From the NCBI RefSeq assembly GCF_014268455.2, contig NZ_CP077085.1, forward strand, positions 992,001 to 1,056,000: DNA of 64,000 nt, read 5' to 3'. The number at the start of each line of letters is the position of its first letter. Position 1 is the first letter of the stretch. The notes under the pieces were generated by a model. That model was given only the letters and a program-made list of their open reading frames with translations. It was not told where the DNA came from and searched no databases. Of this stretch, positions 1-64,000 are shown in pieces. Both the position numbers and the translations under genes were made by a program. Source of the DNA: Pseudomonas shahriarae (GTDB taxonomy: Bacteria; Pseudomonadota; Gammaproteobacteria; Pseudomonadales; Pseudomonadaceae).

Positions 1-31
1 TATGAGCCTCATCCTGTAACCCGGAGACCCC

Positions 32-892
32 ATGGACATCCTCTACCAGATCCGCGCCCGCCAGGATTCCTTCAGCGCTGGCGAAGGGCGTATCGCCCGG
101 CTGATGCTCGATGATGTGGGTTTTGCCGCATCCGCCAGCCTGGAAGAGTTGTCCCAGCGGGCCGAGGTCAGCACCGCGACCTTGTCGCGATTTGCCCGCA
201 GCGTCGGCTGCCGTGATTTGCGCGACCTGCGCCTGCAACTGGCCCAGGCCAGCGGTGTGGGCAGTCGCTTCCTCGACCCGGCGGGGTTGCCCGAGCAGTC
301 GGCGTTTCATCGGCAGATCCTCGGCGATATCGAAGGGACGCTGCGCCAGCACCTGTCCGGCTTCAATCAGGCTGGTTTTGTCGATGCGGTGAACCTGCTG
401 GGCAAGGCGCGGATGATCCACGCCTTTGGCATGGGCGGCCCCTCGAGCCTGTGCAGTGAAGAGTTGCAAGTGCGTCTGGTGCGCCTGGGCTATTCGATTG
501 CTGCCTGCCGCGATCCGGTGATGATGCGGGTCACGGCCGCCACATTGAGTGCCGAGCACGCCCTGATTGTCTGCTCCCTGACCGGCCTCACACCCGAGCT
601 GCTGGGCGTGGTGGAACTGGCCCGCAACTATGGCGCACGGATTGTCGCCATCACCCTGGCCGACTCGCCGCTGGCACAGTTGGCCGACGTGCTGCTGCCG
701 CTGCAACCGGCCGAAACCAGTTTTATCTACAAACCCACGGCGGCGCGCTACGGCATGCTGCTGGCCATTGATTTGCTCGCCACTGAACTGGCCCTGGCCA
801 TGCCGGACGACAACCAGGAGCGCCTGCGCCGGATCAAGCTGGCCCTGGACGACTATCGCGGCGGCCCTGACAGCCTGCCGCTTGGAGATTGA
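32..892 (+). CDS. MurR/RpiR-family transcriptional regulator (HTH + SIS domain)
   Basis: A 286-residue regulator. Residues about 1-75 form the HTH_6/RpiR DNA-binding domain (ELSQRAEVSTATLSRFARSVG is the recognition region), and residues about 120-260 form a SIS sugar-isomerase-like domain with the typical GMGGPSS phosphosugar-type loop. RpiR regulators usually sense phosphorylated sugars or amino-sugar-like ligands. GGAG lies six bases before the ATG. The gene is followed after one base by an N-acyl-D-amino-acid deacylase (TGAGATG), so the two are almost certainly co-transcribed and this protein probably controls that operon. The family is clear from sequence; the ligand is inferred only from context. 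Confidence 0.9.
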   Translation: MDILYQIRARQDSFSAGEGRIARLMLDDVGFAASASLEELSQRAEVSTATLSRFARSVGCRDLRDLRLQLAQASGVGSRFLDPAGLPEQSAFHRQILGDIEGTLRQHLSGFNQAGFVDAVNLLGKARMIHAFGMGGPSSLCSEELQVRLVRLGYSIAACRDPVMMRVTAATLSAEHALIVCSLTGLTPELLGVVELARNYGARIVAITLADSPLAQLADVLLPLQPAETSFIYKPTAARYGMLLAIDLLATELALAMPDDNQERLRRIKLALDDYRGGPDSLPLGD

Positions 893-893
893 G

Positions 894-2357
894 ATGAAGT
901 ACCACACGCTGATTCGCCAGGCGCTGATCATTGATGGCAGCAACACGCCGGGGTATCTCGCTGACGTGGGGCTGCGCGCGGGGCGTATCGAGAAGATCGG
1001 CGACTTGTCGGCGGCCCAGGGCGAGCATGAAATCCAAGCCGATGGCCGTGTACTGGCACCGGGTTTTATCGACGTCCACACCCACGATGACACGGTGGTG
1101 ATCCGCCAGCCGCAGATGCTGCCCAAGCTCAGCCAGGGCGTGACCACGGTGATCGTCGGCAACTGCGGCATCAGCGCCTCGCCGGTCAGCTTGCGTGGCG
1201 ATCCGCCAGACCCGATGAACCTGCTGGGCAATGCCGAGGCGTTTGCCTATCCGCGTTTCCTCGATTACCGCGCGGCGGTGGAAAACGCTCACCCGGCCCT
1301 CAACGTCGCGGCATTGATTGGCCATACCGCTTTGCGCAGCAACCATATGGACGACCTGCACCGCACCGCCACCGCCACCGAAATCGCGGCGATGCGCGAG
1401 CAACTGCAGGAAAGCCTCGAAGCGGGCGCCCTCGGCTTGTCCACCGGCCTGGCCTACGCCAGCGCGTTCAACGCCGACACCGACGAAGTGCTGCAATTGA
1501 GTGAAGAACTGACGGCGTTTGGCGCGGTGTACACCACCCATCTGCGCAGTGAATTCGAGCCGGTGCTGGAGGCCATGGACGAGGCGTTTCTGATCGGCCG
1601 CCATGCCCAGGCACCGGTGATTATTTCCCACCTCAAATGTGCCGGCGCCGGCAACTGGGGGCGCAGCCCGCAATTGCTGGCATCCCTGGAGCAGGCGGCG
1701 AAGTCCCATCCGGTGGGCTGCGATTGTTATCCCTATGCCGCCAGCTCCTCGACCCTGGACCTCAAGCAAGTCACCGATGCCTTCCGCATCACCATCACCT
1801 GGTCCACGCCGCACCCGGAAGTGGGCGGGCGTGACTTGCAGGACATCGCCGCCGAGTGGGGTGTATCCCTGCTGGACGCTGCCCGTCGCCTGCAACCGGC
1901 GGGGGCGGTGTACTACGGAATGGATGAGGCCGACGTGCAACGCATCCTCGCCCATCCGCTGTCGATGGTGGGTTCCGATGGCTTGCCGGAAGACCCGTTC
2001 CCCCATCCGCGCTTGTGGGGCGCATTCCCGCGGGTACTTGGACATTTCAGCCGTGACCTGGGACTTTTCCCGCTGCACACAGCTGTACACAAAATGACCG
2101 GCTTGTCGGCCGCGCGCTTTGGCCTGGCCGGGCGCGGGGAAATCCGCGAGGGGCATTGGGCCGACCTGGTGCTGTTCGACCCGTTGCGGGTAAGGGATGT
2201 GGCGGACTTCAAGGACCCGCAACGTGCCGCCGAGGGCATTGATGGGGTGTGGGTCAATGGTGTGTTGAGCTACTGCTACGGGCAGGCGAACGGCCAGCGG
2301 GCGGGGCGCTTCCTGGCGCGCAGTGGTGATTTGCGGCGGGGTTTTGCCCTGGTGTGA
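894..2357 (+). CDS. N-acyl-D-amino-acid deacylase (D-aminoacylase), amidohydrolase superfamily
   Basis: A 487-residue zinc amidohydrolase that should hydrolyse N-acyl-D-amino acids to the free D-amino acid and a carboxylate. Visible landmarks are FIDVHTHDD (metal HxH), VGNCGISASP (the Cys metal ligand characteristic of D-aminoacylases), LIGHTALR, YTTHLRSE, IISHLKCAG and the catalytic Asp in MVGSDGLPEDP. The start was set at the ATG one base after the upstream regulator's stop, which gives MKYHTLIRQ, the usual N-terminal beta strand. The frame is open further upstream, but that part is antisense-like overlap with the regulator. Together with the D-serine genes about 17 kb away it suggests a D-amino acid scavenging capacity. 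Confidence 0.92.
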   Translation: MKYHTLIRQALIIDGSNTPGYLADVGLRAGRIEKIGDLSAAQGEHEIQADGRVLAPGFIDVHTHDDTVVIRQPQMLPKLSQGVTTVIVGNCGISASPVSLRGDPPDPMNLLGNAEAFAYPRFLDYRAAVENAHPALNVAALIGHTALRSNHMDDLHRTATATEIAAMREQLQESLEAGALGLSTGLAYASAFNADTDEVLQLSEELTAFGAVYTTHLRSEFEPVLEAMDEAFLIGRHAQAPVIISHLKCAGAGNWGRSPQLLASLEQAAKSHPVGCDCYPYAASSSTLDLKQVTDAFRITITWSTPHPEVGGRDLQDIAAEWGVSLLDAARRLQPAGAVYYGMDEADVQRILAHPLSMVGSDGLPEDPFPHPRLWGAFPRVLGHFSRDLGLFPLHTAVHKMTGLSAARFGLAGRGEIREGHWADLVLFDPLRVRDVADFKDPQRAAEGIDGVWVNGVLSYCYGQANGQRAGRFLARSGDLRRGFALV

Positions 2358-2464
2358 CAGGCCATGAGGTCTGTCAGATTGTGCTCAATGAGGGCTTACA
2401 AAACGCAGGTTGTGGCTGTGGGAGCGCTATCTAAGATGGACGGGACTTCTTACGGAGAGCCTGT

Positions 2465-2961
2465 ATGCACAATCAATATGATAGCGTCAGTCATTTCGGT
2501 AACCCATCTATCTTCACTGCCTCGGTGCGCGTCGGTGACCATACGGGCGAAGCTAATGTGCCAGCCGCCAACACGCTGGCCACCTTTCCTTTTCCCCGGG
2601 ATACGATCAAAGGCTGGATCCAGGAAAAAGTCTGGAGCCTGACCCATCAATGGATCGACCCTGACAAGGTCTACCTGCATAAATTCTCGTCCGCCAACAG
2701 CACGCACAGCAGTGGCGCGGTGACCGGCTGGGCGCATAGCGGCACGCCCGAGTCCTCCATGACCCTCACCGAGGCGGTCGCCAGCGATTTCTTTTCGGCA
2801 CAGCGCTATGGCACTGCCGGCAAGGCCCAGGCACCCTTGAGCTGATGCGCAAGGAGAATCGCCTGGATGAGTTTGCGCAGAGTGCCTATAAGTTCGATGA
2901 GGTGCATGTGGCCAACGACGATCTGTCGAGTGCGCGGATCACCCGGATTGCCCACGGTTGA
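2465..2961 (+). pseudogene. Frameshifted fragment resembling a large Pseudomonas toxin-like protein
   Basis: A 126-codon reading frame starts at 2465 (MHNQYDSVSH) and stops at 2843-2845. At about 2835 the coding potential moves one frame: the adjacent frame reads TLELMRKENRLDEFAQSAY and continues to TRIAHG with a stop at 2959-2961. This one-base shift suggests a decayed gene. The composition is reminiscent of the large dermonecrotic-toxin-like (DUF6543-type) Pseudomonas proteins, but that family call rests on general resemblance only. There is no credible regulator or partner next to it. It could instead be two small real genes or a sequencing error. Confidence 0.35.
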
Positions 2962-3050
2962 ATCCTGCCTCGACTGGCGTTCACAGCACGCTCGCCTTGG
3001 GGTAGGGTGGTGGCCTGACAACAGGACGTTTTGTGGATTTGGAGAGCCTT

Positions 3051-3419
3051 ATGCAGTTAGGAAAAGTCACCCCCATCCTGCGGATTTTCGACGAGGCCAA
3101 GGCGCTGGAGTTCTACGTCGACTTCCTGGGGTTCAAGGTGGATTGGCAGCATCGGTTCGAAGCGAATTTTCCGTTGTACCTGCAAGTGTCGCTGGGCGAG
3201 TGCGTGCTGCATCTATCCGAGCACCATGGCGACGCCTCGCCGGGCGCGGCGGTGCGGATCCAGGCACCAGGGGTGGATGGGTTCCAGCAGCAATTGCAGG
3301 CCAAGAATTATCGCTTTGCCAAGCCGGGCGTCGAGGAAACACCCTGGGACTCGCGGGAGATGAGCATCAAGGACCCGTTTGGTAATCGGCTGGTGTTTGT
3401 CGAGGAAGGCCAGGCCTGA
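3051..3419 (+). CDS. VOC-superfamily protein (glyoxalase / bleomycin-resistance-like)
   Basis: A 122-residue single-domain protein of the vicinal oxygen chelate fold. It opens with TPILRIFDEAKALEFYVDFLGF, the first beta-alpha-beta unit of the family, and closes with SIKDPFGNRLVFVEE, the typical DPFGN-strand-Glu ending. The ATG at 3051 is preceded by GGAGAG and gives the standard family length. A GTG at 3033 would add six residues and lacks a good ribosome site. Family members include glyoxalase I, dioxygenases and bleomycin-binding proteins. The Gly/Asp-rich middle (SEHHGDASPG) resembles the bleomycin-binding branch. The substrate is not predictable. Confidence 0.85.
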   Translation: MQLGKVTPILRIFDEAKALEFYVDFLGFKVDWQHRFEANFPLYLQVSLGECVLHLSEHHGDASPGAAVRIQAPGVDGFQQQLQAKNYRFAKPGVEETPWDSREMSIKDPFGNRLVFVEEGQA

Positions 3420-3542
3420 TCGACAAATGGCAGGGGCATCAGCCGCTGTTTGTCACACCTCGTGGTGAATGGCCTGCGTGTTTAGCACGTCTGGCGATTC
3501 CTGCGAGACAGCTTCAATGACCGTCAAGGCCTGAGAAGTGGA

Positions 3543-3573
3543 GCCGCCCCGGTTTCGGCCGGGGCGGCTTTTT
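3543..3573 (+). terminator. Rho-independent terminator
   Basis: A perfect 10-bp stem (GCCGCCCCGG at 3543-3552, CCGGGGCGGC at 3559-3568) with a six-base loop is followed by a T run at 3569-3573. The T run lies on the + strand side only, so it terminates rightward transcription coming from the VOC gene or from something in 3420-3542. It sits directly after the stop of the convergent chemoreceptor gene. Confidence 0.85.
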
Positions 3574-3575
3574 GT

Positions 3576-5495
3576 TTACACCCGGAAATGGCTGACCATC
3601 TGCTGCAACTGGCTGCCCAGTCGTGCCAGTTCGACGCTGGACTTGGCGGTCTCGTCGCTGGCCGTTGCGGTCTGCTCCGACACATCACGCACATTGACGA
3701 TGCTGCGGCTGATTTCTTCGGCCACGGCGCTTTGCTGTTCGGCGGCGGCGGCGATCTGTTGGTTCATCGACTGGATGTTCGACACCGTGCGGGTGATGTT
3801 CTCCAGGGAGACGCCGGCCTTGCGGGTCAGTTCGACGCTGCTGTCGGTCAGGCTGCGGCTGTTGTTCATCACCGTGGCCACTTGCTGGGTGCCGTTCTGC
3901 AAACCGGCGACCAGGCCTTCGATTTCTTCGGTGGACTTCTGCGTGCGCTGGGCCAGGCCGCGGACCTCGTCGGCGACCACGGCAAACCCACGGCCGGCTT
4001 CACCGGCACGTGCGGCTTCGATGGCGGCGTTGAGCGCCAGCAGGTTGGTCTGTTCGGCCACGGCCTTGATCACGTCCATCACACTGCCGATCTTGTTGCT
4101 CTCTTGTTGCAGGTGCGCCATGGCGTCGGTGGAACGCGCCACTTCGTCGGCCAGGCGTTCGATCTGGGCGATGGCTTCGGCCACCACCTTGTCGCCTTCG
4201 CGGGCCTGGCCATCGGCGGTGGATGCGGCCTGGGAAGCCTGTTCGGCGTTGCGCGCCACTTCCTGCACGGTGGCGGTCATCTCATGCATCGCGGTGGCCA
4301 CTTGATCGGTCTCGATCTTCTGGCTGTTGACCCCGGCGCTGGTCTGCTCGGTCACGGCCGACAGCTCTTCGGCAGCGCTGGCGATCTGCGTGACGCCGTC
4401 GCGGATACCGGAAATCAGCTCGCGCAAGGTGCTGCCCATGCGCTGGATGCCTTGTTGCAGCACGCCCAGCTCATCGCGACGGGTCACCTGGATGTTGTGG
4501 CTCAGGTCGCCGGAAGCGATGCGCTCGACCACTGCCAGGGTTTCCTGCAGCGGGCGGGTGATCTGCCGGGTGATGACCAGCGCGGCGATAATCCCCACCA
4601 ACAGGGCGAGCACGGTGCTGATCAGTTGCAGGCTGCGAGCCTGGACGCTTTCGGCGTCGCGGCGTTGCAGTTGGATGTTATACAGCGCTTCGCTGTGCGA
4701 CACGATATCGGCGCCCTGCACAGTCATTTCCTGGCGGGCGAGAACGATATTGGCGTTGGCGGCTTTATACGCCTGCAGCGCAGTGCGGTAGGCGCCCAGG
4801 GCATTTTCCAGGGCGGTCAGCTCGGTTTGCTGGGCTTCACCGAACACGTTCTTCAAGCCTTTGAGGCCATTGATCGCCGATTCGATTTGCGCTTCTGCAC
4901 GGGCTTCGGTGTCTGGGTTGACGTTGCCGGTGTAGCCGCGCACTTCATAGCGCGCCACCTGGAACTCTTGCTTGGCGTGGTTGACGGCTTCGTACTGGGC
5001 GAAGCGCTCACTGCTTTCTGGCATCTGCCGCACGCTGCGGTCCAGGGCTGCAATCACCAGGCCGGCGGCGTCGGCGCGCTCGCCCATGGTCTGGCGTGCG
5101 GCGTTACCGTTGCGGTAGGCCTCGCGCATTTTGTTCAGCGACTGCCGGTAGGCGGTGATGGTGTCTTTCTGCTCGTTGAGCAGCTTGAGGTTTTCCGGGC
5201 TCTTGAAGCTGTTGACCAACTGTTGCTGCTGCGCGGCAAAACTGTCGAGGGTGGTCTGCACATTCTGCGCCACGGCTTCGTCGCCGTTGGCGAGCATGTA
5301 CTGCAGGCGCACGATGCGCAGTTTGGTCAGCGATGCATTGAGCTGGGTGATGTCGCTCATCCAGTTGCTGCGGTCGATCAGGCTGCCCAGGCTGGTCCAG
5401 CCGGTGAGTGCGAGGATCGAGGTGAGCACGAGCACCAGGCCAAAGCCCAGGCCCAGTTTCAAGTTGACGCTGATGTTGCCAAACCATGTATTCAT
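3576..5495 (-). CDS. Methyl-accepting chemotaxis protein with helical bimodular (HBM) sensor
   Basis: A 639-residue inner-membrane chemoreceptor. There is an N-terminal membrane helix (about residues 10-30, [20 protein letters not shown]). A roughly 250-residue all-helical periplasmic region has the look of the HBM domain of P. putida McpS, a receptor for TCA-cycle acids. A second membrane helix (about 290-312, [19 protein letters not shown]) leads into a HAMP domain and the signalling domain. The cytoplasmic tip contains [18 protein letters not shown], the CheW/CheA contact hairpin. No C-terminal CheR pentapeptide is present (the end is SHFRV). It is monocistronic and convergent with the VOC gene. 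The ligand is unknown; an organic acid is plausible by domain analogy. Confidence 0.93.
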
Positions 5496-5659
5496 CGAAT
5501 TCCTCCAGGAACAGATTGCGTGTACATCAGTTGCTGGAAGGTCGCCCAGCCGATGGATAGTCTGGGGATATCGGCAGGCAGGGCGAGAGCTGAAACGGTT
5601 TTTTAATCAATGTGGGATTCGTGGATGAGTGGTCACTTTTAAAAAGCGGACTTCCCTTT

Positions 5660-5788
5660 GTGGCGAGCGGGCTTGCCCGCGTTGGGGGGCGTAGCGCCCT
5701 ACCCAGGAGAGGGGACTGCTGCGCAGTCCAACGCGGGCAAGCCCGCTCGCCACAACAAGCCCGCTCGGCACAACAAGCCCGCTCGGCA
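5660..5788. repeat. REP/BIME-like inverted repeat followed by an 18-bp tandem duplication
   Basis: Two perfect 24-bp inverted arms lie at 5660-5683 and 5730-5753; the core is GAGCGGGCTTGCCCGC, the common Pseudomonas REP palindrome. The second arm runs into two identical 18-bp units (CAACAAGCCCGCTCGGCA) at 5753-5770 and 5771-5788, which copy part of the arm with one changed base. The element lies between the chemoreceptor start and the end of the hydrolase gene. A short related inverted repeat is at 62880-62897. Confidence 0.85.
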
Positions 5789-5820
5789 CAACACGGCCGC
5801 TGGTCAGGGGGATAGGGGGA

Positions 5821-7656
5821 TCAGCTTTTGGGCAGGATGCTCAGGACCAGGCACGACGCTGCATCCCGGCTCAGGTGCAGGCGATTGTGCGCGATGCGCG
5901 GATGGCTGGCCTGGCCCTCGTTCTCGCCGCTGTTGGGGTTGACGTCGAAGCGCGGGAAATTGCTACTGGAAATGTCCAAGCGCAGGCGATGGCCCTGTTT
6001 GAACAGATTGCAGGTGGCAAATGGCTCGATGTTCACCTTCACCCGCTCACCGGGTGTCAGCGGTCTGGGCTGCTCCCAATCGTCACGATAGCGGCAGCGG
6101 CGGATGCCGTCGGTGATGTTCATCGCAAAGCCTTCCGGGTAAGCGGCGCTCGGCGGGTAGACATCCACCAGCTTGGCGGTGAAGTCGGTGTCCGGCGCGT
6201 CGCTGTCGATCCACAGCTCGATCTGCACCGTCCCGGCGACGATCAGGTCTTCGCTCAGGGGCGCGGTCTGAAAGCTCAGCACATCGTCGCGCTCGCACAG
6301 GGGGCGATTGTCACCCCGGGTGCCAAAAAAGTCCGGGCGTTCACGCTGGTCGAAGGCGCCGCCGACAAAAATCGGCGCGCCGGATGTCAACGCACCGCCC
6401 ACGGTCGGCACCGGGTTGGCCGGGTCGGCGTAGTAACCCAACACAGCTTCGTCAGCGCTGGGCGCAACCTCGGTCAGTTGCCGTTGCGCATCCAGGTACA
6501 AGGTCAGCGACTGGGTGCCAGGCAGTGGCCATTGCTCGCCCTGCAGCCAGCGACCGCCATGTTGCAGGCGGCCCTGCTCATCCGGCAAACCGCTGCCACC
6601 GCCCATCAAGAACACCTGCACCTGGGCCGGCGGTGGCTGCGTCCCGGGCTTGAGGGATTGCTCGAACCATTGCAGGCGACAACTCAACCAATCCTGCGCC
6701 ACCTGGCCGTCAAACGCGGCCTGGGCACCGAACTCCACATCGCCGCTATGGCTGATATTGCGGTCACCGTGCAACCACGGCCCCATGATCAACCGTTGCG
6801 GCGCGCTGCTGGCGCGGTTGAAGGCGGTGTAGTTGGCCAGGGTCGAGCTGACATAAGCGTCGTACCAACTGGACATGAACAGCACCGGAATATCCGGCAA
6901 GCGCCCGTAGTGACCTTCGGCATAAATTCCCGATTTCTGCCAGTAGGGGCCGAAGGTGCCCTGGGCCCACTGCTCCAGCAGATAGGCTTCGTACTCGGGC
7001 ACATGACGCAACGGCGATTGGCCCGCCTGCCAGGGCATGCGGCGGAACCATTCATGGATGTCTTCGTCTTCCAGCGCCTGGCGCACCTGCGGGTCGGCCA
7101 GGGCGAGCGGGCTTTCTTTGGCCTGGCGAAACGCCCAGGTGGCCTGCTTGAGTTCAAACGCACCGCCCTGGCGAATCCCGCATTGGTAGGCGTTGGCGAA
7201 GCCGCCGCTGTCGAGCACCATGCTGCTCAGGCCCGGCGGGTGCAGGCAGGCCATCGCCAGTTGGGTGTGGGCCGCGTAAGACAGGCCCATGCTGCCGATC
7301 TTGCCGTTGCACCATGGCTGGCGAACGATCCAGGCCAGGGTGTCGAAACCGTCTTCGCCCTCGGCGGTGTACTTGGTGAACACCCCTTCGGAGGCGTAGC
7401 GCCCGCGACAATCCTGGAAGATCGCGACAAACCCCTGGGCGGTAAAACGCGCCGCCATTTGCTCGCGGGAGATGTGCTGGCCGTCGAGCTGTTTTTCCGA
7501 GCGCGACGGTTTGCACTTGTCATAGGGCGTACGTTCGATCACCACCGGATACGGCCCTTCGCCGCCCGCCGGCAGGTAGATATCGGTGGCCAGGTGGATG
7601 CCGTCGCGCATGGCGATCATCTGGTTGTGCAGGGTTTGCATAGGTAAAACACTCAT
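5821..7656 (-). CDS. CocE/NonD-family serine hydrolase (X-Pro dipeptidyl-peptidase S15-like)
   Basis: A 611-residue cytoplasmic hydrolase. The alpha/beta-hydrolase core carries the oxyanion-side YPVVIERTPYDK segment and the nucleophile motif GSMGLSYAAHTQ (Ser in GLSYA, about residue 140). It is followed by a helical cap and a C-terminal jelly-roll domain (LWIDSDAPDTDFTAKLVDVYP), the layout of cocaine esterase and X-Pro dipeptidyl-peptidases. The ATG at 7656 is four bases after the stop of the upstream carrier gene; a second in-frame ATG is at 7641. It is probably co-transcribed with that carrier, so hydrolysis of an imported amide, ester or peptide is likely. The substrate is unknown. Confidence 0.88.
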   Translation of the reverse strand: MSVLPMQTLHNQMIAMRDGIHLATDIYLPAGGEGPYPVVIERTPYDKCKPSRSEKQLDGQHISREQMAARFTAQGFVAIFQDCRGRYASEGVFTKYTAEGEDGFDTLAWIVRQPWCNGKIGSMGLSYAAHTQLAMACLHPPGLSSMVLDSGGFANAYQCGIRQGGAFELKQATWAFRQAKESPLALADPQVRQALEDEDIHEWFRRMPWQAGQSPLRHVPEYEAYLLEQWAQGTFGPYWQKSGIYAEGHYGRLPDIPVLFMSSWYDAYVSSTLANYTAFNRASSAPQRLIMGPWLHGDRNISHSGDVEFGAQAAFDGQVAQDWLSCRLQWFEQSLKPGTQPPPAQVQVFLMGGGSGLPDEQGRLQHGGRWLQGEQWPLPGTQSLTLYLDAQRQLTEVAPSADEAVLGYYADPANPVPTVGGALTSGAPIFVGGAFDQRERPDFFGTRGDNRPLCERDDVLSFQTAPLSEDLIVAGTVQIELWIDSDAPDTDFTAKLVDVYPPSAAYPEGFAMNITDGIRRCRYRDDWEQPRPLTPGERVKVNIEPFATCNLFKQGHRLRLDISSSNFPRFDVNPNSGENEGQASHPRIAHNRLHLSRDAASCLVLSILPKS

Positions 7657-7660
7657 CGAC

Positions 7661-9100
7661 TCAGTATCCGGTTTGCACGGCAATGGCCAGCAGCACCATC
7701 GCCAGTACCGCATAGATCAGGAACAGCGGCAGGATGTAGCGCGCCCATTGGCCCCAGCCGACGTTGGCGGTGGCCAGCAGCACCAGCAGGCCACTGGAGG
7801 TCGGGGTGATCATGTTGGTCAGGCCGTTGCCCATCAAAAAGGCAAACACCGTGGTTTGCGGGCTGACCCCGGACAACTGGCCCAGTGGCCCGAAGATCGG
7901 CATGGTCACCGCGGCCTGGCCGGAGGTGGAGGGGATCAGCACGTCCAGCCCCAGTTGTGCGAAGAACATGCCGTAGGCCGAGACCACCGGCCCGTGGTCG
8001 CCCACCAGGTTGGCCAGGCTGTTGACGATGGTGTCCAGCACCTGGCCGGTGCTGAGGATGATTTCCACGGCGGTCGCCAGGCCGATCAGGACGCCGGCGA
8101 TCAGCACCTTCTTCATCCCATCGACAAACGCGCTGGCAGCAGTGCTCGCGGCCAGGCCGGCGATCACAGCGAAGGCCACGGTCAGCAGCAGGTAGAACGC
8201 CGACAGCTCATGGTATTTCCAGCCCCAGCGGTTCGAGGCATACACCAGGAAGCCGATACCGCCACCCAGCACCAGCAGGTTCAGCAGGTGGCGAATCGGC
8301 AGGGGTTTGCTTTCGAAGGTGATCTGCGCGCTGGCATCAAAGCCGTGCTTGCGAATGCTCCACAGCACAAACGCGATACCCACCAGCAGGAAGGTGCAAT
8401 AGGCCGCGACGCGCATGCTCAAGCCGCTGAAGATCGGCAGGCCGACCATCGGCTGGGCCACGGACAAGGCCACCGGGTTGGAGATGGATGCCAGGTAGCC
8501 GATCTTCACCGAGATGGTGACGATGGCCAGGCCAATCAGGTTCGACAGCCCCAGGCGGTTGGCCATGGCCACCATCAACGGCACGATCAGGATGAATTCC
8601 TTGGCCAACCCCATAAAGGTACTGCCAGCGGAAAACACCAGCATCAGGCTCGGCACCAGCACGTAGATATTGCCTCGTGTCATACCTAGCAGGCGCTCCA
8701 GCCCGGCGTCGATCACCCCGGCCTTGTTCAGCACGCCGAACATGCCGCCGATGAACAGCACCATGAAAATCAGCGCCGCACGCTTTTCGATGCCTTGGGG
8801 AATGGCCATGAAACCTTCCACCAACGATACCGGGCGGGCCGTTGTGTCGCCGGCCTTGCGGGGTTCCAGGGAGAACAGTTGGCTGAAGGAATCCTGCTTT
8901 TCCAGCACCTGATACGAGCCCGGCACCACCAGGCCATTCTGACGCTGGAACTTGCCGGCATTCACCGCGTAGGTGAAGGCGACGGCGAGCAGGACGATAC
9001 TCAGCAGAATGATCGCCGGGTTGATTTGCTTGCGTTGCACGGGTTTGTCTGCGGCCGCCTCGGTGGGCGACGGGGTACGGAGGATCTGCGGTTCGGTCAT
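7661..9100 (-). CDS. YfcC/DcuC-family membrane carrier
   Basis: A 479-residue integral membrane protein with about 11-12 hydrophobic segments, a long N-terminal hydrophilic tail (about 1-27) and one sizeable soluble loop after the first helix. Repeated re-entrant-type motifs, AGSTFMGLAKEF in the first half and LIPSTSGQAAVTMPI and TPTSSGLLVLL in the second, are characteristic of the YfcC/AbgT/DcuC branch of ion-coupled carriers. Members move C4-dicarboxylates, peptides or amino-acid-like compounds. It starts an operon with the hydrolase just downstream and carries a Crc-like motif and LysR-type palindromes upstream. The substrate may be the hydrolase's peptide-like substrate (inference). Confidence 0.85.
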   Translation of the reverse strand: MTEPQILRTPSPTEAAADKPVQRKQINPAIILLSIVLLAVAFTYAVNAGKFQRQNGLVVPGSYQVLEKQDSFSQLFSLEPRKAGDTTARPVSLVEGFMAIPQGIEKRAALIFMVLFIGGMFGVLNKAGVIDAGLERLLGMTRGNIYVLVPSLMLVFSAGSTFMGLAKEFILIVPLMVAMANRLGLSNLIGLAIVTISVKIGYLASISNPVALSVAQPMVGLPIFSGLSMRVAAYCTFLLVGIAFVLWSIRKHGFDASAQITFESKPLPIRHLLNLLVLGGGIGFLVYASNRWGWKYHELSAFYLLLTVAFAVIAGLAASTAASAFVDGMKKVLIAGVLIGLATAVEIILSTGQVLDTIVNSLANLVGDHGPVVSAYGMFFAQLGLDVLIPSTSGQAAVTMPIFGPLGQLSGVSPQTTVFAFLMGNGLTNMITPTSSGLLVLLATANVGWGQWARYILPLFLIYAVLAMVLLAIAVQTGY

Positions 9101-9147
9101 GCTGGCGGCCCCGGCGCGGCCCCCGTCTGAGCGGGGTGCGTGCGCTG

Positions 9148-9155
9148 TTATTGTT
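9148..9155 (-). promoter_or_regulatory. Crc/Hfq-type catabolite activity (CA) motif
   Basis: On the minus strand this reads AACAATAA, matching AAnAAnAA, 48 bases before the carrier start. It lies inside a longer A-rich CACAACAATAACAG stretch. It is rather far from the ribosome site for a direct translational block, so the assignment is tentative. Confidence 0.4.
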
Positions 9156-9205
9156 GTGGGTAGTGACGCTTGGTTGGGCGGACACTAGGGCATCGCGCGC
9201 AGGCC

Positions 9206-9249
9206 CACAACGTTATGCGTGGGGCGGGTTGGGGTATGCGTTTTACGCA
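9206..9249. promoter_or_regulatory. Candidate LysR-type operator upstream of the carrier-hydrolase operon
   Basis: CACAACGTTATGCG at 9206-9219 is the exact reverse complement of CGCATAACGTTGTG at 10251-10264, upstream of the porin. It is followed by a perfect inverted repeat TGCGT-TTT-ACGCA at 9237-9249. The LysR gene lies between the two sites, so the regulator probably binds both and co-controls the carrier-hydrolase operon and the porin. Confidence 0.6.
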
Positions 9250-9297
9250 GCGCTCGGGATACCGAGAGGGGATTCTGGTCTCCGACCGCGCAGAGGG

Positions 9298-10200
9298 TTA
9301 CGGGATTTTCGCAATGGAATTCAGGCGCTGCTTGAGGTGCTCGGCAAATGCCGTTACCAACTGCGGGCGCGGCTCGTCGGCACGAAATGCCAGGCCAAAT
9401 TCATAGGGCAATGCCGGGCGAAACGGTCGGCTGACAATCGGCAGGTGCATGAAGTGGCTGGCCAGCAAACCATTGACGATCGACACCCCCAGGCCTTCGG
9501 CGACAAAGCTGCAGGCGGCGCCCACCGAGTGCACTTCGACCCGTACCTGGGGTGTCAGGTTGGCGGCGCGGAACATCTGGTTCAACTCGGTACGCACCGC
9601 CCGTTGCCGGCCCAGCATCACCAACGGCACATTGCGCAGATGCTGCACCTCGATGAACGGGTGGCGGCTCAGTGGATGGTCGGCCGGCATCACGCACACG
9701 CCTTCGGTGTGCAGTACCGGCTCGATATCAAAGTCGGGGATCTCGGTGGGCAGGCGTACAAAACCCAGGTCGGCGGAGCGGTCCAGCACGGCGCGCTCGA
9801 TCATGTCGTAGGAACCGGTCAGCAGCTCGACCACAGTGTCGTCATGGTCCTTGAGAAAGTCCGCAACAATACGCGGCAACAATTCCTGGGTCATGCTGGT
9901 GGGCACGCCGACTTTAAGCAGGCTTTTGCGCGAGCGGCCGACGCGCATTTCGTCCGCCAGACGCTGGATCCGCTGCATGCCGTCCACCAGGCCGGCAACT
10001 TCGGTGAGCAGTTCCTCGGCCTCTGGCGTGGCCATCAACCGGCCCTTTTTGCGCAGGAACAGGGCAAACCCCAGGGCGTCTTCCAACTGGCTCAACAGGC
10101 GGCTGACCGCAGACTGCGACAAGCCCATACGGGTGGCTGCGCCGATGGTCGAGCCGGTGGACATGATCGCCTTGAAGGCTTCGAGTTGTTTGAGATTCAC
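9298..10200 (-). CDS. LysR-family transcriptional regulator
   Basis: A 300-residue LysR regulator. The winged-helix HTH (NLKQLEAFKAIMSTGSTIG followed by SQSAVSRLLSQLEDALGF) is N-terminal and the substrate-binding RD domain starts near residue 90. The GTG at 10200 is preferred because AGGA lies about eight bases upstream and it gives the standard V/MNLKQLEAF beginning. The upstream ATG at 10242 would add 14 unusual residues and overlap the candidate operator. It sits between the carrier-hydrolase operon and the porin, and shared 14-bp motifs in both flanking intergenic regions make it the likely controller. The effector is unknown; a peptide or amino-acid derivative would fit. Confidence 0.9.
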   Translation of the reverse strand: MNLKQLEAFKAIMSTGSTIGAATRMGLSQSAVSRLLSQLEDALGFALFLRKKGRLMATPEAEELLTEVAGLVDGMQRIQRLADEMRVGRSRKSLLKVGVPTSMTQELLPRIVADFLKDHDDTVVELLTGSYDMIERAVLDRSADLGFVRLPTEIPDFDIEPVLHTEGVCVMPADHPLSRHPFIEVQHLRNVPLVMLGRQRAVRTELNQMFRAANLTPQVRVEVHSVGAACSFVAEGLGVSIVNGLLASHFMHLPIVSRPFRPALPYEFGLAFRADEPRPQLVTAFAEHLKQRLNSIAKIP

Positions 10201-10228
10201 CGTGGATTTCCTGTCGAAGGGCGGCTTT

Positions 10229-10264
10229 GCGCATAGCGTCATGCGCTTCTCGCATAACGTTGTG
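10229..10264. promoter_or_regulatory. Candidate LysR-type operator between regulator and porin
   Basis: A GCGCAT-N6-ATGCGC palindrome at 10229-10246 is followed by CGCATAACGTTGTG at 10251-10264. The second element recurs exactly, inverted, at 9206-9219. The spacing and paired half-sites are typical of a LysR recognition site plus activation site in a divergent promoter. Confidence 0.6.
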
Positions 10265-10372
10265 GGGCGTTCGGCAAGCCGTTAGTGTCCGCCCCAATGT
10301 GACCTGGCGTCCAGCCTGGCACACGGAGCAACTGCCCATAAAAATCGACAATACGGCATTGAGGAAACAGTT

Positions 10373-11596
10373 ATGCGTGAGCTTTTCACCAGGGGTGGCG
10401 TGGTCACCGTCGGGGTGCTGGCGAGTCTGTCGCCGTCGCTGATGGCCCAGGGGTTCTGGGAGGATTCCCATGGCAAGCTGACCCTGCGCAATTACTATTT
10501 CAACGACGGCTATCGCGACGGTGGCGAGGACCGCAAGGAATGGGCGCAAGGCTTTTTGCTCAACCTGCAGTCGGGCTACACCGAGGGCACCGTCGGCTTT
10601 GGCCTGGATGCCCAGGGGCTGTCGGGGATCAAGCTCGACTCCAGCCGCACCCACGCCGGCACCGGTTTGTTGCCGGTCCACGATGATGGGCGCGCCGCCA
10701 ATGAATTCTCCAGCCTCGGCGTGACCGCAAAAATGCGCATCGGCGCGGCCGTGGTGAAAACCGGCACCTTGCTGCCCAAGATCCCGGTACTGGTGCATAA
10801 CGACGGGCGCCTGCTACCCCAGACATTTCGCGGCACCCAGGTCGAATACACGGGCATCCGCAACCTGTACCTGCACAGCGGGCACCTGGATCAATTCAAA
10901 CTGCGTAACTCCAGCGACAGCGTGGATATTTATCCACAGGGCTACAGCGGCAAAAAGGGCAGCGACTTCGATTTCGCCGGCGCCACTTATGCCTTCACGC
11001 CTACGCTCAGTGGCACCTGGTACTACGGGGAAATGCGCGAGTTCTATCGCCAGCAATTCCTCGGCCTGGTGCATAAGCAGCCGTTGGGCGCGGGGAGCCT
11101 GACCAGTGACTTGCGCTACTTCATCAGCAATGAGGCCGGCGAGGCGCGTAACGGCAAGGTCGACAGCGACATGTTCAGTGGTCTGTTCACCTATCGGCTG
11201 GGGCCGCAGGCGTTGGGTGTGGGCTACCAAAAGGTCAGTGGCGACACCGCGCTGCCCTATGCCAGCGTGTCCACGGTGTACTCGTTCAGCAACGCCGGGG
11301 TCGGCAAGTTCATCCAGGCTGGTGAGCAAACCTGGATGCTGCGCTATGACTACGACTTTGCCGCCGTGCTGCCGGGCCTGAGCTTTATGACCCGTTACTA
11401 CAAGGGCCAGAACGGCGACTTCAAGGGCCGCGAAGCCCGCGAGTGGGAGTCCGACACCCACCTGCGCTACTTGATCCAGGACAGCACCCTCAAAGGCCTG
11501 GGCGTGGAGTTGCGCAAGGCCACCTACCGTTCCACCTATGCCAGTGACCGCGATAACTACCGGGTCTACCTGACGTACGATTTGGCGCTTTGGTAG
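10373..11596 (+). CDS. OprD-family outer-membrane porin
   Basis: A 407-residue OprD-type 18-stranded barrel. A signal peptide (MRELFTRGGVVTVGVLASLSPSLMA, cleavage after AMA/LMA at about residue 25) precedes the mature QGFWEDSHGKLTLRNYYFN, the standard OprD beginning. The ending YRVYLTYDLALW terminates in the aromatic residue needed for barrel assembly. OprD porins take up basic amino acids, peptides or small carboxylates. AGGAAACAG precedes the ATG. The shared motif with the carrier-hydrolase promoter suggests outer-membrane entry of the same substrate. Confidence 0.93.
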   Translation: MRELFTRGGVVTVGVLASLSPSLMAQGFWEDSHGKLTLRNYYFNDGYRDGGEDRKEWAQGFLLNLQSGYTEGTVGFGLDAQGLSGIKLDSSRTHAGTGLLPVHDDGRAANEFSSLGVTAKMRIGAAVVKTGTLLPKIPVLVHNDGRLLPQTFRGTQVEYTGIRNLYLHSGHLDQFKLRNSSDSVDIYPQGYSGKKGSDFDFAGATYAFTPTLSGTWYYGEMREFYRQQFLGLVHKQPLGAGSLTSDLRYFISNEAGEARNGKVDSDMFSGLFTYRLGPQALGVGYQKVSGDTALPYASVSTVYSFSNAGVGKFIQAGEQTWMLRYDYDFAAVLPGLSFMTRYYKGQNGDFKGREAREWESDTHLRYLIQDSTLKGLGVELRKATYRSTYASDRDNYRVYLTYDLALW

Positions 11597-11599
11597 GCC

Positions 11600-13015
11600 T
11601 TACTGCTCGACAAAGGAGTAGGGCCGGCTGCCCACGGTGATCTGCTTGAGAGCGGTGACCGGGGTGGTCAGTTGCTCGATACGGTCCAGCAACGCCAGGT
11701 TGCCCGGCCTGGCATCGAGATAGGCACGCAGTTGTGCCTCGGTCTGCAGGATCGGCAAGTTGTTCTGGGTGTAAAACACGGTGGCGCCGGCCACACGCTC
11801 GTTGGGCTGGTACAGCACCACCGTGTGGCCTTGGGCCTGAAATGCCTGGATTTGGCGGGTCAGCGGTACAAAGGACTCACGCCGGTCGGCCTTGGGCGCA
11901 TACCAGAGAGCAGCGCCCAGGTAGCAGGCAATCAGCACGGCAAACACGCCGCTGATCAAGCCACGGCGATAGGCGGGCACGCGGCTGAGCAGAACCGCGC
12001 CATATTCGGCCGCGAGGACCGCCGCCGCCGGGGTCAGGGCCATCAGATACACGATGCGTTTGCTCGAGGCGAAGGTCAGCAGGGTAAATTGCGCGACCAG
12101 CCACAGGCTGAAAAACAGCAGGTACCGATTGCTCGCCAGGCTTTTGCGAAAGTGCCACAGGCCCAGGTACACCAGGATATTCCACGGCAAAAAGGCCTCG
12201 GGCAGTTTGGCCAGGTAGTAGTAGATCGGCTCGTAATGCCCGGCTTCGACGAAGGAGCCGCTGAAACGTCCGACGCTGTTGGTCCACAACACCTCACCGA
12301 CCGCCTGCATCCCACCCCGTTGATACAGAAACCCCAGCCAGATAAACAGCGGCACCAGCGCCAGTAGAGTGAACATGCCCGGGCGCAGCCATTGGCCGGG
12401 CCGCACGCGCTTGTCCAACAGGCTGGTGCAGGCCAGGTAGGCAAAAATCACAATGCCCGGCATCGCCAGGCCCAGCACGCCTTTGCTCAAGGTGGCGATG
12501 GCCATCCCCAAGGTAAACAGCAGCCATGTGCCGATATTGGCGCCGGGCTGGGACTCCGGGCGGGTGGCCTGGTAGAAGGCGAGCAGCGCCAGGGTCACGC
12601 CGAGGCTGAGCAACGCATCCTCACCCACGCCGCGCACGTTGCTCCAGTAACTGGCCATGGTCGCCAGCACTAGCGCGGCGCCAAACGCCAGGGACGTAGG
12701 CCGGCCGAAGCGGCGCAGCATGCCGTACAGCAGCATCACACTGAACAACCCGGCAAACGCCGAGGCCAGTCGTACCGCGCCGGTGCTGGCGCCAAACAGG
12801 CGGATCGCCCCGGCATCCAGCCATAGGCTCAGGGGTGGTTTTTCCAGGAAGGGTTCACCGAACAGGCGCGGCACCACCCAGTCATTGTCCAGGTGCATGG
12901 CCATGGCAATCCCGGCCACTCGGGCTTCGGTGGAGCCTTGCAACTCGTGATTGCCCAGGGCCACGAAGAACAGCAGACCGGCAAGCAGCAGCAACAGCGG
13001 GGCAGGGCGTGTCAT
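11600..13015 (-). CDS. GT39/ArnT-like membrane glycosyltransferase
   Basis: A 471-residue polytopic membrane protein of the dolichyl-phosphate-mannose mannosyltransferase/ArnT superfamily. The first periplasmic loop holds NHELQGSTEARVAG, including the acidic residue expected for catalysis, followed by GEPFLEKPPLSLWL, the KPP(L) motif typical of ArnT-like proteins. About 11-12 membrane helices fill residues 1-390 and a soluble periplasmic domain ends the protein. The family transfers a sugar from an undecaprenyl-phosphate carrier to lipid A or another envelope acceptor. It is shorter than E. coli ArnT (about 550), and no arn operon adjoins it, so the acceptor is open. It is convergent with the porin gene. 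Confidence 0.85.
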   Translation of the reverse strand: MTRPAPLLLLLAGLLFFVALGNHELQGSTEARVAGIAMAMHLDNDWVVPRLFGEPFLEKPPLSLWLDAGAIRLFGASTGAVRLASAFAGLFSVMLLYGMLRRFGRPTSLAFGAALVLATMASYWSNVRGVGEDALLSLGVTLALLAFYQATRPESQPGANIGTWLLFTLGMAIATLSKGVLGLAMPGIVIFAYLACTSLLDKRVRPGQWLRPGMFTLLALVPLFIWLGFLYQRGGMQAVGEVLWTNSVGRFSGSFVEAGHYEPIYYYLAKLPEAFLPWNILVYLGLWHFRKSLASNRYLLFFSLWLVAQFTLLTFASSKRIVYLMALTPAAAVLAAEYGAVLLSRVPAYRRGLISGVFAVLIACYLGAALWYAPKADRRESFVPLTRQIQAFQAQGHTVVLYQPNERVAGATVFYTQNNLPILQTEAQLRAYLDARPGNLALLDRIEQLTTPVTALKQITVGSRPYSFVEQ

Positions 13016-13208
13016 GGGGTGAGTTACCGGATGCTAGGGGGCAGCGTTGGAGTATACGAAGGCAATCCTTAACGAATTGTGAACGGAGTGCCCGTTGCGG
13101 ATTGGCCTGCCAGGTGGTCTGGAAGTGGTCGGTTCGCCGCCGCCTTGGAAACCTACCATTGCCGGGTCCCGATCCATCCCGGAACGGGCTTCCCGATAGG
13201 AGAACGCG

Positions 13209-13667
13209 ATGAGTAACGATCCACAGGCAATCGTGGTCAGGGCAGTGCAACCTGAAGACTATGAGCAATGGCTGCAACTGTGGCTGGCCTACCAGGACTT
13301 TTATCAAGTCAGCCTGGATGAGGCCACCACCCGCACTGCCTTCAGCCGCTTGCTCGATACCAATGAAGCCATGGCCTGTGCCGTGGCGGTGCATGGCGAT
13401 GAGTTGGTGGGGCTGGTGCATGCGCTGTTGCATCGTTCGACCTGGGCGGTCGCCGACTTCTGCTACCTCGAAGACCTGTACGTGGCCCCCACGGTACGCG
13501 GCGGCGGTACCGGCAAACTGTTGATCGAATGGGTCCAGCGCTATGCGCAACACCACGGCTGCGCCCGGTTGTACTGGCATACCCAGCAGACCAACAAGCG
13601 TGCGCAGAAACTCTACAACTGGATCGCCGAGGACTCGGGCTGCATTGAGTATCGGATGGCTCTGTAA
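13209..13667 (+). CDS. GNAT-family N-acetyltransferase
   Basis: A 152-residue GNAT enzyme. The acetyl-CoA pyrophosphate loop is visible as VAPTVRGGGTGKLLIEWVQRYA (about residues 97-118; core R-x-G-x-G-K), and YWHTQQTNKRAQKLYNWIA is the characteristic C-terminal motif in which the Asn-x-x-A-x-x-LY segment closes the fold. The ATG is preceded by AGGAGA. The acceptor is not predictable. It lies between the divergent glycosyltransferase and a MocR-type regulator and looks monocistronic. Confidence 0.88.
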   Translation: MSNDPQAIVVRAVQPEDYEQWLQLWLAYQDFYQVSLDEATTRTAFSRLLDTNEAMACAVAVHGDELVGLVHALLHRSTWAVADFCYLEDLYVAPTVRGGGTGKLLIEWVQRYAQHHGCARLYWHTQQTNKRAQKLYNWIAEDSGCIEYRMAL

Positions 13668-13757
13668 CACCCGACGGCAAAGCTCGCCGATATTGCTCGT
13701 GGACATATCGGCGGCATCGCACAAAGATGCATGCTTTTTTACCCCTTGGCCAAGTCA

Positions 13758-15260
13758 ATGACCCACAACCTTGAACTGGACACGCTGAAGATCCGCCTGA
13801 CGGACCCCAAGCTGGCCTCCCTGGATTTGCGTGTGCGGGTGCAGCGCGTGCTGCGTCAGCTGATCCTGGAGGGCATTCTTGCGCCCGGCAGTCGGTTGCC
13901 CGCCACGCGTACGTTGGGCAAGTCACTGGGCATTTCCCGGGATACCGTAGAAATGGCCTACGTCCAACTGCAACTGGACGGTTACCTGTGCCGGCGTGAA
14001 GGTTCGGGTAGCTACGTTTCCGAGAAGATCGGGCCGAGCTTGCTGGGCGCACGCAAGCGCCAGCCAGTGGTGGCGAACCAGGTTGCGGCGCTGAGTGCCA
14101 GGGGCGCGCAGATCCTTGCCAGCGGCGGGGTGACCGACCAGCAGGTGGTCAAGGCGTTTGCCACAGGGCTGCCGGAAACGCGCACCTTCCCCGTGGGCAT
14201 CTGGGAGCGCCTGCACCGCCAGGCATTGAAGGATTACCGCCCGAACCTGCTGTTGCATGGCGACCCGCAAGGCGCCGAACCCCTGCGCCAGGCCATCGCC
14301 GACTACCTGAACCTGGAACGCGGGGCGCGGGTCACGCCGGATCAGGTGCTGGTGCTGTCGAGCACGCGTCAGGCCCTGTATTTGTGCGCGCAGGTGCTGG
14401 TGGATGAAGGCCAGCCGATCCTGATGGAAGACCCCGGTTACTTCGGCGCCCGCAAGGCGTTTGAAATGTCCCAGCTCAAGGTGGTACCGGTTGCGGTGGA
14501 CGCCAAAGGCCTGTGTATCGACGCCCTGCGCGCCGACCGCAGCGGCGCCAACGCCGTGTATGTCACGCCGTCCCATCAATACCCCACAGGCGCCACCCTG
14601 GCGCTGGAGCGGCGCCTGGACCTGATCGCCTGGGCCGAACAGCGCCAAGGCTGGATTATCGAGGACGACTACGACAGCCAGTTTCACTATGAAGGTTTGC
14701 CGACCGCCTGTGTGCAGGGCCTGGACAGCTCCCAGCGCACGATCTACCTCGGCACCTTCAGCAAATCCCTGTACCCCGGCTTGCGCATGGGCTTTATGGT
14801 GCTGCCCCGGGAGTTGGTCAAACCCATGACCTACGCCCGCAGCATCCTTGACGGCCATACCCCGCAAATCGCCCAACTGACCCTGGCGCGGTTTATGAAC
14901 GACGGGCATTTCGGCAGCCATATCCGCGCAATGCGCAAAATCTACGGCGAGCGACGTGATGCCATGGCCGAGGCGGTGGAGCGCCACTTGAGCCATGTGG
15001 TCACCGCCAGCTTGCCGCCCGGGGGCTTACAGTTGCCTTGTGTGCTGCATGAGGGATGGTCGGAGCTGGAGACGATTCGCCAGGCGGCGCGGGTGGGTAT
15101 CCAGTTGCCGGGCCTGACGCGGCTTTATGCCCGGCCACCGGCACGGGGCGGCTGGCTGCTGGGGTTCTCGGCGCTGACGCCCAGTGAAATCGAGAGTGCC
15201 TGCCGGCAGTTGGCCAAGGTGCTCAAGAGTGGTCTGGCGCAAGGCGGCGAAGTGGACTGA
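13758..15260 (+). CDS. MocR/PdxR-type GntR regulator with aminotransferase domain
   Basis: About 500 residues. An N-terminal GntR winged helix (LRQLILEGILAPGSRLPATR, then LGISRDTVEMAYVQLQLDGYL) is fused to a fold-type-I aminotransferase domain. The PLP-binding lysine lies in YLGTFSKSLYPGLRMGF and the Asp of EDDYDSQFHYEG precedes it. MocR proteins use PLP or an aldimine as effector and regulate nearby metabolic genes. The downstream BenE-like transporter is the obvious candidate target. The start is uncertain: ATG at 13731 or 13758, neither with a strong ribosome site; 13758 gives the more usual N-terminal length. Confidence 0.88.
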   Translation: MTHNLELDTLKIRLTDPKLASLDLRVRVQRVLRQLILEGILAPGSRLPATRTLGKSLGISRDTVEMAYVQLQLDGYLCRREGSGSYVSEKIGPSLLGARKRQPVVANQVAALSARGAQILASGGVTDQQVVKAFATGLPETRTFPVGIWERLHRQALKDYRPNLLLHGDPQGAEPLRQAIADYLNLERGARVTPDQVLVLSSTRQALYLCAQVLVDEGQPILMEDPGYFGARKAFEMSQLKVVPVAVDAKGLCIDALRADRSGANAVYVTPSHQYPTGATLALERRLDLIAWAEQRQGWIIEDDYDSQFHYEGLPTACVQGLDSSQRTIYLGTFSKSLYPGLRMGFMVLPRELVKPMTYARSILDGHTPQIAQLTLARFMNDGHFGSHIRAMRKIYGERRDAMAEAVERHLSHVVTASLPPGGLQLPCVLHEGWSELETIRQAARVGIQLPGLTRLYARPPARGGWLLGFSALTPSEIESACRQLAKVLKSGLAQGGEVD

Positions 15261-15313
15261 AAGGGCGGGCCGGTGCTTGTTAGCCTGTGCGGCCTCAACA
15301 CAAGGAACGCGCC

Positions 15314-16516
15314 ATGAACCGACCCGCCCCACGCCTACGCCTCGCCGACTACCTGTCCCCCAGCATCAGCGCGCTGATTTCGGTCATCGTCAATTACGCG
15401 GGCACCTTTGTCCTGGTGTTCCAGGCTGCCCACCTGGCGCAGTTGAGCGCGGCGCAAACCGCTTCCTGGGTCTGGTCGGTGAGTATCGGCGTGGGCGTGA
15501 CCGGCGCGTGGTTGAGCTACCGCTACCGCGAGCCGATCATCACGGCGTGGTCGACGCCGGGGGTGGCCTTTCTGGCGACGGTCATGCCGTTTACACCGTA
15601 TGCCGAAGTGATCGGTGCCTATGTGATGTGTGCCCTCGGTTTTATCGTGCTGGGCCTGAGTGGTGCGTTTGAGCGCTTGGTGCGGCTGATCCCCGGTGGC
15701 ATTGCGGCGGGTTTGCTGGCGGGGATTCTCCTGCAGTTTGGTGTGGCGGCCTTTGGTGGCGCCAGTGCGGACCCGCTGCTGGTGATTGTTCTGGTGGTGT
15801 CCTACGCGGTGCTGCGCCGCTTCACTTCACGGTATGCGATGGTCGGGATTCTGTTGATTGGCCTGGGGCTGCTGCTCGCCCAGCAGCGCCTTGACCTGCA
15901 CAGCCTGGAGCTGCAACTGGCCGCCCCGGTGTTTGAAATGCCGCACTTTTCCATCGCGGCGTTTTTTGGCGTGGCCTTGCCGCTGTTCGTGATTACCCTG
16001 ACCGGGCAATACATCCCCGGCATGCTGGTGCTGCGCAACGACGGGTTCAAGACCAGCGCCAACCCGATCATCACCGTCACCGGCCTGGGGTCTTTGTTGA
16101 TGGCACCGTTCGGCGCCCACGCGTTCAATGTCGCAGCGATTACGGCGGCGATCTGCACCGGGCGCGATACCCATCAGGACCCGTCCAAACGCTACATCGC
16201 CGGGTTGGTGTGTGGGGCGCTGTACATCCTGGTCGGGGTGTTTGGCGTGACGTTGGCAACCTTGTTTATGGTCCTGCCCCGCGCGTTTATCACCACCTTG
16301 GCGGGCCTGGCGCTGCTCGGCGCCATCGGTTCAAGCCTGGCCAATGCGATGGCCGATACACGCACCCGGGAAACCGCGTTGATCACCTTTTTGGCAACGG
16401 CGGCCAATGTCACGTTGCTGGGCATTGGCGGCGCGTTCTGGGGGCTGGTGGCGGGGTTGCTGGTGCATGGGGTGATTCACGGTGGGCGCCGGGTTGAGAC
16501 GCGTGCGGCGGGCTAA
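15314..16516 (+). CDS. BenE-family benzoate/H+ symporter-like permease
   Basis: A 400-residue polytopic protein with about 12 membrane helices. The family signature is visible in AWSTPGVAFLAT, LIPGGIAAGLLAGILLQFG and APFGAHAFNVAAITAAICTG, all typical of BenE proteins. BenE members import benzoate or similar aromatic acids with a proton, but many paralogs lie outside benzoate operons, as here. AAGGAA six to seven bases before the ATG at 15314 fixes the start; a frame-open ATG at 15287 lies before it. It is downstream of and co-directional with the MocR regulator. Its last codon overlaps by four bases with the convergent gene. Confidence 0.88.
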   Translation: MNRPAPRLRLADYLSPSISALISVIVNYAGTFVLVFQAAHLAQLSAAQTASWVWSVSIGVGVTGAWLSYRYREPIITAWSTPGVAFLATVMPFTPYAEVIGAYVMCALGFIVLGLSGAFERLVRLIPGGIAAGLLAGILLQFGVAAFGGASADPLLVIVLVVSYAVLRRFTSRYAMVGILLIGLGLLLAQQRLDLHSLELQLAAPVFEMPHFSIAAFFGVALPLFVITLTGQYIPGMLVLRNDGFKTSANPIITVTGLGSLLMAPFGAHAFNVAAITAAICTGRDTHQDPSKRYIAGLVCGALYILVGVFGVTLATLFMVLPRAFITTLAGLALLGAIGSSLANAMADTRTRETALITFLATAANVTLLGIGGAFWGLVAGLLVHGVIHGGRRVETRAAG

Positions 16517-17112
16517 AGGAGTTCGGCGCGCTTCACCGTGATACCCAACGGGCCACTGAGCTTTTCGACCCTGACCTTGCCACCCGCCCCAAGCGCATCC
16601 GGGTGGCAGATTTTTATATGTTTTTCGAGTTCTCGATCGTAGACCTGTAACCCGCTGCACCCCTTGCCGCCGGAGGTGTATTCGTAGCGGGCGATGTAGT
16701 CACCCGGTCTTGTGCTGGAAAAAAACACAAGCAATGACAACACGAAAAATTCTGCCACGGCGATAACGGCGAGCGCCGAGATCGCCTCTTCCAGCGAGTC
16801 CATTATTGTAAATTTGAGGCGCGGATTCCAGCGCCGCACCCCCAGCACAAATGCCACCGCAGCCAAAAGGGGCGATGTCACCAGGCAGATCATCACGCTC
16901 AACGTATTGAAGTACACGATGCGGTCGAGCCAGAACACCCATAACCCGATTGTTGCCACGAAAAGTAGTACGCCCAGACCGACGAGCAGGCGTGTAGAGG
17001 TCAGCGGTCTTCTCAATTCAAATGGCTTCCATGCATAACAAAAGGGCGTAAGCGTGACAGGTACAGCGCAGGAGTATAAGCATCGCCGGGCCTCTAATAA
17101 GGGGCTTGGCAT
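16513..17112 (-). CDS. Hypothetical membrane protein
   Basis: 199 residues, family not recognised. Three strongly hydrophobic segments (about 45-65 LLVGLGVLLFVATIGLWVFW, 73-94 and 112-133) precede a C-terminal soluble region of about 65 residues with two cysteines (GKGCSGL and KICHPD). The first 33 residues are hydrophilic and may not be translated; the start is uncertain. The stop overlaps the stop of the convergent BenE-like gene. Confidence 0.55.
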   Translation of the reverse strand: MPSPLLEARRCLYSCAVPVTLTPFCYAWKPFELRRPLTSTRLLVGLGVLLFVATIGLWVFWLDRIVYFNTLSVMICLVTSPLLAAVAFVLGVRRWNPRLKFTIMDSLEEAISALAVIAVAEFFVLSLLVFFSSTRPGDYIARYEYTSGGKGCSGLQVYDRELEKHIKICHPDALGAGGKVRVEKLSGPLGITVKRAELL

Positions 17113-17193
17113 GGACGCTTGCCGTTAGCTGTCAGCCTGAAATCACCTCGATGGCGCGCGCGTTGTTCTCGGGTTTAGCTGCCTTGGCACACC

Positions 17194-18129
17194 TCAACCC
17201 CGGGCTTGCTCGACCAGCCAATCAATCAACGCCTTGAGCCGTCTGGGCAGGGTTTCGTGCGCGGGGTGGACCAGATAGTAGCCATAGTTGAACGCCTCCC
17301 TGAACCCGCCGAACGGCAGCACCAGTTCGCCATCTTGCACACGCTTGCGCACCAGTTGCTCACGGCCAATGGCCACGCCGGCATGGTTGATCGCCGCGAG
17401 GGTGCTCAAGTCGGAGCGGTCAAAGGTCATGAAGCGGCTTGGCAACTCACTGCTGTCGCCCACCGCATCCAGCCATAAGCGCCATTCTGCATCGAATGAA
17501 ATGTTGTCCCATGCCGCCACATCGTGCAGCACCGTGCACTGTGCCAGGCGTTCCGGATGCCCGATCAAGCCATGGGCCTGGGCATATTGCGGGCTGCACA
17601 CCGGGGCAATCCGCTCGGGCATCAGGCGCAGGCTTTCCAGGCCCGGATGCTCGCCGTTGGAGTAGCACAGCACCAGGTCGATGCGCCGGGTGCGGTAGTC
17701 GATCGGTTCGTTGCCGACCCGCACATCCAGTTGAATCCCAGGGTAGCGGGCGGTGAAATCGGCCAGCCTGGGGACCAGCCAGCATTGCGCGACGGAGGGC
17801 CGTGCGTAAAAGCACAGCTGGCCTTCGATCTGGCTGTCGGAGCGTTCTTGCACGGCCTCGGACAGGGTGTCCATGGTGTGCTGCATGACCTTGAAAATCC
17901 GCTCGCCGTCATCGGTCAGGTCGACCTTGCGCGGCAAGCGATGGAACAGCTTGAGCGACAGTTCTTCTTCCAGGCGCGCTATGCGGTGACTGACCGCACT
18001 GGCGGTCAGGCACAGCTCGTCAGCGGCGCGGGCAAAGCTGAGGTGGCGGGCGGCGACCAGGAAGGTATGCAGATTGGACAGGTGGGCGCCGGTGAGCTTC
18101 GGCGCTTTGCCCAGGCCAAGTGCTGCCAT
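17194..18129 (-). CDS. dsdC: LysR-family regulator, DsdC-like (D-serine)
   Basis: A 311-residue LysR regulator with HTH (LHTFLVAARHLSFARAADEL, then TASAVSHRIARLEEEL) and a C-terminal effector-binding domain starting near residue 105. It belongs to the GcvA/DsdC branch, judged from SHRIARLEEELSLKLFHRL. It follows the D-serine dehydratase gene by 33 bases on the same strand, and the dsdX-type permease precedes that, so the order is dsdX-dsdA-dsdC. In E. coli dsdC is divergent from dsdXA; here it would be autoregulated within, or just after, the operon. DsdC activates D-serine catabolism on binding D-serine. The symbol depends mainly on context. Confidence 0.82.
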   Translation of the reverse strand: MAALGLGKAPKLTGAHLSNLHTFLVAARHLSFARAADELCLTASAVSHRIARLEEELSLKLFHRLPRKVDLTDDGERIFKVMQHTMDTLSEAVQERSDSQIEGQLCFYARPSVAQCWLVPRLADFTARYPGIQLDVRVGNEPIDYRTRRIDLVLCYSNGEHPGLESLRLMPERIAPVCSPQYAQAHGLIGHPERLAQCTVLHDVAAWDNISFDAEWRLWLDAVGDSSELPSRFMTFDRSDLSTLAAINHAGVAIGREQLVRKRVQDGELVLPFGGFREAFNYGYYLVHPAHETLPRRLKALIDWLVEQARG

Positions 18130-18162
18130 GTGGGTGTCCCTCTTCGCGTCAACCGCCGGCGA

Positions 18163-19518
18163 TCAACGATGGATTGTGGTTTGCAGAGCGCGCCCCTTAT
18201 CCAGGTAGGTGGCGAACTCTTCGGCGGGAACCATGCTGCCGCCGGTGCCCCAGATCAAGTGCGTGGCGCTGGCCAACTGTGCCGCCGAGACGCCAATGCG
18301 CTGCAAATACTGCGCGTCCTTGAGCACCCGCACAATGCCTGGCGCGCCGGCCAGGGCCGAAGGTTCGAGTTTTACCCCTTCAAGCTCGTGGGCGAGGAAC
18401 ATCAGGCGGTAGAGTTCTTCGTCGGTGACGGTGTAGTAGCCATCGACCAGGCGCTGCATTGCCTTGCCGACGAAGCCGGAGGGGCGGCCCACTGCCAGGC
18501 CGTCAGCCGCGGTGACATTGTCAATGCCGAAGTCCTGCACGCTCACCTGGTCATGCAGCCCGGTATACACACCGAGCAGCATGCACGGCGAGTGGGTCGG
18601 TTCGGCAAACACACAGTGCACGGCATCGCCAAACGCCAGCTTCAAGCCAAACGCCACGCCACCAGGGCCGCCGCCAACACCACAGGGCAGATACACGAAC
18701 AGCGGATGCTCGGCGTCCACCCGCACCCCGGCCACTTCAAATTGCCGGGCCAGGCGCTCGGCGGCCACGGCATAGCCAAGGAACAGGTGGGGCGAGTTTT
18801 CATCGTCGATGAAATAGCAGGCCGGATCGTTTTGCGCCTGTTGGCGGCCGTTTTCCACGGCAACACTGTAGTCGGAGGCGTATTCCACCACCGTCACGCC
18901 GCTGGCGCGCAGTTTGTCCTTCTTCCATTGGCGCGCATCCGAGGACATGTGCACCGTCGCCTGGAAACCCAGCTTGGCGCTGATGATGCCGATGGACAGG
19001 CCAAGGTTGCCGGTGGAGCCCACGGCGATTTTGTACTGGCTGAAAAACCTCAGTGCGCGCTCGTCGGCCAAGGTTGCGTAGTTATCGTCGAGGGTAATCA
19101 AGCCTGCCTGCAGGGCCAGGTCTTCAGCGTGCTTGAGCACTTCATGAATACCGCCACGGGCCTTGATCGAGCCGGAGATCGGCAAGTCGCAGTCTTTCTT
19201 CAGCCACAGCGCGCCGCAGTCGGGGAGGGCGGCTTCGCTCAACAGCGCGTGCTGCATGGCCTTCAGCGGCTGGATCGCGGACTCGATGATGCCACCCGCC
19301 GCCGCCGTCTCCGGGAACACCTTGGCGAGGTAGGGCGCGAAGCGAAGCAGGCGCGCGCTGGCGTCTTGTACATCCTCCAGGGTCAGGCCGACATCCTCAA
19401 GCGCTACAGCGGCCGGGGCGATCGCGGGGTTGAACCAACTGAGCGGCTCCAGTGCGACCAATTGCTGGATAACGGGATGGCTTGCATACCAGGCGTCTAG
19501 GGTTTTGCCTTGAATCAT
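18163..19518 (-). CDS. dsdA: D-serine ammonia-lyase (D-serine dehydratase)
   Basis: A 451-residue PLP enzyme converting D-serine to pyruvate and ammonia. It closely resembles E. coli DsdA along its length: [20 protein letters not shown], the PLP lysine in [16 protein letters not shown], the phosphate-binding [13 protein letters not shown], the glycine loop [20 protein letters not shown] and [20 protein letters not shown]. Two starts are possible: ATG at 19518 (AAGG upstream, length near the E. coli enzyme) and ATG at 19545, which overlaps the permease stop as TGATG and adds nine residues. The enzyme protects against D-serine toxicity and supplies carbon and nitrogen. Confidence 0.96.
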
Positions 19519-19544
19519 GGGAACTGCCTTTGGAGTGGGGTTCA

Positions 19545-20888
19545 TCACACAAACCGGGAAAGGATGAGGGTAAAGACCAGGGCTGCCACCGAGGCGAGCA
19601 CGGTGGCGCCGGTGAATTTCTTGAGGGCTTCGGAGAGGGAAATCCCCAGGTACTCTTTTACGACCCAGAACGCCGAGTCGGTCACGTGGGTCCAGCCGAT
19701 GGCGCCGGCACCGATGGCGATCACCAGGATCTCGGGGCTGTATTGCGGGTTCTGCCCGAGGATCGGCAACACCATGCCGGCGGTGCTGATCATGGCCACG
19801 GTGGCCGAGCCCACGGCGAAGTGCATCAGCCCGGCGATCAACCACGCGAGGATGATCGGGTTGATGTTGGACTGGCCCAGCACGTCCGCCAGGACTTTGC
19901 CGATGCCGCTGCCGACCAGCATGTCGTTGAACGCCCCGCCGGCGCCGATCACCAGCAGAATACCGGCCAGCGGCGGGAAGCAGCGGTGGGTCAGGTCGAG
20001 CAAATCGCCCATGCCCAGCCCACGGCGCAGGCCCAGGGACCAGTAGGCAAAGCAAATCGACAGCGCCAGGGCAATCAGCGGGTTACCTATGAAAGACACC
20101 CACTCAAACGCCATCGAGCCTTTGGCCAGCAAGGGGATGGCCAGGGTTTTGCCGACCATCAGCGCCAAGGGCAACAGCACGGTGATCATCGCCATCGCGA
20201 AACTGGGGGCCTGGCTGTCGTCGATGCTCCCCTCACCACGCTCAGCCAAAAACTGCGCCTGGTTGGCCGGGGCCTGCCGCGCACAAGTCAGCTTGACCCA
20301 GATCGGCCCGGCGATCACGGCAGTGGGCAAGCCGACGATCAGCCCGTACAAAATCACCTTGCCGATATCGGCATTGAGCATGCCGGTAATGGCCGTGGCG
20401 GCGGGGTGCGGCGGCAGGATGCAATGCACCACCATCAGCGAAGTCGCCAGCGGTACACCCAGGTACAACAGGTTAATCCGAGTCTGACGGGCAACCACAT
20501 AAATCAGCGGGATCAGCAGCACAAATCCCACCTCGAAGAACACCGGAATCCCGGCGATAAAGCCCACCAGCATCATCGCCCACGCGGCGTTCTGCTCACC
20601 CAGCAGCCGCAGCAGCGTGGTCGCAATGCGCTTGGCGCCGCCAGACTCCTCCAGCAACTTGCCGAGGATACTGCCCAACCCAATGATGCCGGCAAGAAAC
20701 CCGAGCGTGCTGCCCATGCCCTTCTCAAATGCCGAGACAATCGCGGTGGGAGTCATGCCCGTGCCGACCCCCACCAGCAGACTGGCGGCGATCAGGGCCA
20801 GGAACGGATGCACACGGCATTTACCGATCAGCACGACAATCAACAGAATGGACGCGCCAAGGATCAATAGAGAAAAGGTAGGGGACAT
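19545..20888 (-). CDS. dsdX: GntP-family permease, DsdX-like D-serine/gluconate transporter
   Basis: A 447-residue integral membrane protein with about 12-14 helices. GntP-family signatures include [33 protein letters not shown] and [20 protein letters not shown]. GntP members take up gluconate or D-serine; placement directly before dsdA with a DsdC-like regulator supports D-serine. The ATG at 20888 has GGAGCAG eight bases upstream; further upstream frame is open but not protein-like. The Crc-like motif just upstream suggests catabolite control. Substrate assignment is by context. Confidence 0.85.
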
Positions 20889-20910
20889 GGGTGGGTCTGC
20901 TCCATCGCAG

Positions 20911-20918
20911 TTATTGTT
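20911..20918 (-). promoter_or_regulatory. Crc/Hfq-type CA motif before dsdX
   Basis: On the minus strand the sequence is AACAATAA, 23 bases before the dsdX ATG and just upstream of the GGAGCAG ribosome site. Position and sequence fit an Hfq-Crc translational repression site. Confidence 0.5.
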
Positions 20919-20965
20919 AGTTGTTTGCGATGGATTAGATTTCAGGCCTATGGCGGGGACAAACG

Positions 20966-21154
20966 ATGATTCGTCAGGCGCTAGCTGACGCCTGTTCACT
21001 TATGGCCAGGGGCGGCCGATTGCATGACAATGCGCGGCGCCTGCGTAATTGTCAGGTCATTACAGGAGGATGTATTGCCCTGGCCCTGACGGGGTGCACC
21101 GTCAGCGGCGTCAATGAAATTGCGCATGATCCCCAGCCACGGCAGCCTCTTTAA
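20966..21154 (+). other. Possible small lipoprotein remnant
   Basis: A 62-codon frame whose middle reads ITGGCIALALTGCTVSGVNE, which looks like a lipoprotein signal (lipobox LTGC). The upstream part has no good start signal and the frame ends only 19 residues after the lipobox cysteine, converging on the DHH gene. It may be a truncated lipoprotein left at the boundary of the selenium cluster. It may also be chance. Confidence 0.2.
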
Positions 21155-22092
21155 CTGCCGCGAAGGCTTGTTGGAACAACGCAGGTGCGCGCCAACCCCA
21201 ACTTCAACAGCTCCTTACGCAGTAGCGGGCACTCAAGGACAGCCATTCCGGCCTGCCATTGGATCGACAGCAAATGGCTCAACTTTTGTTGGCTGGCCAA
21301 GGGCTCAGCCAGAAAGTAGCTTTTGCACTCGCTGATACTGATGACGTTCAACAGCCAGTCTTCACCCTGCGCGGCCATCCAGTGGGCGAGCGTTGACCGA
21401 TGCGTTTGGATCAGCGCACTGGCATCCCACACCGCCATCTGCGCGAAAACCTGCGGCAGGTTGCTATCGGCTTTCAGCCGCTTCATATCAACCGCCAACG
21501 CGCCAATCAAGTCTGACTCGATAGTGGCTTGACACTCGCGCAAGTACCGCTCGGGCCAGCCCGCATCCAGTTTCGCCCGCCGTGCGAGGACTTCATAAGC
21601 CCGGATATCCGATTGGGTGGTCAACTGCCCGGTGAAATTCAGGGTATTGTCCAGAATAGCCGTGGCCAGCAACGCAGCACTTTTTTCGCTTATTAGCGGC
21701 AACAGCTCCAACGCTTCCCAACGCTGAAAAATCAGGGTCGCCGCTGCGCCGATTGGCAGGATGTCTGCCGCAGAACCGAGCTTCTGCGCCCAATAGTTTT
21801 CAAAGCCTGGGTGATGGTCAATGACTTCCACCACCTGTTCAGGAACCACCACCGGGTCGAAATAGTGGTAGTCGGAGACATCCACCAACACGAACTCATC
21901 ACCCGCTCTCGGCAGATAGTCATCCAGAGATGACTGCCATCCGAGCACAGTCCTGGAGATGCTGGCATTGAGCGGGGCGCTACTGACGGCCCGAGCCTCA
22001 ATGCCTTGGCGATTCAACAGCTCGGCGTACGCAATGCAGCAGGCATACGCATCGATGTCCAGGTACGCCGAGCCTGAGGTCACCACCCTCAT
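21151..22092 (-). CDS. DHH-family phosphoesterase, selenium-cluster member
   Basis: 313 residues. DHH superfamily metal ligands are visible: the first acidic motif AYLDIDAYA near residue 10-16, VDVSDYHYF (about 71-79) and the namesake EVIDHHPGF (about 89-97). The later AAATLIFQRW and ATAILDNTLNFTG resemble the fourth motif of manganese-dependent inorganic pyrophosphatase and related DHH enzymes. Known activities in the superfamily are pyrophosphate, oligoribonucleotide, cyclic-dinucleotide and phosphoester hydrolysis. The ATG overlaps the stop of the desulfurase gene (ATGA). In this operon it could handle a phosphate leaving group from selenophosphate chemistry, which is inference only. Confidence 0.82.
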   Translation of the reverse strand: MRVVTSGSAYLDIDAYACCIAYAELLNRQGIEARAVSSAPLNASISRTVLGWQSSLDDYLPRAGDEFVLVDVSDYHYFDPVVVPEQVVEVIDHHPGFENYWAQKLGSAADILPIGAAATLIFQRWEALELLPLISEKSAALLATAILDNTLNFTGQLTTQSDIRAYEVLARRAKLDAGWPERYLRECQATIESDLIGALAVDMKRLKADSNLPQVFAQMAVWDASALIQTHRSTLAHWMAAQGEDWLLNVISISECKSYFLAEPLASQQKLSHLLSIQWQAGMAVLECPLLRKELLKLGLARTCVVPTSLRGS

Positions 22093-23285
22093 AACACGTG
22101 GGCCACAGCGTGAGCTGCCGAGACAGTTGAAGACAGCTTCAGCGCTTGAGCGATCCCCTCCAGAATCCGCTCATACGCGAATTGACAATGTTCTTCGTCG
22201 ATGGAAATGCGCACCGTGGCCCCGGCGATCTGCTCGGAATATCCCAGTTGTGTAACCGTGTTGGACAGGCTGAGTGTCTTGTCCGAGCATGCCGACCCAC
22301 CGGTTATGTAGATCGACTGCCTGTTCAAGGCAAGCTGCAGTTTTTTTGTATTGACGCCCGGCAATGCAATAAAGCTCACACACGGTACACGCGGTGCTTG
22401 CTGACCGATCACGACCACTTCGCCCAGCATCGCTTGCAGCTTAGATTCAAATGTTTCCCGGCTCTGTTGTACCGCGACTTTACCGTTGCCGTATTTGTGC
22501 TGTTTCTCCTGCAACGCAGTTTCAATCGAAAGAATGCCCGGATAGTTCTGAGTACCACCGCGCAACCCGCCTTCCTGGCCACCGCCAACAATTAATGGCG
22601 ACAAACCGTAGCGGTTTCTGGCGTATAGAAAACCGGCACCGGGCAACGCTCCGAACTTGTGTCCTGACGCAATAGCGAAATCAACGCCGGATGCGTGCAG
22701 ATCCACAGGGATTTTGCCGATGGCCTGGGTCATGTCCGAAAATAGCAAACCACCCCCAGCCTTCACTTGTCGGGCGATTGCTTCGATCGGTTGAATCACG
22801 CCGGTTTCGTTATGCACCGCCATAACGCAAACCAATGTCGGGCGACCTGCATGGGTGCGGAGCAGCTGTTCCAATTGTGCAGTGTCGAGCAGTCCGTTCA
22901 TTTGATGCCCGATCGCTATGGATTGCAGACCTTCCAGACCGTAGCGGTTTATGTTCTGCAGGGTGCAGGAGTGTTCGATCGCTGAGTACAGCACCAAGGG
23001 TTGCTCATGTTTGTAGCGTTCGAAAAAATCATGAAACACCTGGCTACAGCCCTCACTGGAGCCGCTGTTGAAAATCAGGCAGTCGGCGTCCACTTTCAAA
23101 AGGCTGGCGATGCGGCCACGCGCCCGTTCGACTCGTTCGAGCAATTGAACGCCGAGGGCGTGATTGGCGTTGGGGTTGGCGCATTGGCGGGTCGAGAACA
23201 ACGCCTGAAGCATGTTGCTGACAGCCATTGAAACCGGTGCCGAACCACAGACGTCGGCATAAACTGCATCCACAGCAATATCCAT
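22089..23285 (-). CDS. NifS/IscS-like cysteine desulfurase or selenocysteine lyase
   Basis: A 398-residue fold-type-I PLP enzyme. The PLP lysine is in ASGHKFGALPGAGF (the SGHK motif), GGTQNYPGI matches the GTxN motif, and the catalytic cysteine lies in ITGGSACSDKT as in the GSACSS loop of IscS-type enzymes. It would release sulfur or selenium from cysteine or selenocysteine as an enzyme-bound per(sulfide/selenide). ATG at 23285 is favoured (GGAAG eight bases upstream); GTG at 23294 is possible. There is no iscU or iscR neighbour, so Fe-S assembly is unlikely; selenium delivery to SelD is the better hypothesis. Confidence 0.88.
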   Translation of the reverse strand: MDIAVDAVYADVCGSAPVSMAVSNMLQALFSTRQCANPNANHALGVQLLERVERARGRIASLLKVDADCLIFNSGSSEGCSQVFHDFFERYKHEQPLVLYSAIEHSCTLQNINRYGLEGLQSIAIGHQMNGLLDTAQLEQLLRTHAGRPTLVCVMAVHNETGVIQPIEAIARQVKAGGGLLFSDMTQAIGKIPVDLHASGVDFAIASGHKFGALPGAGFLYARNRYGLSPLIVGGGQEGGLRGGTQNYPGILSIETALQEKQHKYGNGKVAVQQSRETFESKLQAMLGEVVVIGQQAPRVPCVSFIALPGVNTKKLQLALNRQSIYITGGSACSDKTLSLSNTVTQLGYSEQIAGATVRISIDEEHCQFAYERILEGIAQALKLSSTVSAAHAVAHVL

Positions 23286-23358
23286 ATCAAACACTTCCAG
23301 TTTTCTGTTTTATGTCATTCAGGATGCTGCTCGCATAATGCGAACAGAGACTCACGGG

Positions 23359-24129
23359 TCAAACAATAAGGCGCAGCATGAGCTGGATCGAGCACAGCAA
23401 AACGAAAGCATTCAGTGCCTGTTTCAGATGCCCTGAGTCCAGCCGATGAGAAAGCATGGCTCCGAGGAAACCACCCACCACTATCCCCAGTACCAATTCA
23501 CCGGTGTAGCCGAGAAAGTCCATGGTGGAGCCCACTCTGCCGAGTAAAGCCCCACTTGCTCCGATGATTCCGATCAGCGCCGAGGTCGAAATGGCCTGCT
23601 TTATCTGCAGACCAAACAAGCTGATCAGTACAGGCAGGTAGATGAACCCGCCGCCCTGGCCGACCAGCCCGCACAATACGCCAAGCACCAGCCCTATCAG
23701 TGGCAACGACAGCGATTGATGGTTGCACAACAGGGCCACCGGTCTATGGAACAGATGCGTCACCAACAGCGACATCAACCCCAGCAGCCCGAAGACGAAC
23801 AGGATGAAGTTTTCGCTGAATGCATCAGCATGGAGAGAGGCAAAAAAGTTGGCGACAGCCATCGGTACAGCAAAGCTTCTGATCACTCGCCAATCCGGCT
23901 GAAACTTGATGCGGTGCAGCGCGAACGACACGAGGGACGAAAAGAAGCCTTGTGCGGAAGAAAGTCCCGTCACGACTTCAATCGGCAGTTTCTGACCGGA
24001 CAAGATCGGGTAAATCAGCACCAACAGGGGCGTCACGATGATGCCCCCACCGATACCGAACAGACCTGACATGAAACCAGCCACCATGCCCACACCGACC
24101 ATAACCGGGTAGATTGTCACGGCTACCAT
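23359..24129 (-). CDS. TSUP (TauE/SafE) family anion permease
   Basis: A 256-residue membrane protein with about eight helices. It has the duplicated family motif: GFMSGLFGIGGGIIVTPLL in the first half and VLGVLCGLVGQGGGFIYLPVL in the second. TSUP members carry sulfite, sulfoacetate, thiosulfate or other small anions; relatives in selenium-related genomic contexts (YedE-type) have been proposed to move selenium compounds. It starts one base after selD ends (TGAGATG). In this cluster it may import or export a selenium or sulfur anion (inference). Confidence 0.85.
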   Translation of the reverse strand: MVAVTIYPVMVGVGMVAGFMSGLFGIGGGIIVTPLLVLIYPILSGQKLPIEVVTGLSSAQGFFSSLVSFALHRIKFQPDWRVIRSFAVPMAVANFFASLHADAFSENFILFVFGLLGLMSLLVTHLFHRPVALLCNHQSLSLPLIGLVLGVLCGLVGQGGGFIYLPVLISLFGLQIKQAISTSALIGIIGASGALLGRVGSTMDFLGYTGELVLGIVVGGFLGAMLSHRLDSGHLKQALNAFVLLCSIQLMLRLIV

Positions 24130-24130
24130 C

Positions 24131-25180
24131 TCAGCAGACCTTGATCTTGCCGGTCCCTTCCGTCATCCGACCGATAACAATCAGATCAGGGCAAAGCGCC
24201 TGCCACTTCTGATGGTTCTTTTCAAACCCTTCGGCACTCACCGTGAACAGCAAACCGCCATTCGTTTGCGGATCATGCAACAGAAACTTTCTAGCTAATG
24301 GAGGATCAGTCAGGTACTCCACGTTCTGCGCGTACTTTTTAATGTTAGAGAAAATACCGCTGTCAGCTGAAGTCACCGCCACTGCCAATGACTCTGTGCC
24401 GTCATAAAAAACCAGACTGCTTGTATCCAGGTCAACATCCAGTTGCCCCAGCCCGACCATCTCACTGATATGGCCGATCAAACCGAACCCCGTGATATCA
24501 GTCAAACTGCTCACCTCAGGGCTTTCGCTCAGCGTGCGGCCAAACGCGTTGTTGCCGGTAATCTGGGCAAGCGTCGACGCAGCAATATCCTTTTGTTCAA
24601 TCACTCCGCTCTTCAGGGCATTGGCGAGGATGCCGACACCGATCGGACGCGTCATGACCAGCAAATCACCGGCCCTGGCCGTGTTGTTTTTCTTCAAACG
24701 GTGTTTTTCCACCTCGCCAATGATCGAGAAGCCGTACAAGGGCTGGCTGTTCTTGATCGTATGACCACCGACGATGCTGACATTGAACCTGTTCATCACC
24801 GACTGGGCGCCAAGGATCATCTGCGTAACTTGCTCGACCGAAACCTGTTCCGGGTCGAACGCCATGATCGAGTTGGCAATAAGCGGACTCCCGCCTGAAG
24901 CAAAGATATCGCTTACAGCATTGCTGGCTGCCAATTGGCCGAAGATATAAGGATCGTTGACTATCGGAGAGAAAAAATCGGTGGTGAATAACAGATATTT
25001 TTCACCTGCGTCATAGACGGCGCAATCGTCAGAAGACTCAAAGCCCAACACCACCTTGTCATCCGAAACCGTATTGGCTGCTGCAGTTTGCGACAGAATC
25101 TTCGTTAACACACTGGATGGGATCTTGCACCCGCACCCACCACTCTCAGATTTATCCATGATCTGACAAAACATCGACAT
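24131..25180 (-). CDS. selD: Selenide, water dikinase (selenophosphate synthetase)
   Basis: A 349-residue ATP-dependent enzyme making selenophosphate from selenide. The glycine-rich, cysteine-containing N-terminal loop SGGCGCKIP (catalytic Cys and Lys) matches E. coli SelD's GAGCGCK. Further matches are STTDFF-like FTTDFFSPIVNDPY, NAVSDIFASGG, IVGGHTI, LTDITGFGLIGHISEM and DPQTNGGLL. It uses cysteine, not selenocysteine, at the active site. AAGGAAAG precedes the ATG. It begins the operon selD-TSUP-desulfurase-DHH. No selA, selB or selC lies in the window, so its product's use is unknown here. Confidence 0.95.
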   Translation of the reverse strand: MSMFCQIMDKSESGGCGCKIPSSVLTKILSQTAAANTVSDDKVVLGFESSDDCAVYDAGEKYLLFTTDFFSPIVNDPYIFGQLAASNAVSDIFASGGSPLIANSIMAFDPEQVSVEQVTQMILGAQSVMNRFNVSIVGGHTIKNSQPLYGFSIIGEVEKHRLKKNNTARAGDLLVMTRPIGVGILANALKSGVIEQKDIAASTLAQITGNNAFGRTLSESPEVSSLTDITGFGLIGHISEMVGLGQLDVDLDTSSLVFYDGTESLAVAVTSADSGIFSNIKKYAQNVEYLTDPPLARKFLLHDPQTNGGLLFTVSAEGFEKNHQKWQALCPDLIVIGRMTEGTGKIKVC

Positions 25181-25328
25181 CGACTTTCCTTAGAATCCAT
25201 TTTCCATAATTAAAACAGCGTATTAGCGTGCTAAAGCATACTGTTATGTCCTATTTCCGCCGACAAAACTCGCATGGTTTCATTGCAGAAATATGACGAA
25301 ATGGGGGTGTTTCGATGTCATGTGGATG
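25181..25328. promoter_or_regulatory. AT-rich promoter region upstream of selD
   Basis: A 148-base gap, clearly more AT-rich than the flanks, between the selD start and the end of a GNAT gene. It should hold the selD promoter on the minus strand. A near-perfect palindrome TTAGCGTGCTAA (25224-25235) could be an operator. No RNA gene is seen. Confidence 0.3.
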
Positions 25329-25940
25329 TCAGCGAGCAATGGTGTGCTTGGCTGCGGGGTCAGGGTAGGCAGAGTTTCTTGTTACTTCAGACCCAGTCAT
25401 TTTCTGTTCCAGCCATTCTTGGTAGGTGATGCGGCTGATGTGTTCCGTCCGATAGTCTTGGAGGAACTGGTTATATTTGTTTTCTTCGGTGTGATGAAAG
25501 CGAAAGCCACACTTCGATTGAGCAGCATGGGATTGGATGTTGTCGGCGAAGTAACCACACCAAAGTGCTTTGAGGTTCAGGTTTTCAAAAGCGTGTCGCA
25601 TCACTTCACGCACTGCTTCCGGAATCAGGCCTTTGCCCCAGTAAGGCACGCCGATCCAGTAGGCTATTTCACCTTCCTGCTCACTGATTTCAAAATTGCT
25701 GTTGCTACCTATGAGAATGCCCACACAACCAACAGCACGGCGATTTTCTTTCAATTCGACCGCGTACACCTCTGGGTGATTGAAGACTGTGCGGATGATG
25801 TCGGCACTGTTCTCCACACTGGTGTGCGGAGGCCAGCCAGCGATGGGGCCGACTCGGGTGTCTTTGGCATATTCGTATAGATCGGCGGCGTCCGTGTCCT
25901 GCCAGGGACGCAGCAAGAGGCGTTCTGTTTTAAGTGTCAT
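25329..25940 (-). CDS. GNAT-family N-acetyltransferase (RimJ/RimL-like)
   Basis: A 203-residue GNAT protein. It opens with TLKTERLLLRPWQDTDA, the typical RimJ/RimL (Acetyltransf_3) start; the acetyl-CoA loop is PYWGKGLIPEAVREVMRHAF, and LKALWCGYFADNIQS is the following strand and Asn motif. The ATG at 25940 was chosen because it gives the family's standard beginning; upstream codons look untranslated. It is on the same strand as, and 148 bases upstream of, selD but unlikely to be in the same transcript as its function is general. It may acetylate a small molecule or protein N-terminus. Confidence 0.85.
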   Translation of the reverse strand: MTLKTERLLLRPWQDTDAADLYEYAKDTRVGPIAGWPPHTSVENSADIIRTVFNHPEVYAVELKENRRAVGCVGILIGSNSNFEISEQEGEIAYWIGVPYWGKGLIPEAVREVMRHAFENLNLKALWCGYFADNIQSHAAQSKCGFRFHHTEENKYNQFLQDYRTEHISRITYQEWLEQKMTGSEVTRNSAYPDPAAKHTIAR

Positions 25941-26097
25941 GGCCTGTACTCGTAATGGATTGGTGCGTTCGGGACAGAGTATTGGGAGACAGACCATCGG
26001 TACACGCTAGTACCTCGGCTTTTTCGGTACTTTTCAAAACAGTTTCACCAGGCGCTGATACGATTGTGGCACTTGTTTGTTGTAGCGCTGGGGCACT

Positions 26098-26952
26098 ATG
26101 CATCACATTTCGAAACTTTCCGCTCCTGACGAATCGATGCGGATGGGAGAAACCACGCTCGCGCAAGGGCTAGGTTTACCGCTTTCCTTCGGTCATGCTT
26201 ACTTGACGCTGCTGGTATGCCTCTGCGGTAGCGCCCACTTCACTCTCAACTTCAAAGAGCATGCGGTCAGGCGCGGTGGTGTGATGCTGCTGGCTGAAGA
26301 CACGATTGCCCTGCTCAAACGTCGCTCGCGCCGCTTCAAGGTGTTTTTCTGCCTTATGCCGAAAAACTTTGCAGCGGAGGTTGCCTACCCACTGCCAAAT
26401 ACCTTGTTCGTATTTCTGCATGACCATCCTCATTGCGTCCCATCCAAGGACGACATGCCGCTGATAGAGGGGTGGGTGACGCAGATGCGGAACATTGCGC
26501 AGACCTGCCCCACCTACCAACGCATCATGTTGCGCAATCAACTGCAGAACCTCTTTTTGAAAATAGCCGAGCAACTTCCAGCCAACCAAATAGAGAACAG
26601 GGGATTCAGCAGGAAGGAAATGCTCAGTTGGCGCTTCTGGGAATTGATAGGCAAACACTGCATCCGCCACCGAGATGTGAAGTTCTACGCCGACGCACTG
26701 AGTATCACACCGTTCTACCTGTCGCAGTTGACCAAAGCGTTTTTCAATGACACCCCCAAGGGCCTGATCGATCGGCAGGTAACCTTGGAAATCAAGGCTC
26801 TCCTTTCATACAGTGACTTGGCTATTGGCCGTGTGGCCGACGAACTGAACTTCGCCGACGCATCTTACTTGTGTCGCTACTTCAAGCGCCAAACGGGGAT
26901 TTCGCTCTCCCGTTACCGTAAGCACAAGAGGGAGGAGGGCGGGCAGGACTGA
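26098..26952 (+). CDS. AraC-family transcriptional regulator
   Basis: A 284-residue regulator. Two helix-turn-helix units fill the C-terminus: HRDVKFYADALSITPFYLSQ (about 200-219) and SDLAIGRVADELNFADASYL (about 240-259), with CRYFKRQTGISLSRYRKHKR as the family's ending. The N-terminal ~150 residues are a cupin-like sensor domain (HFTLNFKEHAVRRGGVMLLAEDT). It is divergent from the GNAT gene with 157 bases between. Its location beside the selenium cluster makes it a possible controller, but nothing in the sequence proves this. Confidence 0.88.
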   Translation: MHHISKLSAPDESMRMGETTLAQGLGLPLSFGHAYLTLLVCLCGSAHFTLNFKEHAVRRGGVMLLAEDTIALLKRRSRRFKVFFCLMPKNFAAEVAYPLPNTLFVFLHDHPHCVPSKDDMPLIEGWVTQMRNIAQTCPTYQRIMLRNQLQNLFLKIAEQLPANQIENRGFSRKEMLSWRFWELIGKHCIRHRDVKFYADALSITPFYLSQLTKAFFNDTPKGLIDRQVTLEIKALLSYSDLAIGRVADELNFADASYLCRYFKRQTGISLSRYRKHKREEGGQD

Positions 26953-27243
26953 CCTGCGGTCGAAATAGCGGAGGGAAGGCGCACGAACAATGCGCGGCAG
27001 CAGAACCTGCGTGCGATCGCCTACCCGCGCCGGCATGGTGTTTGCTGACGTGCTCAAGCGCGCGGACCCAAGCCGAGGTAGGGGAGTGACGTGTGAGCGG
27101 GCTTATGATGGGCTTGGGGAGTAGGGATTGAGTTCGGTCGGCAGAACGCCGTAGATGGATGTTGCTGAAAAGCTGCTGAGACGCGCCAATATCGGCATTC
27201 ATCCACAGCGATTTTCAGCAATATTCGGTACTCCAGATACAGC

Positions 27244-27365
27244 GAAGCCCGCACTGGGCGGGCTTCTCTGGTGTTTCAATTGGTGGGCCGGGGTAATCTG
27301 AAACAAGTCGGTATCTATCTGTTTTTGCTGGTTAATAACTGATTGGTCAAACTGCTTGGAATACC
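27244..27365. other. Candidate left boundary (attL-like) of the genomic island
   Basis: A hairpin GAAGCCCGC/GCGGGCTTC (27244-27252, 27258-27266) is followed by a sequence at about 27284-27308 that, on the minus strand, reads GTTTCAGATTACCCCGGC then CCACCA. This resembles the tmRNA 3' end (TTCAAATCCCCCCGGCTCCACCA in segments) at about three quarters of positions. TTGGAATACC at 27356-27365 matches sites by the integrase at 56165 and 56177. The imperfect core makes this a diverged or remnant attachment site. Confidence 0.4.
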
Positions 27366-27470
27366 AGTTGGAACGCTGTCTGGTCTGGATTCCGATGGAC
27401 GGTGCTTTTTGAGCTCCGCCCCCGAGACGAATCAGGGTCGAAACTATCAAGCAAATGGTCGAGCTGGTTT

Positions 27471-27683
27471 TTACCCCTGCGCGTACGATCTCTCCAATCG
27501 CAGGCTCAGGGACTCCCGCAAACGATACCATAAATAATTTTGTGTTGGCTTAAGCCGACTCTCGAAGTATTGCGCAGTCTCTTTGTCGGTGCAGTACAGA
27601 TAGCAACCCTTCATCCCGCGTGTTATCAGGGTTTGGTATGTATTTTTGATTATAAGGTCTGTTTCATTTTTCGCGAGGGTAGG
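27471..27683 (-). pseudogene. C-terminal fragment of a DUF2075-type helicase
   Basis: On the minus strand a frame reads LIEQPTLAKNETD, then LIIKNTYQTLITRGMKGCYL, then YCTDKETAQYFESRL and further to a stop at 27471. The TLITRGMKGCYLYCTDKE segment resembles the C-terminal end of DUF2075 (schlafen-like, RecD-like) helicases. There is no start or ATPase core upstream: the frame is closed just after the end of the 574-residue helicase. It is therefore a gene remnant, probably from an earlier defence or mobile gene displaced by the present cargo. Confidence 0.55.
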
Positions 27684-27691
27684 TTGCTCTA

Positions 27692-29416
27692 TTAACTATT
27701 TATCACTGCTTTGAGCGCTACGCACGTTGTATTCCGCCCTACGATTAACAGCAACGATTTGGCACGACTCATCCCCACATACAGCAGCTCTTTTCGCTGT
27801 GACAAATCGATGGTGTCCAAACCCCACAAGATAACGATCGGCGACTCGAGTCCCTTGAACCGTTGAATGGTGTCGATCAGGACCGTGGTCTTGCCTCTGA
27901 CGCCCTCTTCAAGCCAAGTTGCCAGCTTTGGCAACGGAAGTCTTCGCAAGGCCGCGTAGTACTCGGCTTTGTGCAAGGCGTCAGCCACCAACACCGTGAT
28001 ATCACTTGGCGAGATGCCCTGCCTCGCTATCAAGTCGACGATGCGGGCATTGATCTTCCCAGCTTGAGCGTCTCGGTTTGGCGACTCATCAAACTGAACA
28101 TCGTCACCCTGGATATCAGGTGGACTCACCGGAATGCCCTTGTAGTGCTTGTAGGCAGCTTCGTGAATAGGTGCCGTGTTGCGGCAATTCGTGGTCAGTG
28201 AGAATGCTTCCTCGCGGATTGGAAAAGTCCCTGCGCGGGCATACAAATTCTGGTTGTCGTCGTAGAACACATACAGCGGACTAGTGTCGTAGTCAGTTAG
28301 AAGCAGCTCAAGCGGCACCCAGAATTCCTCACGGAAATCCTGACCCTCATCGCAGACGATGGCATCGTACCGATCCGGAAGAATTTCGAGGGAGTATCCG
28401 AGCGCATTAGGTAGTTGTACCTCGTAGAGATCCTTGCCCGGATAGGTGACCTTTGCCTCAGCAACAAGGTCTCGTCCAGATGCACGGTTGGCTGTCTCGA
28501 CTTGACGGTGGCACAGCTGATGGAAACTCATCACATCGAGGTTTTGGGTACCCGAGCAAAGGCTTGAAAGATGATCTGCGAGCTGCCGGTTATAACAAGT
28601 GAGCAGCGTTCTGAACCCCTCGGACGCAAGGCGACGTGCCTTTTCAAGCGCCAAGACGGTCTTGCCCGTACCCGCGCCACCGCTAACGGAAACTCTTCGG
28701 TGGGAACGCAAGAAGTCGAGCACGCGAATCTGGTCCTTCGTGAGAATCAGTCGTCGCGCTTCCTGGTCGGCTAATTGAGAAGACATCAGCGGAGCGACCT
28801 CGAATGATCGAGCGAACACTTCGCGGAAGACATCAACACCGCGCCTGCCCATGGGGGTGAATCCCGATGCGTTGTTGCCCCAATAGGCAAACACGGCATC
28901 GACCCAAGCTTTGGCGTCATGAAGATCTTTGGCGCATCCGATCAGCGCGGTTGGCATATCGGGGCGACTGAGCGCATTCGCATCGCCAACATCTGGAAAG
29001 AACACCGCATGGCCTCTGAGGACGTTGGCGAGGGACAGATCCCGCCATCGCTGATGTTCACTCAGCTTGGACCGGATCGAATACTTGGCTTTCAGCGCTT
29101 GACTGACTGGGTTGTTGATTGCGTGTTTATGACGGTGCCTGTCAACGGAAAACCAGTCCCCGCTGCTGGAATCGAACCCGACACCGCCGCCCTTAACTTC
29201 AACGCAAACGTACCCGAGATCCGGGTGGCAGATGACGAAGTCGGTTTCGCCATCTTTCGTTTGCTCTTCCTCTCGGCGCAAGATCCACCCTACCTGGAAG
29301 AAGACAACAAAGTCTCGAGAAAGCCCGTCCCTGAGCGCGCGATAGACCTTCGCCTCCGCCTGGGATGGCAATTCCGCCAATTGGGCGTCGGTCAGCTCAG
29401 GAATTATCATTGTCAT
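27692..29416 (-). CDS. NERD-domain/UvrD-like helicase
   Basis: 574 residues. The N-terminal ~120 residues resemble a NERD nuclease-related domain (KDGETDFVICHPDLGYVCVEVKGG, with D-E-V-K). The helicase part has Walker A GGAGTGKTVLALEKA (about residue 245), LLTCYNRQL, Walker B AIVCDEGQDFREEFW (about 352), TTNCRNTAPIHEA (motif IV-like) and the C-terminal LLYVGMSRAKSLLLIV. It is an SF1 helicase with a likely nuclease module. It overlaps the end of the large HATPase gene; ATG at 29416 was taken, with a TTG at 29428 and an ATG at 29410 also possible. The tight overlap makes the pair one functional module. Confidence 0.85.
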   Translation of the reverse strand: MTMIIPELTDAQLAELPSQAEAKVYRALRDGLSRDFVVFFQVGWILRREEEQTKDGETDFVICHPDLGYVCVEVKGGGVGFDSSSGDWFSVDRHRHKHAINNPVSQALKAKYSIRSKLSEHQRWRDLSLANVLRGHAVFFPDVGDANALSRPDMPTALIGCAKDLHDAKAWVDAVFAYWGNNASGFTPMGRRGVDVFREVFARSFEVAPLMSSQLADQEARRLILTKDQIRVLDFLRSHRRVSVSGGAGTGKTVLALEKARRLASEGFRTLLTCYNRQLADHLSSLCSGTQNLDVMSFHQLCHRQVETANRASGRDLVAEAKVTYPGKDLYEVQLPNALGYSLEILPDRYDAIVCDEGQDFREEFWVPLELLLTDYDTSPLYVFYDDNQNLYARAGTFPIREEAFSLTTNCRNTAPIHEAAYKHYKGIPVSPPDIQGDDVQFDESPNRDAQAGKINARIVDLIARQGISPSDITVLVADALHKAEYYAALRRLPLPKLATWLEEGVRGKTTVLIDTIQRFKGLESPIVILWGLDTIDLSQRKELLYVGMSRAKSLLLIVGRNTTCVALKAVINS

Positions 29417-32400
29417 CGGTATCTTCAACCACCGTCATCGTCTGCAGATTTAAAGTGACCGTGCGTCGACCGCTGGTCTCAAACTCAATGGACATCACAC
29501 GAGTTGAACCTCGTAAATCCATTGATTCAATTCGCCCAATGCCAAAGTGCTGGTGTTTGACCCTTGCTCCCGCGATAAATGCAAGTGCTGGGTCATCGCG
29601 CTCCTCTGCAACAGCATCGCGCCAGTTGCCGTCGAACATGAACGATGTCACCTGCGTGGCAGGACTACGAATGGCGTGAACGCGGGTGTGCTCAGGGTCA
29701 GAAACAAACTCAACCACGTACAACCAGTAGCGATCACCGTAGTCTTGGGCGTTGCTGAACTGCAGCCTGGACAAACCCACGCCTGTCTGATTCCACTCGC
29801 CGTTGACGCCCTTTACCTCGATGAAACGGTCTTCGCCTGTCAATGGATTTCGGCTGATGATGTCGTAGCCCGGGTGGGTTTGGGCCATCTGTTCAGCGAC
29901 GCGTCCCCGGGACCTCTCATAGGCGCAGACAGCTGCTCGAGCTACAACTTCAACTGCAAGGTTGTGTTCAGACGAACCTTCCTGCTCGTCCGCATCGGGA
30001 AAATCCACATGCCTTCTTCGAACATAAGAAAGCAGTCGTCGATCCCATTGCTCCTTGTGCTTTGGACGCGGTCTCTTAGCACGCTCGGCGCTGCCAATCG
30101 GCGAATCGGTTCTGTGGTCGTGCCCATTAGCCCGGTCACCATCAGGTACATCCATTTCTCGTGCGCCGTTAGAACCGGTCTGAGGCCGCCTTTTATTGGG
30201 CGGCGGCACATTCTTGGGAGGAGCATTCGGATCACCTGTCGGCTGACTCGTACCAGGCCGATTCGGTGCGCGCTCTCCACCTTTTGTCACATCAACTGAC
30301 GCGCCATCCGGTTTGCTCTCTGGCTGGCCCCCCGGCTCTGTCGTGCCTCCCAAATCATCCAAACTCGACGAGGTCAAATCATCTTCTGGGCTGGAGTCCT
30401 CCTCTGCTTCGAGATGCGGAAAACCCGAGTCTGTTAGATCTTGATGAGCCTCCTCGACTGACATCCGCATGCGTGGTCCCGCCATGCCGGTGAGTTTGAG
30501 TATTTCATTGCCTGACTCTTCCGGCATCAACTGGTGGAAGATGGCATTCAAAACATGCGGCCAACTCCGATCAACAACTGGCCGCTCTACGATTAACTGC
30601 TGCTTCTCTATGTCATAAAACGCTTGGGTGCGTTTAGGTTCTGACAATCTAGGCGGAGCTGCGTTTCCATCCCCAACGACGCGAACAGACGATTGAACAC
30701 GGACAACTTCGTGGCTTATGGCTTTCAGCTTCCAAATTGCTTCTCGAATCTTCTTCTGGACTGTGGTCGGTTTGTCGTGAAGCAATCGGGTAAGGATGCC
30801 GATACGCTCCATCAGCTTCTCGGCAAGCTGCGGCTCCTCTGCCTTTTGACCATCAACGAACTCAAGTGCGACCTCAGCGCTCTCACTGAGCCGCCTAACG
30901 CCGATCTTCTCAAGGATTGGCCACAGCTCGGGAGCAGGTTTGCACAGTGTCAGGTCAAGCTCCCCGTTGAAGAAACCTGCGTGCCACTCACTGTCTTGAA
31001 GAAGCACCTCGTCAGGGTGCGTTGGCTGTCCGATTAAGTTAAGTATCGTCGGCGCGTCTTGCAGCCTTTGAATGTCCAAGGCGCCCAGTTCTTCGCGCTC
31101 ATCTGAGGCTGCGATGCCGATAAGGCAGGCTTCGTAAACAGATCGATCTACCCCTGTAACGGGCTTCGATTGCTCGAAATACTCAGCAACGATGTCCAGC
31201 AGGATGTCGACGTAGTCCCGACCTTCGGGGGCATTCTTTACCCCTATCGCATTGAACAAGGGCTTGAACGCTTCGAGGTTGCCTGGAATGGTGAACGCAT
31301 AGCGCCCAAGCTGCTGAGGCATCCAGAAAAGCTGATTGGATCTCACATAGCTCTTCTGGCTTTCGATGTAGATGAACGGTTCCCCAGACAGCGTCGAAAT
31401 GGAAGAGCCTTCGTCTTTCGATCTCTCGTTGAGTATCTGATACGTGGTGAAAGGTGCTGGTGATTTTTTTGCTACGCAATGCCGAAGGTGATTGATGACC
31501 AGCGAAGTTTCTGGCTCCAGCGCAACGTTCAGTTTCTTCAGCAAGTCCCGATTGAGTCTTGCCATATTCCGAAAATCGAGCACTGACGCTTGTGATGAGA
31601 AGGCTTCGGCACGGTAAGGCGCATACAGAGAGTTCGCGGAATACCAGTCCTCGCCGTCATCAATCGCGGGGAAGCATGCCGATCTTTTGAGACTGTTTAT
31701 GGCGTCCTGAAAAAACGACTGTTCCTTCCATTCATCGAACCGGTCGCACAGGACATAGAAGGCCTCGCTGCTGGCTCTTTTTGCATCTTCGGTCGGCAGG
31801 AATTTTTCTGCGATGAAAAGCATCCGCTCAACCAGATGCTCTGCCATGGGGGAGCGACGAAGTCCAATGCTCTCAATGAAAGAATGGACCGACCGGGTGT
31901 TTGGCACACGACTGGTGTCGACCCAAAGACTCGTAGCATCGCCAAGAACCTTCACCAAATCATCGGTGCGTCTGTAGGTTTTCGTGGGGTGTGACCAATT
32001 CCCGTCCTGCGTGGGAATGATCGGCAGTGCCCCCAATAGCCGGCGGATTCTTTCATCATTCACGAGCGCCGGATAGTTGGCTATTTCGCCAATAAGGCGG
32101 GCGTATTTAGATGCATCCAGAGGTCCTTTCTCATTGAAGAATCTCGGCAAGACATTTTGTACGAACGCTTCAATAGTCTGCGTCTGAACGCCGAGTTTGC
32201 TCGACACGAACTCTCTCGCGGAAGCAGATAGAACAGAGGTTTCTAGAAGATCGGCCTGGCCAGTAGGATCGGTGAAATTCCCCGGCAATAGCGCTTGTGA
32301 CGCTTTGATCAGACCTCGGCTTGAAAACCAGATTGGCAGATTTCGAAGAGACTGATACACCGCTGCGTCAACATCGCCGTAGCGATCCAGATCAGCAAAC

Positions 32401-34208
32401 ATCGCATACAGGTCACGCAACTCTTCTTGCTCAACGCCGATGACATCCTCGATGGCATCGGTGGCGCACAATGAGCCGATGTGGCGGACAACGGCACCGA
32501 GCTCAAGTTGTCGAATTTGTCGTGCGATCTTGGGGAATCCGAAGACGTGGCGCGATGCAATAGCCAGCCTTGGCAGTAGCGACGCTACCCGCCCAACTTC
32601 CAGCGCAGCGGGCGCGACAAAGGATTGAGTGATTGTAACGGCGTACAGGTCTTCCGTGACAACAAAGGGAATTGCCTGCAACCGCTGAATGGCTGCCTTC
32701 GTAGCTGGAGGGGGCGTTATTGCCTCTGGGAACAACTCGTTAATCATTCCCCATAGCGGACGATAGAAGCCCCCAAGGCGTTCTTCTTCCACCTGTAGTG
32801 CGCCAGCCGCCTGTGGTGACATGGCTTGTTCAAGCAGCCCAACAAGGCGTTCAAACGTCAGAAATGGGGCGCCCAACTGATTGACTGCCGTTCTGAACGG
32901 CCGCAAATCCTCGGTGATGACTTGCCCGCCAACTTCCTTCAATACACTGACTTGAGCAGAGTTCAGTGCTTTATCAGGGAAGAATACGCCGCTGGGAACG
33001 TGAACCCCCCCATCCTGTGCAGGAGCAATGCGAGCTTGAGTGGCTGTGGCCAGCATCCGCTCCCAAAACCGCTTGAAGCAAGCCGGGTGATTTGACGGTC
33101 TCGACAAATCAAACGTTCGCGCCATGATCTGCCAACACTGAACGTCGCCGAGCATCCTGAGAAGACCCTCGGGGTCTCTGGCCAGCTCTGTTGCCGCGAC
33201 ATCAATGAGCATCTCATTCCAGGCCTGTTCATGCTGGTGCCCAGCAAAAATCACGGCCTTTCGATCAGACTCTGGAAAGAAGTCTGCATTGATATGCAGA
33301 GGCAGACCGGTCGACTGTTCGGTTGGCAGGAACGCGTAGAGCAGTCCCTCGGCGAGCGGCTCGGGATCGATCCTCAAGCCAATGCTGATCTTGGTGCCTC
33401 GACCAAGGGACTCAAGTCGGGGGTGTGAGGCATACAGACGAGCCGCAGACTCCGCAGCATCAGCCCGCAAGATGTGCCACTGCTCCACCTCACCACTCGG
33501 GCGAAAACTAATGATCAGATCAGACCCGTCCCCGCGCTCCAGATCGCAAGCCAACAGCAGTTCGCCATTTCGCCGCAGCTCTGCAGTCCGAACATGCCTC
33601 AGGAACAGCAAGCTTTTGCGCAGGACCTTTTGAAAATCGTCTACGAGTTGATCAATGTGTGCGGTGCTGACGTGTGACACCCCGAGCGCCAAGCGTGCAT
33701 CAGTATTCGGGTCGTCTGCCCAGGGCAAGAAGAAAGTGGTGCCCTCGGGCTGCTGGAGTGGTTCGATGAACCATTGCCCTTTTTCGGGGTGCAATGTCAG
33801 TTTGATCCCAGCGGATCGGATCTCTGGGTGGTCCGTGACCTGATAGGTCGAGACGAAGCCGATACCAAAGCGGCCAATGTTCTCACCACGAGTGAGCTTT
33901 CCACCGCTGCCGACATCCGTGATTCGGTGGTAGTCACACTTATAGCTACCTTCGGCAAGAAAGGCGCACGGCCTGTCCAGGCCGCCACAGTAGGTGAACT
34001 GACCGCTATTGAATACAACGAGTCCCTGATCGGTGACGTCAAAAACCACCGACTCCGCTTTCGCGTCGTCTGCGTTCTGAATGAGTTCAAGGGCCATGAC
34101 GTCATAGCCTTGAAGTCCCGCCAGGTGGCTTCTGATGTTTCCAAGCAGGTTCGCGGTGTACGAGCCGCTGATGTGCGGTCTGGCCAATTGATCCATTTCT
34201 TTCCCCAT
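29397..34208 (-). CDS. Sacsin-like HATPase protein with C-terminal DUF3883 domain
   Basis: 1603 residues. The N-terminal GHKL ATPase has the N-box ALELIQNADDAKAES (about 40-54), and ENIGRFGIGFVSTYQV gives the G2/ATP-lid region (about 110-125), like the sacsin N-terminal repeat. A long helical middle region follows. A low-complexity acidic/proline linker (about 1270-1370) leads to a C-terminal DUF3883-type domain: GYDIISRNP then EDRFIEVKGVNGEW (about 1440-1465), whose EVKG matches a nuclease-like fold. It is the first gene of a two-gene operon with the NERD helicase. Proteins of this type occur in phage-defence loci; the mechanism here is unknown. An alternative ATG lies at 34196. Confidence 0.85.
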   Translation of the reverse strand: MGKEMDQLARPHISGSYTANLLGNIRSHLAGLQGYDVMALELIQNADDAKAESVVFDVTDQGLVVFNSGQFTYCGGLDRPCAFLAEGSYKCDYHRITDVGSGGKLTRGENIGRFGIGFVSTYQVTDHPEIRSAGIKLTLHPEKGQWFIEPLQQPEGTTFFLPWADDPNTDARLALGVSHVSTAHIDQLVDDFQKVLRKSLLFLRHVRTAELRRNGELLLACDLERGDGSDLIISFRPSGEVEQWHILRADAAESAARLYASHPRLESLGRGTKISIGLRIDPEPLAEGLLYAFLPTEQSTGLPLHINADFFPESDRKAVIFAGHQHEQAWNEMLIDVAATELARDPEGLLRMLGDVQCWQIMARTFDLSRPSNHPACFKRFWERMLATATQARIAPAQDGGVHVPSGVFFPDKALNSAQVSVLKEVGGQVITEDLRPFRTAVNQLGAPFLTFERLVGLLEQAMSPQAAGALQVEEERLGGFYRPLWGMINELFPEAITPPPATKAAIQRLQAIPFVVTEDLYAVTITQSFVAPAALEVGRVASLLPRLAIASRHVFGFPKIARQIRQLELGAVVRHIGSLCATDAIEDVIGVEQEELRDLYAMFADLDRYGDVDAAVYQSLRNLPIWFSSRGLIKASQALLPGNFTDPTGQADLLETSVLSASAREFVSSKLGVQTQTIEAFVQNVLPRFFNEKGPLDASKYARLIGEIANYPALVNDERIRRLLGALPIIPTQDGNWSHPTKTYRRTDDLVKVLGDATSLWVDTSRVPNTRSVHSFIESIGLRRSPMAEHLVERMLFIAEKFLPTEDAKRASSEAFYVLCDRFDEWKEQSFFQDAINSLKRSACFPAIDDGEDWYSANSLYAPYRAEAFSSQASVLDFRNMARLNRDLLKKLNVALEPETSLVINHLRHCVAKKSPAPFTTYQILNERSKDEGSSISTLSGEPFIYIESQKSYVRSNQLFWMPQQLGRYAFTIPGNLEAFKPLFNAIGVKNAPEGRDYVDILLDIVAEYFEQSKPVTGVDRSVYEACLIGIAASDEREELGALDIQRLQDAPTILNLIGQPTHPDEVLLQDSEWHAGFFNGELDLTLCKPAPELWPILEKIGVRRLSESAEVALEFVDGQKAEEPQLAEKLMERIGILTRLLHDKPTTVQKKIREAIWKLKAISHEVVRVQSSVRVVGDGNAAPPRLSEPKRTQAFYDIEKQQLIVERPVVDRSWPHVLNAIFHQLMPEESGNEILKLTGMAGPRMRMSVEEAHQDLTDSGFPHLEAEEDSSPEDDLTSSSLDDLGGTTEPGGQPESKPDGASVDVTKGGERAPNRPGTSQPTGDPNAPPKNVPPPNKRRPQTGSNGAREMDVPDGDRANGHDHRTDSPIGSAERAKRPRPKHKEQWDRRLLSYVRRRHVDFPDADEQEGSSEHNLAVEVVARAAVCAYERSRGRVAEQMAQTHPGYDIISRNPLTGEDRFIEVKGVNGEWNQTGVGLSRLQFSNAQDYGDRYWLYVVEFVSDPEHTRVHAIRSPATQVTSFMFDGNWRDAVAEERDDPALAFIAGARVKHQHFGIGRIESMDLRGSTRVMSIEFETSGRRTVTLNLQTMTVVEDTDDNDNS

Positions 34209-34405
34209 CCTGTCCCTGACTGGTACTCACCGCGTCTCCCAGGCTCCCCGCAAGAGGATGATCTAGCCTATTCCAGTCACGCAATGGTAATCACAATGCA
34301 TCGAATATATGCATTATTAAGACTCGACACTAGATCCATTGGGTGACTAACATGCCTTCGCACTAAGCTGAACCAACAATTGCCGAGCTGGATGAGCTAG
34401 TCAGG
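34209..34405. promoter_or_regulatory. Divergent promoter region with palindromic operator candidate
   Basis: A 197-base gap between the minus-strand HATPase module and the plus-strand WYL-led operon. An inverted repeat AATGCAT-N7-ATGCATT lies at 34295-34315, in a locally AT-rich stretch. It is a fitting operator for the WYL regulator encoded next to it, which would then control both modules. No gene is seen here. Confidence 0.4.
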
Positions 34406-35320
34406 ATGTCAATAACACAACTTGCCGACTTGACCCAACCGCAACGCGACCGTCTCGCGTTTGTGGAGTTGAGCATACGCTTCATCGGGGAGATTCGCCG
34501 TCAGGGCTTAGTGTCGCGGTTTGGCATCCAATCTGCCGCCGCCACACGGGACTTGGCTCTGTACAAAGAGATCGCTCCCGGCAACATCGACTACGACACC
34601 AAAGCAAAGGCTTACGGTCTGGGCACGACTTTCCGGCCGGTCTTTGATTTTCCCCCAGGGCGAGTAATGTCGTGGCTGACTCAAGGTTTCGGCGACGGCG
34701 AGCCCATGCATATCAGCGCCTGGGTGATCAGCGAGCGTCCGTCTTGCCTCACCTACCCAGATCTGGATGTGCTGGCGAGCGTGACCCGGGCAATTCACCA
34801 GCAATGCCCGCTTGGCATTGAGTACCACTCCATCTCCAGTGGCCACACTGAGCGAGAGATTATCCCGTTCGCATTGATCGATAACGGCCTCCGCTGGCAC
34901 GTTCGCGCCTTCGACCGAAAATCTCAGGAGTTCCGGGATTTCGTCATAACCCGTATCAAAAGCCCTGCCGTGCTCAAGGGACTGTCGGTAGCACCGCACG
35001 AGAGAAACGACCAAGACATTCAATGGACTCGAGTCGTCGAGCTGGAGTTGGTACCACACCCGGATCAACCTCGACCAGAAATCACCGAGATGGACTACAG
35101 CATGCAGGGCGGCGTTCTGCGGATGAAGCTGCGTGCCGCAACAGCCGGATACATTCTGCGTAGATGGAGTGTGGACTGCTCTCCTGACCACAGTCTGCGT
35201 GGGCATGAGTACCGGCTCTGGCTAAAGGACCATCTGGCGCTTTATGGCGTTGCAAATGCAACGCTTGCCCCAGGTTATCGAGCCCCGACATCCCACCCAA
35301 TCGGCGGAGGGGCTGCATGA
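34406..35320 (+). CDS. WYL-domain transcriptional regulator (BrxR/CapW-like)
   Basis: 304 residues. An N-terminal winged helix (QRDRLAFVELSIRFIGEIRR followed by GLVSRFGIQSAAATRDLALY) precedes a WYL domain around LGIEYHSISSGHTEREIIPF and FALIDNGLRWHVRAFDRKS, and a C-terminal WCX-like domain. This layout and the LAFVELSIRFIG start closely match the BrxR/CapW family, repressors found at the front of BREX, CBASS and related defence operons. It opens a collinear operon, overlapping the next gene by four bases (ATGA). The palindrome at 34295 is a likely operator. The ligand is unknown. Confidence 0.85.
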   Translation: MSITQLADLTQPQRDRLAFVELSIRFIGEIRRQGLVSRFGIQSAAATRDLALYKEIAPGNIDYDTKAKAYGLGTTFRPVFDFPPGRVMSWLTQGFGDGEPMHISAWVISERPSCLTYPDLDVLASVTRAIHQQCPLGIEYHSISSGHTEREIIPFALIDNGLRWHVRAFDRKSQEFRDFVITRIKSPAVLKGLSVAPHERNDQDIQWTRVVELELVPHPDQPRPEITEMDYSMQGGVLRMKLRAATAGYILRRWSVDCSPDHSLRGHEYRLWLKDHLALYGVANATLAPGYRAPTSHPIGGGAA

Positions 35321-35715
35321 CTCGCTTTGATCTTTTAGGCGTCGTTCGGCAGGGCATGAAATCCGGCCCTGTCACACTGGACCAGTTGTGGGTGGACCAT
35401 GGCACGCAATGGCATCAGCTGGGATGGAGTCGTGCGCAGTTGAGTCTATGGCTGGCCTGTACGCCGTCCTTGCAACGCTGTGAATTGCCCAGTGGTGAAC
35501 TAGCGTGGTCTCTCAATGCTGGCCCAGGCGATGCCGCCTCCAGCCTGGCCGACGAAATGGTGGCGCTATTGCAAAAGGCCGACCGCCCCATGCCCTTGGC
35601 CCAGCTCATCAGCAAATTTTCGACAGGCTGGGTGGTCACCGAGCCGATGCTGCGCAGTGCAGCACAACAAGATGCTCGAATCGAATTAAAAGGCCCGCTA
35701 CTCAAGCTGGCTTAA
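35317..35715 (+). CDS. Small winged-helix-like protein
   Basis: 132 residues, not assigned to a family. It overlaps the WYL gene by four bases. The C-terminal half, LADEMVALLQKADRPMPLAQ followed by LISKFSTGWVVTEPMLRSAA, has the spacing of a winged helix or HTH, and the N-terminal half contains repeated Trp residues (LWVDHG, HQLGWSRAQLSLWLA). It could assist the WYL regulator or the methyltransferase that starts 24 bases later. Function unknown. Confidence 0.6.
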   Translation: MTRFDLLGVVRQGMKSGPVTLDQLWVDHGTQWHQLGWSRAQLSLWLACTPSLQRCELPSGELAWSLNAGPGDAASSLADEMVALLQKADRPMPLAQLISKFSTGWVVTEPMLRSAAQQDARIELKGPLLKLA

Positions 35716-35739
35716 CGGATACACAGGACAGAAGAACCC

Positions 35740-37845
35740 ATGGCAACCGAACAAACACTGGATCAACGCTACCAAGCCATTCGCACCAAATACAACGATT
35801 ACACCGAGCACACCCCGCTGAATAGCGATCACGATTTCGTGAAAGCAGGCTTGATCTGGGGCTCAGTGGAAGGTAATCGAACACCGTCAATCTTGTTGAT
35901 AGCTCTTGATAAAGGCCATTGGAATTATTCCAAAGAGGACGAACTTGATCTGCTTGCCTATGACCTACTTGCAAGTGTCAATGGGGACGAGTGGCCGATT
36001 TTTGCGCATCTTCAAGATGACAGTAATGTCGCTCACTTCAGTTTGTTTGGTGGCGCAGGTACCCACTCGGTCGACTCGGTGCCACCACTAGAGTTGATCA
36101 GGGAGCACAAACAGCTGGAAAAGGTCCCGACCTTCCGTTGGGCAATGAAGACCTATACCCGCCTCATGAAGGGCTTGGATAACTTCCACGAGCGTGTCTA
36201 TCAGATTGATAAAGATCGAGGTATTGGCAACAAGAACGACATCATCTCCGAAGTCTCAAAAATCCTTTTCCTTGAAACCTTTCGGGTGCGTCATGACCCA
36301 GCCCTTACGTTTAAGCACGAAGGAAAAAACCTGAGCTTTCAGGAGGTTTTCAATTATTCCTATGTCGCCAAGCATCAGGACTTGGCAGTTGAACAGATCA
36401 AATCTGCGTTTGCAGAGTTTCGTGACCATCCAGACTACGTCATAACGTTGGAGGACGGGACGCAAGAGCCAATTTTTGTTGGTAAAAACAAAGACCTGCA
36501 TCTGAGCAACTGGAAAAACTACGAAACCTTGCTGCGAGTTTTTCAAGATCTTGGCCAAGTCACTAACAACCAAGGCCAGGTCGTCAAAGAGTGTGGATCT
36601 TTGCGGGATATGCCAGGGGATCTGCTGGGGCGTGTGTTCGATGTTTTCCTACGCGCTAAATTCGAGTCGAAAGGTGGGCTGGGCCAGTACCTGACGCCTA
36701 ACCCTGTCAAGCAAGCCATGCTCGAAATAGCCATGCATGACATTGCCAATGACAACGAGATCATGGAGAGACTAACCTCCGGGCAGTTTCGCTACTGCGA
36801 CCCTACCTGCGGTTCCTATGGCTTTGGCTCTGTTGCACTCAGCCATCTCAAGAATTTGATCAGCAGGTTGGGTGGTGTTTCAGACAGTCAAAAAGATCAG
36901 ATGATCGAGGAATTGCTGGCCAACAGCTTCGTCGGTTCTGACTCAGCAGAAAACATGGTGACGCTGGCACGCGTCAATATGGCATTACAAGGCGCACCAA
37001 AAGCCAAGATTTTCTGGGCCAACTCGCTCACGACCAAGCTTCTCAAACCCAATAGCTTCGACCTGATTTGCACCAACCCACCGTTTGGCACACCAAAATT
37101 TGGCGCCAAGGAGCAGGAGGCCAAGCAGCACTATGAAGCAGAAATGGAACAGATCCTTGGTGGCTTCCGACCCGCTGAACTCGAATCCGAGTACGTTGCT
37201 TATTACGATTACATCAAAAAAACCTGGCAAGACACAGGCGGTCTCTACCTGGACAAAGATGGCAGCCCCAAGTGGCCAGGCTATCGCACCGACTTGCGCA
37301 ATTTTTCCACCGGTAAAAAGGCCGTCTACAATCTGGTCCCCACCACCAGCGGTTTGGCGCTAGGCAGCAAGCCCGATGGCAAAGGCAACTGGAAGCCGGT
37401 GGGCGCCACCATCGACCCTGCCGTGCTCTTTATCGACCGTTGTCTGCAGCTGCTACGCCCCGGTGGCCGCCTGCTAATCGTGTTGCCAGATGGTGTGCTG
37501 TGTAACTCCGGCGACCGCTATGTCCGCGAATACATCATGGGGACCAAGGACGAAAAAACTGGCCAGTTTGTGGGCGGCAAGGCCATCGTCAAAGCGGTGC
37601 TCTCCCTCCCGGCGGACACCTTCAAACTCTCCGGCACCGGTGCCAAGACCTCCGTGCTGTACCTTCAGAAACGCCACGCCAGCAAGGAGCGCCCCGAGCA
37701 GTTCCTACCTGAGCCGCAAGGCGATGTATTCATGGCGGTGGCAGAAACGCTGGGCTATGTGGTGAAGAACAATATCGAAGATTACTCTGTGGGCGTGCCA
37801 AATGACCTCGACAAGATTGTTGGCGCTTATAAGCGGGGTGAGTGA
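35740..37845 (+). CDS. Type I-like N6-adenine DNA methyltransferase (M subunit)
   Basis: 701 residues, longer than a usual HsdM (about 500). A ~270-residue N-terminal region precedes GLGQYLTPNPVKQAMLEIA and the SAM-binding motif I DPTCGSYGFGSVALSHL (about residue 356); catalytic motif IV is CTNPPFGTPKFG (about 445), giving the motif order of gamma-class enzymes. PGGRLLIVLPDGVL is the following conserved strand. It should methylate adenine, guided by the S protein whose ATG overlaps this stop (TGATG). No HsdR-like translocase lies in the operon, so the effector must be something else. Confidence 0.92.
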   Translation: MATEQTLDQRYQAIRTKYNDYTEHTPLNSDHDFVKAGLIWGSVEGNRTPSILLIALDKGHWNYSKEDELDLLAYDLLASVNGDEWPIFAHLQDDSNVAHFSLFGGAGTHSVDSVPPLELIREHKQLEKVPTFRWAMKTYTRLMKGLDNFHERVYQIDKDRGIGNKNDIISEVSKILFLETFRVRHDPALTFKHEGKNLSFQEVFNYSYVAKHQDLAVEQIKSAFAEFRDHPDYVITLEDGTQEPIFVGKNKDLHLSNWKNYETLLRVFQDLGQVTNNQGQVVKECGSLRDMPGDLLGRVFDVFLRAKFESKGGLGQYLTPNPVKQAMLEIAMHDIANDNEIMERLTSGQFRYCDPTCGSYGFGSVALSHLKNLISRLGGVSDSQKDQMIEELLANSFVGSDSAENMVTLARVNMALQGAPKAKIFWANSLTTKLLKPNSFDLICTNPPFGTPKFGAKEQEAKQHYEAEMEQILGGFRPAELESEYVAYYDYIKKTWQDTGGLYLDKDGSPKWPGYRTDLRNFSTGKKAVYNLVPTTSGLALGSKPDGKGNWKPVGATIDPAVLFIDRCLQLLRPGGRLLIVLPDGVLCNSGDRYVREYIMGTKDEKTGQFVGGKAIVKAVLSLPADTFKLSGTGAKTSVLYLQKRHASKERPEQFLPEPQGDVFMAVAETLGYVVKNNIEDYSVGVPNDLDKIVGAYKRGE

Positions 37846-39359
37846 TGTCTGTTGATACCTTGCGAGAAACCTTTCATATAAACCGGGTTGCTCCAGACAA
37901 GATCCAGGATTTTCTGACGGCACAAACATATCGCCCAGGAATCACGGAGGCTAAAGAAAAGATAAAATCACTACCCTGGGTATTCCTGCAAAGCGTTTGT
38001 AAACGACCAATCAGACAAGGTAAATCACCTTCCTACGCGGAAGATGCGGGACTACTTTGCATTAAGCCGAAGAACACCAATGAGATGATCGTTTCATTGG
38101 AGGAACTGAGTTACATCAAACAGGCGAGCAAAGACGAAGTCGCCGGACAACGGCTACAAATGGGCGATATTGTTATCACCCGATCTGGCTCAGGAACAAT
38201 TGGCCGTGCCTCAATTTTCCTGTCCGAAAAAGAGGTTTACACCAACGACCATTTGTTCATTGTCCGAACGGATGCCGTCGATAGTCATTACACTTGCGCG
38301 TTCCTCAATACCTATTGGGGGCATCGCCTTCTCGAGGCAGGCGTTTCAGGATCGACGGGGCAGCTCAATCTATCGAATGAGCACATCAAAGGTATTACGT
38401 TATACACGCCAGCTGAGCTTGCACAAAAATACATCGGGGACAAAATCCGCCAAGCGGAGCGGCTTCGGGCTTGGGCGAAGGCGCTTGAGGCGAAGTTTGA
38501 ATTAAACCTTAAGAAGGCGGTGTCAGAGGCTTTTGAGAATAAGGGGGCAGGCAAGAAGTACTCTAGAGCGCCGGTTGCCGATATTTCCTATACGCTCAAT
38601 CCAGGAGCCTTCGACGAGGAACGCCTACGGGTTCAGCATTACCTTTTGGGTCTTGGCGGGAAGCGCTTTAGCAAACTGGCGGACATTTCTGGCCCAACAT
38701 CAAGTAGTTATAAACCAGATGCGACCTACATCGGACTGGACGCAATATCATCTGCTACCTGTCAGCTCAAACCATCAACGGTGGAAAAGGCTGAAATATC
38801 GGGTACCTGCCGTTTATTGGGTGAGGGACCTGTAATTTCCAAATTACGTCCATATTTGAACAAGATTTCCTACATTCCTAAGCGCTTCGTAGGGGCTGTT
38901 GGCTCTACGGAGCTTTTATGTATTACGCCACGAGACCACTATTCGGGATGGTATCTCTACGGCGTATTAAAATCAGAGCTAGCCTTAAAGCAGCTTCGCC
39001 CATTGGCAACCGGGGCAACACATCCCCGTATTGATCAGTACGACGTGTATGACTTGGTTGTGCCCGTCTTAGACGAGCAAGAAACTCTTGGGCAAGCGCT
39101 CGAAATAGCCCAATCAGCCTATTTCTTAGCTAGTGAACTTACAGTTGCCGCCAAACTTCTCGTCGAAGCCCTGATCGAAGGCCAACTCACCGAAGCTGAA
39201 TTGCTCACCGCCGAAAAGGCACTGCAAGCGGGCAACGACCGACTGGATCGCTTTATTCTGAGCCGATTGAATACTAATGGTATCGATGGCCAAGGGTCTA
39301 CACTGTTTAACGATCTGGACGAGCTGTACTGCTTGCTCGTGCAAGCTGAGGGGGATTGA
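37845..39359 (+). CDS. Type I-like specificity subunit (HsdS family)
   Basis: 504 residues. Two target-recognition domains are visible as repeats: a first with RLQMGDIVITRSGSGTIGRA then FIVRTDAVDS and a second with EGPVISKLRPYLNKISYIP then GSTELLCITPRD. Each is followed by a helical spacer (EKYIGDKIRQAERLRAWAKALEAKF-like and EQETLGQALEIAQSAYFLA). This two-TRD plan predicts a bipartite recognition sequence. ATG at 37845 overlaps the M stop; a GTG three bases earlier is also possible. With M it should form a modification complex. The region is more AT-rich than the neighbours. Confidence 0.88.
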   Translation: MSVDTLRETFHINRVAPDKIQDFLTAQTYRPGITEAKEKIKSLPWVFLQSVCKRPIRQGKSPSYAEDAGLLCIKPKNTNEMIVSLEELSYIKQASKDEVAGQRLQMGDIVITRSGSGTIGRASIFLSEKEVYTNDHLFIVRTDAVDSHYTCAFLNTYWGHRLLEAGVSGSTGQLNLSNEHIKGITLYTPAELAQKYIGDKIRQAERLRAWAKALEAKFELNLKKAVSEAFENKGAGKKYSRAPVADISYTLNPGAFDEERLRVQHYLLGLGGKRFSKLADISGPTSSSYKPDATYIGLDAISSATCQLKPSTVEKAEISGTCRLLGEGPVISKLRPYLNKISYIPKRFVGAVGSTELLCITPRDHYSGWYLYGVLKSELALKQLRPLATGATHPRIDQYDVYDLVVPVLDEQETLGQALEIAQSAYFLASELTVAAKLLVEALIEGQLTEAELLTAEKALQAGNDRLDRFILSRLNTNGIDGQGSTLFNDLDELYCLLVQAEGD

Positions 39360-40696
39360 TGGCAAGCCCCCATGCCAGGTTAGTTGCCTTGATCCCACGT
39401 TTGCGAGCCTTGCTCACGACAGGCTTCATGGCTGCCGTTGCCAATGAGCGTGACGACTCGGCGCTGTTGAGCAACCTGGCCCATCCGCTAGCGGCGGAAG
39501 ACGCTGGCGACCAAAGCAATGGAAAGGGGATGCAGGGTCGTCTAGGGACCAGCGCAGGTTGGATCATCAGCCGGCGCCTACTGGCCGTGCGCCCTGCCTT
39601 GGCGTCTGACGCTGAGCTGCTCTGTGCCTTGTTGGCGCAGCACATCGAGCTGCGCCATGCGTGGTTGGTGATTGCCGCTGCACGCTGTAAAGAGGCGGGG
39701 CAGATGGCTAGTCAATCGGCAGCTCAGGGCAACAACACTGCACCGCTGGTCGAGTTGATATCCGGCCTGGGGCCAGCCGCTACTTGGGTGGAAGCGGCCT
39801 TGGAAAGCGCGCTACTCACTGCCAGCCCCTACGCTGCGATTGAGCGGGAATTGCTGGGCGTGGGCTTTGAGCAGGCGGCTGCAACGCCGGCACTGGTGCG
39901 GACTCTGGCTGTCGCCGCTCAGTTGGCTGCGTTCCAGGATGCGCTCCCTCCCTTGCCCAAGGTGGATGCCAGTGGCGTCGATGCGCAGCAGAACTGGGTC
40001 AAGGGAAGGCTGTTGGCTTTGCCCTTTGTGCTTGAGGCTACCACGCACGATCAAAAACCTGAAACCGCAACCACAAAGGCCGCCGAGCAAGTGCTTTTGG
40101 CGGGTGGCATTTCGCGCGTCATCATCGAAGGCCAGACCGTGATGCGCTGGGTGTTAGCCCAGCCCTGGGCGCTGCTGCTGGCCATGCTCGCCTTTGCGCA
40201 GGATGCCTGGCGGGCTGAGAGCCGTGGTGGTTTGCTGCTGGAACTACCAGCAGGCCAGAACGCATTTGCTCCCGCTGAAATTGCCGTCACGGTGATTGGC
40301 ACTGAGGGCGACGAGGTGCGCTGTGGCACACTGGCCGACCTGCTGCTGGGCATGCTGGCAAGGTTGGGAGTTGCGTGCTTTCCGCAGCAGTCCACAGCAG
40401 CAGAGTTGAATGCGCAACTTTCGCCGCTGGTGGGTTTGTTGCTCAGGTACGCGATCTGGCGTTATCAGGATGGGGCCAGTAGCCAATTGGGCCAGTACCA
40501 GATTCATCCGCAGTTCTCTGATCAGTGCTATAGCCTGCCCGCGAGCCGTGTGTTCAATCGTACCGGCAAGTTGCTATGGCAGGCCGCACGCCTGGCTGCC
40601 GAGGCACTGTATCAGGAGCACAAACAGGTCTATCAACACCGTTCCGTCCGCGAACCGGAGGCGGCGTACTTGGTTCAGGGGGAACCTATTGCATGA
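39359..40696 (+). CDS. Unknown defence-operon protein
   Basis: 445 residues, no recognised family. It is rich in Ala and Leu and probably largely helical (long runs such as LLAVRPALASDAELLCALLA and PALVRTLAVAAQLAAFQDA); no signal peptide is clear and no catalytic motif is seen. The ATG overlaps the S stop (TGATG) and its own stop overlaps the ATPase start (ATGA), so it is translationally coupled to both and is a dedicated member of the operon. Confidence 0.75.
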   Translation: MASPHARLVALIPRLRALLTTGFMAAVANERDDSALLSNLAHPLAAEDAGDQSNGKGMQGRLGTSAGWIISRRLLAVRPALASDAELLCALLAQHIELRHAWLVIAAARCKEAGQMASQSAAQGNNTAPLVELISGLGPAATWVEAALESALLTASPYAAIERELLGVGFEQAAATPALVRTLAVAAQLAAFQDALPPLPKVDASGVDAQQNWVKGRLLALPFVLEATTHDQKPETATTKAAEQVLLAGGISRVIIEGQTVMRWVLAQPWALLLAMLAFAQDAWRAESRGGLLLELPAGQNAFAPAEIAVTVIGTEGDEVRCGTLADLLLGMLARLGVACFPQQSTAAELNAQLSPLVGLLLRYAIWRYQDGASSQLGQYQIHPQFSDQCYSLPASRVFNRTGKLLWQAARLAAEALYQEHKQVYQHRSVREPEAAYLVQGEPIA

Positions 40697-43600
40697 ATAA
40701 AAACGATCAGCTTACCGCCGCCGATATTGTCGACCTGGCCCGTCTCCATAGCTGGGCAGCCACCGGTGTTTCCGATTATCCGCCGCGTGATCCCTTGGTT
40801 GGCCAGAGTCGCTTCTTCAAACGCTATCGCACCTTCATCCACACTGTGGATCAGGAGGCGGACAACTTTGCCCATGTTTTTGCGGTGGAGGCGGAATGGG
40901 GGCGCGGTAAATCGCGCCTGGGGCATGAGCTGATCGCCCAGATCAATGATTGCTCCAAAGGCTGGTTTGTGCGCGAAGACGGCGCGCAGTTGGAAGATAA
41001 AAAGCTGTTTGATCAGGCCACGCAAGATAAGTACCTGGCACTGTATATCCGCTATTCGCAAGTGGCTTCCGACTACCAGAACTCAGACAACTGGTTTGGT
41101 TTTGGGCTTTACAGGGCGCTGTTGCCGCTGGCGACCGGCAAGTTTGATGGTTCGATTCAAAGCAAGATTGCCGAGCAGGCGCTGCATCGTTTGAATCCGG
41201 CAGGCTTCGACCCGCAGCAGCTGGCGCAATGCCTGGAGTTGGATCAGGCCCATTCTGAGGAGGCACTCTACGAGGAAGAAGGCTTGGTCGTGCGCCTGGT
41301 GCAGGCTGCCTACAGCTATCTGGAAAAATTTGGCATCGGCTATGTGCTGGTAGTGCTGGACGAGCTGGAAACCGTGGCCGAGGCGGCCACCTTTGGATTG
41401 GAGCAAGACGACGCCAAGCGCCTCGATGGCCAAGCCATCCGCCTGATTGGCAAAGCCATCAAGGAGGAGGACCCGCGACGCAAGCTGCCTTGGCTGCGTT
41501 ATGTGGCTTTGTGCTCGCCCTTGCTGGGCCAGCAGTTGCGGGAGATTCAATCCGTCGCTCGCCGTTTTGAGCTGGTGGAGCTGGAGCACAACGCCTTTGC
41601 CGATGTGTCTGACTATGTGGCCCAGCTTAAGGTCGAGCGCAAGTTGGCACACGACTACCCTACAGGGCTGGTTGAAGCCGCCTATGCCATGAGCGGAGCC
41701 AACTTTGGTTGGTTCAACGTGATCATGGCCAATGTGGATGCGGTGTTGGCTCAGTACGCGGCAGTGGGTAAGCAAGTCACCGATATGGGCGTGCTGTTCG
41801 ATGCGGTGGTAGATAGCTCTGGCCGTGTCGCTGAACATGTGCTGGACAAGCACGCCATCGAGGGCATCAAGACTGGTGATCACGATCTGCGCGCCATCGC
41901 GCAGTCGTTGCTGTACGGCCAACTGCCTGTATCACTGGATGCCTCATCCGTGCGCTGCAAAGAGCTGTTGCAGCTGACCAATGAGGATGGCGAACCAGTC
42001 GCCAGCCTGTATCGCAAGATGCCTTTTGACGCGTTCCAATGCCGCCAGGCGCTGGAAGAGGCCAAGTTCAAACGAGAAAAGGACGAATGGCTGTACCCCG
42101 CTGTCGAGCAGGCACTCAGCCTCACTGCCTTGCTGCAAAACCTGCGTACCTTTGCCATCAATGAGGCCGAGAAGGATGTGCTGCTGATGCCGCTGTCGCG
42201 CGGGGAGTTCAAGCATCTATTGAGTTTGCTCTACGACCACCCTGCGGTGGAATTTGCCGCCGACGCGCTGTGGCAAAAGCTGATTGGTGGGGACCAGTTC
42301 ATTCCGAATGAAGAGGCCACGCATATTGGTCCTAGCGTGGCCATGTTGCTGCGATTGGACTTGCGCTACCGCAACCAGCAACACAATTCGATGATCTTCC
42401 GAGACCCGGCGGATGCGGCTGTGCACGAAGCCGCGGTGAAGACCTTCTTACAGGCCAGCGGCCACAACCCGGGCCTGCGCTGGACGGCACGTCTGATGGG
42501 TTTGATGCGTTTACTGGACAAGAACTGGCAGTACGCACAGACCGGCCGCTCCAACAAAGAGAATCTCTACATTCAAACTAGCCCGCGTGGGCAAGGCGCA
42601 GGTCAGCGTGGTGGCTTGTTGTATTGCGAGGGGTTGAAGCTGCACCCGGATAATCTGGCGTGGTTTGCCTGGGTGAACAACCGTGAGGAGCTTGAGCGCC
42701 TGCATCATTTGGCGGCAATGCGCCATACCGATGAAGGGCGCTTCCCGGTGATGGCTTTCACGGCTTCCACCCACTTGATGGAGCAGTACAACCGGGGCGA
42801 TGTAGAAGAAGAGCTCAAAGACGATCTATTGCTTTATTACCTGAACCCTAGCGAAGTGGACCAGTTGGAGCGCATCGGCCTGTTGGCCGAGCAGTGCAAG
42901 GGCTTGGTACTGGATGAGGCGCGACTGACCAGCAAGTTCAAGAACAAGCTCAACGCCCTGCGTGACTTTGCCTATCAAGCGATCCATCAATGGCGTGCCC
43001 GCTTGAATGAGCGCGGCTTGATTGCTTGGCCGCTCAAGCCAACCGGCAAGATCAACGCGCAAGATCGCGATCTGCTGCTGCAGTCCTGGACTTTGTTTGG
43101 GTTCAAGGAGCCGACCCTTTCTGGTCTGAATGATCTGGAAACCACGCACGGCATTGATGCCGAAGAAGTGGCATCGCTGATGCAGCGCCTGGCCTTGCCA
43201 AGCAAGCTGCTCAGCCTGGGTTTTACGAAGGATGAGCACGCAGGCTTGTTTAGCGATTTGGCCAACCCTCAGCAGGCGCAAGCCAAGTTCCCCTTCTTCT
43301 TGGCACATATAGCAAACCCTGCCAGCACACAGGAATGGACACTGGAGAAGGCCAAGCGCGACTGGTACTGGGGCTACTTGCAACATGCCAACGTAACTGC
43401 CAAGAACGTGTTCGATGACTGGATGTGGTGGTGCGGGGAGTTGCATTTGTTGCAGCTGCAAGATGCCACGGCCGCAACAGCCAAATGGGAAAGTCTGCCA
43501 CGGGCCAAGCTGGATAACGCCATCAACGAGGCGCAGAACTGGTTTAACGGCAACGGTGCTGACGGCTACAAGGCTGTGGTTGCCAAGTTGGAACGTGTTT

Positions 43601-44979
43601 TCGGCTATGACCGCATCCCTGGGCTCTTCGCACCCTTGGGCAAGTCACCCACCGGCACTGAAACGGTCGAAGCGCACGAATTGCTCAAAGCGGCCCGCTC
43701 CGCCTTTGACGCGCTGAAGCTCGGCGAAGAAGCGCTCGCTTTGCAAGGCACCGATGATTTGTCTGCTATTGCTCGCAAGATGCCCACTTTGCTTGCCGGG
43801 CGCTTTGAAGTGCTGCAGCGCGTTGCGGGTGTTAAACCGGAGCACGTGCCCGATATCACCTTGGGCAATATCAATACCCTGCGCCTCGACGATAAGAGCA
43901 AATCGCTCTATCAGCGCATCGAAAAGGCCCGGCTGTTCGCAGATTACGTGGAGAAGGCGGCATCCCAAATCAAACAAGGCATCGATCATCTGATCACCGA
44001 CATCGAAGCTGAGGCTAAGCATCTGGCTTTGTTCCCGCGTAGCTTATTCACCCTGTCGCTACAGACGGTGACCAACATTCTTGATGGGGCTTTGCAGCAA
44101 CACAACGCCAGCGGCACTGCGGCGGCAGAGGGTACTGCGAGCTCAGACACCTTGCTTCATTACCTGCGCTCACTTCAACTGGACAAGGCGGCGGATCGCC
44201 TGCGCCTGCTCGCCGAGGAAGCGGGCGTCAATATCGACAATGGAACGGCTTTGGGACTGGCCGATAACCTTGGCTGCATTGCCAGTAGCTATCGAGCGGG
44301 CAAGAAAAAATTTGTTGAGATCACCGGGTACCTCGCGGAATTGCAAACACGATGTGTAGCGGCTGCACGTGTTTTGGAGCCCATGCCAGCAGACTATGCA
44401 ACGCCAGAAAACGCCCAAGACCTTGCAACACTTGCACAAAAATTGATTTTGATTGGCGATGCGTTTGAAGACTTGGCCGAGATGGCCAAAAGTGAACGTG
44501 AGAAGTTTCGGGAGCAAGCACGCAAGGGTCAGTTCAGCACCATCCGTGATGTTCCGGATCGTTTATTGAATCCAATTCAAACTCAATTGAATGTTATTGG
44601 CGGTGCCATCACTAAGATTGAAAACACGATCCTGCTGCATCGCGAAACCTTGGTTAGTCAGACCAATGAGCGCTTCCTTCCAGTGCTGATGCCATTGTTC
44701 AGTGCTTGCAACGAAGCTGCACCAGCGGCAATTAGCCTGAGCTACGTATCTCCACTTTCCTTGCATGACCTGCATGTGACGATAGATGTGCAGCAATCGC
44801 AGTGGGAAGCCAAAGCGACTCAGTTGCTAAGCGGGACAGGCCTTGACTTCGCGGGCTGGAAAGATTTGGTGAAGGCGATAGCCGAGGGCAAAAGCCCGGT
44901 ACTGTCACAAGTCGCTCAAGAGGCTTTGGTAGCCAAGGGCATCCTGAAAATGAAGCTCTATTTCGGGGGAAATTCGTGA
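40693..44979 (+). CDS. Large P-loop ATPase (1428 aa), BrxC/PglY-like in layout
   Basis: 1428 residues. Near the N-terminus is a Walker A AEWGRGKSRLGHEL (about 67-80) and a Walker B YVLVVLDELETVAEA (about 217-231); a single ATPase domain occupies the first ~450 residues. A very long, mainly helical C-terminus follows (low content of motifs, stretches such as IEKARLFADYVEKAASQIKQ). Size, N-terminal P-loop and placement after a modification gene resemble BREX BrxC/PglY, but this is a layout analogy, not a proven homology. It starts with ATGA overlap and overlaps the next gene by four bases. Probably the motor or scaffold of the system. Confidence 0.85.
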   Translation: MNKNDQLTAADIVDLARLHSWAATGVSDYPPRDPLVGQSRFFKRYRTFIHTVDQEADNFAHVFAVEAEWGRGKSRLGHELIAQINDCSKGWFVREDGAQLEDKKLFDQATQDKYLALYIRYSQVASDYQNSDNWFGFGLYRALLPLATGKFDGSIQSKIAEQALHRLNPAGFDPQQLAQCLELDQAHSEEALYEEEGLVVRLVQAAYSYLEKFGIGYVLVVLDELETVAEAATFGLEQDDAKRLDGQAIRLIGKAIKEEDPRRKLPWLRYVALCSPLLGQQLREIQSVARRFELVELEHNAFADVSDYVAQLKVERKLAHDYPTGLVEAAYAMSGANFGWFNVIMANVDAVLAQYAAVGKQVTDMGVLFDAVVDSSGRVAEHVLDKHAIEGIKTGDHDLRAIAQSLLYGQLPVSLDASSVRCKELLQLTNEDGEPVASLYRKMPFDAFQCRQALEEAKFKREKDEWLYPAVEQALSLTALLQNLRTFAINEAEKDVLLMPLSRGEFKHLLSLLYDHPAVEFAADALWQKLIGGDQFIPNEEATHIGPSVAMLLRLDLRYRNQQHNSMIFRDPADAAVHEAAVKTFLQASGHNPGLRWTARLMGLMRLLDKNWQYAQTGRSNKENLYIQTSPRGQGAGQRGGLLYCEGLKLHPDNLAWFAWVNNREELERLHHLAAMRHTDEGRFPVMAFTASTHLMEQYNRGDVEEELKDDLLLYYLNPSEVDQLERIGLLAEQCKGLVLDEARLTSKFKNKLNALRDFAYQAIHQWRARLNERGLIAWPLKPTGKINAQDRDLLLQSWTLFGFKEPTLSGLNDLETTHGIDAEEVASLMQRLALPSKLLSLGFTKDEHAGLFSDLANPQQAQAKFPFFLAHIANPASTQEWTLEKAKRDWYWGYLQHANVTAKNVFDDWMWWCGELHLLQLQDATAATAKWESLPRAKLDNAINEAQNWFNGNGADGYKAVVAKLERVFGYDRIPGLFAPLGKSPTGTETVEAHELLKAARSAFDALKLGEEALALQGTDDLSAIARKMPTLLAGRFEVLQRVAGVKPEHVPDITLGNINTLRLDDKSKSLYQRIEKARLFADYVEKAASQIKQGIDHLITDIEAEAKHLALFPRSLFTLSLQTVTNILDGALQQHNASGTAAAEGTASSDTLLHYLRSLQLDKAADRLRLLAEEAGVNIDNGTALGLADNLGCIASSYRAGKKKFVEITGYLAELQTRCVAAARVLEPMPADYATPENAQDLATLAQKLILIGDAFEDLAEMAKSEREKFREQARKGQFSTIRDVPDRLLNPIQTQLNVIGGAITKIENTILLHRETLVSQTNERFLPVLMPLFSACNEAAPAAISLSYVSPLSLHDLHVTIDVQQSQWEAKATQLLSGTGLDFAGWKDLVKAIAEGKSPVLSQVAQEALVAKGILKMKLYFGGNS

Positions 44980-45803
44980 AGCTTTATTTGACTCCGGAAT
45001 TGCAGGCACACCGCAGAGGGCGTTTCTTGGCCAGCTTGCTGGGAATCTCCCAGTCGTCTCAGCTTGGCTTACCGAAGACCGGTTTTGTGTTGATGACAGG
45101 CGAAGCTTTGCAAGCATCAAGAGAGACTCAGGAGGAGTGTGCTGCCTGGGTACGCCAACCCGGTTGTTCGTTGCTGCTGCTCCCGCCATACAAGGAAGGG
45201 AGTATTTTTCATTTTCTGGACTGGGTGGTTGAGTTGGCACGGTCCAATTCACTAGCGGCCAAACAGGCATCGCTTACGAGCATGCTAGAGGGCGAGGTGG
45301 CGTTCAATCTGCGCGGGATAGATGGCGCTTTTACAGGGGAGATGACGCCGGGGGAGCTGACCGGTCATACACGCTATTGGAAGGCGCATTCAAATAGCGG
45401 CCTGATCGCTGCCACAACGCTACCGCTTTGGTCCATCAGTTTGTTGGATCAGGCGTCGTTGGTTCATGACTTTCTGGCCAATATTGAGCGGCATTGTGGG
45501 CTGCCCTCTGTTAGTGCCGAAGAAATAAAGCCCCAAGGAACTGATGCGATACCCCCGGAGGATGTCACCGTGTTGGTATGCTGCTACGGATTCAATGTCG
45601 CGACAGCCGAGGGCGTGCTAAGCAGGTTGAAGGCATATGCCGTGCCGCTGTTGAACTTGGCCAGCTTCGATTTTCCGGAAAGCATGGTTCGCCTTAAAAA
45701 TGCCGGGCTGATCAATGACCATGGATTAACTGAGCAGGGATTGGTCTATCTGATGGGGTGTAGATACTGGGCATTTGCCGAAAGCTTGAGAAATGAGGCC
45801 TAG
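44976..45803 (+). CDS. Unknown operon protein with winged-helix-like C-terminus
   Basis: 275 residues beginning with GTG at 44976, which overlaps the ATPase stop. The start LYLTPELQAHRRGRFLASLL and the middle show no known motif. The last 50 residues (MVRLKNAGLINDHGLTEQGL) have the spacing of a winged helix (Leu-x-x-Ala-Gly-Leu-Ile, then Leu-Thr-x-x-Gly). It could be a nucleic-acid-binding or adaptor subunit for the ATPase. Function unknown. Confidence 0.7.
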   Translation: MKLYLTPELQAHRRGRFLASLLGISQSSQLGLPKTGFVLMTGEALQASRETQEECAAWVRQPGCSLLLLPPYKEGSIFHFLDWVVELARSNSLAAKQASLTSMLEGEVAFNLRGIDGAFTGEMTPGELTGHTRYWKAHSNSGLIAATTLPLWSISLLDQASLVHDFLANIERHCGLPSVSAEEIKPQGTDAIPPEDVTVLVCCYGFNVATAEGVLSRLKAYAVPLLNLASFDFPESMVRLKNAGLINDHGLTEQGLVYLMGCRYWAFAESLRNEA

Positions 45804-45806
45804 CCA

Positions 45807-46949
45807 ATGAAAGCAAAAACTCTTGCGCAAGCATTGGCTATTGATAGTCAGCTGGGATTGCCGGGCAGTGCTGGGCGTTTGCTCAAACAGATTCGTGATA
45901 TTGAACATGTGGCTCCCATGTTTCGGGATGCCGGCTTAATTAAGGGGGTCAAGCGGCCAGCTGTCGTCAACCTCACAGTTTCAGGCATTGCGAGTCACTC
46001 ATGCATTCACCGTGCTCTGGGGGGATTTATCTACGCATCCGCAGCTGTGCGGACAGATCTCACCATCCAGGACAATAAGGTCGGCACAGCTGGGTCCGAT
46101 TCAGTATCAGAGTTAGACGACATAGATTTCGAAGCTCAGAGAAAGCGCTTGGACTTGGTGGAGATGAGGCACTGCTATGCCCTTGTCGAGCGACTGTTAA
46201 AACAGGGTGGTTTTGCCAACTTGATTTTGATCGACACCCCGTTGTTCATTGACCGGGAAATGGTGCCTCTGAAGCGGAATGCACGGCACTGGGCCGAGTT
46301 TGAAAAGACCAGAGATGTAATTGAACAATTTTGGCAGAAAAACCGGAAAGCTTTATTTCCATGGAATCCGGAAGGTCCTGTGCTCGTTAGCATTCTGGCT
46401 GAGCGATTCTCTGCCATTGTCAGTATCGCTCGTCAGGACTTACGAACTGAAGACGGCCGCAAGCACATTTTGATCAACGATGGTTTTGCACCGGAATCGG
46501 CCGCCATGCTCGAAGGCCTAGAGGCTCGACTGAGCGGCATTGGTGATACGCGTTTTATTAATGGAATATTGGGCAACTTCACCCGAACTATTGCTTTTCG
46601 GATGACTGAAAATCGCTCTCGGATGGAACCTGCTAGTGAAGTAAGCCAAGGCGTTATCGGCTTTCACTTCCGCAGTGCGCGTGCAAGTCAAATAAAGATG
46701 GCTCAATTGGCCGGCGAAGAGTCGGACTGGGATTCCGCCTTGTTAGATACTGTGGCATCTCGGCTGATGATTTTGGACATGCAAAGTCAGAAAAAAGCCA
46801 TGCCACTACCGCAGCTACTCAGTCGGCAGCAACTCAATATTCTCGAAAAGTTCTCTGCCTACTACCGGCAGGGGCTAAATGAAGCATTGCGGAGTAACGA
46901 CGTGGAAAGCACGTGGTTATCCGGTCTCGATGAGGGGTTTGAATCATGA
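45807..46949 (+). CDS. Unknown protein, possible NurA-like partner of the HerA ATPase
   Basis: 380 residues, placed directly before the HerA-family gene, which it overlaps as ATGA. HerA ATPases commonly pair with NurA-type nucleases, and this protein has a NurA-like size and spread of acidic residues (ANLILIDTPLFIDREMVPLK, SVSELDDIDFEAQRKRLDLV). No convincing NurA catalytic block can be pointed out, so the call is by context. It starts four bases after the previous stop. Confidence 0.5.
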   Translation: MKAKTLAQALAIDSQLGLPGSAGRLLKQIRDIEHVAPMFRDAGLIKGVKRPAVVNLTVSGIASHSCIHRALGGFIYASAAVRTDLTIQDNKVGTAGSDSVSELDDIDFEAQRKRLDLVEMRHCYALVERLLKQGGFANLILIDTPLFIDREMVPLKRNARHWAEFEKTRDVIEQFWQKNRKALFPWNPEGPVLVSILAERFSAIVSIARQDLRTEDGRKHILINDGFAPESAAMLEGLEARLSGIGDTRFINGILGNFTRTIAFRMTENRSRMEPASEVSQGVIGFHFRSARASQIKMAQLAGEESDWDSALLDTVASRLMILDMQSQKKAMPLPQLLSRQQLNILEKFSAYYRQGLNEALRSNDVESTWLSGLDEGFES

Positions 46950-48631
46950 AACACAAGGTACTTGGAAAGCTGGTCGGTAACACCGGCGACGCGGCACAGC
47001 TGACTATGGTGGTTCAGAATTCCTTTTCCGTTCGTCGTGGAGAGTTTGTCCGCATCATGCATCAGGAGCGCGCGGATGAAAGCGTGGTGCCGGTGCTTGG
47101 ACGAGTCACCAGGATTTCCCGGACCAATATACTGTTCAACGCTGGATTTGGTGATGGAGTAACTGAACTTGAGTTGCTCCCCGGGGCCAGTGTCACAGGC
47201 GAGAACCTATACGCAAATGTCGAACTGGTCGGCTATCGCGATCCGGTTTCTCGCCAGATAAAAATTCCACGCCGCCCGCTAGACCCAGGTGCTGCCGTTG
47301 AAACAGTGGATTTCCAATTTCTAAGCGACTTCTACGAGTTTAACGAACACACCAGTTTGCACCTGGGTAATCTGGTTGGCTATGAGCGCGGCGATAACAC
47401 GGTGCCGGTCTTTTTAGACGTAAACAAACTGGTCACTGAGCATATGGCCGTACTCGCGATGACGGGATCGGGAAAGTCCTACACCGTTGGCCGCATCATT
47501 GAACGATTGGTAGCGTTGAACAACGGAACCGTAGTTGTTTTTGATCCGCATGGTGAGTATGGAAAGGCCTTGGCGAAGGGGCAATTGAATTTCTCGGGAG
47601 GTCTAGCGGAGAGCGAAGACGGACGCGATCGTGCGGCACTACCCAAAATTCGCGATACCTTGGAACGATTGCAGGAAGCCGGTGCAGGCATCCATGTTTA
47701 CACGCCACAAAATGAATCGTTCAAACACAAGTACGCAGGCAAAAACGTCCAGCTTGCGCTGCAGTTCGATCACTTTGAAATGGATGATGTGGCAGAAATT
47801 CTGCCCGGGCTGACCGAACCCCAACAGAGGGTGCTTGATGTTGCGTTGCGCTATTGGCGGACAGCTGACAAGACCGAGCCGCGGGACATCAATCGCCTTC
47901 GACATCTTCTCGGAGATGGTATCGAAGAGTTGCGTGAGTGGGATGACCTTTCCGAGGCAGAAGGCAAAGCATTGAATGGACGCAGTGCCGCTGTGACATC
48001 GATGAAGCTGTCGCGGGTGCTCAACGAAGCGCAAAGCTTTTACTCTGCTGCCATGTCCGCTCCAACCGACATCTACAAAATGATCGGGCGTCCTTCGAAT
48101 AAGCAAGGGCGACTCGTTGTGATCGATCTGCAAGGACTGAGTGATACGGCCAAACAGGTAATCTGCGCACTGCTTTCCAGTGAAATCTTGCGCGCAGCCT
48201 CCAGCAAAACAGATCCTCTACGCCCTTGTTTCCTGGTTTATGAGGAAGGACATAATTTCGCGCCAGCGGGTGGAAATGCCGTCAGCCATCGAATCATCAA
48301 GAAAATTGCCGGCGAAGGTCGCAAGTTCGGTGTTGGTTTCGCCATCGTTAGCCAGCGCCCATCGAAGCTCGATGCTGACGTGACGTCGCAGTGCAATACC
48401 TTGATCACCATGCGTCTGAAGAACCCGGATGACCAGCGATTTATTGCAAAAGCATCTGACATGGTAAGTAAGGCCGACCTGGATGAGTTGCCAAACTTAT
48501 CAACGGGTGAGGCCTTGGTCTGTGGCCGATCTATTCCGGCATCTCTACTAGTTAAAGTTGGTGGCAAGGCACTGATACACGGTGGTGAGTCTCCTGAAGT
48601 GCTGCGCGTTTGGGGGAGTTTTGGTGACTGA
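46946..48631 (+). CDS. HerA-family (DUF87) hexameric ATPase
   Basis: 561 residues. The first ~160 form a HAS-barrel-like beta domain. Walker A is LAMTGSGKSYTVGRII (about 170-185) and VVVFDPHGEYGKALAKG is the following conserved strand. The Walker B region FLVYEEGHNFAPAG (about 430) has EEGH, close to the (D/E)EAH(N) consensus, and SQRPSKLDADVTSQCNTLIT (about 470) is the HerA sensor/arginine region. HerA proteins form DNA-pumping hexamers that assist end resection or defence nucleases. Both its ends overlap the neighbours, so it is made as part of the complex. Confidence 0.92.
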   Translation: MKHKVLGKLVGNTGDAAQLTMVVQNSFSVRRGEFVRIMHQERADESVVPVLGRVTRISRTNILFNAGFGDGVTELELLPGASVTGENLYANVELVGYRDPVSRQIKIPRRPLDPGAAVETVDFQFLSDFYEFNEHTSLHLGNLVGYERGDNTVPVFLDVNKLVTEHMAVLAMTGSGKSYTVGRIIERLVALNNGTVVVFDPHGEYGKALAKGQLNFSGGLAESEDGRDRAALPKIRDTLERLQEAGAGIHVYTPQNESFKHKYAGKNVQLALQFDHFEMDDVAEILPGLTEPQQRVLDVALRYWRTADKTEPRDINRLRHLLGDGIEELREWDDLSEAEGKALNGRSAAVTSMKLSRVLNEAQSFYSAAMSAPTDIYKMIGRPSNKQGRLVVIDLQGLSDTAKQVICALLSSEILRAASSKTDPLRPCFLVYEEGHNFAPAGGNAVSHRIIKKIAGEGRKFGVGFAIVSQRPSKLDADVTSQCNTLITMRLKNPDDQRFIAKASDMVSKADLDELPNLSTGEALVCGRSIPASLLVKVGGKALIHGGESPEVLRVWGSFGD

Positions 48632-49202
48632 CCTTCCAGAGCGCATTTGTTCTGCAATGTCCACTCTGGAGTTTGTCGATCGCAGCTATCCCATGCTGTC
48701 GGGTTGGGGCGTTCGTGACGAGGATGTAATGGTGCACAGCTTGGGTTGCAGTGCCTGGAATGAGCTTGGATCTAAGCTTGGCTTTATGGCGGTGTCGGAA
48801 TGTCCGGTGCCGATGACGCATGGGGCAGACATTCGGGCTGACTCAACTTGGTTTAGTCGAACGCAACGCACACCTGATGTCTTGATTGAGTTTGAACGGT
48901 TTGATGGTACCGATCGGGGACAAAAGAAGATTGACGAGAAGCTTTGTAATTTACTGGAGGCCTCGATGAGATGGGGTGATGCCCCTTCTGTGCTAATCCT
49001 TTCGGCATGGAACAAAGGAGTTGTTTCCGCGCCAAATAAAGAAGTGTTTGCACAGCGATGTCGGCAAGGTTTCAAATCGTCGGTTGGTGCGCAGGTGCCG
49101 CCACTTAGAAATACAGCAGTTCTTTTCAGCCGGTTTATTTTTGAGATTGAGTGCAGTGGAACGCTGCTTCTAAAACAGATGCGCTGTGAGAGGTTGTTGT
49201 GA
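48624..49202 (+). CDS. Small protein, possible PD-(D/E)xK-type nuclease
   Basis: 192 residues from a GTG at 48624, preceded by GGGGGAG and overlapping the HerA stop by eight bases. The middle segment ADIRADSTWFSRTQRTPDVL then IEFERFDGTD and KKIDEKL has the D...E-x-E pattern of a restriction-endonuclease-like core, but this is a loose match. No other domain is recognised. Its position between the HerA ATPase and the kinase suggests an effector or adaptor role. Confidence 0.6.
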   Translation: MTDLPERICSAMSTLEFVDRSYPMLSGWGVRDEDVMVHSLGCSAWNELGSKLGFMAVSECPVPMTHGADIRADSTWFSRTQRTPDVLIEFERFDGTDRGQKKIDEKLCNLLEASMRWGDAPSVLILSAWNKGVVSAPNKEVFAQRCRQGFKSSVGAQVPPLRNTAVLFSRFIFEIECSGTLLLKQMRCERLL

Positions 49203-50671
49203 ATATAAAATCCGCACACTTTCTGCCGGGAACTAATAAGCGCTTAGGGGATAGGTATCTCTTGCTTGAATGCCTCGGTGACGGCAGTCATGGTTGGGTT
49301 TGGCGGGCGGAGAGGCTATCGGACAGTACCATCGTCGCAGTGAAGATTCCTAAAGATCTGACAAAGGATGATCGTCTGCTGGCTGAAGGGAAAGAGTTAC
49401 TAGCAATAGATCCACATCCCAATATTGTTCGGATTTGCGATATGGGGAGGATTCCACCGGAGAACGAATGGTTCTTCATCGAAATGGAATACTTCCCGAG
49501 CCAAAGTCTTGCCCAAAAGCTTGAGCAGAGAAGTCAGAATTTTGGAAACACGTTTGAGCGCCTGTTCGACATCTACGAGCAGGTGCTCGACGCTGTTGGT
49601 TTTTTGGCGACCTTGACGACACCTATCTCACACGGCGATATCAAGCCGCACAATATTCTCGTGGGTGCGGGAGATTTGGTGAAGTTGACTGATTTCGGGA
49701 GCTCCGCGCTGCCCGAAGAAATTTATGTTCGAACTAGAGAGAACGGTGGCACTGTTCTGTACGCTGCGCCAGAGTTTTCCGACAGTGTTTCACGTAAGGG
49801 GACTTTTGATGACTTGCTAAGAGGCGACATCTACAGTCTCGGCGTTCTCTTGTACCAACTGCTAACGGGACAGCTCCCTCACGACACGCCATCTCAAGTG
49901 CGTCGTCATGCGCCATTTAAGCGCCCCAGCGAAATCAACGCCAACATCGTACCCATGGTTGACGCCTTAATCCTTAGGTGCATGGAAAAGGTCCCCTCCG
50001 CTCGATATCACGATATTGCTTCGCTTCGCAGTGCTTTTGAGCTGGCGAGGCAGCAACAATTAGACGCGCCTCAGTATTCCATAACGCCATTTGGCGGGCA
50101 GGCTTCGGTTGATTGGTCGACGGCAGTTGTCGAGTCTCTGGAGACAAAAGACTACCTAAAGGCGGCAAGAGTTGCGGAAGAGGAGTTCGCCCGTACCCAC
50201 GATTCCGCTGCGTTGCTGCAACAGCTTAATGCCCTCTATCGCGCAAACAGGCTTTTCGAGTTTGAAGAAGTATTCCATCGAGAGTACAAAGGCGACTTGC
50301 ATGACGACGATCAAAAGCTGATCCGGTTGCTTGGCATTAAGGCATTCCTTACGCTTCGTAAAACAAATTTTGCGAAAGGTCTCATTCAAGATGCCGCGAG
50401 ACAGGATGGAGAATCGTTAGAGCTTGATTTTTTGCGTGCGACCTTGTTTGGCTTGGAGGCTAATTTTTCCGAGGCGCGCGAAGCGCTTGAGAGAATCAAT
50501 AGAAAGTGCCCAAGTAAGCCTCACGTTTTAATCCGCTTGATCCAGGTTTGTGAGCAAGTGCGTGACTACCCCGCCGCGGTAGGGTATTTAAAGCACGCAT
50601 TGCGCATATCAAATAACTCTGTCGAGTTGGTGGCGAAACGGCAGCGTTACCAGGGGCTAGGACTATGGTGA
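49199..50671 (+). CDS. Serine/threonine protein kinase with C-terminal helical repeats
   Basis: 490 residues. The Hanks-type kinase fills about 20-280: P-loop LGDGSHGWVWRAE (26-38), Lys in TIVAVKIPKD (K49), catalytic HGDIKPHNIL (Asp147), DFG in LTDFGSSA (165-167) and an APEF segment in the activation loop. The C-terminal ~170 residues are TPR-like helices (AARVAEEEFARTH, LIRLIQVCEQVRDYPAAVGY). GTG at 49199 overlaps the previous stop. No membrane segment, so it is a cytosolic signal or effector kinase; PglW plays such a role in Pgl/BREX2 systems. It ends the operon. Confidence 0.93.
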   Translation: MNIKSAHFLPGTNKRLGDRYLLLECLGDGSHGWVWRAERLSDSTIVAVKIPKDLTKDDRLLAEGKELLAIDPHPNIVRICDMGRIPPENEWFFIEMEYFPSQSLAQKLEQRSQNFGNTFERLFDIYEQVLDAVGFLATLTTPISHGDIKPHNILVGAGDLVKLTDFGSSALPEEIYVRTRENGGTVLYAAPEFSDSVSRKGTFDDLLRGDIYSLGVLLYQLLTGQLPHDTPSQVRRHAPFKRPSEINANIVPMVDALILRCMEKVPSARYHDIASLRSAFELARQQQLDAPQYSITPFGGQASVDWSTAVVESLETKDYLKAARVAEEEFARTHDSAALLQQLNALYRANRLFEFEEVFHREYKGDLHDDDQKLIRLLGIKAFLTLRKTNFAKGLIQDAARQDGESLELDFLRATLFGLEANFSEAREALERINRKCPSKPHVLIRLIQVCEQVRDYPAAVGYLKHALRISNNSVELVAKRQRYQGLGLW

Positions 50672-50734
50672 AAATTCGTTAGACATGATGCTGTGTTTGC
50701 GCTGCTAGGGGGCGATAAGCACCCTGGCGTTTGG

Positions 50735-50885
50735 TGAAAGGATCGCGGCTACCCGCAGGCGACACTTGCCGTGCAAACTCAAGTGCACCTCGAGCATGTT
50801 CGTCCACCACAGTCCAACGTGGTACCGAGGCCGGGGCGACCGCCTTTGGTGCCATCCTGAATGTTAATCCTGTCTAGGTCGTTAG
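50735..50885 (-). pseudogene. Second, diverged copy of the integrase junction
   Basis: The minus strand reads LDRINIQDGTKGG, then after a frame change WTVVDEHARGALEFARQVSP. It matches positions about 53196-53360 of the other integrase at roughly 80 percent of bases. This copy keeps Trp (TGG) where the 53.3-kb copy has TGA. Only about 150 bases survive, so it is a fragment. Confidence 0.7.
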
Positions 50886-50897
50886 TGTGACACGAGG

Positions 50898-51509
50898 CTA
50901 ATCGAACAGCAGCGCCTCGGTTAGCCCCTTGTCAGGGTCCGGTTCATCGAAGAGGTGGGCCATGCCGACGAGGCTGCGAGCCAGCTTTTCGTATGCAACC
51001 CATTGAGTGCGCAGGTGGTCGAACACCTGGTTAAACAGCCTTATGGTTTCAACTTCCAGGTAGTCTTCATTGAACGCGAACACCTCATCGAATCGGGCGA
51101 ACTCCAACTGTTCGTCTAGCATTTCTTGCTGTTCGAGCAATGAGTCATAACCCTCGCGGCACTCTTCGCGCATTTCGTTGGCGAATTCGATAAAGTCCGC
51201 GTCGGTCTCGTCGAAGTGCTCCCGCAGGGAGGCGGGGATGTCGTTCAGGCTGGTAAAACGCTTGCGTCCTCCGTCCCGGCGTATCTCGCCAATCAGAGCA
51301 TCCAGCTCATCGAAATCGCCGTAATCCGACAGCCAGCCGCACAAGGTATTGGCATGCAGGGCTTCGGAGACGCACTCACTGATCTCTTTCATGCTGTCCG
51401 CCAGGTAAGTGCGGCGGAAGAAAGGCAGCAATAGCGCGTGCAAATCGTCGAACGCTTGTTTACGTGCTTGGTAGCGTTTGGCGATGAGGTTGGCTTCTCG
51501 GGCGTTCAT
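50898..51509 (-). CDS. Hypothetical protein, Mrr cassette
   Basis: 203 residues, not assigned. Strongly acidic and predicted helical throughout (SMKEISECVSEALHANTLCG, DETDADFIEFANEMREECRE, EVFAFNEDYLEVETIRLFNQ); no membrane or catalytic motif. It is 108 bases downstream of an Mrr-type nuclease on the same strand and probably shares its transcript. Both lie between two fragments of an older integrase, so they look like a small inserted cassette. It could be an inhibitor or partner of the nuclease (inference). Confidence 0.65.
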   Translation of the reverse strand: MNAREANLIAKRYQARKQAFDDLHALLLPFFRRTYLADSMKEISECVSEALHANTLCGWLSDYGDFDELDALIGEIRRDGGRKRFTSLNDIPASLREHFDETDADFIEFANEMREECREGYDSLLEQQEMLDEQLEFARFDEVFAFNEDYLEVETIRLFNQVFDHLRTQWVAYEKLARSLVGMAHLFDEPDPDKGLTEALLFD

Positions 51510-51617
51510 AGGGCCTCACTGGCATTGGATGGGCGTTCGACAGGCGCAGGACGCCGACGGCCTGCGAGCTTGTCGAGGCCATAGTGGCGAAATGGAATTG
51601 GGCTGTCGAGCGTCGGC

Positions 51618-52553
51618 TCAGCCGAGCGATTCGTCGAAGTAGTCACTGTCGAGCCTGGGCACTTTGTAAAGCTGCGAGCTGACCCCCACCTCGTGGTCGA
51701 GCATCAAGTTTACCAGGCGTTTACCGTCGACCAGTGCCAGCCCCTCGACCGAGCGCGCGAAGTCAACGGCCTGGGCGGTGAAGCCAGAGGTGGTAATGAA
51801 TACACCGCGTTTGGCTTTCTGCCCGGCCAGGGCGCCATAAAACGCTTGCAGGTCGGGACGCCCGACGGTGTTCTGCCAGCGCTTGGCCTGCACGTAAACC
51901 TTTTCCAGCCCCAGTGCGTCCAGCGAGATCACGCCGTCGATGCCGCCGTCGCCACTGCCGCCGACTTGTTGCAGCGCCTGCCGGTTCGCGCCGTAGCCCA
52001 GGCTGTGCAGCACGTCGAGTACGATGTGCTCGAAGCGCGTCGGGCTGGCTTGCAGCAAGTTGTCCAGCAGGTCGCCCGCGACGCTGGTGCGCAGCTCGAG
52101 GATGGCTTGGTTTAGGCGCTCCTGCGGGCTGCTAGTGGCGAGGTCGGTCTTGGCAATAGGCTCTGACGTGTCGCTGCTTTCATCCAGCGAGGCGGCATCC
52201 GGTGCTGTCTTCAGCTTCACGCTCATGAAGTTCACAGCTAGGTGCTCGACTTGCTCTGGGCTCAACGGGGTCGGGTTGGCTTGGGCGAATGCGCGGCCGG
52301 TGTCGGTCAACTGCCAGTAGCCACGCTTGGCGCTGCTGGAGTAGCCAGCACGCTTTAGCCGATCATGCGCCCAGCCTGATCGATTCTTGTAGGTGGCCTG
52401 GCCACTAGCGATGGTCTCCTGCCGCTGCGACTCGCTCAGGCCAAGCGTCATGGCGGCGGCTTCGTGAGCCTCGCTCGCGGTGGAACCGTCAGGATGTGTG
52501 GCGAGAAAACGTAGGATGGGCTCTATGAACTGGTCGTAGGTCGGGACTGACAT
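51618..52553 (-). CDS. Mrr-like restriction endonuclease
   Basis: 311 residues. The N-terminal ~95 residues form a winged helix (Mrr_N: PTYDQFIEPILRFLATHPDG, LTDTGRAFAQANP). The catalytic Mrr domain runs about 170-290: FEHIVLDVLHSLGYGANR, the metal Asp in GDGGIDGVIS and the Gln-x-Lys VYVQAKRWQN. Mrr nucleases cut methylated DNA (adenine or cytosine). The ATG at 52553 matches the family start; the frame is open further upstream. Co-residence with an adenine methyltransferase in the same island implies compatible specificities. Confidence 0.9.
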   Translation of the reverse strand: MSVPTYDQFIEPILRFLATHPDGSTASEAHEAAAMTLGLSESQRQETIASGQATYKNRSGWAHDRLKRAGYSSSAKRGYWQLTDTGRAFAQANPTPLSPEQVEHLAVNFMSVKLKTAPDAASLDESSDTSEPIAKTDLATSSPQERLNQAILELRTSVAGDLLDNLLQASPTRFEHIVLDVLHSLGYGANRQALQQVGGSGDGGIDGVISLDALGLEKVYVQAKRWQNTVGRPDLQAFYGALAGQKAKRGVFITTSGFTAQAVDFARSVEGLALVDGKRLVNLMLDHEVGVSSQLYKVPRLDSDYFDESLG

Positions 52554-52659
52554 GGCTCTTTCTATTCCTGATGAGAGGCTTAGTCCAACGTAGTAGCTCA
52601 GCGACTGCACTTTGCCTTAGTGAGCTAAATTGCTGATCTCAACGCGCTGCCTAGCATAT

Positions 52660-52926
52660 TCATACCCATGACTTTTCTAAGCGACGAGCGAGCAGTCGCA
52701 GGGTTAGGAGGTAGTAATAACGCGTTGCGTTGCTGCGTCGGGCTAGGCGCTTTTCAAGGAACCAAATCACATGCTTCCGCTGCCAAGCCCAAGGCGTTTC
52801 TCGCTGCCAGCGTTCTGCAATCTCAGCCTGGATGATTTTCGCCTGTCGTATATGGCGTTGTCGAGTTGCGTGCGAGCCCGTCAACACCGCAGACAAGAAC
52901 AGCTCCATGTGGAATGGCTTACTCAT
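52660..52926 (-). CDS. Small hypothetical protein of the integrase module
   Basis: 88 residues, rich in Arg (QRHIRQAKIIQAEIAERWQR, EKRLARRSNATRYYYLLTLR). Its ATG overlaps the end of the integrase gene by four bases, so it once belonged to that integrase's operon. No domain recognised; it may be an excision or DNA-binding factor. Since the integrase is broken, its current role is doubtful. Confidence 0.6.
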   Translation of the reverse strand: MSKPFHMELFLSAVLTGSHATRQRHIRQAKIIQAEIAERWQRETPWAWQRKHVIWFLEKRLARRSNATRYYYLLTLRLLARRLEKSWV

Positions 52927-53903
52927 GACCGCCCTCCAATGTACGCGGCGACCACGTCGATCCTACTGTGCCCCAGTTCATAACTGATTTGTCTCCGGGC
53001 CTCACGATCAAGGTCTCTATCTACCTGGCAACATTGGCCGCCGTTGATAGGCGCGTAAAGTTGGGTGATTTGCTCATAGCGCCCACATGCGTATGCCGCT
53101 CGTAGCTCATGGAAGCCTTTGAGGTTGAGTGCATGCATGATGTCTCTCGCAGGGCGGATGATTTCTCGCAGGACATTCAGGTAGGTTTGGTGGGGTGCGA
53201 TCAGGTTGCGGCTACCCACAGGCGAAACCTGTCGTGCAAATTCAAGTGCCCCCCGAACATGATCATCCACCGTAATTCAACGTGGCGCCGAGGCGCCGGC
53301 GCGCCCACCCTTGGTGCCATCCTGAATGTTTATCCTGCCTAAGTCGTTAGCCTCGCGGCATAGTCGTGGTAGGTCAGCCAAGATGGCCTCACGCAAGCGC
53401 ATGCCGGTGGCTCGCGCCAACAAAACAATCGCGGCGGCCCGTAGTTGGTGTTGGCTGCAAAGCGCATCGACGATTTGCTTAACCTGTTCGCGGTCTTGGC
53501 CCTGCGGCACTGAATGTCGAACCCTGGTGCGCTGCATACCCAACGCCTTGCTCGGACTCGGTACTTTCACATACTGATCACCGCGAAGCGCCGCCATGGT
53601 CCTGTTAACGCTGGATAACCGGTTTTGTGCGGTGCTGACGGCGAGGTCACCGCGCCCAACCACGTCGCGCAGATACGCCGCATAGACGGCCAACACCTTC
53701 CGATCAATCTGGCGCGCATCATTGATTCCTGGCCCCTGTTCGGAACGGCACCATTTGACGAATGCCTGCCACCGATCACTGTGCGCTTTGACCGTACCGT
53801 AATGCCCGCCACCAAACAGATCTTTTAGCGCTTGCGACCCGGCATAGCTCAGCTGCCGACCATAGCCAAAATTGCGCCCATCCCGTCTACCGACCAACGC
53901 CAT
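52923..53903 (-). pseudogene. Island tyrosine-type integrase interrupted by in-frame TGA
   Basis: A 326-codon frame from ATG 53903 (MALVGRRDGRNFGYGRQLSY) to the stop at 52923, broken at 53279-53277 by TGA. The two sides read RAGASAPR before and ITVDDHVRGALEFARQVSP after, in the same frame, so one base change (TGG to TGA) explains it. The C-terminal part ends with YELGHSRIDVVAAYIGG, the H-x-R...Y block of tyrosine recombinases. Probably non-functional. The upstream GTG at 53909 could be the start; AGAGGA precedes it. Confidence 0.75.
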
Positions 53904-53905
53904 GA

Positions 53906-54058
53906 TCACATTCCTCTCGAAGCCAAACTCTTAAAACCTTCCCCCACGTCATCCCGCCAAGAATGTTGAGTGTTATCAGGGATCAAGGCCCCTGCGACCT
54001 GTGAGGGTTGTCCACTAACGCGGGACTGGCGGCTCCTTACGACCGGGAGCTTGGGCAT
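53906..54058 (-). CDS. Short open frame preceding the broken integrase
   Basis: A 50-codon frame (MPKLPVVRSRQSRVSGQPSQ at the start, GFKSLASRGM at the end) runs from ATG 54058, with AGGAGG about 17 bases upstream, to a TGA that lies between the two candidate integrase starts. The overlap and position suggest translational coupling to the integrase. There is no recognised family. It may be spurious. Confidence 0.35.
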   Translation of the reverse strand: MPKLPVVRSRQSRVSGQPSQVAGALIPDNTQHSWRDDVGEGFKSLASRGM

Positions 54059-54334
54059 CTCATGATCTGGCCTCCTTAACACTTGCGAGGAAGTGGGCGG
54101 GTGGAGGCTGCGCTGGCGGACGAGACCAGCGCCGCGAGATCCTGAGTCGGGTGAAGGCAGTGAAGCGATGACCGGGGCGTGCCTGACTGTCAGTCAGGTG
54201 CAGTCCATTCCTTAGGCTGCGGCACCATCATCTGCATCGCTGTTGCTGGTGACTTCGGTGTTTGTCACGCCGATTGTCACGAGGGGAAATGCCGCAATGC
54301 CTTGTACGAGGTAGGCTGCAGCAGTGGTAGGAGC

Positions 54335-54365
54335 GCCCGTCTCTTTCCAGAAGAAAGAGACGGGC
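54335..54365. repeat. Perfect 12-bp inverted repeat
   Basis: GCCCGTCTCTTT at 54335-54346 and AAAGAGACGGGC at 54354-54365 with a seven-base loop (CCAGAAG). No T run follows on either strand, so a Rho-independent terminator is not clear. Confidence 0.6.
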
Positions 54366-54726
54366 ACAGGTTGGCGCAAAATTCGGCCAAGCGGATAGGT
54401 TGCTGCAGGGCAGCACAGTACGGTGTAGCTGGCGCACGAGGGCCATGAGATTAGAGAGCATCCATCACCGGGGAGGTGACCGGGCGAGCTGCCGGATGCG
54501 AATCGCCTTCTGGGGGGAACCACCGCGGGAGCGGCGTGACCTTCAAGGTTCGGGCCACCTGGGTTGCTGTCATCGACAGCGCTTGCACGGCCAGTTCTAC
54601 GCCTGTGGATAAACCCGGTCAAGGTTCGAAATTCAGCGCCACTCTGGACTTGAAGAACGGTTATCCACCGATGGAATTCCGTGGTAAATCCTGGACAACG
54701 TGGTCGCTTTTAGCTCTTCAAAGTAA

Positions 54727-54771
54727 GGTCCATCCAAACAGGGCGGCTTTGCAGCCCTGTTTGGATGGACC
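54727..54771. repeat. Perfect 18-bp inverted repeat
   Basis: GGTCCATCCAAACAGGGC at 54727-54744 pairs with its exact reverse complement at 54754-54771 around a nine-base loop. It lies 85 bases from the end of the integrase gene and has no T run. Possible roles include a transcript barrier, a nick or recombination site, or a structured RNA. Confidence 0.6.
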
Positions 54772-54855
54772 CGCGCTTAGAAGCGGATAAGTGAGGCTGC
54801 TTGCCCCGAATCTTGAACGTTCAGTTGTTGCTGCAGTTCTTGCGCCAGTACAGCG

Positions 54856-56112
54856 CTAGCGAATCGGCACCACGTTCTTGTCTCTGACTTGGCCGTACGC
54901 TGAGGCAAGCAGGCTACCAGTGGCGGCTTTCTGGATGTACTCACTCCACCAGGCCATCATGGGACGCCGACGCTCGATGTAGTCGGCTCGGTTGTAGGCG
55001 CTCCTCACCTCATCCTTGTCGACGTGCGCGAGTGCGACCTCAATGAGCTCCGGGTCCCACCCATGTTCATTCAAGATGGTGCTCGCCATCGAGCGCATGC
55101 CGTGGCTGACCAAGCGATCCTGGAAGCCCATGCGTTTCAACGCCATGTTGGCCGTTTGGCTATTGGCGTGGGTGCGTGGATTTCTGTCTGCCGGGAAGAC
55201 GTATTCGCGATGGCCGCTGTGAGTCTTCAGTGACACCAGCAGTGCGACAGCGTGATCACTCAACGGGATGCTGTGTGGACGGCGCTTCTTCATCCGCTCC
55301 GGTGGGATAGTCCAGACACGCCTTTCAAAGTCGATGTCTGCCCAGCGAGTAGTCGCCGCCTCGGCGGGGCGAGTCATCGTGTGCAACTGCCATTCGATCA
55401 GGCAGCGGGTGGTACGTTTGATGCTGGCGTTCGCGATTTCCAGCATGAGCTCGGGGAGCTCTTCGGGTGGAAGCGCGGCCATGTTCTCTTTCTTGGGCTT
55501 CTTGAATACCGCTCGTATACCGCTGAGCGGGTTGGCGAAGATCAGACCGGAGTTCACCCCGTAGGTCATGATCTCGTTTAGCCGCTGGCTAAGACGCTTG
55601 ACCGTCTCCAGGCTGCCTTTCGCTTCAATTGGGCGAAGCAGTCCGATCACCATCGGCGCGGTGATTTTGGTGAGTGGTGTCGTCTTCAAATCGGGGAACA
55701 CGTGCAGCGTGAGCGACCGCCAGATGTCCTCGGCGTAGGCCGGGGTGACTGAGTCTTTCTTGAGCTCGAACCAGGCGGTGGCCACGTTCTCGAAGGTGTG
55801 TTCCGTTTCTGCGCGCTTGGCCTCATTCAGCGTATCGCGCTGCACCTTCGGATCGATGCCTTGGGCGAGCAGCTCGCGTGCTTCGACCGCCATCTTTCGG
55901 GCGTTCGCCAGCGAGAGCTCTGGGTAGGTGCCCAAGCCCATGTTGATGCGGTTCTTGGTCACCGGTTCACGGTAATTGAAATTCCACAGCAGAGAGCCGT
56001 TGCTGCGTACACGGAGTTGCAAACCGTCACCGTCGGTGAGGACGTAATCCTTGGACGCGGGTTTGACTCCCTTGAGCTGTCGATCAGATAGGCGGAGGGC
56101 TGGAGCAGGCAT
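54856..56112 (-). CDS. P4-type tyrosine integrase (DUF4102 + catalytic domain)
   Basis: 418 residues. N-terminal arm-binding domain (DRQLKGVKPASKDYVLTDGD then GLQLRVRSNGSLLWNFNYRE), a core-binding helical domain (TFENVATAWFELKKDSVTPA), and the catalytic domain with Arg in TMTRPAEAATTRW, HxxR in VSHGMRSMAST, His in ALAHVDKDEV and the nucleophile Tyr in SAYNRADY. ATG at 56112 is preceded by GAGGAA; a GTG 18 bases earlier is alternative. It sits 188 bases from the tmRNA 3' end with no other gene between, the classic position for integrases that use ssrA as attachment site. Confidence 0.92.
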   Translation of the reverse strand: MPAPALRLSDRQLKGVKPASKDYVLTDGDGLQLRVRSNGSLLWNFNYREPVTKNRINMGLGTYPELSLANARKMAVEARELLAQGIDPKVQRDTLNEAKRAETEHTFENVATAWFELKKDSVTPAYAEDIWRSLTLHVFPDLKTTPLTKITAPMVIGLLRPIEAKGSLETVKRLSQRLNEIMTYGVNSGLIFANPLSGIRAVFKKPKKENMAALPPEELPELMLEIANASIKRTTRCLIEWQLHTMTRPAEAATTRWADIDFERRVWTIPPERMKKRRPHSIPLSDHAVALLVSLKTHSGHREYVFPADRNPRTHANSQTANMALKRMGFQDRLVSHGMRSMASTILNEHGWDPELIEVALAHVDKDEVRSAYNRADYIERRRPMMAWWSEYIQKAATGSLLASAYGQVRDKNVVPIR

Positions 56113-56136
56113 GAGATTTTCCTCAGGCACTGATTT

Positions 56137-56186
56137 GGTATTCCAAAGGTTAGCACCGAATGGGTTGGAATACCCTTTGGAATACC
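56137..56186. promoter_or_regulatory. Repeated TTGGAATACC sites upstream of the integrase
   Basis: GGTATTCCAAAGG at 56137-56149 is the exact inverse of CCTTTGGAATACC at 56174-56186, and another TTGGAATACC lies at 56165-56174. Such a cluster between integrase and tmRNA fits arm-type integrase sites or an autoregulatory operator. The same 10-mer occurs at 27356-27365 near the proposed left end. Confidence 0.5.
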
Positions 56187-56266
56187 CGAATGGCTAGAAC
56201 TGAAAAAATCTCAGAAGACCGCAAAAGCGCTGGAGGCCGCGTATTTACTGGATCGCAGGCACAAAA

Positions 56267-56288
56267 AAAGACGTCCGTGGACGTCTTT
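56267..56288 (-). terminator. Rho-independent terminator of ssrA
   Basis: On the minus strand the stem AAAGACGTCC/GGACGTCTTT with a tiny loop is followed by a run of seven T (56263-56269). It starts 12 bases beyond the tmRNA CCA end and terminates ssrA. Confidence 0.85.
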
Positions 56289-56299
56289 AGATGATGAAG

Positions 56300-56693
56300 T
56301 GGTGGAGCCGGGGGGATTTGAACCCCCGTCCGCCAGTACTCTGCTGTCGGTACTACATGCGTAGCCGTTTCTATTAAGTTAACCCTCAGCGACCCGAAGG
56401 GCAGGGTGCTTTGGGCGAGTTGTGTAAGTTTTAGCCGCTTCGTCCACAACGTACTGCACGGCGATTCTGTTCTATATGACAATCACTTTGGGTTTACAGA
56501 CATCCCCTGGTGATTGCTGGACCCGAAGGTACCAGGAGGGAAGGGCTAAGGCTGCTTACGCAGCGAGAGCGTATTCCCCGTAGGTTTCGTCATTGGCAAC
56601 TATAGAAAGTTGCAACAGTGGATTTACGAGTTCTGTTACCAACTCGGCATGCACCTAAAGGTTCGCAACCGGCGTCGAATCCTAAACGGCCCC
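56300..56693 (-). ncRNA. ssrA: Transfer-messenger RNA
   Basis: A 394-nt tmRNA. The 5' end GGGGCCGTTTAGGATTCGAC (minus strand from 56693) and the 3' end GGTTCAAATCCCCCCGG followed by CTCCACCA form the tRNA-like domain. The internal reading frame encodes the tag ANDETYGEYALAA then stop (about 56547-56589), matching Pseudomonas tags. It rescues stalled ribosomes with SmpB, whose gene is 6.2 kb away. Its 3' end is the probable attachment site for the island to the left. Confidence 0.98.
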
Positions 56694-56756
56694 GTGCTTG
56701 TTGCTCGATGTGATCGTGAGCGACAAGCCTGTGCAGTGTACGTCAATCGGTCACAG

Positions 56757-56781
56757 AAGGCCAACCCGAAAGGTTGGCCTT
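56757..56781. terminator. Hairpin downstream of a small secreted-protein gene
   Basis: AAGGCCAACC (56757-56766) pairs with GGTTGGCCTT (56772-56781) around a five-base loop. It lies just past the stop of the minus-strand gene at 56796. No clear T run follows on the minus strand, so termination efficiency is uncertain. Confidence 0.5.
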
Positions 56782-56795
56782 GAGCGGTTGGCGGG

Positions 56796-57080
56796 TTATG
56801 GGTTGCCGCCTTTGTCCAGGTTCTGCAGGTCTTGCAGGGCTTTGGAGGTGATCTCGATACACTTCTTCTCATCACCGGCCGCGTGGGCTGCTTTGGCTTG
56901 GGAGACGGCCGTGTCGATCTCGCCGCTTTTGCCACTGGTGTCCGTGGCGAGCAGTGCTTTGCCGTTGTTGATTTTATCCAGGTTGATCTGGCACAGATCT
57001 GCTTCGTTGCCTGCGGCAAACACGGGGGAGGCCAGCATCGCAGCGGTAACGAATACACCAGCCAGTACGGAACGCTTCAT
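56796..57080 (-). CDS. Small secreted/periplasmic protein
   Basis: 94 residues. A clean signal peptide (MKRSVLAGVFVTAAMLASPV, ending FAAG, cleavage near residue 23) precedes a mature helical protein of about 70 residues with two cysteines (DLCQINLDKI and EKKCIEITSK), probably disulfide-bonded. GGAGATACCC precedes the ATG. No known family, though similar small Pseudomonas proteins of this size exist. It is alone between ssrA and the D-lactate dehydrogenase. Confidence 0.75.
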   Translation of the reverse strand: MKRSVLAGVFVTAAMLASPVFAAGNEADLCQINLDKINNGKALLATDTSGKSGEIDTAVSQAKAAHAAGDEKKCIEITSKALQDLQNLDKGGNP

Positions 57081-57181
57081 GGGTATCTCCTTGTGCAAAG
57101 AGGTCTCGATGCTGCGCGGTACGTGCGGGCAGCCGGCGAGGTCATGGGTCGGCCCCGGTTGCCCGGGGCTTAAGCAAGTGA

Positions 57182-60016
57182 CTACGCCAGTTCGCAGGGG
57201 TTCGTTTTTATTGCGCGGGCCTGGGTTACCCGGTCAACCAGGTAGACCAGGCCGTGGTAATCAATCCCACCGTGCTGGGTCAGACCGATCTCACAGGTGC
57301 GGCTGGTGGAGATGCCTTCGCTGCAGTACTGCACGGCGTCCTTGAGGGAGCGCAGGGAGTGGGCGTTGAGTTCCGGGGTGGTGAAGCCTTTGTCGCCGGC
57401 AAACCCGCAGCAGTGGATGCCTTCGGGGACTACCACGTTGTTGCTGCAACGCCGCGCCAGGTCGATCAGGGCCTGGCTTTCGCCCAGGTGCTGGGTGCTG
57501 CAGGTCACATGCACGGCAATCGGTGCATCCTGGGGTGTGAAGTCCAGGCGGTCCATCAGGTGGGTGCGGATAAACCGGACCGGGTCGTAGAGGTCCAGGC
57601 GCGTTTGCCCCAGGTCCTGGACCAGGCGCAGGGTGCAGGGGCTGGTGTCGCAGTAGATCGGGTCGAGACCGCCACGGCTGGCGTGGAGCAGGGCGCCGAT
57701 CAGTTCCTGGCGTTTGTGTTCGGCCTGTTCGGCGTAGCCTTTGGAGGCGAAGGGCTGGCCGCAGCAGAGGCTGTCCGGGTTGTCCGGGATGACCACCTGG
57801 TAACCGGCTTTTTCCAGCAGGCCACGGGTTTTGTCGTACAGCGACATTTGCTCTTTGTCCCCGGCCGCCGGGCCCATTGCCCGCGATACACAGGCCGCGA
57901 GGTAGACCACCCGTGGGCGTTCATCGTTGACGGCGGGGCTGAAGCGGATGGCTTTTTCCGGCTGTGGCATGGCGCTGGTCCACTGCGGGATTTGCCCCTT
58001 GGACAGCTTGGTCATGGAGGCCGAGAGTTTCGCCAGGCGTGGCGCGCCCAGTAGCATGCGGGCGCCGTTGGCCACATGCAGGGTGAAGCGTGCGCCTTGC
58101 AGTGCGGTAGAGAAGTGGCTGGCCAGCCACTCGGCGGTTTTCGTACTGCCTGCTTCACGGCTGCGCAGTTTTTTCACCAGGTCGCCGGTATTGATGCCTA
58201 CCGGGCAGCGCTGGGCACACAGCCCGGTGGCGGCACAGGTGTCGATGCCTTGATAGTGATACGCCGCTTCCAGCTCGGTGGTGTCGATGCCGGCGCGTTT
58301 GCGCGCCTGGATATCACGCCAGATCACGATGCGTTGGCGCGGGCTCAGGGTCAGGCCCTTGGAGGGGCATACCGGCTCGCAGAAACCGCACTCGATGCAC
58401 TTATCCACAATCTCATCGGCGGCGGGCAGGGGCTTGAGGTTTTTAAGGTGGATTTGCGGATCTTCGCTGAGCACCACGTCTGGGTTGAGAATGCCGTTGG
58501 GATCGAGCAGGCGCTTGAGTTGCCACATCAACTGATAGGCATCGCTGCCCCATTCCAGTTCGACGAAGGGCGCCATGTTACGACCGGTGCCGTGCTCGGC
58601 TTTCAGCGAGCCGCCGAACTCCACGGCCACCAGTTGTGCCACGTCATCCATGAACGCTTGATAGCGTGTGACTTCTTCGGCGCTGTTGAAGCCTTGGGTG
58701 AACACAAAGTGCAGATTGCCTTCCAGGGCGTGTCCGAAAAGGATGGCTTCGTCGTAGTGATGTTTGTCGAACAGCTCGATCAAACGGTTCACACCAATGG
58801 CCAGTTGCTCCACCGGGAAGGTCACGTCTTCGATGATTACCGTGGTGCCGGTCTTGCGTACGGCGCCGACGGCGGGGAAGGTGTCCTTGCGGATCGCCCA
58901 CAGGCGTGCGTTTTCCAACGGGTCTTCGGTGAAGTCGACTTGCTTCTCGACCGGGAAGTCGGCCAGCGAGGCCATGATCAGCGCCAGTTGCTCATGCAGC
59001 AATGTGGACGAGGCGGCGCGGGATTCGATCAATAGCGCGCAGGCACTTTCCGATAGTTGTTGTACGAAAGCGGGCATGCCGGGTTTGTCCTGCACCGAGC
59101 GCATGCTGCGTCGGTCCAGCAGCTCAACCGCTGACACCGGCTGGGTTTTCAGCACGGTTACGGCGTTGCAGCAGGTTTCTACATCCGGGAATACGATCAG
59201 CGCCGAAGCTTTGCTCGGGTGATCAATGACGGTGTCGTAGGTCACTGCGCTGATAAAGCCCAGGGTGCCTTCGGAACCCACCAGCAGATGGCTGAGGATA
59301 TCCAGTGGCTCGTCGAAATCCACCAGGGCATTGAGTGACAGCCCGGTGGTGTTTTTCAGACGGTATTTATGGCGAATTTTTGCCGCCAATTCAGGATTGG
59401 CCCGGGTCTCGCGGCCCAGGGTGGCCAGGCGCTCAAGCAACTGGCTGTGTTGTTGGCGGAACGCTGCGACGCTGGTGGCGTCCTCGGTATCGAGGCGGCT
59501 GCCGTCGGCCAGCACCAGGCGAATCCCGGCCAGGGTGTGGTAGGTGTTCTGGGCGGTGCCGCAGCACATGCCGCTGGCATTGTTGGCGACAATCCCACCG
59601 ATCTTGCAGGCGTTGATTGACGCCGGATCCGGACCGATCTTGCGCCCGAACGGCGCAAGCCAGGCATTGGCCTGGGCCCCAATGACGCCGGGCTGCAGGC
59701 GGATTTGCGTACCTTGGCCACGAATCTCACGCCCGTTCCAGTTATCGCCGAGCACGATCAGCACCGAATCGCTGATGGCCTGGCCGGAGAGGCTGGTGCC
59801 GGCTGCGCGAAAGGTCACTGGCACGCGGTCACGTTGCGCCAGTTGCAGCAACTCGACCACTTCATCTTCCGATTCGACGCGCACCACCAGTTGTGGGATC
59901 AGTCGGTAAAAACTGGCGTCGGTGCCGAAAGCCAGGGTGGAAAGAGGATCGTCGAAGCGTCGATCTTTCGGGATCAGTCGTGCGACGGCATCCAGGAACG
60001 CGATGGGCAGACTCAT
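57182..60016 (-). CDS. FAD/Fe-S D-lactate (D-2-hydroxyacid) dehydrogenase
   Basis: 944 residues. The N-terminal half is an FAD-binding oxidase (VPVTFRAAGTSLSGQAISDS, PGVIGAQANAWL, GGIVANNASGMCCGTAQNTY, GHALEGNLHFVFTQGF). A 4Fe-4S module follows with C-x2-C-x2-C-x3-C (KCIECGFCEPVCPSKG) and TCAATGLCAQRCPVG, and the C-terminus carries CCG domains (LCCGQPFASKG, HCCGFAGDKG). This layout is the membrane-associated D-lactate dehydrogenase placed with lldP and lldR in P. aeruginosa. ATG at 60016 with GGAGG just upstream. It passes electrons from D-lactate to the respiratory chain. Confidence 0.92.
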   Translation of the reverse strand: MSLPIAFLDAVARLIPKDRRFDDPLSTLAFGTDASFYRLIPQLVVRVESEDEVVELLQLAQRDRVPVTFRAAGTSLSGQAISDSVLIVLGDNWNGREIRGQGTQIRLQPGVIGAQANAWLAPFGRKIGPDPASINACKIGGIVANNASGMCCGTAQNTYHTLAGIRLVLADGSRLDTEDATSVAAFRQQHSQLLERLATLGRETRANPELAAKIRHKYRLKNTTGLSLNALVDFDEPLDILSHLLVGSEGTLGFISAVTYDTVIDHPSKASALIVFPDVETCCNAVTVLKTQPVSAVELLDRRSMRSVQDKPGMPAFVQQLSESACALLIESRAASSTLLHEQLALIMASLADFPVEKQVDFTEDPLENARLWAIRKDTFPAVGAVRKTGTTVIIEDVTFPVEQLAIGVNRLIELFDKHHYDEAILFGHALEGNLHFVFTQGFNSAEEVTRYQAFMDDVAQLVAVEFGGSLKAEHGTGRNMAPFVELEWGSDAYQLMWQLKRLLDPNGILNPDVVLSEDPQIHLKNLKPLPAADEIVDKCIECGFCEPVCPSKGLTLSPRQRIVIWRDIQARKRAGIDTTELEAAYHYQGIDTCAATGLCAQRCPVGINTGDLVKKLRSREAGSTKTAEWLASHFSTALQGARFTLHVANGARMLLGAPRLAKLSASMTKLSKGQIPQWTSAMPQPEKAIRFSPAVNDERPRVVYLAACVSRAMGPAAGDKEQMSLYDKTRGLLEKAGYQVVIPDNPDSLCCGQPFASKGYAEQAEHKRQELIGALLHASRGGLDPIYCDTSPCTLRLVQDLGQTRLDLYDPVRFIRTHLMDRLDFTPQDAPIAVHVTCSTQHLGESQALIDLARRCSNNVVVPEGIHCCGFAGDKGFTTPELNAHSLRSLKDAVQYCSEGISTSRTCEIGLTQHGGIDYHGLVYLVDRVTQARAIKTNPCELA

Positions 60017-60037
60017 GGGGCCTCCAGGATCAGCAGC

Positions 60038-60117
60038 ACCCAGTCTGGGGAGCCTTGGCGCCACGGTCCTGCAGACTGGGTTGTGAATAGCTGACGCCGC
60101 AAAGCGGTTGCGGCGTC
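60038..60117. repeat. Hairpins in the gap between lldP and the dehydrogenase
   Basis: Two inverted repeats: ACCCAGTCTG (60038-60047) with CAGACTGGGT (60072-60081), and GACGCCGCAA (60093-60102) with TTGCGGCGTC (60108-60117). They occupy the 126-base spacer where relatives carry lldD. Possible roles are RNA processing or partial termination between the two genes, setting their ratio. Confidence 0.5.
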
Positions 60118-60142
60118 GGTTCTTACGGTATTGCCTGTGGTC

Positions 60143-61837
60143 TTAATGCACCAGCATGCCGGTGAACCAGTACGCCTGGGCGTAGGTGATCAGGCCGACA
60201 ATCGTGGCGAAAAACAGGCTGTGCTTGAGGGTAAAGCGGAACAGGTCGGATTCCTTGCCGACCAGGCCGGTCGCGGCACAGGCCACGGCGATCGACTGTG
60301 GCGAGATCATCTTGCCGGTTACGCCGCCACTGGTGTTTGCCGCTACCAGCAGGGTGTCGCTGACGCCGATCTGGTGTGCGGTGGTAGCTTGCAGGGAGCT
60401 GAACAGGGCGTTGGACGAGGTATCGGAACCCGTGAGGAACACACCCAGCCAGCCGAGGAACGGCGAGAAGAACGGGAATGCCGCGCCGGTGCCGGCCAGT
60501 ACCAGAGCCATGGTCGAAGACATGCCGGAGTAGTTGGTCACGAATGCGAACGCCAGCACCATGCCGATGGACAGGATCGGCCAGCGCAACTCGTAGAAGG
60601 TCTCTTTCAAAGTGGTCAGACCAGTTTTGAAATTGATCTTCAGCACCAGCATGGAGATCAGTGCGGAGAAGAAGATCGCCGTGCCGGTGGCGGAAATCGG
60701 GTCCAGCTTGAACACTGCTGGAATGGCCGTCGCGTTGGTGACGATGGGTGCAACCTTGATCACCATCTGGTCCAGGTGCGGAATCGCAAAGTTGAACACC
60801 CAGCTGTACATCGAGCCGCCGGCGGCGAACATCGCCTTGAACGGTTTGAGGGTCCAGATGGTCACCAGCACGGTCAGGATCAGGAACGGCGACCAGGCTT
60901 TGAAAATCTCCATCAGGCTGTAAGGCGAAGCCACGGAAGTGCGCGGCTGGCCGAAACCGCCGACGCTGCCGGTAACCGAAACGCTGGAGGTGGCACCAGC
61001 AATCTGTGCGCCCGCTGTACGCTTGGGCTGCCAGACTTTCAGGAACAGAGTCAGGGAGATCAGGCTGGCCAGGGCCGAGGTGATATCCGGCAGTTCCGGG
61101 CCGATGAAGTTGGAGGTGAAGTACTGGGTGATGGCAAAGCTCAAGCCGGCCACCAGTGCCGCAGGCCAGGTTTCCTTGACGCCGCGCAGGCCGTCCATCA
61201 TGAACACCAGCCAGAACGGCACGAACAGCGACAGCAGCGGCAGCTGGCGACCGGTCATGGCGCCGATCTTGAAGGCGTCGATGCCGGTGACCTGGCCGGC
61301 CACGATGATCGGGATCCCCAGGGCGCCGAAAGCCACTGGCGCGGTGTTGGCAATCAGGCACAGGCCGGCGGCGTACAGTGGGTTGAACCCCAGGCCGACC
61401 AGCAGCGCGGCCGTAATCGCCACGGGGGCGCCGAAACCGGCGGCACCTTCCAGGAATGCGCCGAAGCAGAAGCCGATCAGCAGCACTTGCAGGCGCTGGT
61501 CATCGGTAATCGACAGCACCGAGCTGCGGATCACTTCGAACTGGCCACTCTTGACCGTCAGTTTGTAGAGGAATACCGCGGCGACGATGATCCAGGCGAT
61601 TGGCCACAGGCCGTAGGCAAAGCCATAGCCGGCAGCGGCGAATGCCATATCGACCGGCATCTGGAAGGCAAATATCGCCACCAGGATCGACAGCGCCAGG
61701 GTGATGCTCCCGGCAACATGGCCTTTAAGGCGAAACACCGCCAGGGCCAGGAAGAAAAATATGATCGGGATAACGGCGGCCAGTGCGGACAGGCCAAGGC
61801 TGCCGAGTGGGCTGTAGAGCTGTTGCCAGGTTTGCAT
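60143..61837 (-). CDS. lldP: L-lactate permease
   Basis: 564 residues with about 13-14 membrane helices. LldP-family signatures are present: [60 protein letters not shown] and the C-terminal [20 protein letters not shown]. It imports L- and D-lactate (and glycolate) with protons. It heads the minus-strand operon with the D-lactate dehydrogenase. An LldR/FadR-type operator lies 52-68 bases upstream and a Crc motif overlaps the leader. Confidence 0.96.
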
Positions 61838-61853
61838 ATGGGGTGGCCCCTAA

Positions 61854-61861
61854 TTGTTGTT
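61854..61861 (-). promoter_or_regulatory. Crc/Hfq-type CA motif before lldP
   Basis: The minus strand reads AACAACAA directly upstream of the AGGGG ribosome site, 17 bases from the ATG. It is the best placed of the three CA motifs in the window and predicts repression of lactate use by preferred carbon sources. Confidence 0.6.
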
Positions 61862-61888
61862 GGTCATGCATGCTCAGCTGATTTGGAT

Positions 61889-61905
61889 AATTGGTAAGAC
61901 CAATT
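61889..61905. promoter_or_regulatory. LldR/PdhR-type operator
   Basis: AATTGGT-AAG-ACCAATT is a perfect palindrome with a three-base centre, matching the AATTGGTnnnACCAATT pattern bound by PdhR and LldR of the FadR subfamily. It is upstream of lldP and opposite to lldR, so LldR probably represses the operon in the absence of lactate. Confidence 0.85.
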
Positions 61906-62096
61906 TACAATCGCTGTGGGCTAGGTTAAGAGCCTTCGGGGTGGCGTGTCAATTTGCCGCTTGAGAAACTTTGGTCGTATGTCGGCGGGGCGGGGTCTGA
62001 TCGGTGCAATCAAAGGGGTTCTGATAGGTGCCGACGCCGCCGCAATAGGCCAGAATAGAGGGCCCGGCGAGTGGCCGGGATCGTGGAGAGTCAGTT

Positions 62097-62864
62097 ATGG
62101 CGTTTGATCAGGTGCGTCAGCGCCGTTTGTCCGACGATATTGTCGAGCAGCTTGAGGGGATGATCCTTGAGGGCACGTTGAAGTCGGGTGAGCGATTGCC
62201 TGCCGAGCGCGCACTGGCTGAACAGTTCGGTGTGTCGCGTCCGTCATTGCGCGAGGCGATCCAGAAGCTGGCGGCCAAGGGGCTGCTGGTCAGTCGCCAG
62301 GGCGGCGGCAATTATGTGGTGGAGACGCTGGGTTCAACCTTCAGCGATCCATTGTTGCATCTGCTGGAAAGCAACCCCGAAGCCCAGCGTGATCTGTTGG
62401 AATTTCGTCAGACGCTTGAAGCGTCTTGCGCTTATTACGCCGCCTTGCGTGCCACGGAAGTGGATCGCGAACGGCTGACTGCCGCCTTTGACGCCTTGCA
62501 GGATTGCTATGCACGGGATGATGAGGTGAGTCGCATTGAGGAAGGCGCGGCCGACGCCAGGTTTCACTTGGCTATCGCCGAAGCCAGCCATAACGCGGTA
62601 TTGCTGCACACCATCCGGGGCTTGTTTGATTTGCTCAAGCGTAACGTGGTGACCAATATCGGCGGCATGTACCAGCAACGCACCGAAACCCGGGATATGC
62701 TGATCAACCAGCATCGGGATTTGTATCTGGCGATTATCGAGGGGCGGGCGGAACAGGCGCGCGAGGTCTCAACACGTCACCTGCTGTACGTGCAGGAAGT
62801 GTTGGAAGAGGTGCGTCAGGAAGTGCAGCGTATGGCTCGGGCAGAGCGGCGCAAGGGGATATAG
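62097..62864 (+). CDS. lldR: GntR/FadR-type lactate regulator
   Basis: 255 residues. The winged helix (LSDDIVEQLEGMILEGTLKS, then ERALAEQFGVSRPSLREAIQ) is N-terminal, and the FCD ligand-binding domain begins near residue 80 (LLEFRQTLEASCAYYAALRA) with metal-site His residues (ARFHLAIAEASHN, STRHLLYVQ). It is the LldR that binds lactate and controls the divergent lldP operon through the operator at 61889. The gene order (smpB-lldR-lldP) matches P. aeruginosa. Confidence 0.93.
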   Translation: MAFDQVRQRRLSDDIVEQLEGMILEGTLKSGERLPAERALAEQFGVSRPSLREAIQKLAAKGLLVSRQGGGNYVVETLGSTFSDPLLHLLESNPEAQRDLLEFRQTLEASCAYYAALRATEVDRERLTAAFDALQDCYARDDEVSRIEEGAADARFHLAIAEASHNAVLLHTIRGLFDLLKRNVVTNIGGMYQQRTETRDMLINQHRDLYLAIIEGRAEQAREVSTRHLLYVQEVLEEVRQEVQRMARAERRKGI

Positions 62865-62879
62865 CCTGCAATTGCGGCG

Positions 62880-62897
62880 CAGGGAGCAGGCTCCCTG
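62880..62897. repeat. Short REP-like hairpin
   Basis: CAGGGAG-CAGG-CTCCCTG, a REP-type core, sits between the convergent lldR and smpB stops. It could serve as a bidirectional terminator, but there is no clear T run. Confidence 0.45.
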
Positions 62898-62930
62898 GCC
62901 ACATCGGCTCGCTTCAAGAGGCGGGGAAGA

Positions 62931-63413
62931 TCAGTCTTCCTTGCCCTTGTTGCGTACGGCGCGCTGCAATTCCCGATTGGAGTCGCGTTCGCGCTCGGTA
63001 TCACGCTTGTCGTATTCCTTCTTGCCCTTGCCCAGTGCGATCTCGCACTTGACCAGGTGCTTGCTCCAGTACCACGACAGGCAGACGCAGGCATAACCCT
63101 TCTGCTGGACCGCAGCAGCGAGCTTTTCCAGTTCGCGGGCATTGAGCAGCAGCTTGCGTGTGCGCACCGGGTCGGCAATAACGTGGGTACTGGCGGTCAT
63201 CAACGGCGTGATATGACTGCCGAGCAGCCAGGCCTCGCCATCCTTGAGCAGCACGTAACTGTCGACCAGTTGCAACTTGCTGGCGCGCAGACTTTTTACT
63301 TCCCAGCCGGCCAGGACCAGACCAGCCTCGAACCGATGTTCGATGAAGTAATCGTGTCGCGCCTTTTTGTTCTGCGCGATGGTCCCTGTTGGGTGTTTCT
63401 TTTGTTTAGCCAT
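62931..63413 (-). CDS. smpB: SsrA-binding protein SmpB
   Basis: 160 residues, the normal SmpB length. It begins [20 protein letters not shown] with the RNA-binding [20 protein letters not shown] and [17 protein letters not shown] core. The basic tail ([20 protein letters not shown]) enters the mRNA channel. It binds ssrA, encoded 6.2 kb away on the same strand. ATG at 63413; divergent from ratA. Confidence 0.97.
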
Positions 63414-63581
63414 AGGGGCGGCATTATAGGCAGTTGCGAGCGTGTCGGCTACGGTCAACCTGCGTGCTTGAGCGTGTTGGATGAATCCCGGACAATACCG
63501 CCAGTTTTCTGGTTTTTTTCTCTCGCGAATCGGGCAGTCTTTTCGCGATGTTTGCCGCTCAGCTTCGGAAATAACGCTCCC

Positions 63582-64000
63582 ATGACGACGCATATTCAAC
63601 GCTCGGCCCTGCTGCCTTACCCGGCGCAAGCGCTCTATGACCTGGTCAATGACGTGGCGAGCTACCCGGATTTCCTGCCCTGGTGCTCCTCATCCACGGT
63701 GCTGGAGAGCAGCGATGAGCATATGCGCGCGAGCCTGGAGGTATCCAAGGGCGGGCTTGGTCAGAAGTTTGTGACGAGTAATGTGCTGGTTCCCGGTCAG
63801 TCGATTGAGATGAATCTGGAAGAAGGGCCGTTCACTCAACTGCACGGCGTCTGGGTGTTCAAGCCGCTGGGAGAGAAGGCATGCAAGATCAGCCTGGACC
63901 TGACGTTTGATTACGCGGGCTCCATTGTGCGGGCGACCTTGGGGCCGCTGTTCAATCAGGCGGCGAATACCCTGGTGGATGCGTTTTGCCAGCGGGCCAA
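63582..64000 (+). CDS. ratA: RatA-type polyketide cyclase/START protein (3' end beyond window)
   Basis: The frame from ATG 63582 stays open to the window end (139 codons; the family is about 144). It reads [20 protein letters not shown] then [14 protein letters not shown], typical of the Coq10/RatA START-fold family, and [20 protein letters not shown] near the end. RatA inhibits 70S ribosome association in E. coli; Coq10-like function in respiration is the alternative. The divergent smpB-ratA arrangement is conserved in gammaproteobacteria. Confidence 0.88.

Follow-up and report, generated by a model that had tools for sequence, protein, structure and literature searches.

The eleven adjacent genes described here raise the question of whether they form one functional unit and, if so, whether this unit is a known system of genome defence. 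They lie in a stretch of 64,000 nucleotides of Pseudomonas shahriarae (hereafter the window; contig NZ_CP077085.1, positions 992,001 to 1,056,000), in which eleven open reading frames, all on the + strand, occupy positions 34406-50671. At eight of the ten junctions the reading frames share 1 to 8 bases, and at the other two they are separated by 24 and 3 bases; coordinates and junction bases thus agree with the preliminary description of eleven collinear genes with stop-start overlaps or tiny gaps. Homologue lengths, alignments and junction bases gave corrected starts for S (37845), gene 5 (39359), the ATPase (40693) and the small protein encoded by gene 10 (about 48624), and the start at 40693 yields the ATPase of 1428 aa that had first been read. 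We consider it probable that positions 35317-50671 encode one conserved, so far unnamed, methylation-marked genome-defence system with a HerA-NurA effector.

Gene content of the operon

Regarding DNA modification, the gene at 35740..37845 (+) encodes M, a type I-like N6-adenine DNA methyltransferase, which matches PADLOC MTase_I PDLC03023 with 1200 bits over residues 4-701 and contains both the NPPF and the DPTCG motifs, and the gene at 37845..39359 (+) encodes S, a type I-like specificity subunit (422 bits to PADLOC Specificity_I PDLC03120). The Pfam scan, which covered the ten ORFs upstream of the kinase, recovered the four domains originally named for this locus, i.e., WYL (PF13280, 47 bits), N6-MTase (PF02384, 81 bits), Methylase_S (PF01420, 27 bits), and the DUF87 domain of HerA (PF01935, 154 bits, cut-off 23). 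In two E. coli operons that were compared, S had 41% identity while M and the ATPase were about 100% identical; judged from these sequences, S is hypervariable between close relatives. M and S very probably methylate S-specified sites and thus mark self DNA.

Gene 9 (46946..48631, +) encodes a HerA-family DNA translocase (188 bits to PADLOC HerA; 192 bits to NCBIfam HerA, under the 970-bit equivalog cut-off), the most conserved component, with 61-97% identity across loci. The 380-aa product of gene 8 (45807..46949, +), originally described as possibly NurA-like, is confirmed as having a NurA fold by its predicted structure, which is what places it in this family: the AlphaFold2 model has a pLDDT of 84.8, and both Foldseek and VIA returned NurA 2ygk as the top match. 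Among 120 listed homologues, six carry the UniRef name 'NurA domain-containing'; the Pfam NurA model matched one of 30 family members (E 0.038) and had no match in 299 genomes, including the window's own. In the first strand (residues 56-70), which we take to be the position of the catalytic aspartate motif of NurA, acidic residues occur in at most 3 of the 30 rows of any column and the window protein has none, so gene 8 could be dead. At each of Asp84 and Asp143, 29 of the 30 rows have D or E. Row L070, the exception at both, is alone in having an aspartate at position 62, in the first strand, and its loss of Asp84 and Asp143 can therefore not simply be read as joint inactivation. The active site of gene 8 may thus be altered relative to that of NurA.

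The 192-aa product of gene 10 (48624..49202, +) is a candidate PD-(D/E)xK-type nuclease. Its earlier reading as nuclease-like stands as far as the motif goes, with E59, D73, E89xE91, and K106 invariant in 32 of 32 rows, but finds no counterpart in nuclease-family models or in PDB profile searches; a UniRef name that starts with 'Restriction endonuclea' is carried by one of its 120 listed homologues. Thirteen gene 10 ORFs were short as extracted and none of them is in the alignments used; the two identity values of 25% come from such short ORFs, L050 (8 aa) and L054 (16 aa).

Gene 11 (49199..50671, +) encodes a Ser/Thr kinase of 490 aa, recognised by kinase models and by intact catalytic motifs (VAVK, HGDxKxxN, and DFG), with weak, sub-cut-off TPR matches in its C-terminal part. 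Its scores were 154 bits for the PASTA-kinase model, whose cut-off is 450, and 139 bits for PADLOC mad6, and its matches to PglW models involve the kinase domain only (PADLOC 57.6 bits; NCBIfam 59 bits, cut-off 990).

Gene 6 (40693..44979, +) encodes the P-loop ATPase, which has a long C-terminal part, a Walker A-like AEWGRGKS and a Walker B VVLDELE; a Walker A pattern requiring G at the first position was found neither in gene 6 nor in HerA, both of which have AxxxxGKS. The ATPase of locus L049, which stops at the coordinates used, was excluded from the ATPase alignment. Flanking gene 6 are gene 5 (39359..40696, +; about 445 aa), which has no known domain and is conserved in the system (hhalign 97.9% to a Firmicutes counterpart), and gene 7 (44976..45803, +; 275 aa), which has no recognised fold (hhalign 94.8% to the Firmicutes counterpart). 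No significant match was obtained for gene 6 in PADLOC, Pfam, and NCBIfam, or for genes 5 and 7 in these libraries and PDB, and none of genes 2, 5, 6, 7, and 10 was above the cut-off of any curated family model. When profiles of the ATPase and of genes 5, 7, 8, and 10 were run against PDB, no match rose above noise; those to haemagglutinin and SEC2 were interpreted as coiled-coil artefacts.

At the head of the operon, gene 2 (35317..35715, +) encodes a small protein of winged-helix-like type, whose conservation extends from Proteobacteria to Firmicutes (97.4% in hhalign against the counterpart from the latter), with a WH_Egal match below the Pfam cut-off (21.9 versus 27 bits). It is preceded by an accessory gene for a WYL-domain protein, a probable transcriptional regulator (34406..35320, +) that had first been read as BrxR-like, a likeness examined here at the level of the WYL domain. 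The WYL regulator had been counted as part of the operon; the domain is present, but the gene is not core: of 60 loci with M, 4 have it in the head slot. The additions at this position (WYL, a second S-like protein or McrBC) may be specific to particular lineages.

Conservation and genomic setting

In 69 loci, taken from one genome per species, the seven core genes are in order in 54 and all ten genes in 31. Core gene order is thus kept far beyond chance, and the genes recur as a conserved operon rather than as independently occurring neighbours, as had been proposed. Identity of the kinase drops faster than that of HerA across phyla. A DNA search with a Pantoea copy as query gave a match in 255 (4.7%) of the 5426 complete E. 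coli genomes, and a 398-genome sample, including 10 listed genomes of the same genus, had the operon in no other genome. The window operon itself found nothing when used as query in the E. coli DNA search; the copies in E. coli are presumably too divergent for it.

All five copies inspected are in integrase islands. Searches of plasmids gave no match for the ATPase and none for HerA at E 1e-50, and searches of phages none for HerA at E 1e-20. Regarding the island in the window, no convincing repeat of the ssrA region that could serve as attR was detected within the window, and the G+C contrast of the island with its right flank is weak. A scan for defence genes in the flanks was made on 121 of 146 flanking ORFs, hand-picked before any result and with no control set; 25 of the 97 matched families were listed.

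Comparison with known systems and alternative explanations

Like type I restriction-modification (HsdRMS), the operon has M and S subunits and S alleles that diverge, but it has a HerA-NurA pair and six further genes in the place of HsdR, for which the eleven genes gave no match in PADLOC, Pfam, and NCBIfam (best 25 of 59 PADLOC matches for S and best 25 of 33 for the kinase). Within the same limits for S and the kinase, no PglZ was present among the PADLOC and NCBIfam matches listed for 14 window proteins, nor were BrxL, BrxA or BrxB; neither the DISARM helicase DrmA nor DrmB was among the PADLOC matches listed. The absences that had been noted for this locus (PglZ, BrxL, BrxA/B, DISARM helicase, and HsdR) are therefore upheld among the matches listed. 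With BREX/Pgl the operon shares a methylase, a giant P-loop ATPase and a kinase (the latter in Pgl). The Pfam, PADLOC, and NCBIfam libraries presumably hold BrxC and DUF499 models, and at the thresholds used these sequence methods gave no match of the ATPase to BrxC/PglY or DUF499. WYL regulators occur in some BREX systems, as the title of PMC9122589 indicates; from BREX, including Pgl and the related systems described in PMC12839542, the operon differs by its separate S subunit and by having no match to PglZ, BrxL, BrxA or BrxB.

The giant P-loop ATPase and the kinase are reminiscent of BrxC/PglY and PglW, and a BREX/Pgl-like exclusion without cleavage, in which M and S mark self, the NurA-like protein is a dead structural cap, and ATPase and kinase act without restriction, by stopping the replication of phage DNA or inducing arrest, would also accommodate the PglW match of the kinase domain and the first strand of gene 8. 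Given the invariant set of gene 10, the acidic residues kept at positions 84 and 143 of gene 8 in all rows except L070, and the absence of PglZ and BrxC from the matches listed, we regard it as rather unlikely. Kinases are effectors in some defence systems, and the intact motifs of gene 11 are compatible with an abortive-infection device, the DNA-handling genes serving as sensor and the kinase as toxic effector; the invariant catalytic-looking residues of gene 10 point instead to a DNA-cutting arm, and the faster divergence of the kinase than of HerA also speaks against this explanation, which we consider improbable.

An equally improbable explanation is a divergent branch of MADS, the methylation-associated defence system (MAD1-8) known from the literature. 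Four domains are common to both, with hhalign values of 99.8% for the type I-like M, 99.9% for S, 99.7% for the Ser/Thr kinase, and 85% for the HerA-like ATPase domain. The NCBIfam cut-offs for MAD2 (117/720 bits), MAD5 (124/400), and MAD6 (115/460) were missed and MAD3, MAD4, MAD7, and MAD8 had no NCBIfam match, whereas a genuine MADS locus of a congeneric genome, used as positive control, passed those of MAD2 to MAD8; MADS membership was rejected on this comparison. Genes 2, 5, 6, 7, 8, and 10 had no hhalign link above 15% to MADS profiles of one or two sequences, which are of limited sensitivity. Gene order and protein sizes differ as well: the MADS kinase has about 1400 aa and its HerA-like domain is the C-terminus of an 1850-aa protein, whereas HerA is free-standing in the operon; no MADS counterpart was found for the 1428-aa ATPase, the NurA-fold protein or gene 10, and the operon has none for MAD3/4/7. 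The mad7 model matched 3 of 249 genus genomes, with 2 weak matches in 369 class genomes, mad4 matched none of 4 chosen genomes, and the MAD6 kinase model discriminated poorly, with matches in 226 of 274 genomes and none over the cut-off. PDB 8wfd, which we take to be TdpAB, is a HerA/NurA-like pair. TdpAB is linked to phosphorothioate marking; the operon differs in the N6-methylation predicted for M and S and in its many more subunits. In archaea and Deinococcus, HerA-NurA acts in DNA end resection (PMC9960219), and the HerA ATPase and predicted NurA fold would fit a repair operon that holds an orphan type I methylase by chance and has no defence role. The operon pair differs from that complex in its non-conserved first-strand aspartate and its embedding in a methylase operon, and with the distribution given above, the integrase islands, and the divergence of S, a repair operon is very unlikely.

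Thus, as originally proposed, no named system matched gene by gene in the sequence-model and MADS-locus comparisons. No recognisable description of the gene set was present in the accessible parts of the literature compared (PMC12839542, PMC10853773, PMC7251087, PMC12322248, PMC12926258, PMC11842806, PMC12948488, PMC9122601, PMC9960219, PMC10121019, PMC13092281, PMC12707154, PMC3032704, PMC4659465, PMC2481252), a scope that excludes most subscription papers (among them those on MADS, the original, and TdpAB) and figures (the E. coli leuX maps, PMC12707154).

A possible mechanism

The preliminary interpretation as a whole is supported, and for the preferred reading, a methylation-marked defence system with a HerA-NurA effector, we infer an anti-phage function with a self/non-self logic. 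Self DNA would be marked by M and S through methylation at S-specified sites, and an effector other than HsdR, a HerA hexamer with a NurA-fold dimer as its cap, would engage and translocate unmarked DNA, which would be cut by the gene 10 nuclease and/or the NurA-like site, where the usual first aspartate is missing and Asp84 of the neighbouring strand may stand in for it. By analogy, the 1428-aa ATPase, together with genes 5 and 7, may provide a sensor or an assembly platform, and the kinase may license or switch the complex. More tentatively, the locus could represent a widespread new restriction architecture, in which an S-guided methylase is combined with a HerA-NurA pump (the catalytic aspartate of NurA having moved to Asp84 in the strand next to it) and a separate small nuclease, gated by the giant ATPase and the kinase, and in which the head slot would accept interchangeable additions (McrBC, a WYL regulator or a second specificity subunit).

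If the preferred reading is true, a ten-gene defence system matched in roughly every twentieth complete E. coli genome has been overlooked, methyl-marking can lead to action against foreign DNA by a further route, and the HerA-NurA machine has a defence role in common bacteria. The ten-gene block recurs in very different bacteria, among them E. coli W, a laboratory strain that carries the whole set and is described as restriction-minus in PMC3032704; this strain makes the system directly testable.

Operon organization and conservation

The eleven ORFs called at 34406-50671 on the forward strand (WYL regulator, gene 2, M, S, gene 5, ATPase, gene 7, NurA-like, HerA, gene 10 and kinase) are closely packed, with eight of the ten junctions overlapping by 1-8 bases and the other two being gaps of 24 and 3 bases. 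The start of the ATPase gene was set by homologue lengths at 40693, giving a protein of 1428 aa, and homologues place the start of the small gene 10 at about 48624. The domains that the preliminary description had assigned to the WYL, M, S, HerA and kinase proteins were borne out by PADLOC, Pfam and NCBIfam.

With the ATPase, after alignment to 14 homologues, 69 loci were retrieved from genomes taken one per species; since the scan requires exact short patterns, this number is a lower bound. The same gene order, which it had been proposed to seek in other genomes, was found by tblastn: a core of seven (M, S, ATPase, NurA-like, HerA, gene 10 and kinase) is collinear in 54 of the 69 loci and all ten genes (genes 2-11) are in order in 31. 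Among the remaining 15, a contig end falls within the block in ten (L002, L008, L015, L020, L037, L041, L056, L058, L063, L070), L024 terminates in gene 7, with S not found within the 3.1 kb preceding gene 5, and L057 has an internal loss of M, S and part of the ATPase gene. S, HerA, gene 10 and kinase were not found by tblastn in L067, while S lies between NurA-like and HerA in L068, L069 and L070; L067-L070 form a divergent subtype, and the NurA-like protein of L070 is without Asp84 and Asp143, yet has Asp at position 62.

By record title, the 69 loci belong to Gamma-, Beta-, Alpha- and Deltaproteobacteria, Planctomycetota, Acidobacteria, Cyanobacteria, Verrucomicrobia, a Fibrobacter MAG and Firmicutes. 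Genes 2, 5 and 7 were undetected in the Firmicutes loci by tblastn, but the proteins at their positions matched in profile comparison, at 97.4, 97.9 and 94.8%, respectively. Two gene-5-like proteins are present in Firmicutes. The operon, proposed earlier as a candidate undescribed defence system, is a real and widespread candidate of this kind; it would represent a variant form of defence by methylation marking, the HerA-NurA arm being unusual, and no description of it was found within the literature searched.

Comparison with known defence systems

Full-length, high-scoring PADLOC matches were obtained for M and S only, as generic type I subunits, those of HerA, kinase and WYL being to generic domains. 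No BREX or DISARM hallmark protein was among the matches listed from PADLOC, Pfam and NCBIfam, in agreement with the preliminary description. Membership of the methylation-associated defence system (MADS) was rejected: the operon's proteins reached 117, 124 and 115 bits against cut-offs of 720, 400 and 460 for MAD2, MAD5 and MAD6, respectively, whereas those of the control L087, a true MADS locus from the same genus, exceeded the curated MAD2-MAD8 cut-offs. In profile comparison, for which each MADS profile held one sequence or two, likeness to MADS is limited to M, S, the kinase domain and the HerA C-terminus. Another locus (L089, 10481-18505) is possibly a MADS variant: it scores 260 bits to mad7, vs 858-878 in true MADS loci, and one of its proteins, of 1704 aa, shows weak HerA-like similarity. 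Regarding HerA/FtsK "capture" systems, the subject of PMC12839542 and PMC10853773, the available parts of these papers do not describe the gene set of the operon, and the term "NurA" is absent from their texts.

Specificity, candidate nuclease and accessory proteins

Two E. coli operons, from EC93 and a fox isolate, share gene 2, M, ATPase, gene 7, HerA, gene 10 and kinase at 100% (rounded), NurA-like at 99% and gene 5 at 95%, with S at 41%. Across 12 close locus pairs S identity is 32-71% and ATPase identity 75-100%, and EC93 M-S DNA has matches in 263 E. coli genomes, extending over 80% of its length in only 100. HsdS is known for such a pattern of divergence; S, judged by this pattern, behaves as a specificity subunit, and its divergence within near-identical operons suggests selection for a changing DNA mark.

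In gene 10, H38, G41, G49, E59, P61, D73, W76, E89, E91, R92, K106 and W129 are invariant in 32/32 rows, and the spacing of E-D-ExE-K suggests a candidate PD-(D/E)xK-type nuclease. Searches against Pfam and PDB gave no supporting match, and one of the 120 homologues listed has a UniRef name beginning "Restriction endonuclea".

The gene preceding gene 2 in the 60 loci holding M encodes an S-like protein in 33 (25 plus 8 Firmicutes), McrC in 4 and WYL in 4, with no assignment in 19; WYL, as in the window, is thus one of several plug-ins. The S-like head protein aligned with S by hhalign at 99.4% across 431 columns, and that of Firmicutes matched Pfam Methylase_S (39 bits), while a Pfam scan of two proteobacterial or planctomycete ones gave no match. 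This second S-like protein (450-500 aa; L009, L010, L021, L025, L032-L054 and others) is 65-71% identical between L009, L010 and L050, so its role may differ from variable target recognition.

The conservation, the domains, the S divergence and a predicted NurA-like fold are what the analysis shows. In the mechanism inferred as most likely, which goes beyond these observations, M and S would mark self DNA, HerA with a NurA-fold cap would engage unmarked DNA, and gene 10, possibly also the NurA-like site, would cut it; the ATPase with genes 5 and 7 would serve in sensing or assembly, and the kinase as a switch. The matches listed for 121 flanking proteins of other loci, scanned with no control set, include DarTG, CBASS cyclase, PprPIWI, DrmC and PtuA.

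Genomic islands and E. coli copies

The operon is rare and mobile: among a phylum sample of 398 genomes the ATPase is present only in the window's own genome, and it was not found in the 10 other same-genus genomes among those listed. Gene 10 homologues with 96% identity bear the name P. aeruginosa. The defence island of the window appears to be inserted at the 3' end of the tmRNA gene ssrA (56300-56693; tag ANDETYGEYALAA), adjoined by a tyrosine integrase gene (54856-56130, reverse strand) recognised by reading its translation; an attachment-site repeat was looked for in the window and none was found. The G+C content is 51-59% at 22-56 kb vs 61-65% at 0-20 kb, and only 59-61% to the right of 56 kb.

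Divergent to the operon lies the gene for TmtA of the Tiamat defence system (29397-34208, reverse strand; PADLOC PDLC03969, 2356 bits, nearly full length), followed by that of a 578-aa protein (27692-29428, reverse strand) whose translation resembles a NERD nuclease domain plus a helicase. A 203-aa protein of no assigned family (50898-51509) is encoded between the operon and a type IV methyl-directed restriction enzyme (51618-52610, reverse strand; PADLOC mREase_IV, 396 bits).

In E. coli the operon is common. When the ATPase-to-kinase block from the Pantoea agglomerans locus (L018) served as query, matches were obtained in 255 of the 5426 complete E. coli genomes, and in 209 of these they spanned 80% or more of the block; identity in the 20 matches listed was 96.6-96.7%. 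Of the places matched, 257 are chromosomal and one is on a plasmid. In all four copies inspected besides that of E. coli W, an integrase adjoins the operon, with tRNA-Leu at the integrase end, and McrB and McrC precede it. In all five copies inspected (L090, at 9277-11003; L091, L092, L093 and L094), the McrC gene shares four bases with gene 2, and translation of McrBC may therefore be coupled to that of the system.

Escherichia coli W, described as restriction-minus in PMC3032704, has the ten genes, McrBC and the integrase, together with a restriction enzyme that is phosphorothioate-dependent, and the annotation gives all of them as intact (L094, NC_017664.1 4774006-4795329). All ten genes match their counterparts in the window by tblastn, from 28% (S) to 87% (HerA), and "hypothetical protein" is the product name of six. 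In E. coli N96 (L093, 6096-8980), the annotation has S split in two and a frameshift in gene 5, and flags none of the other genes in this way.
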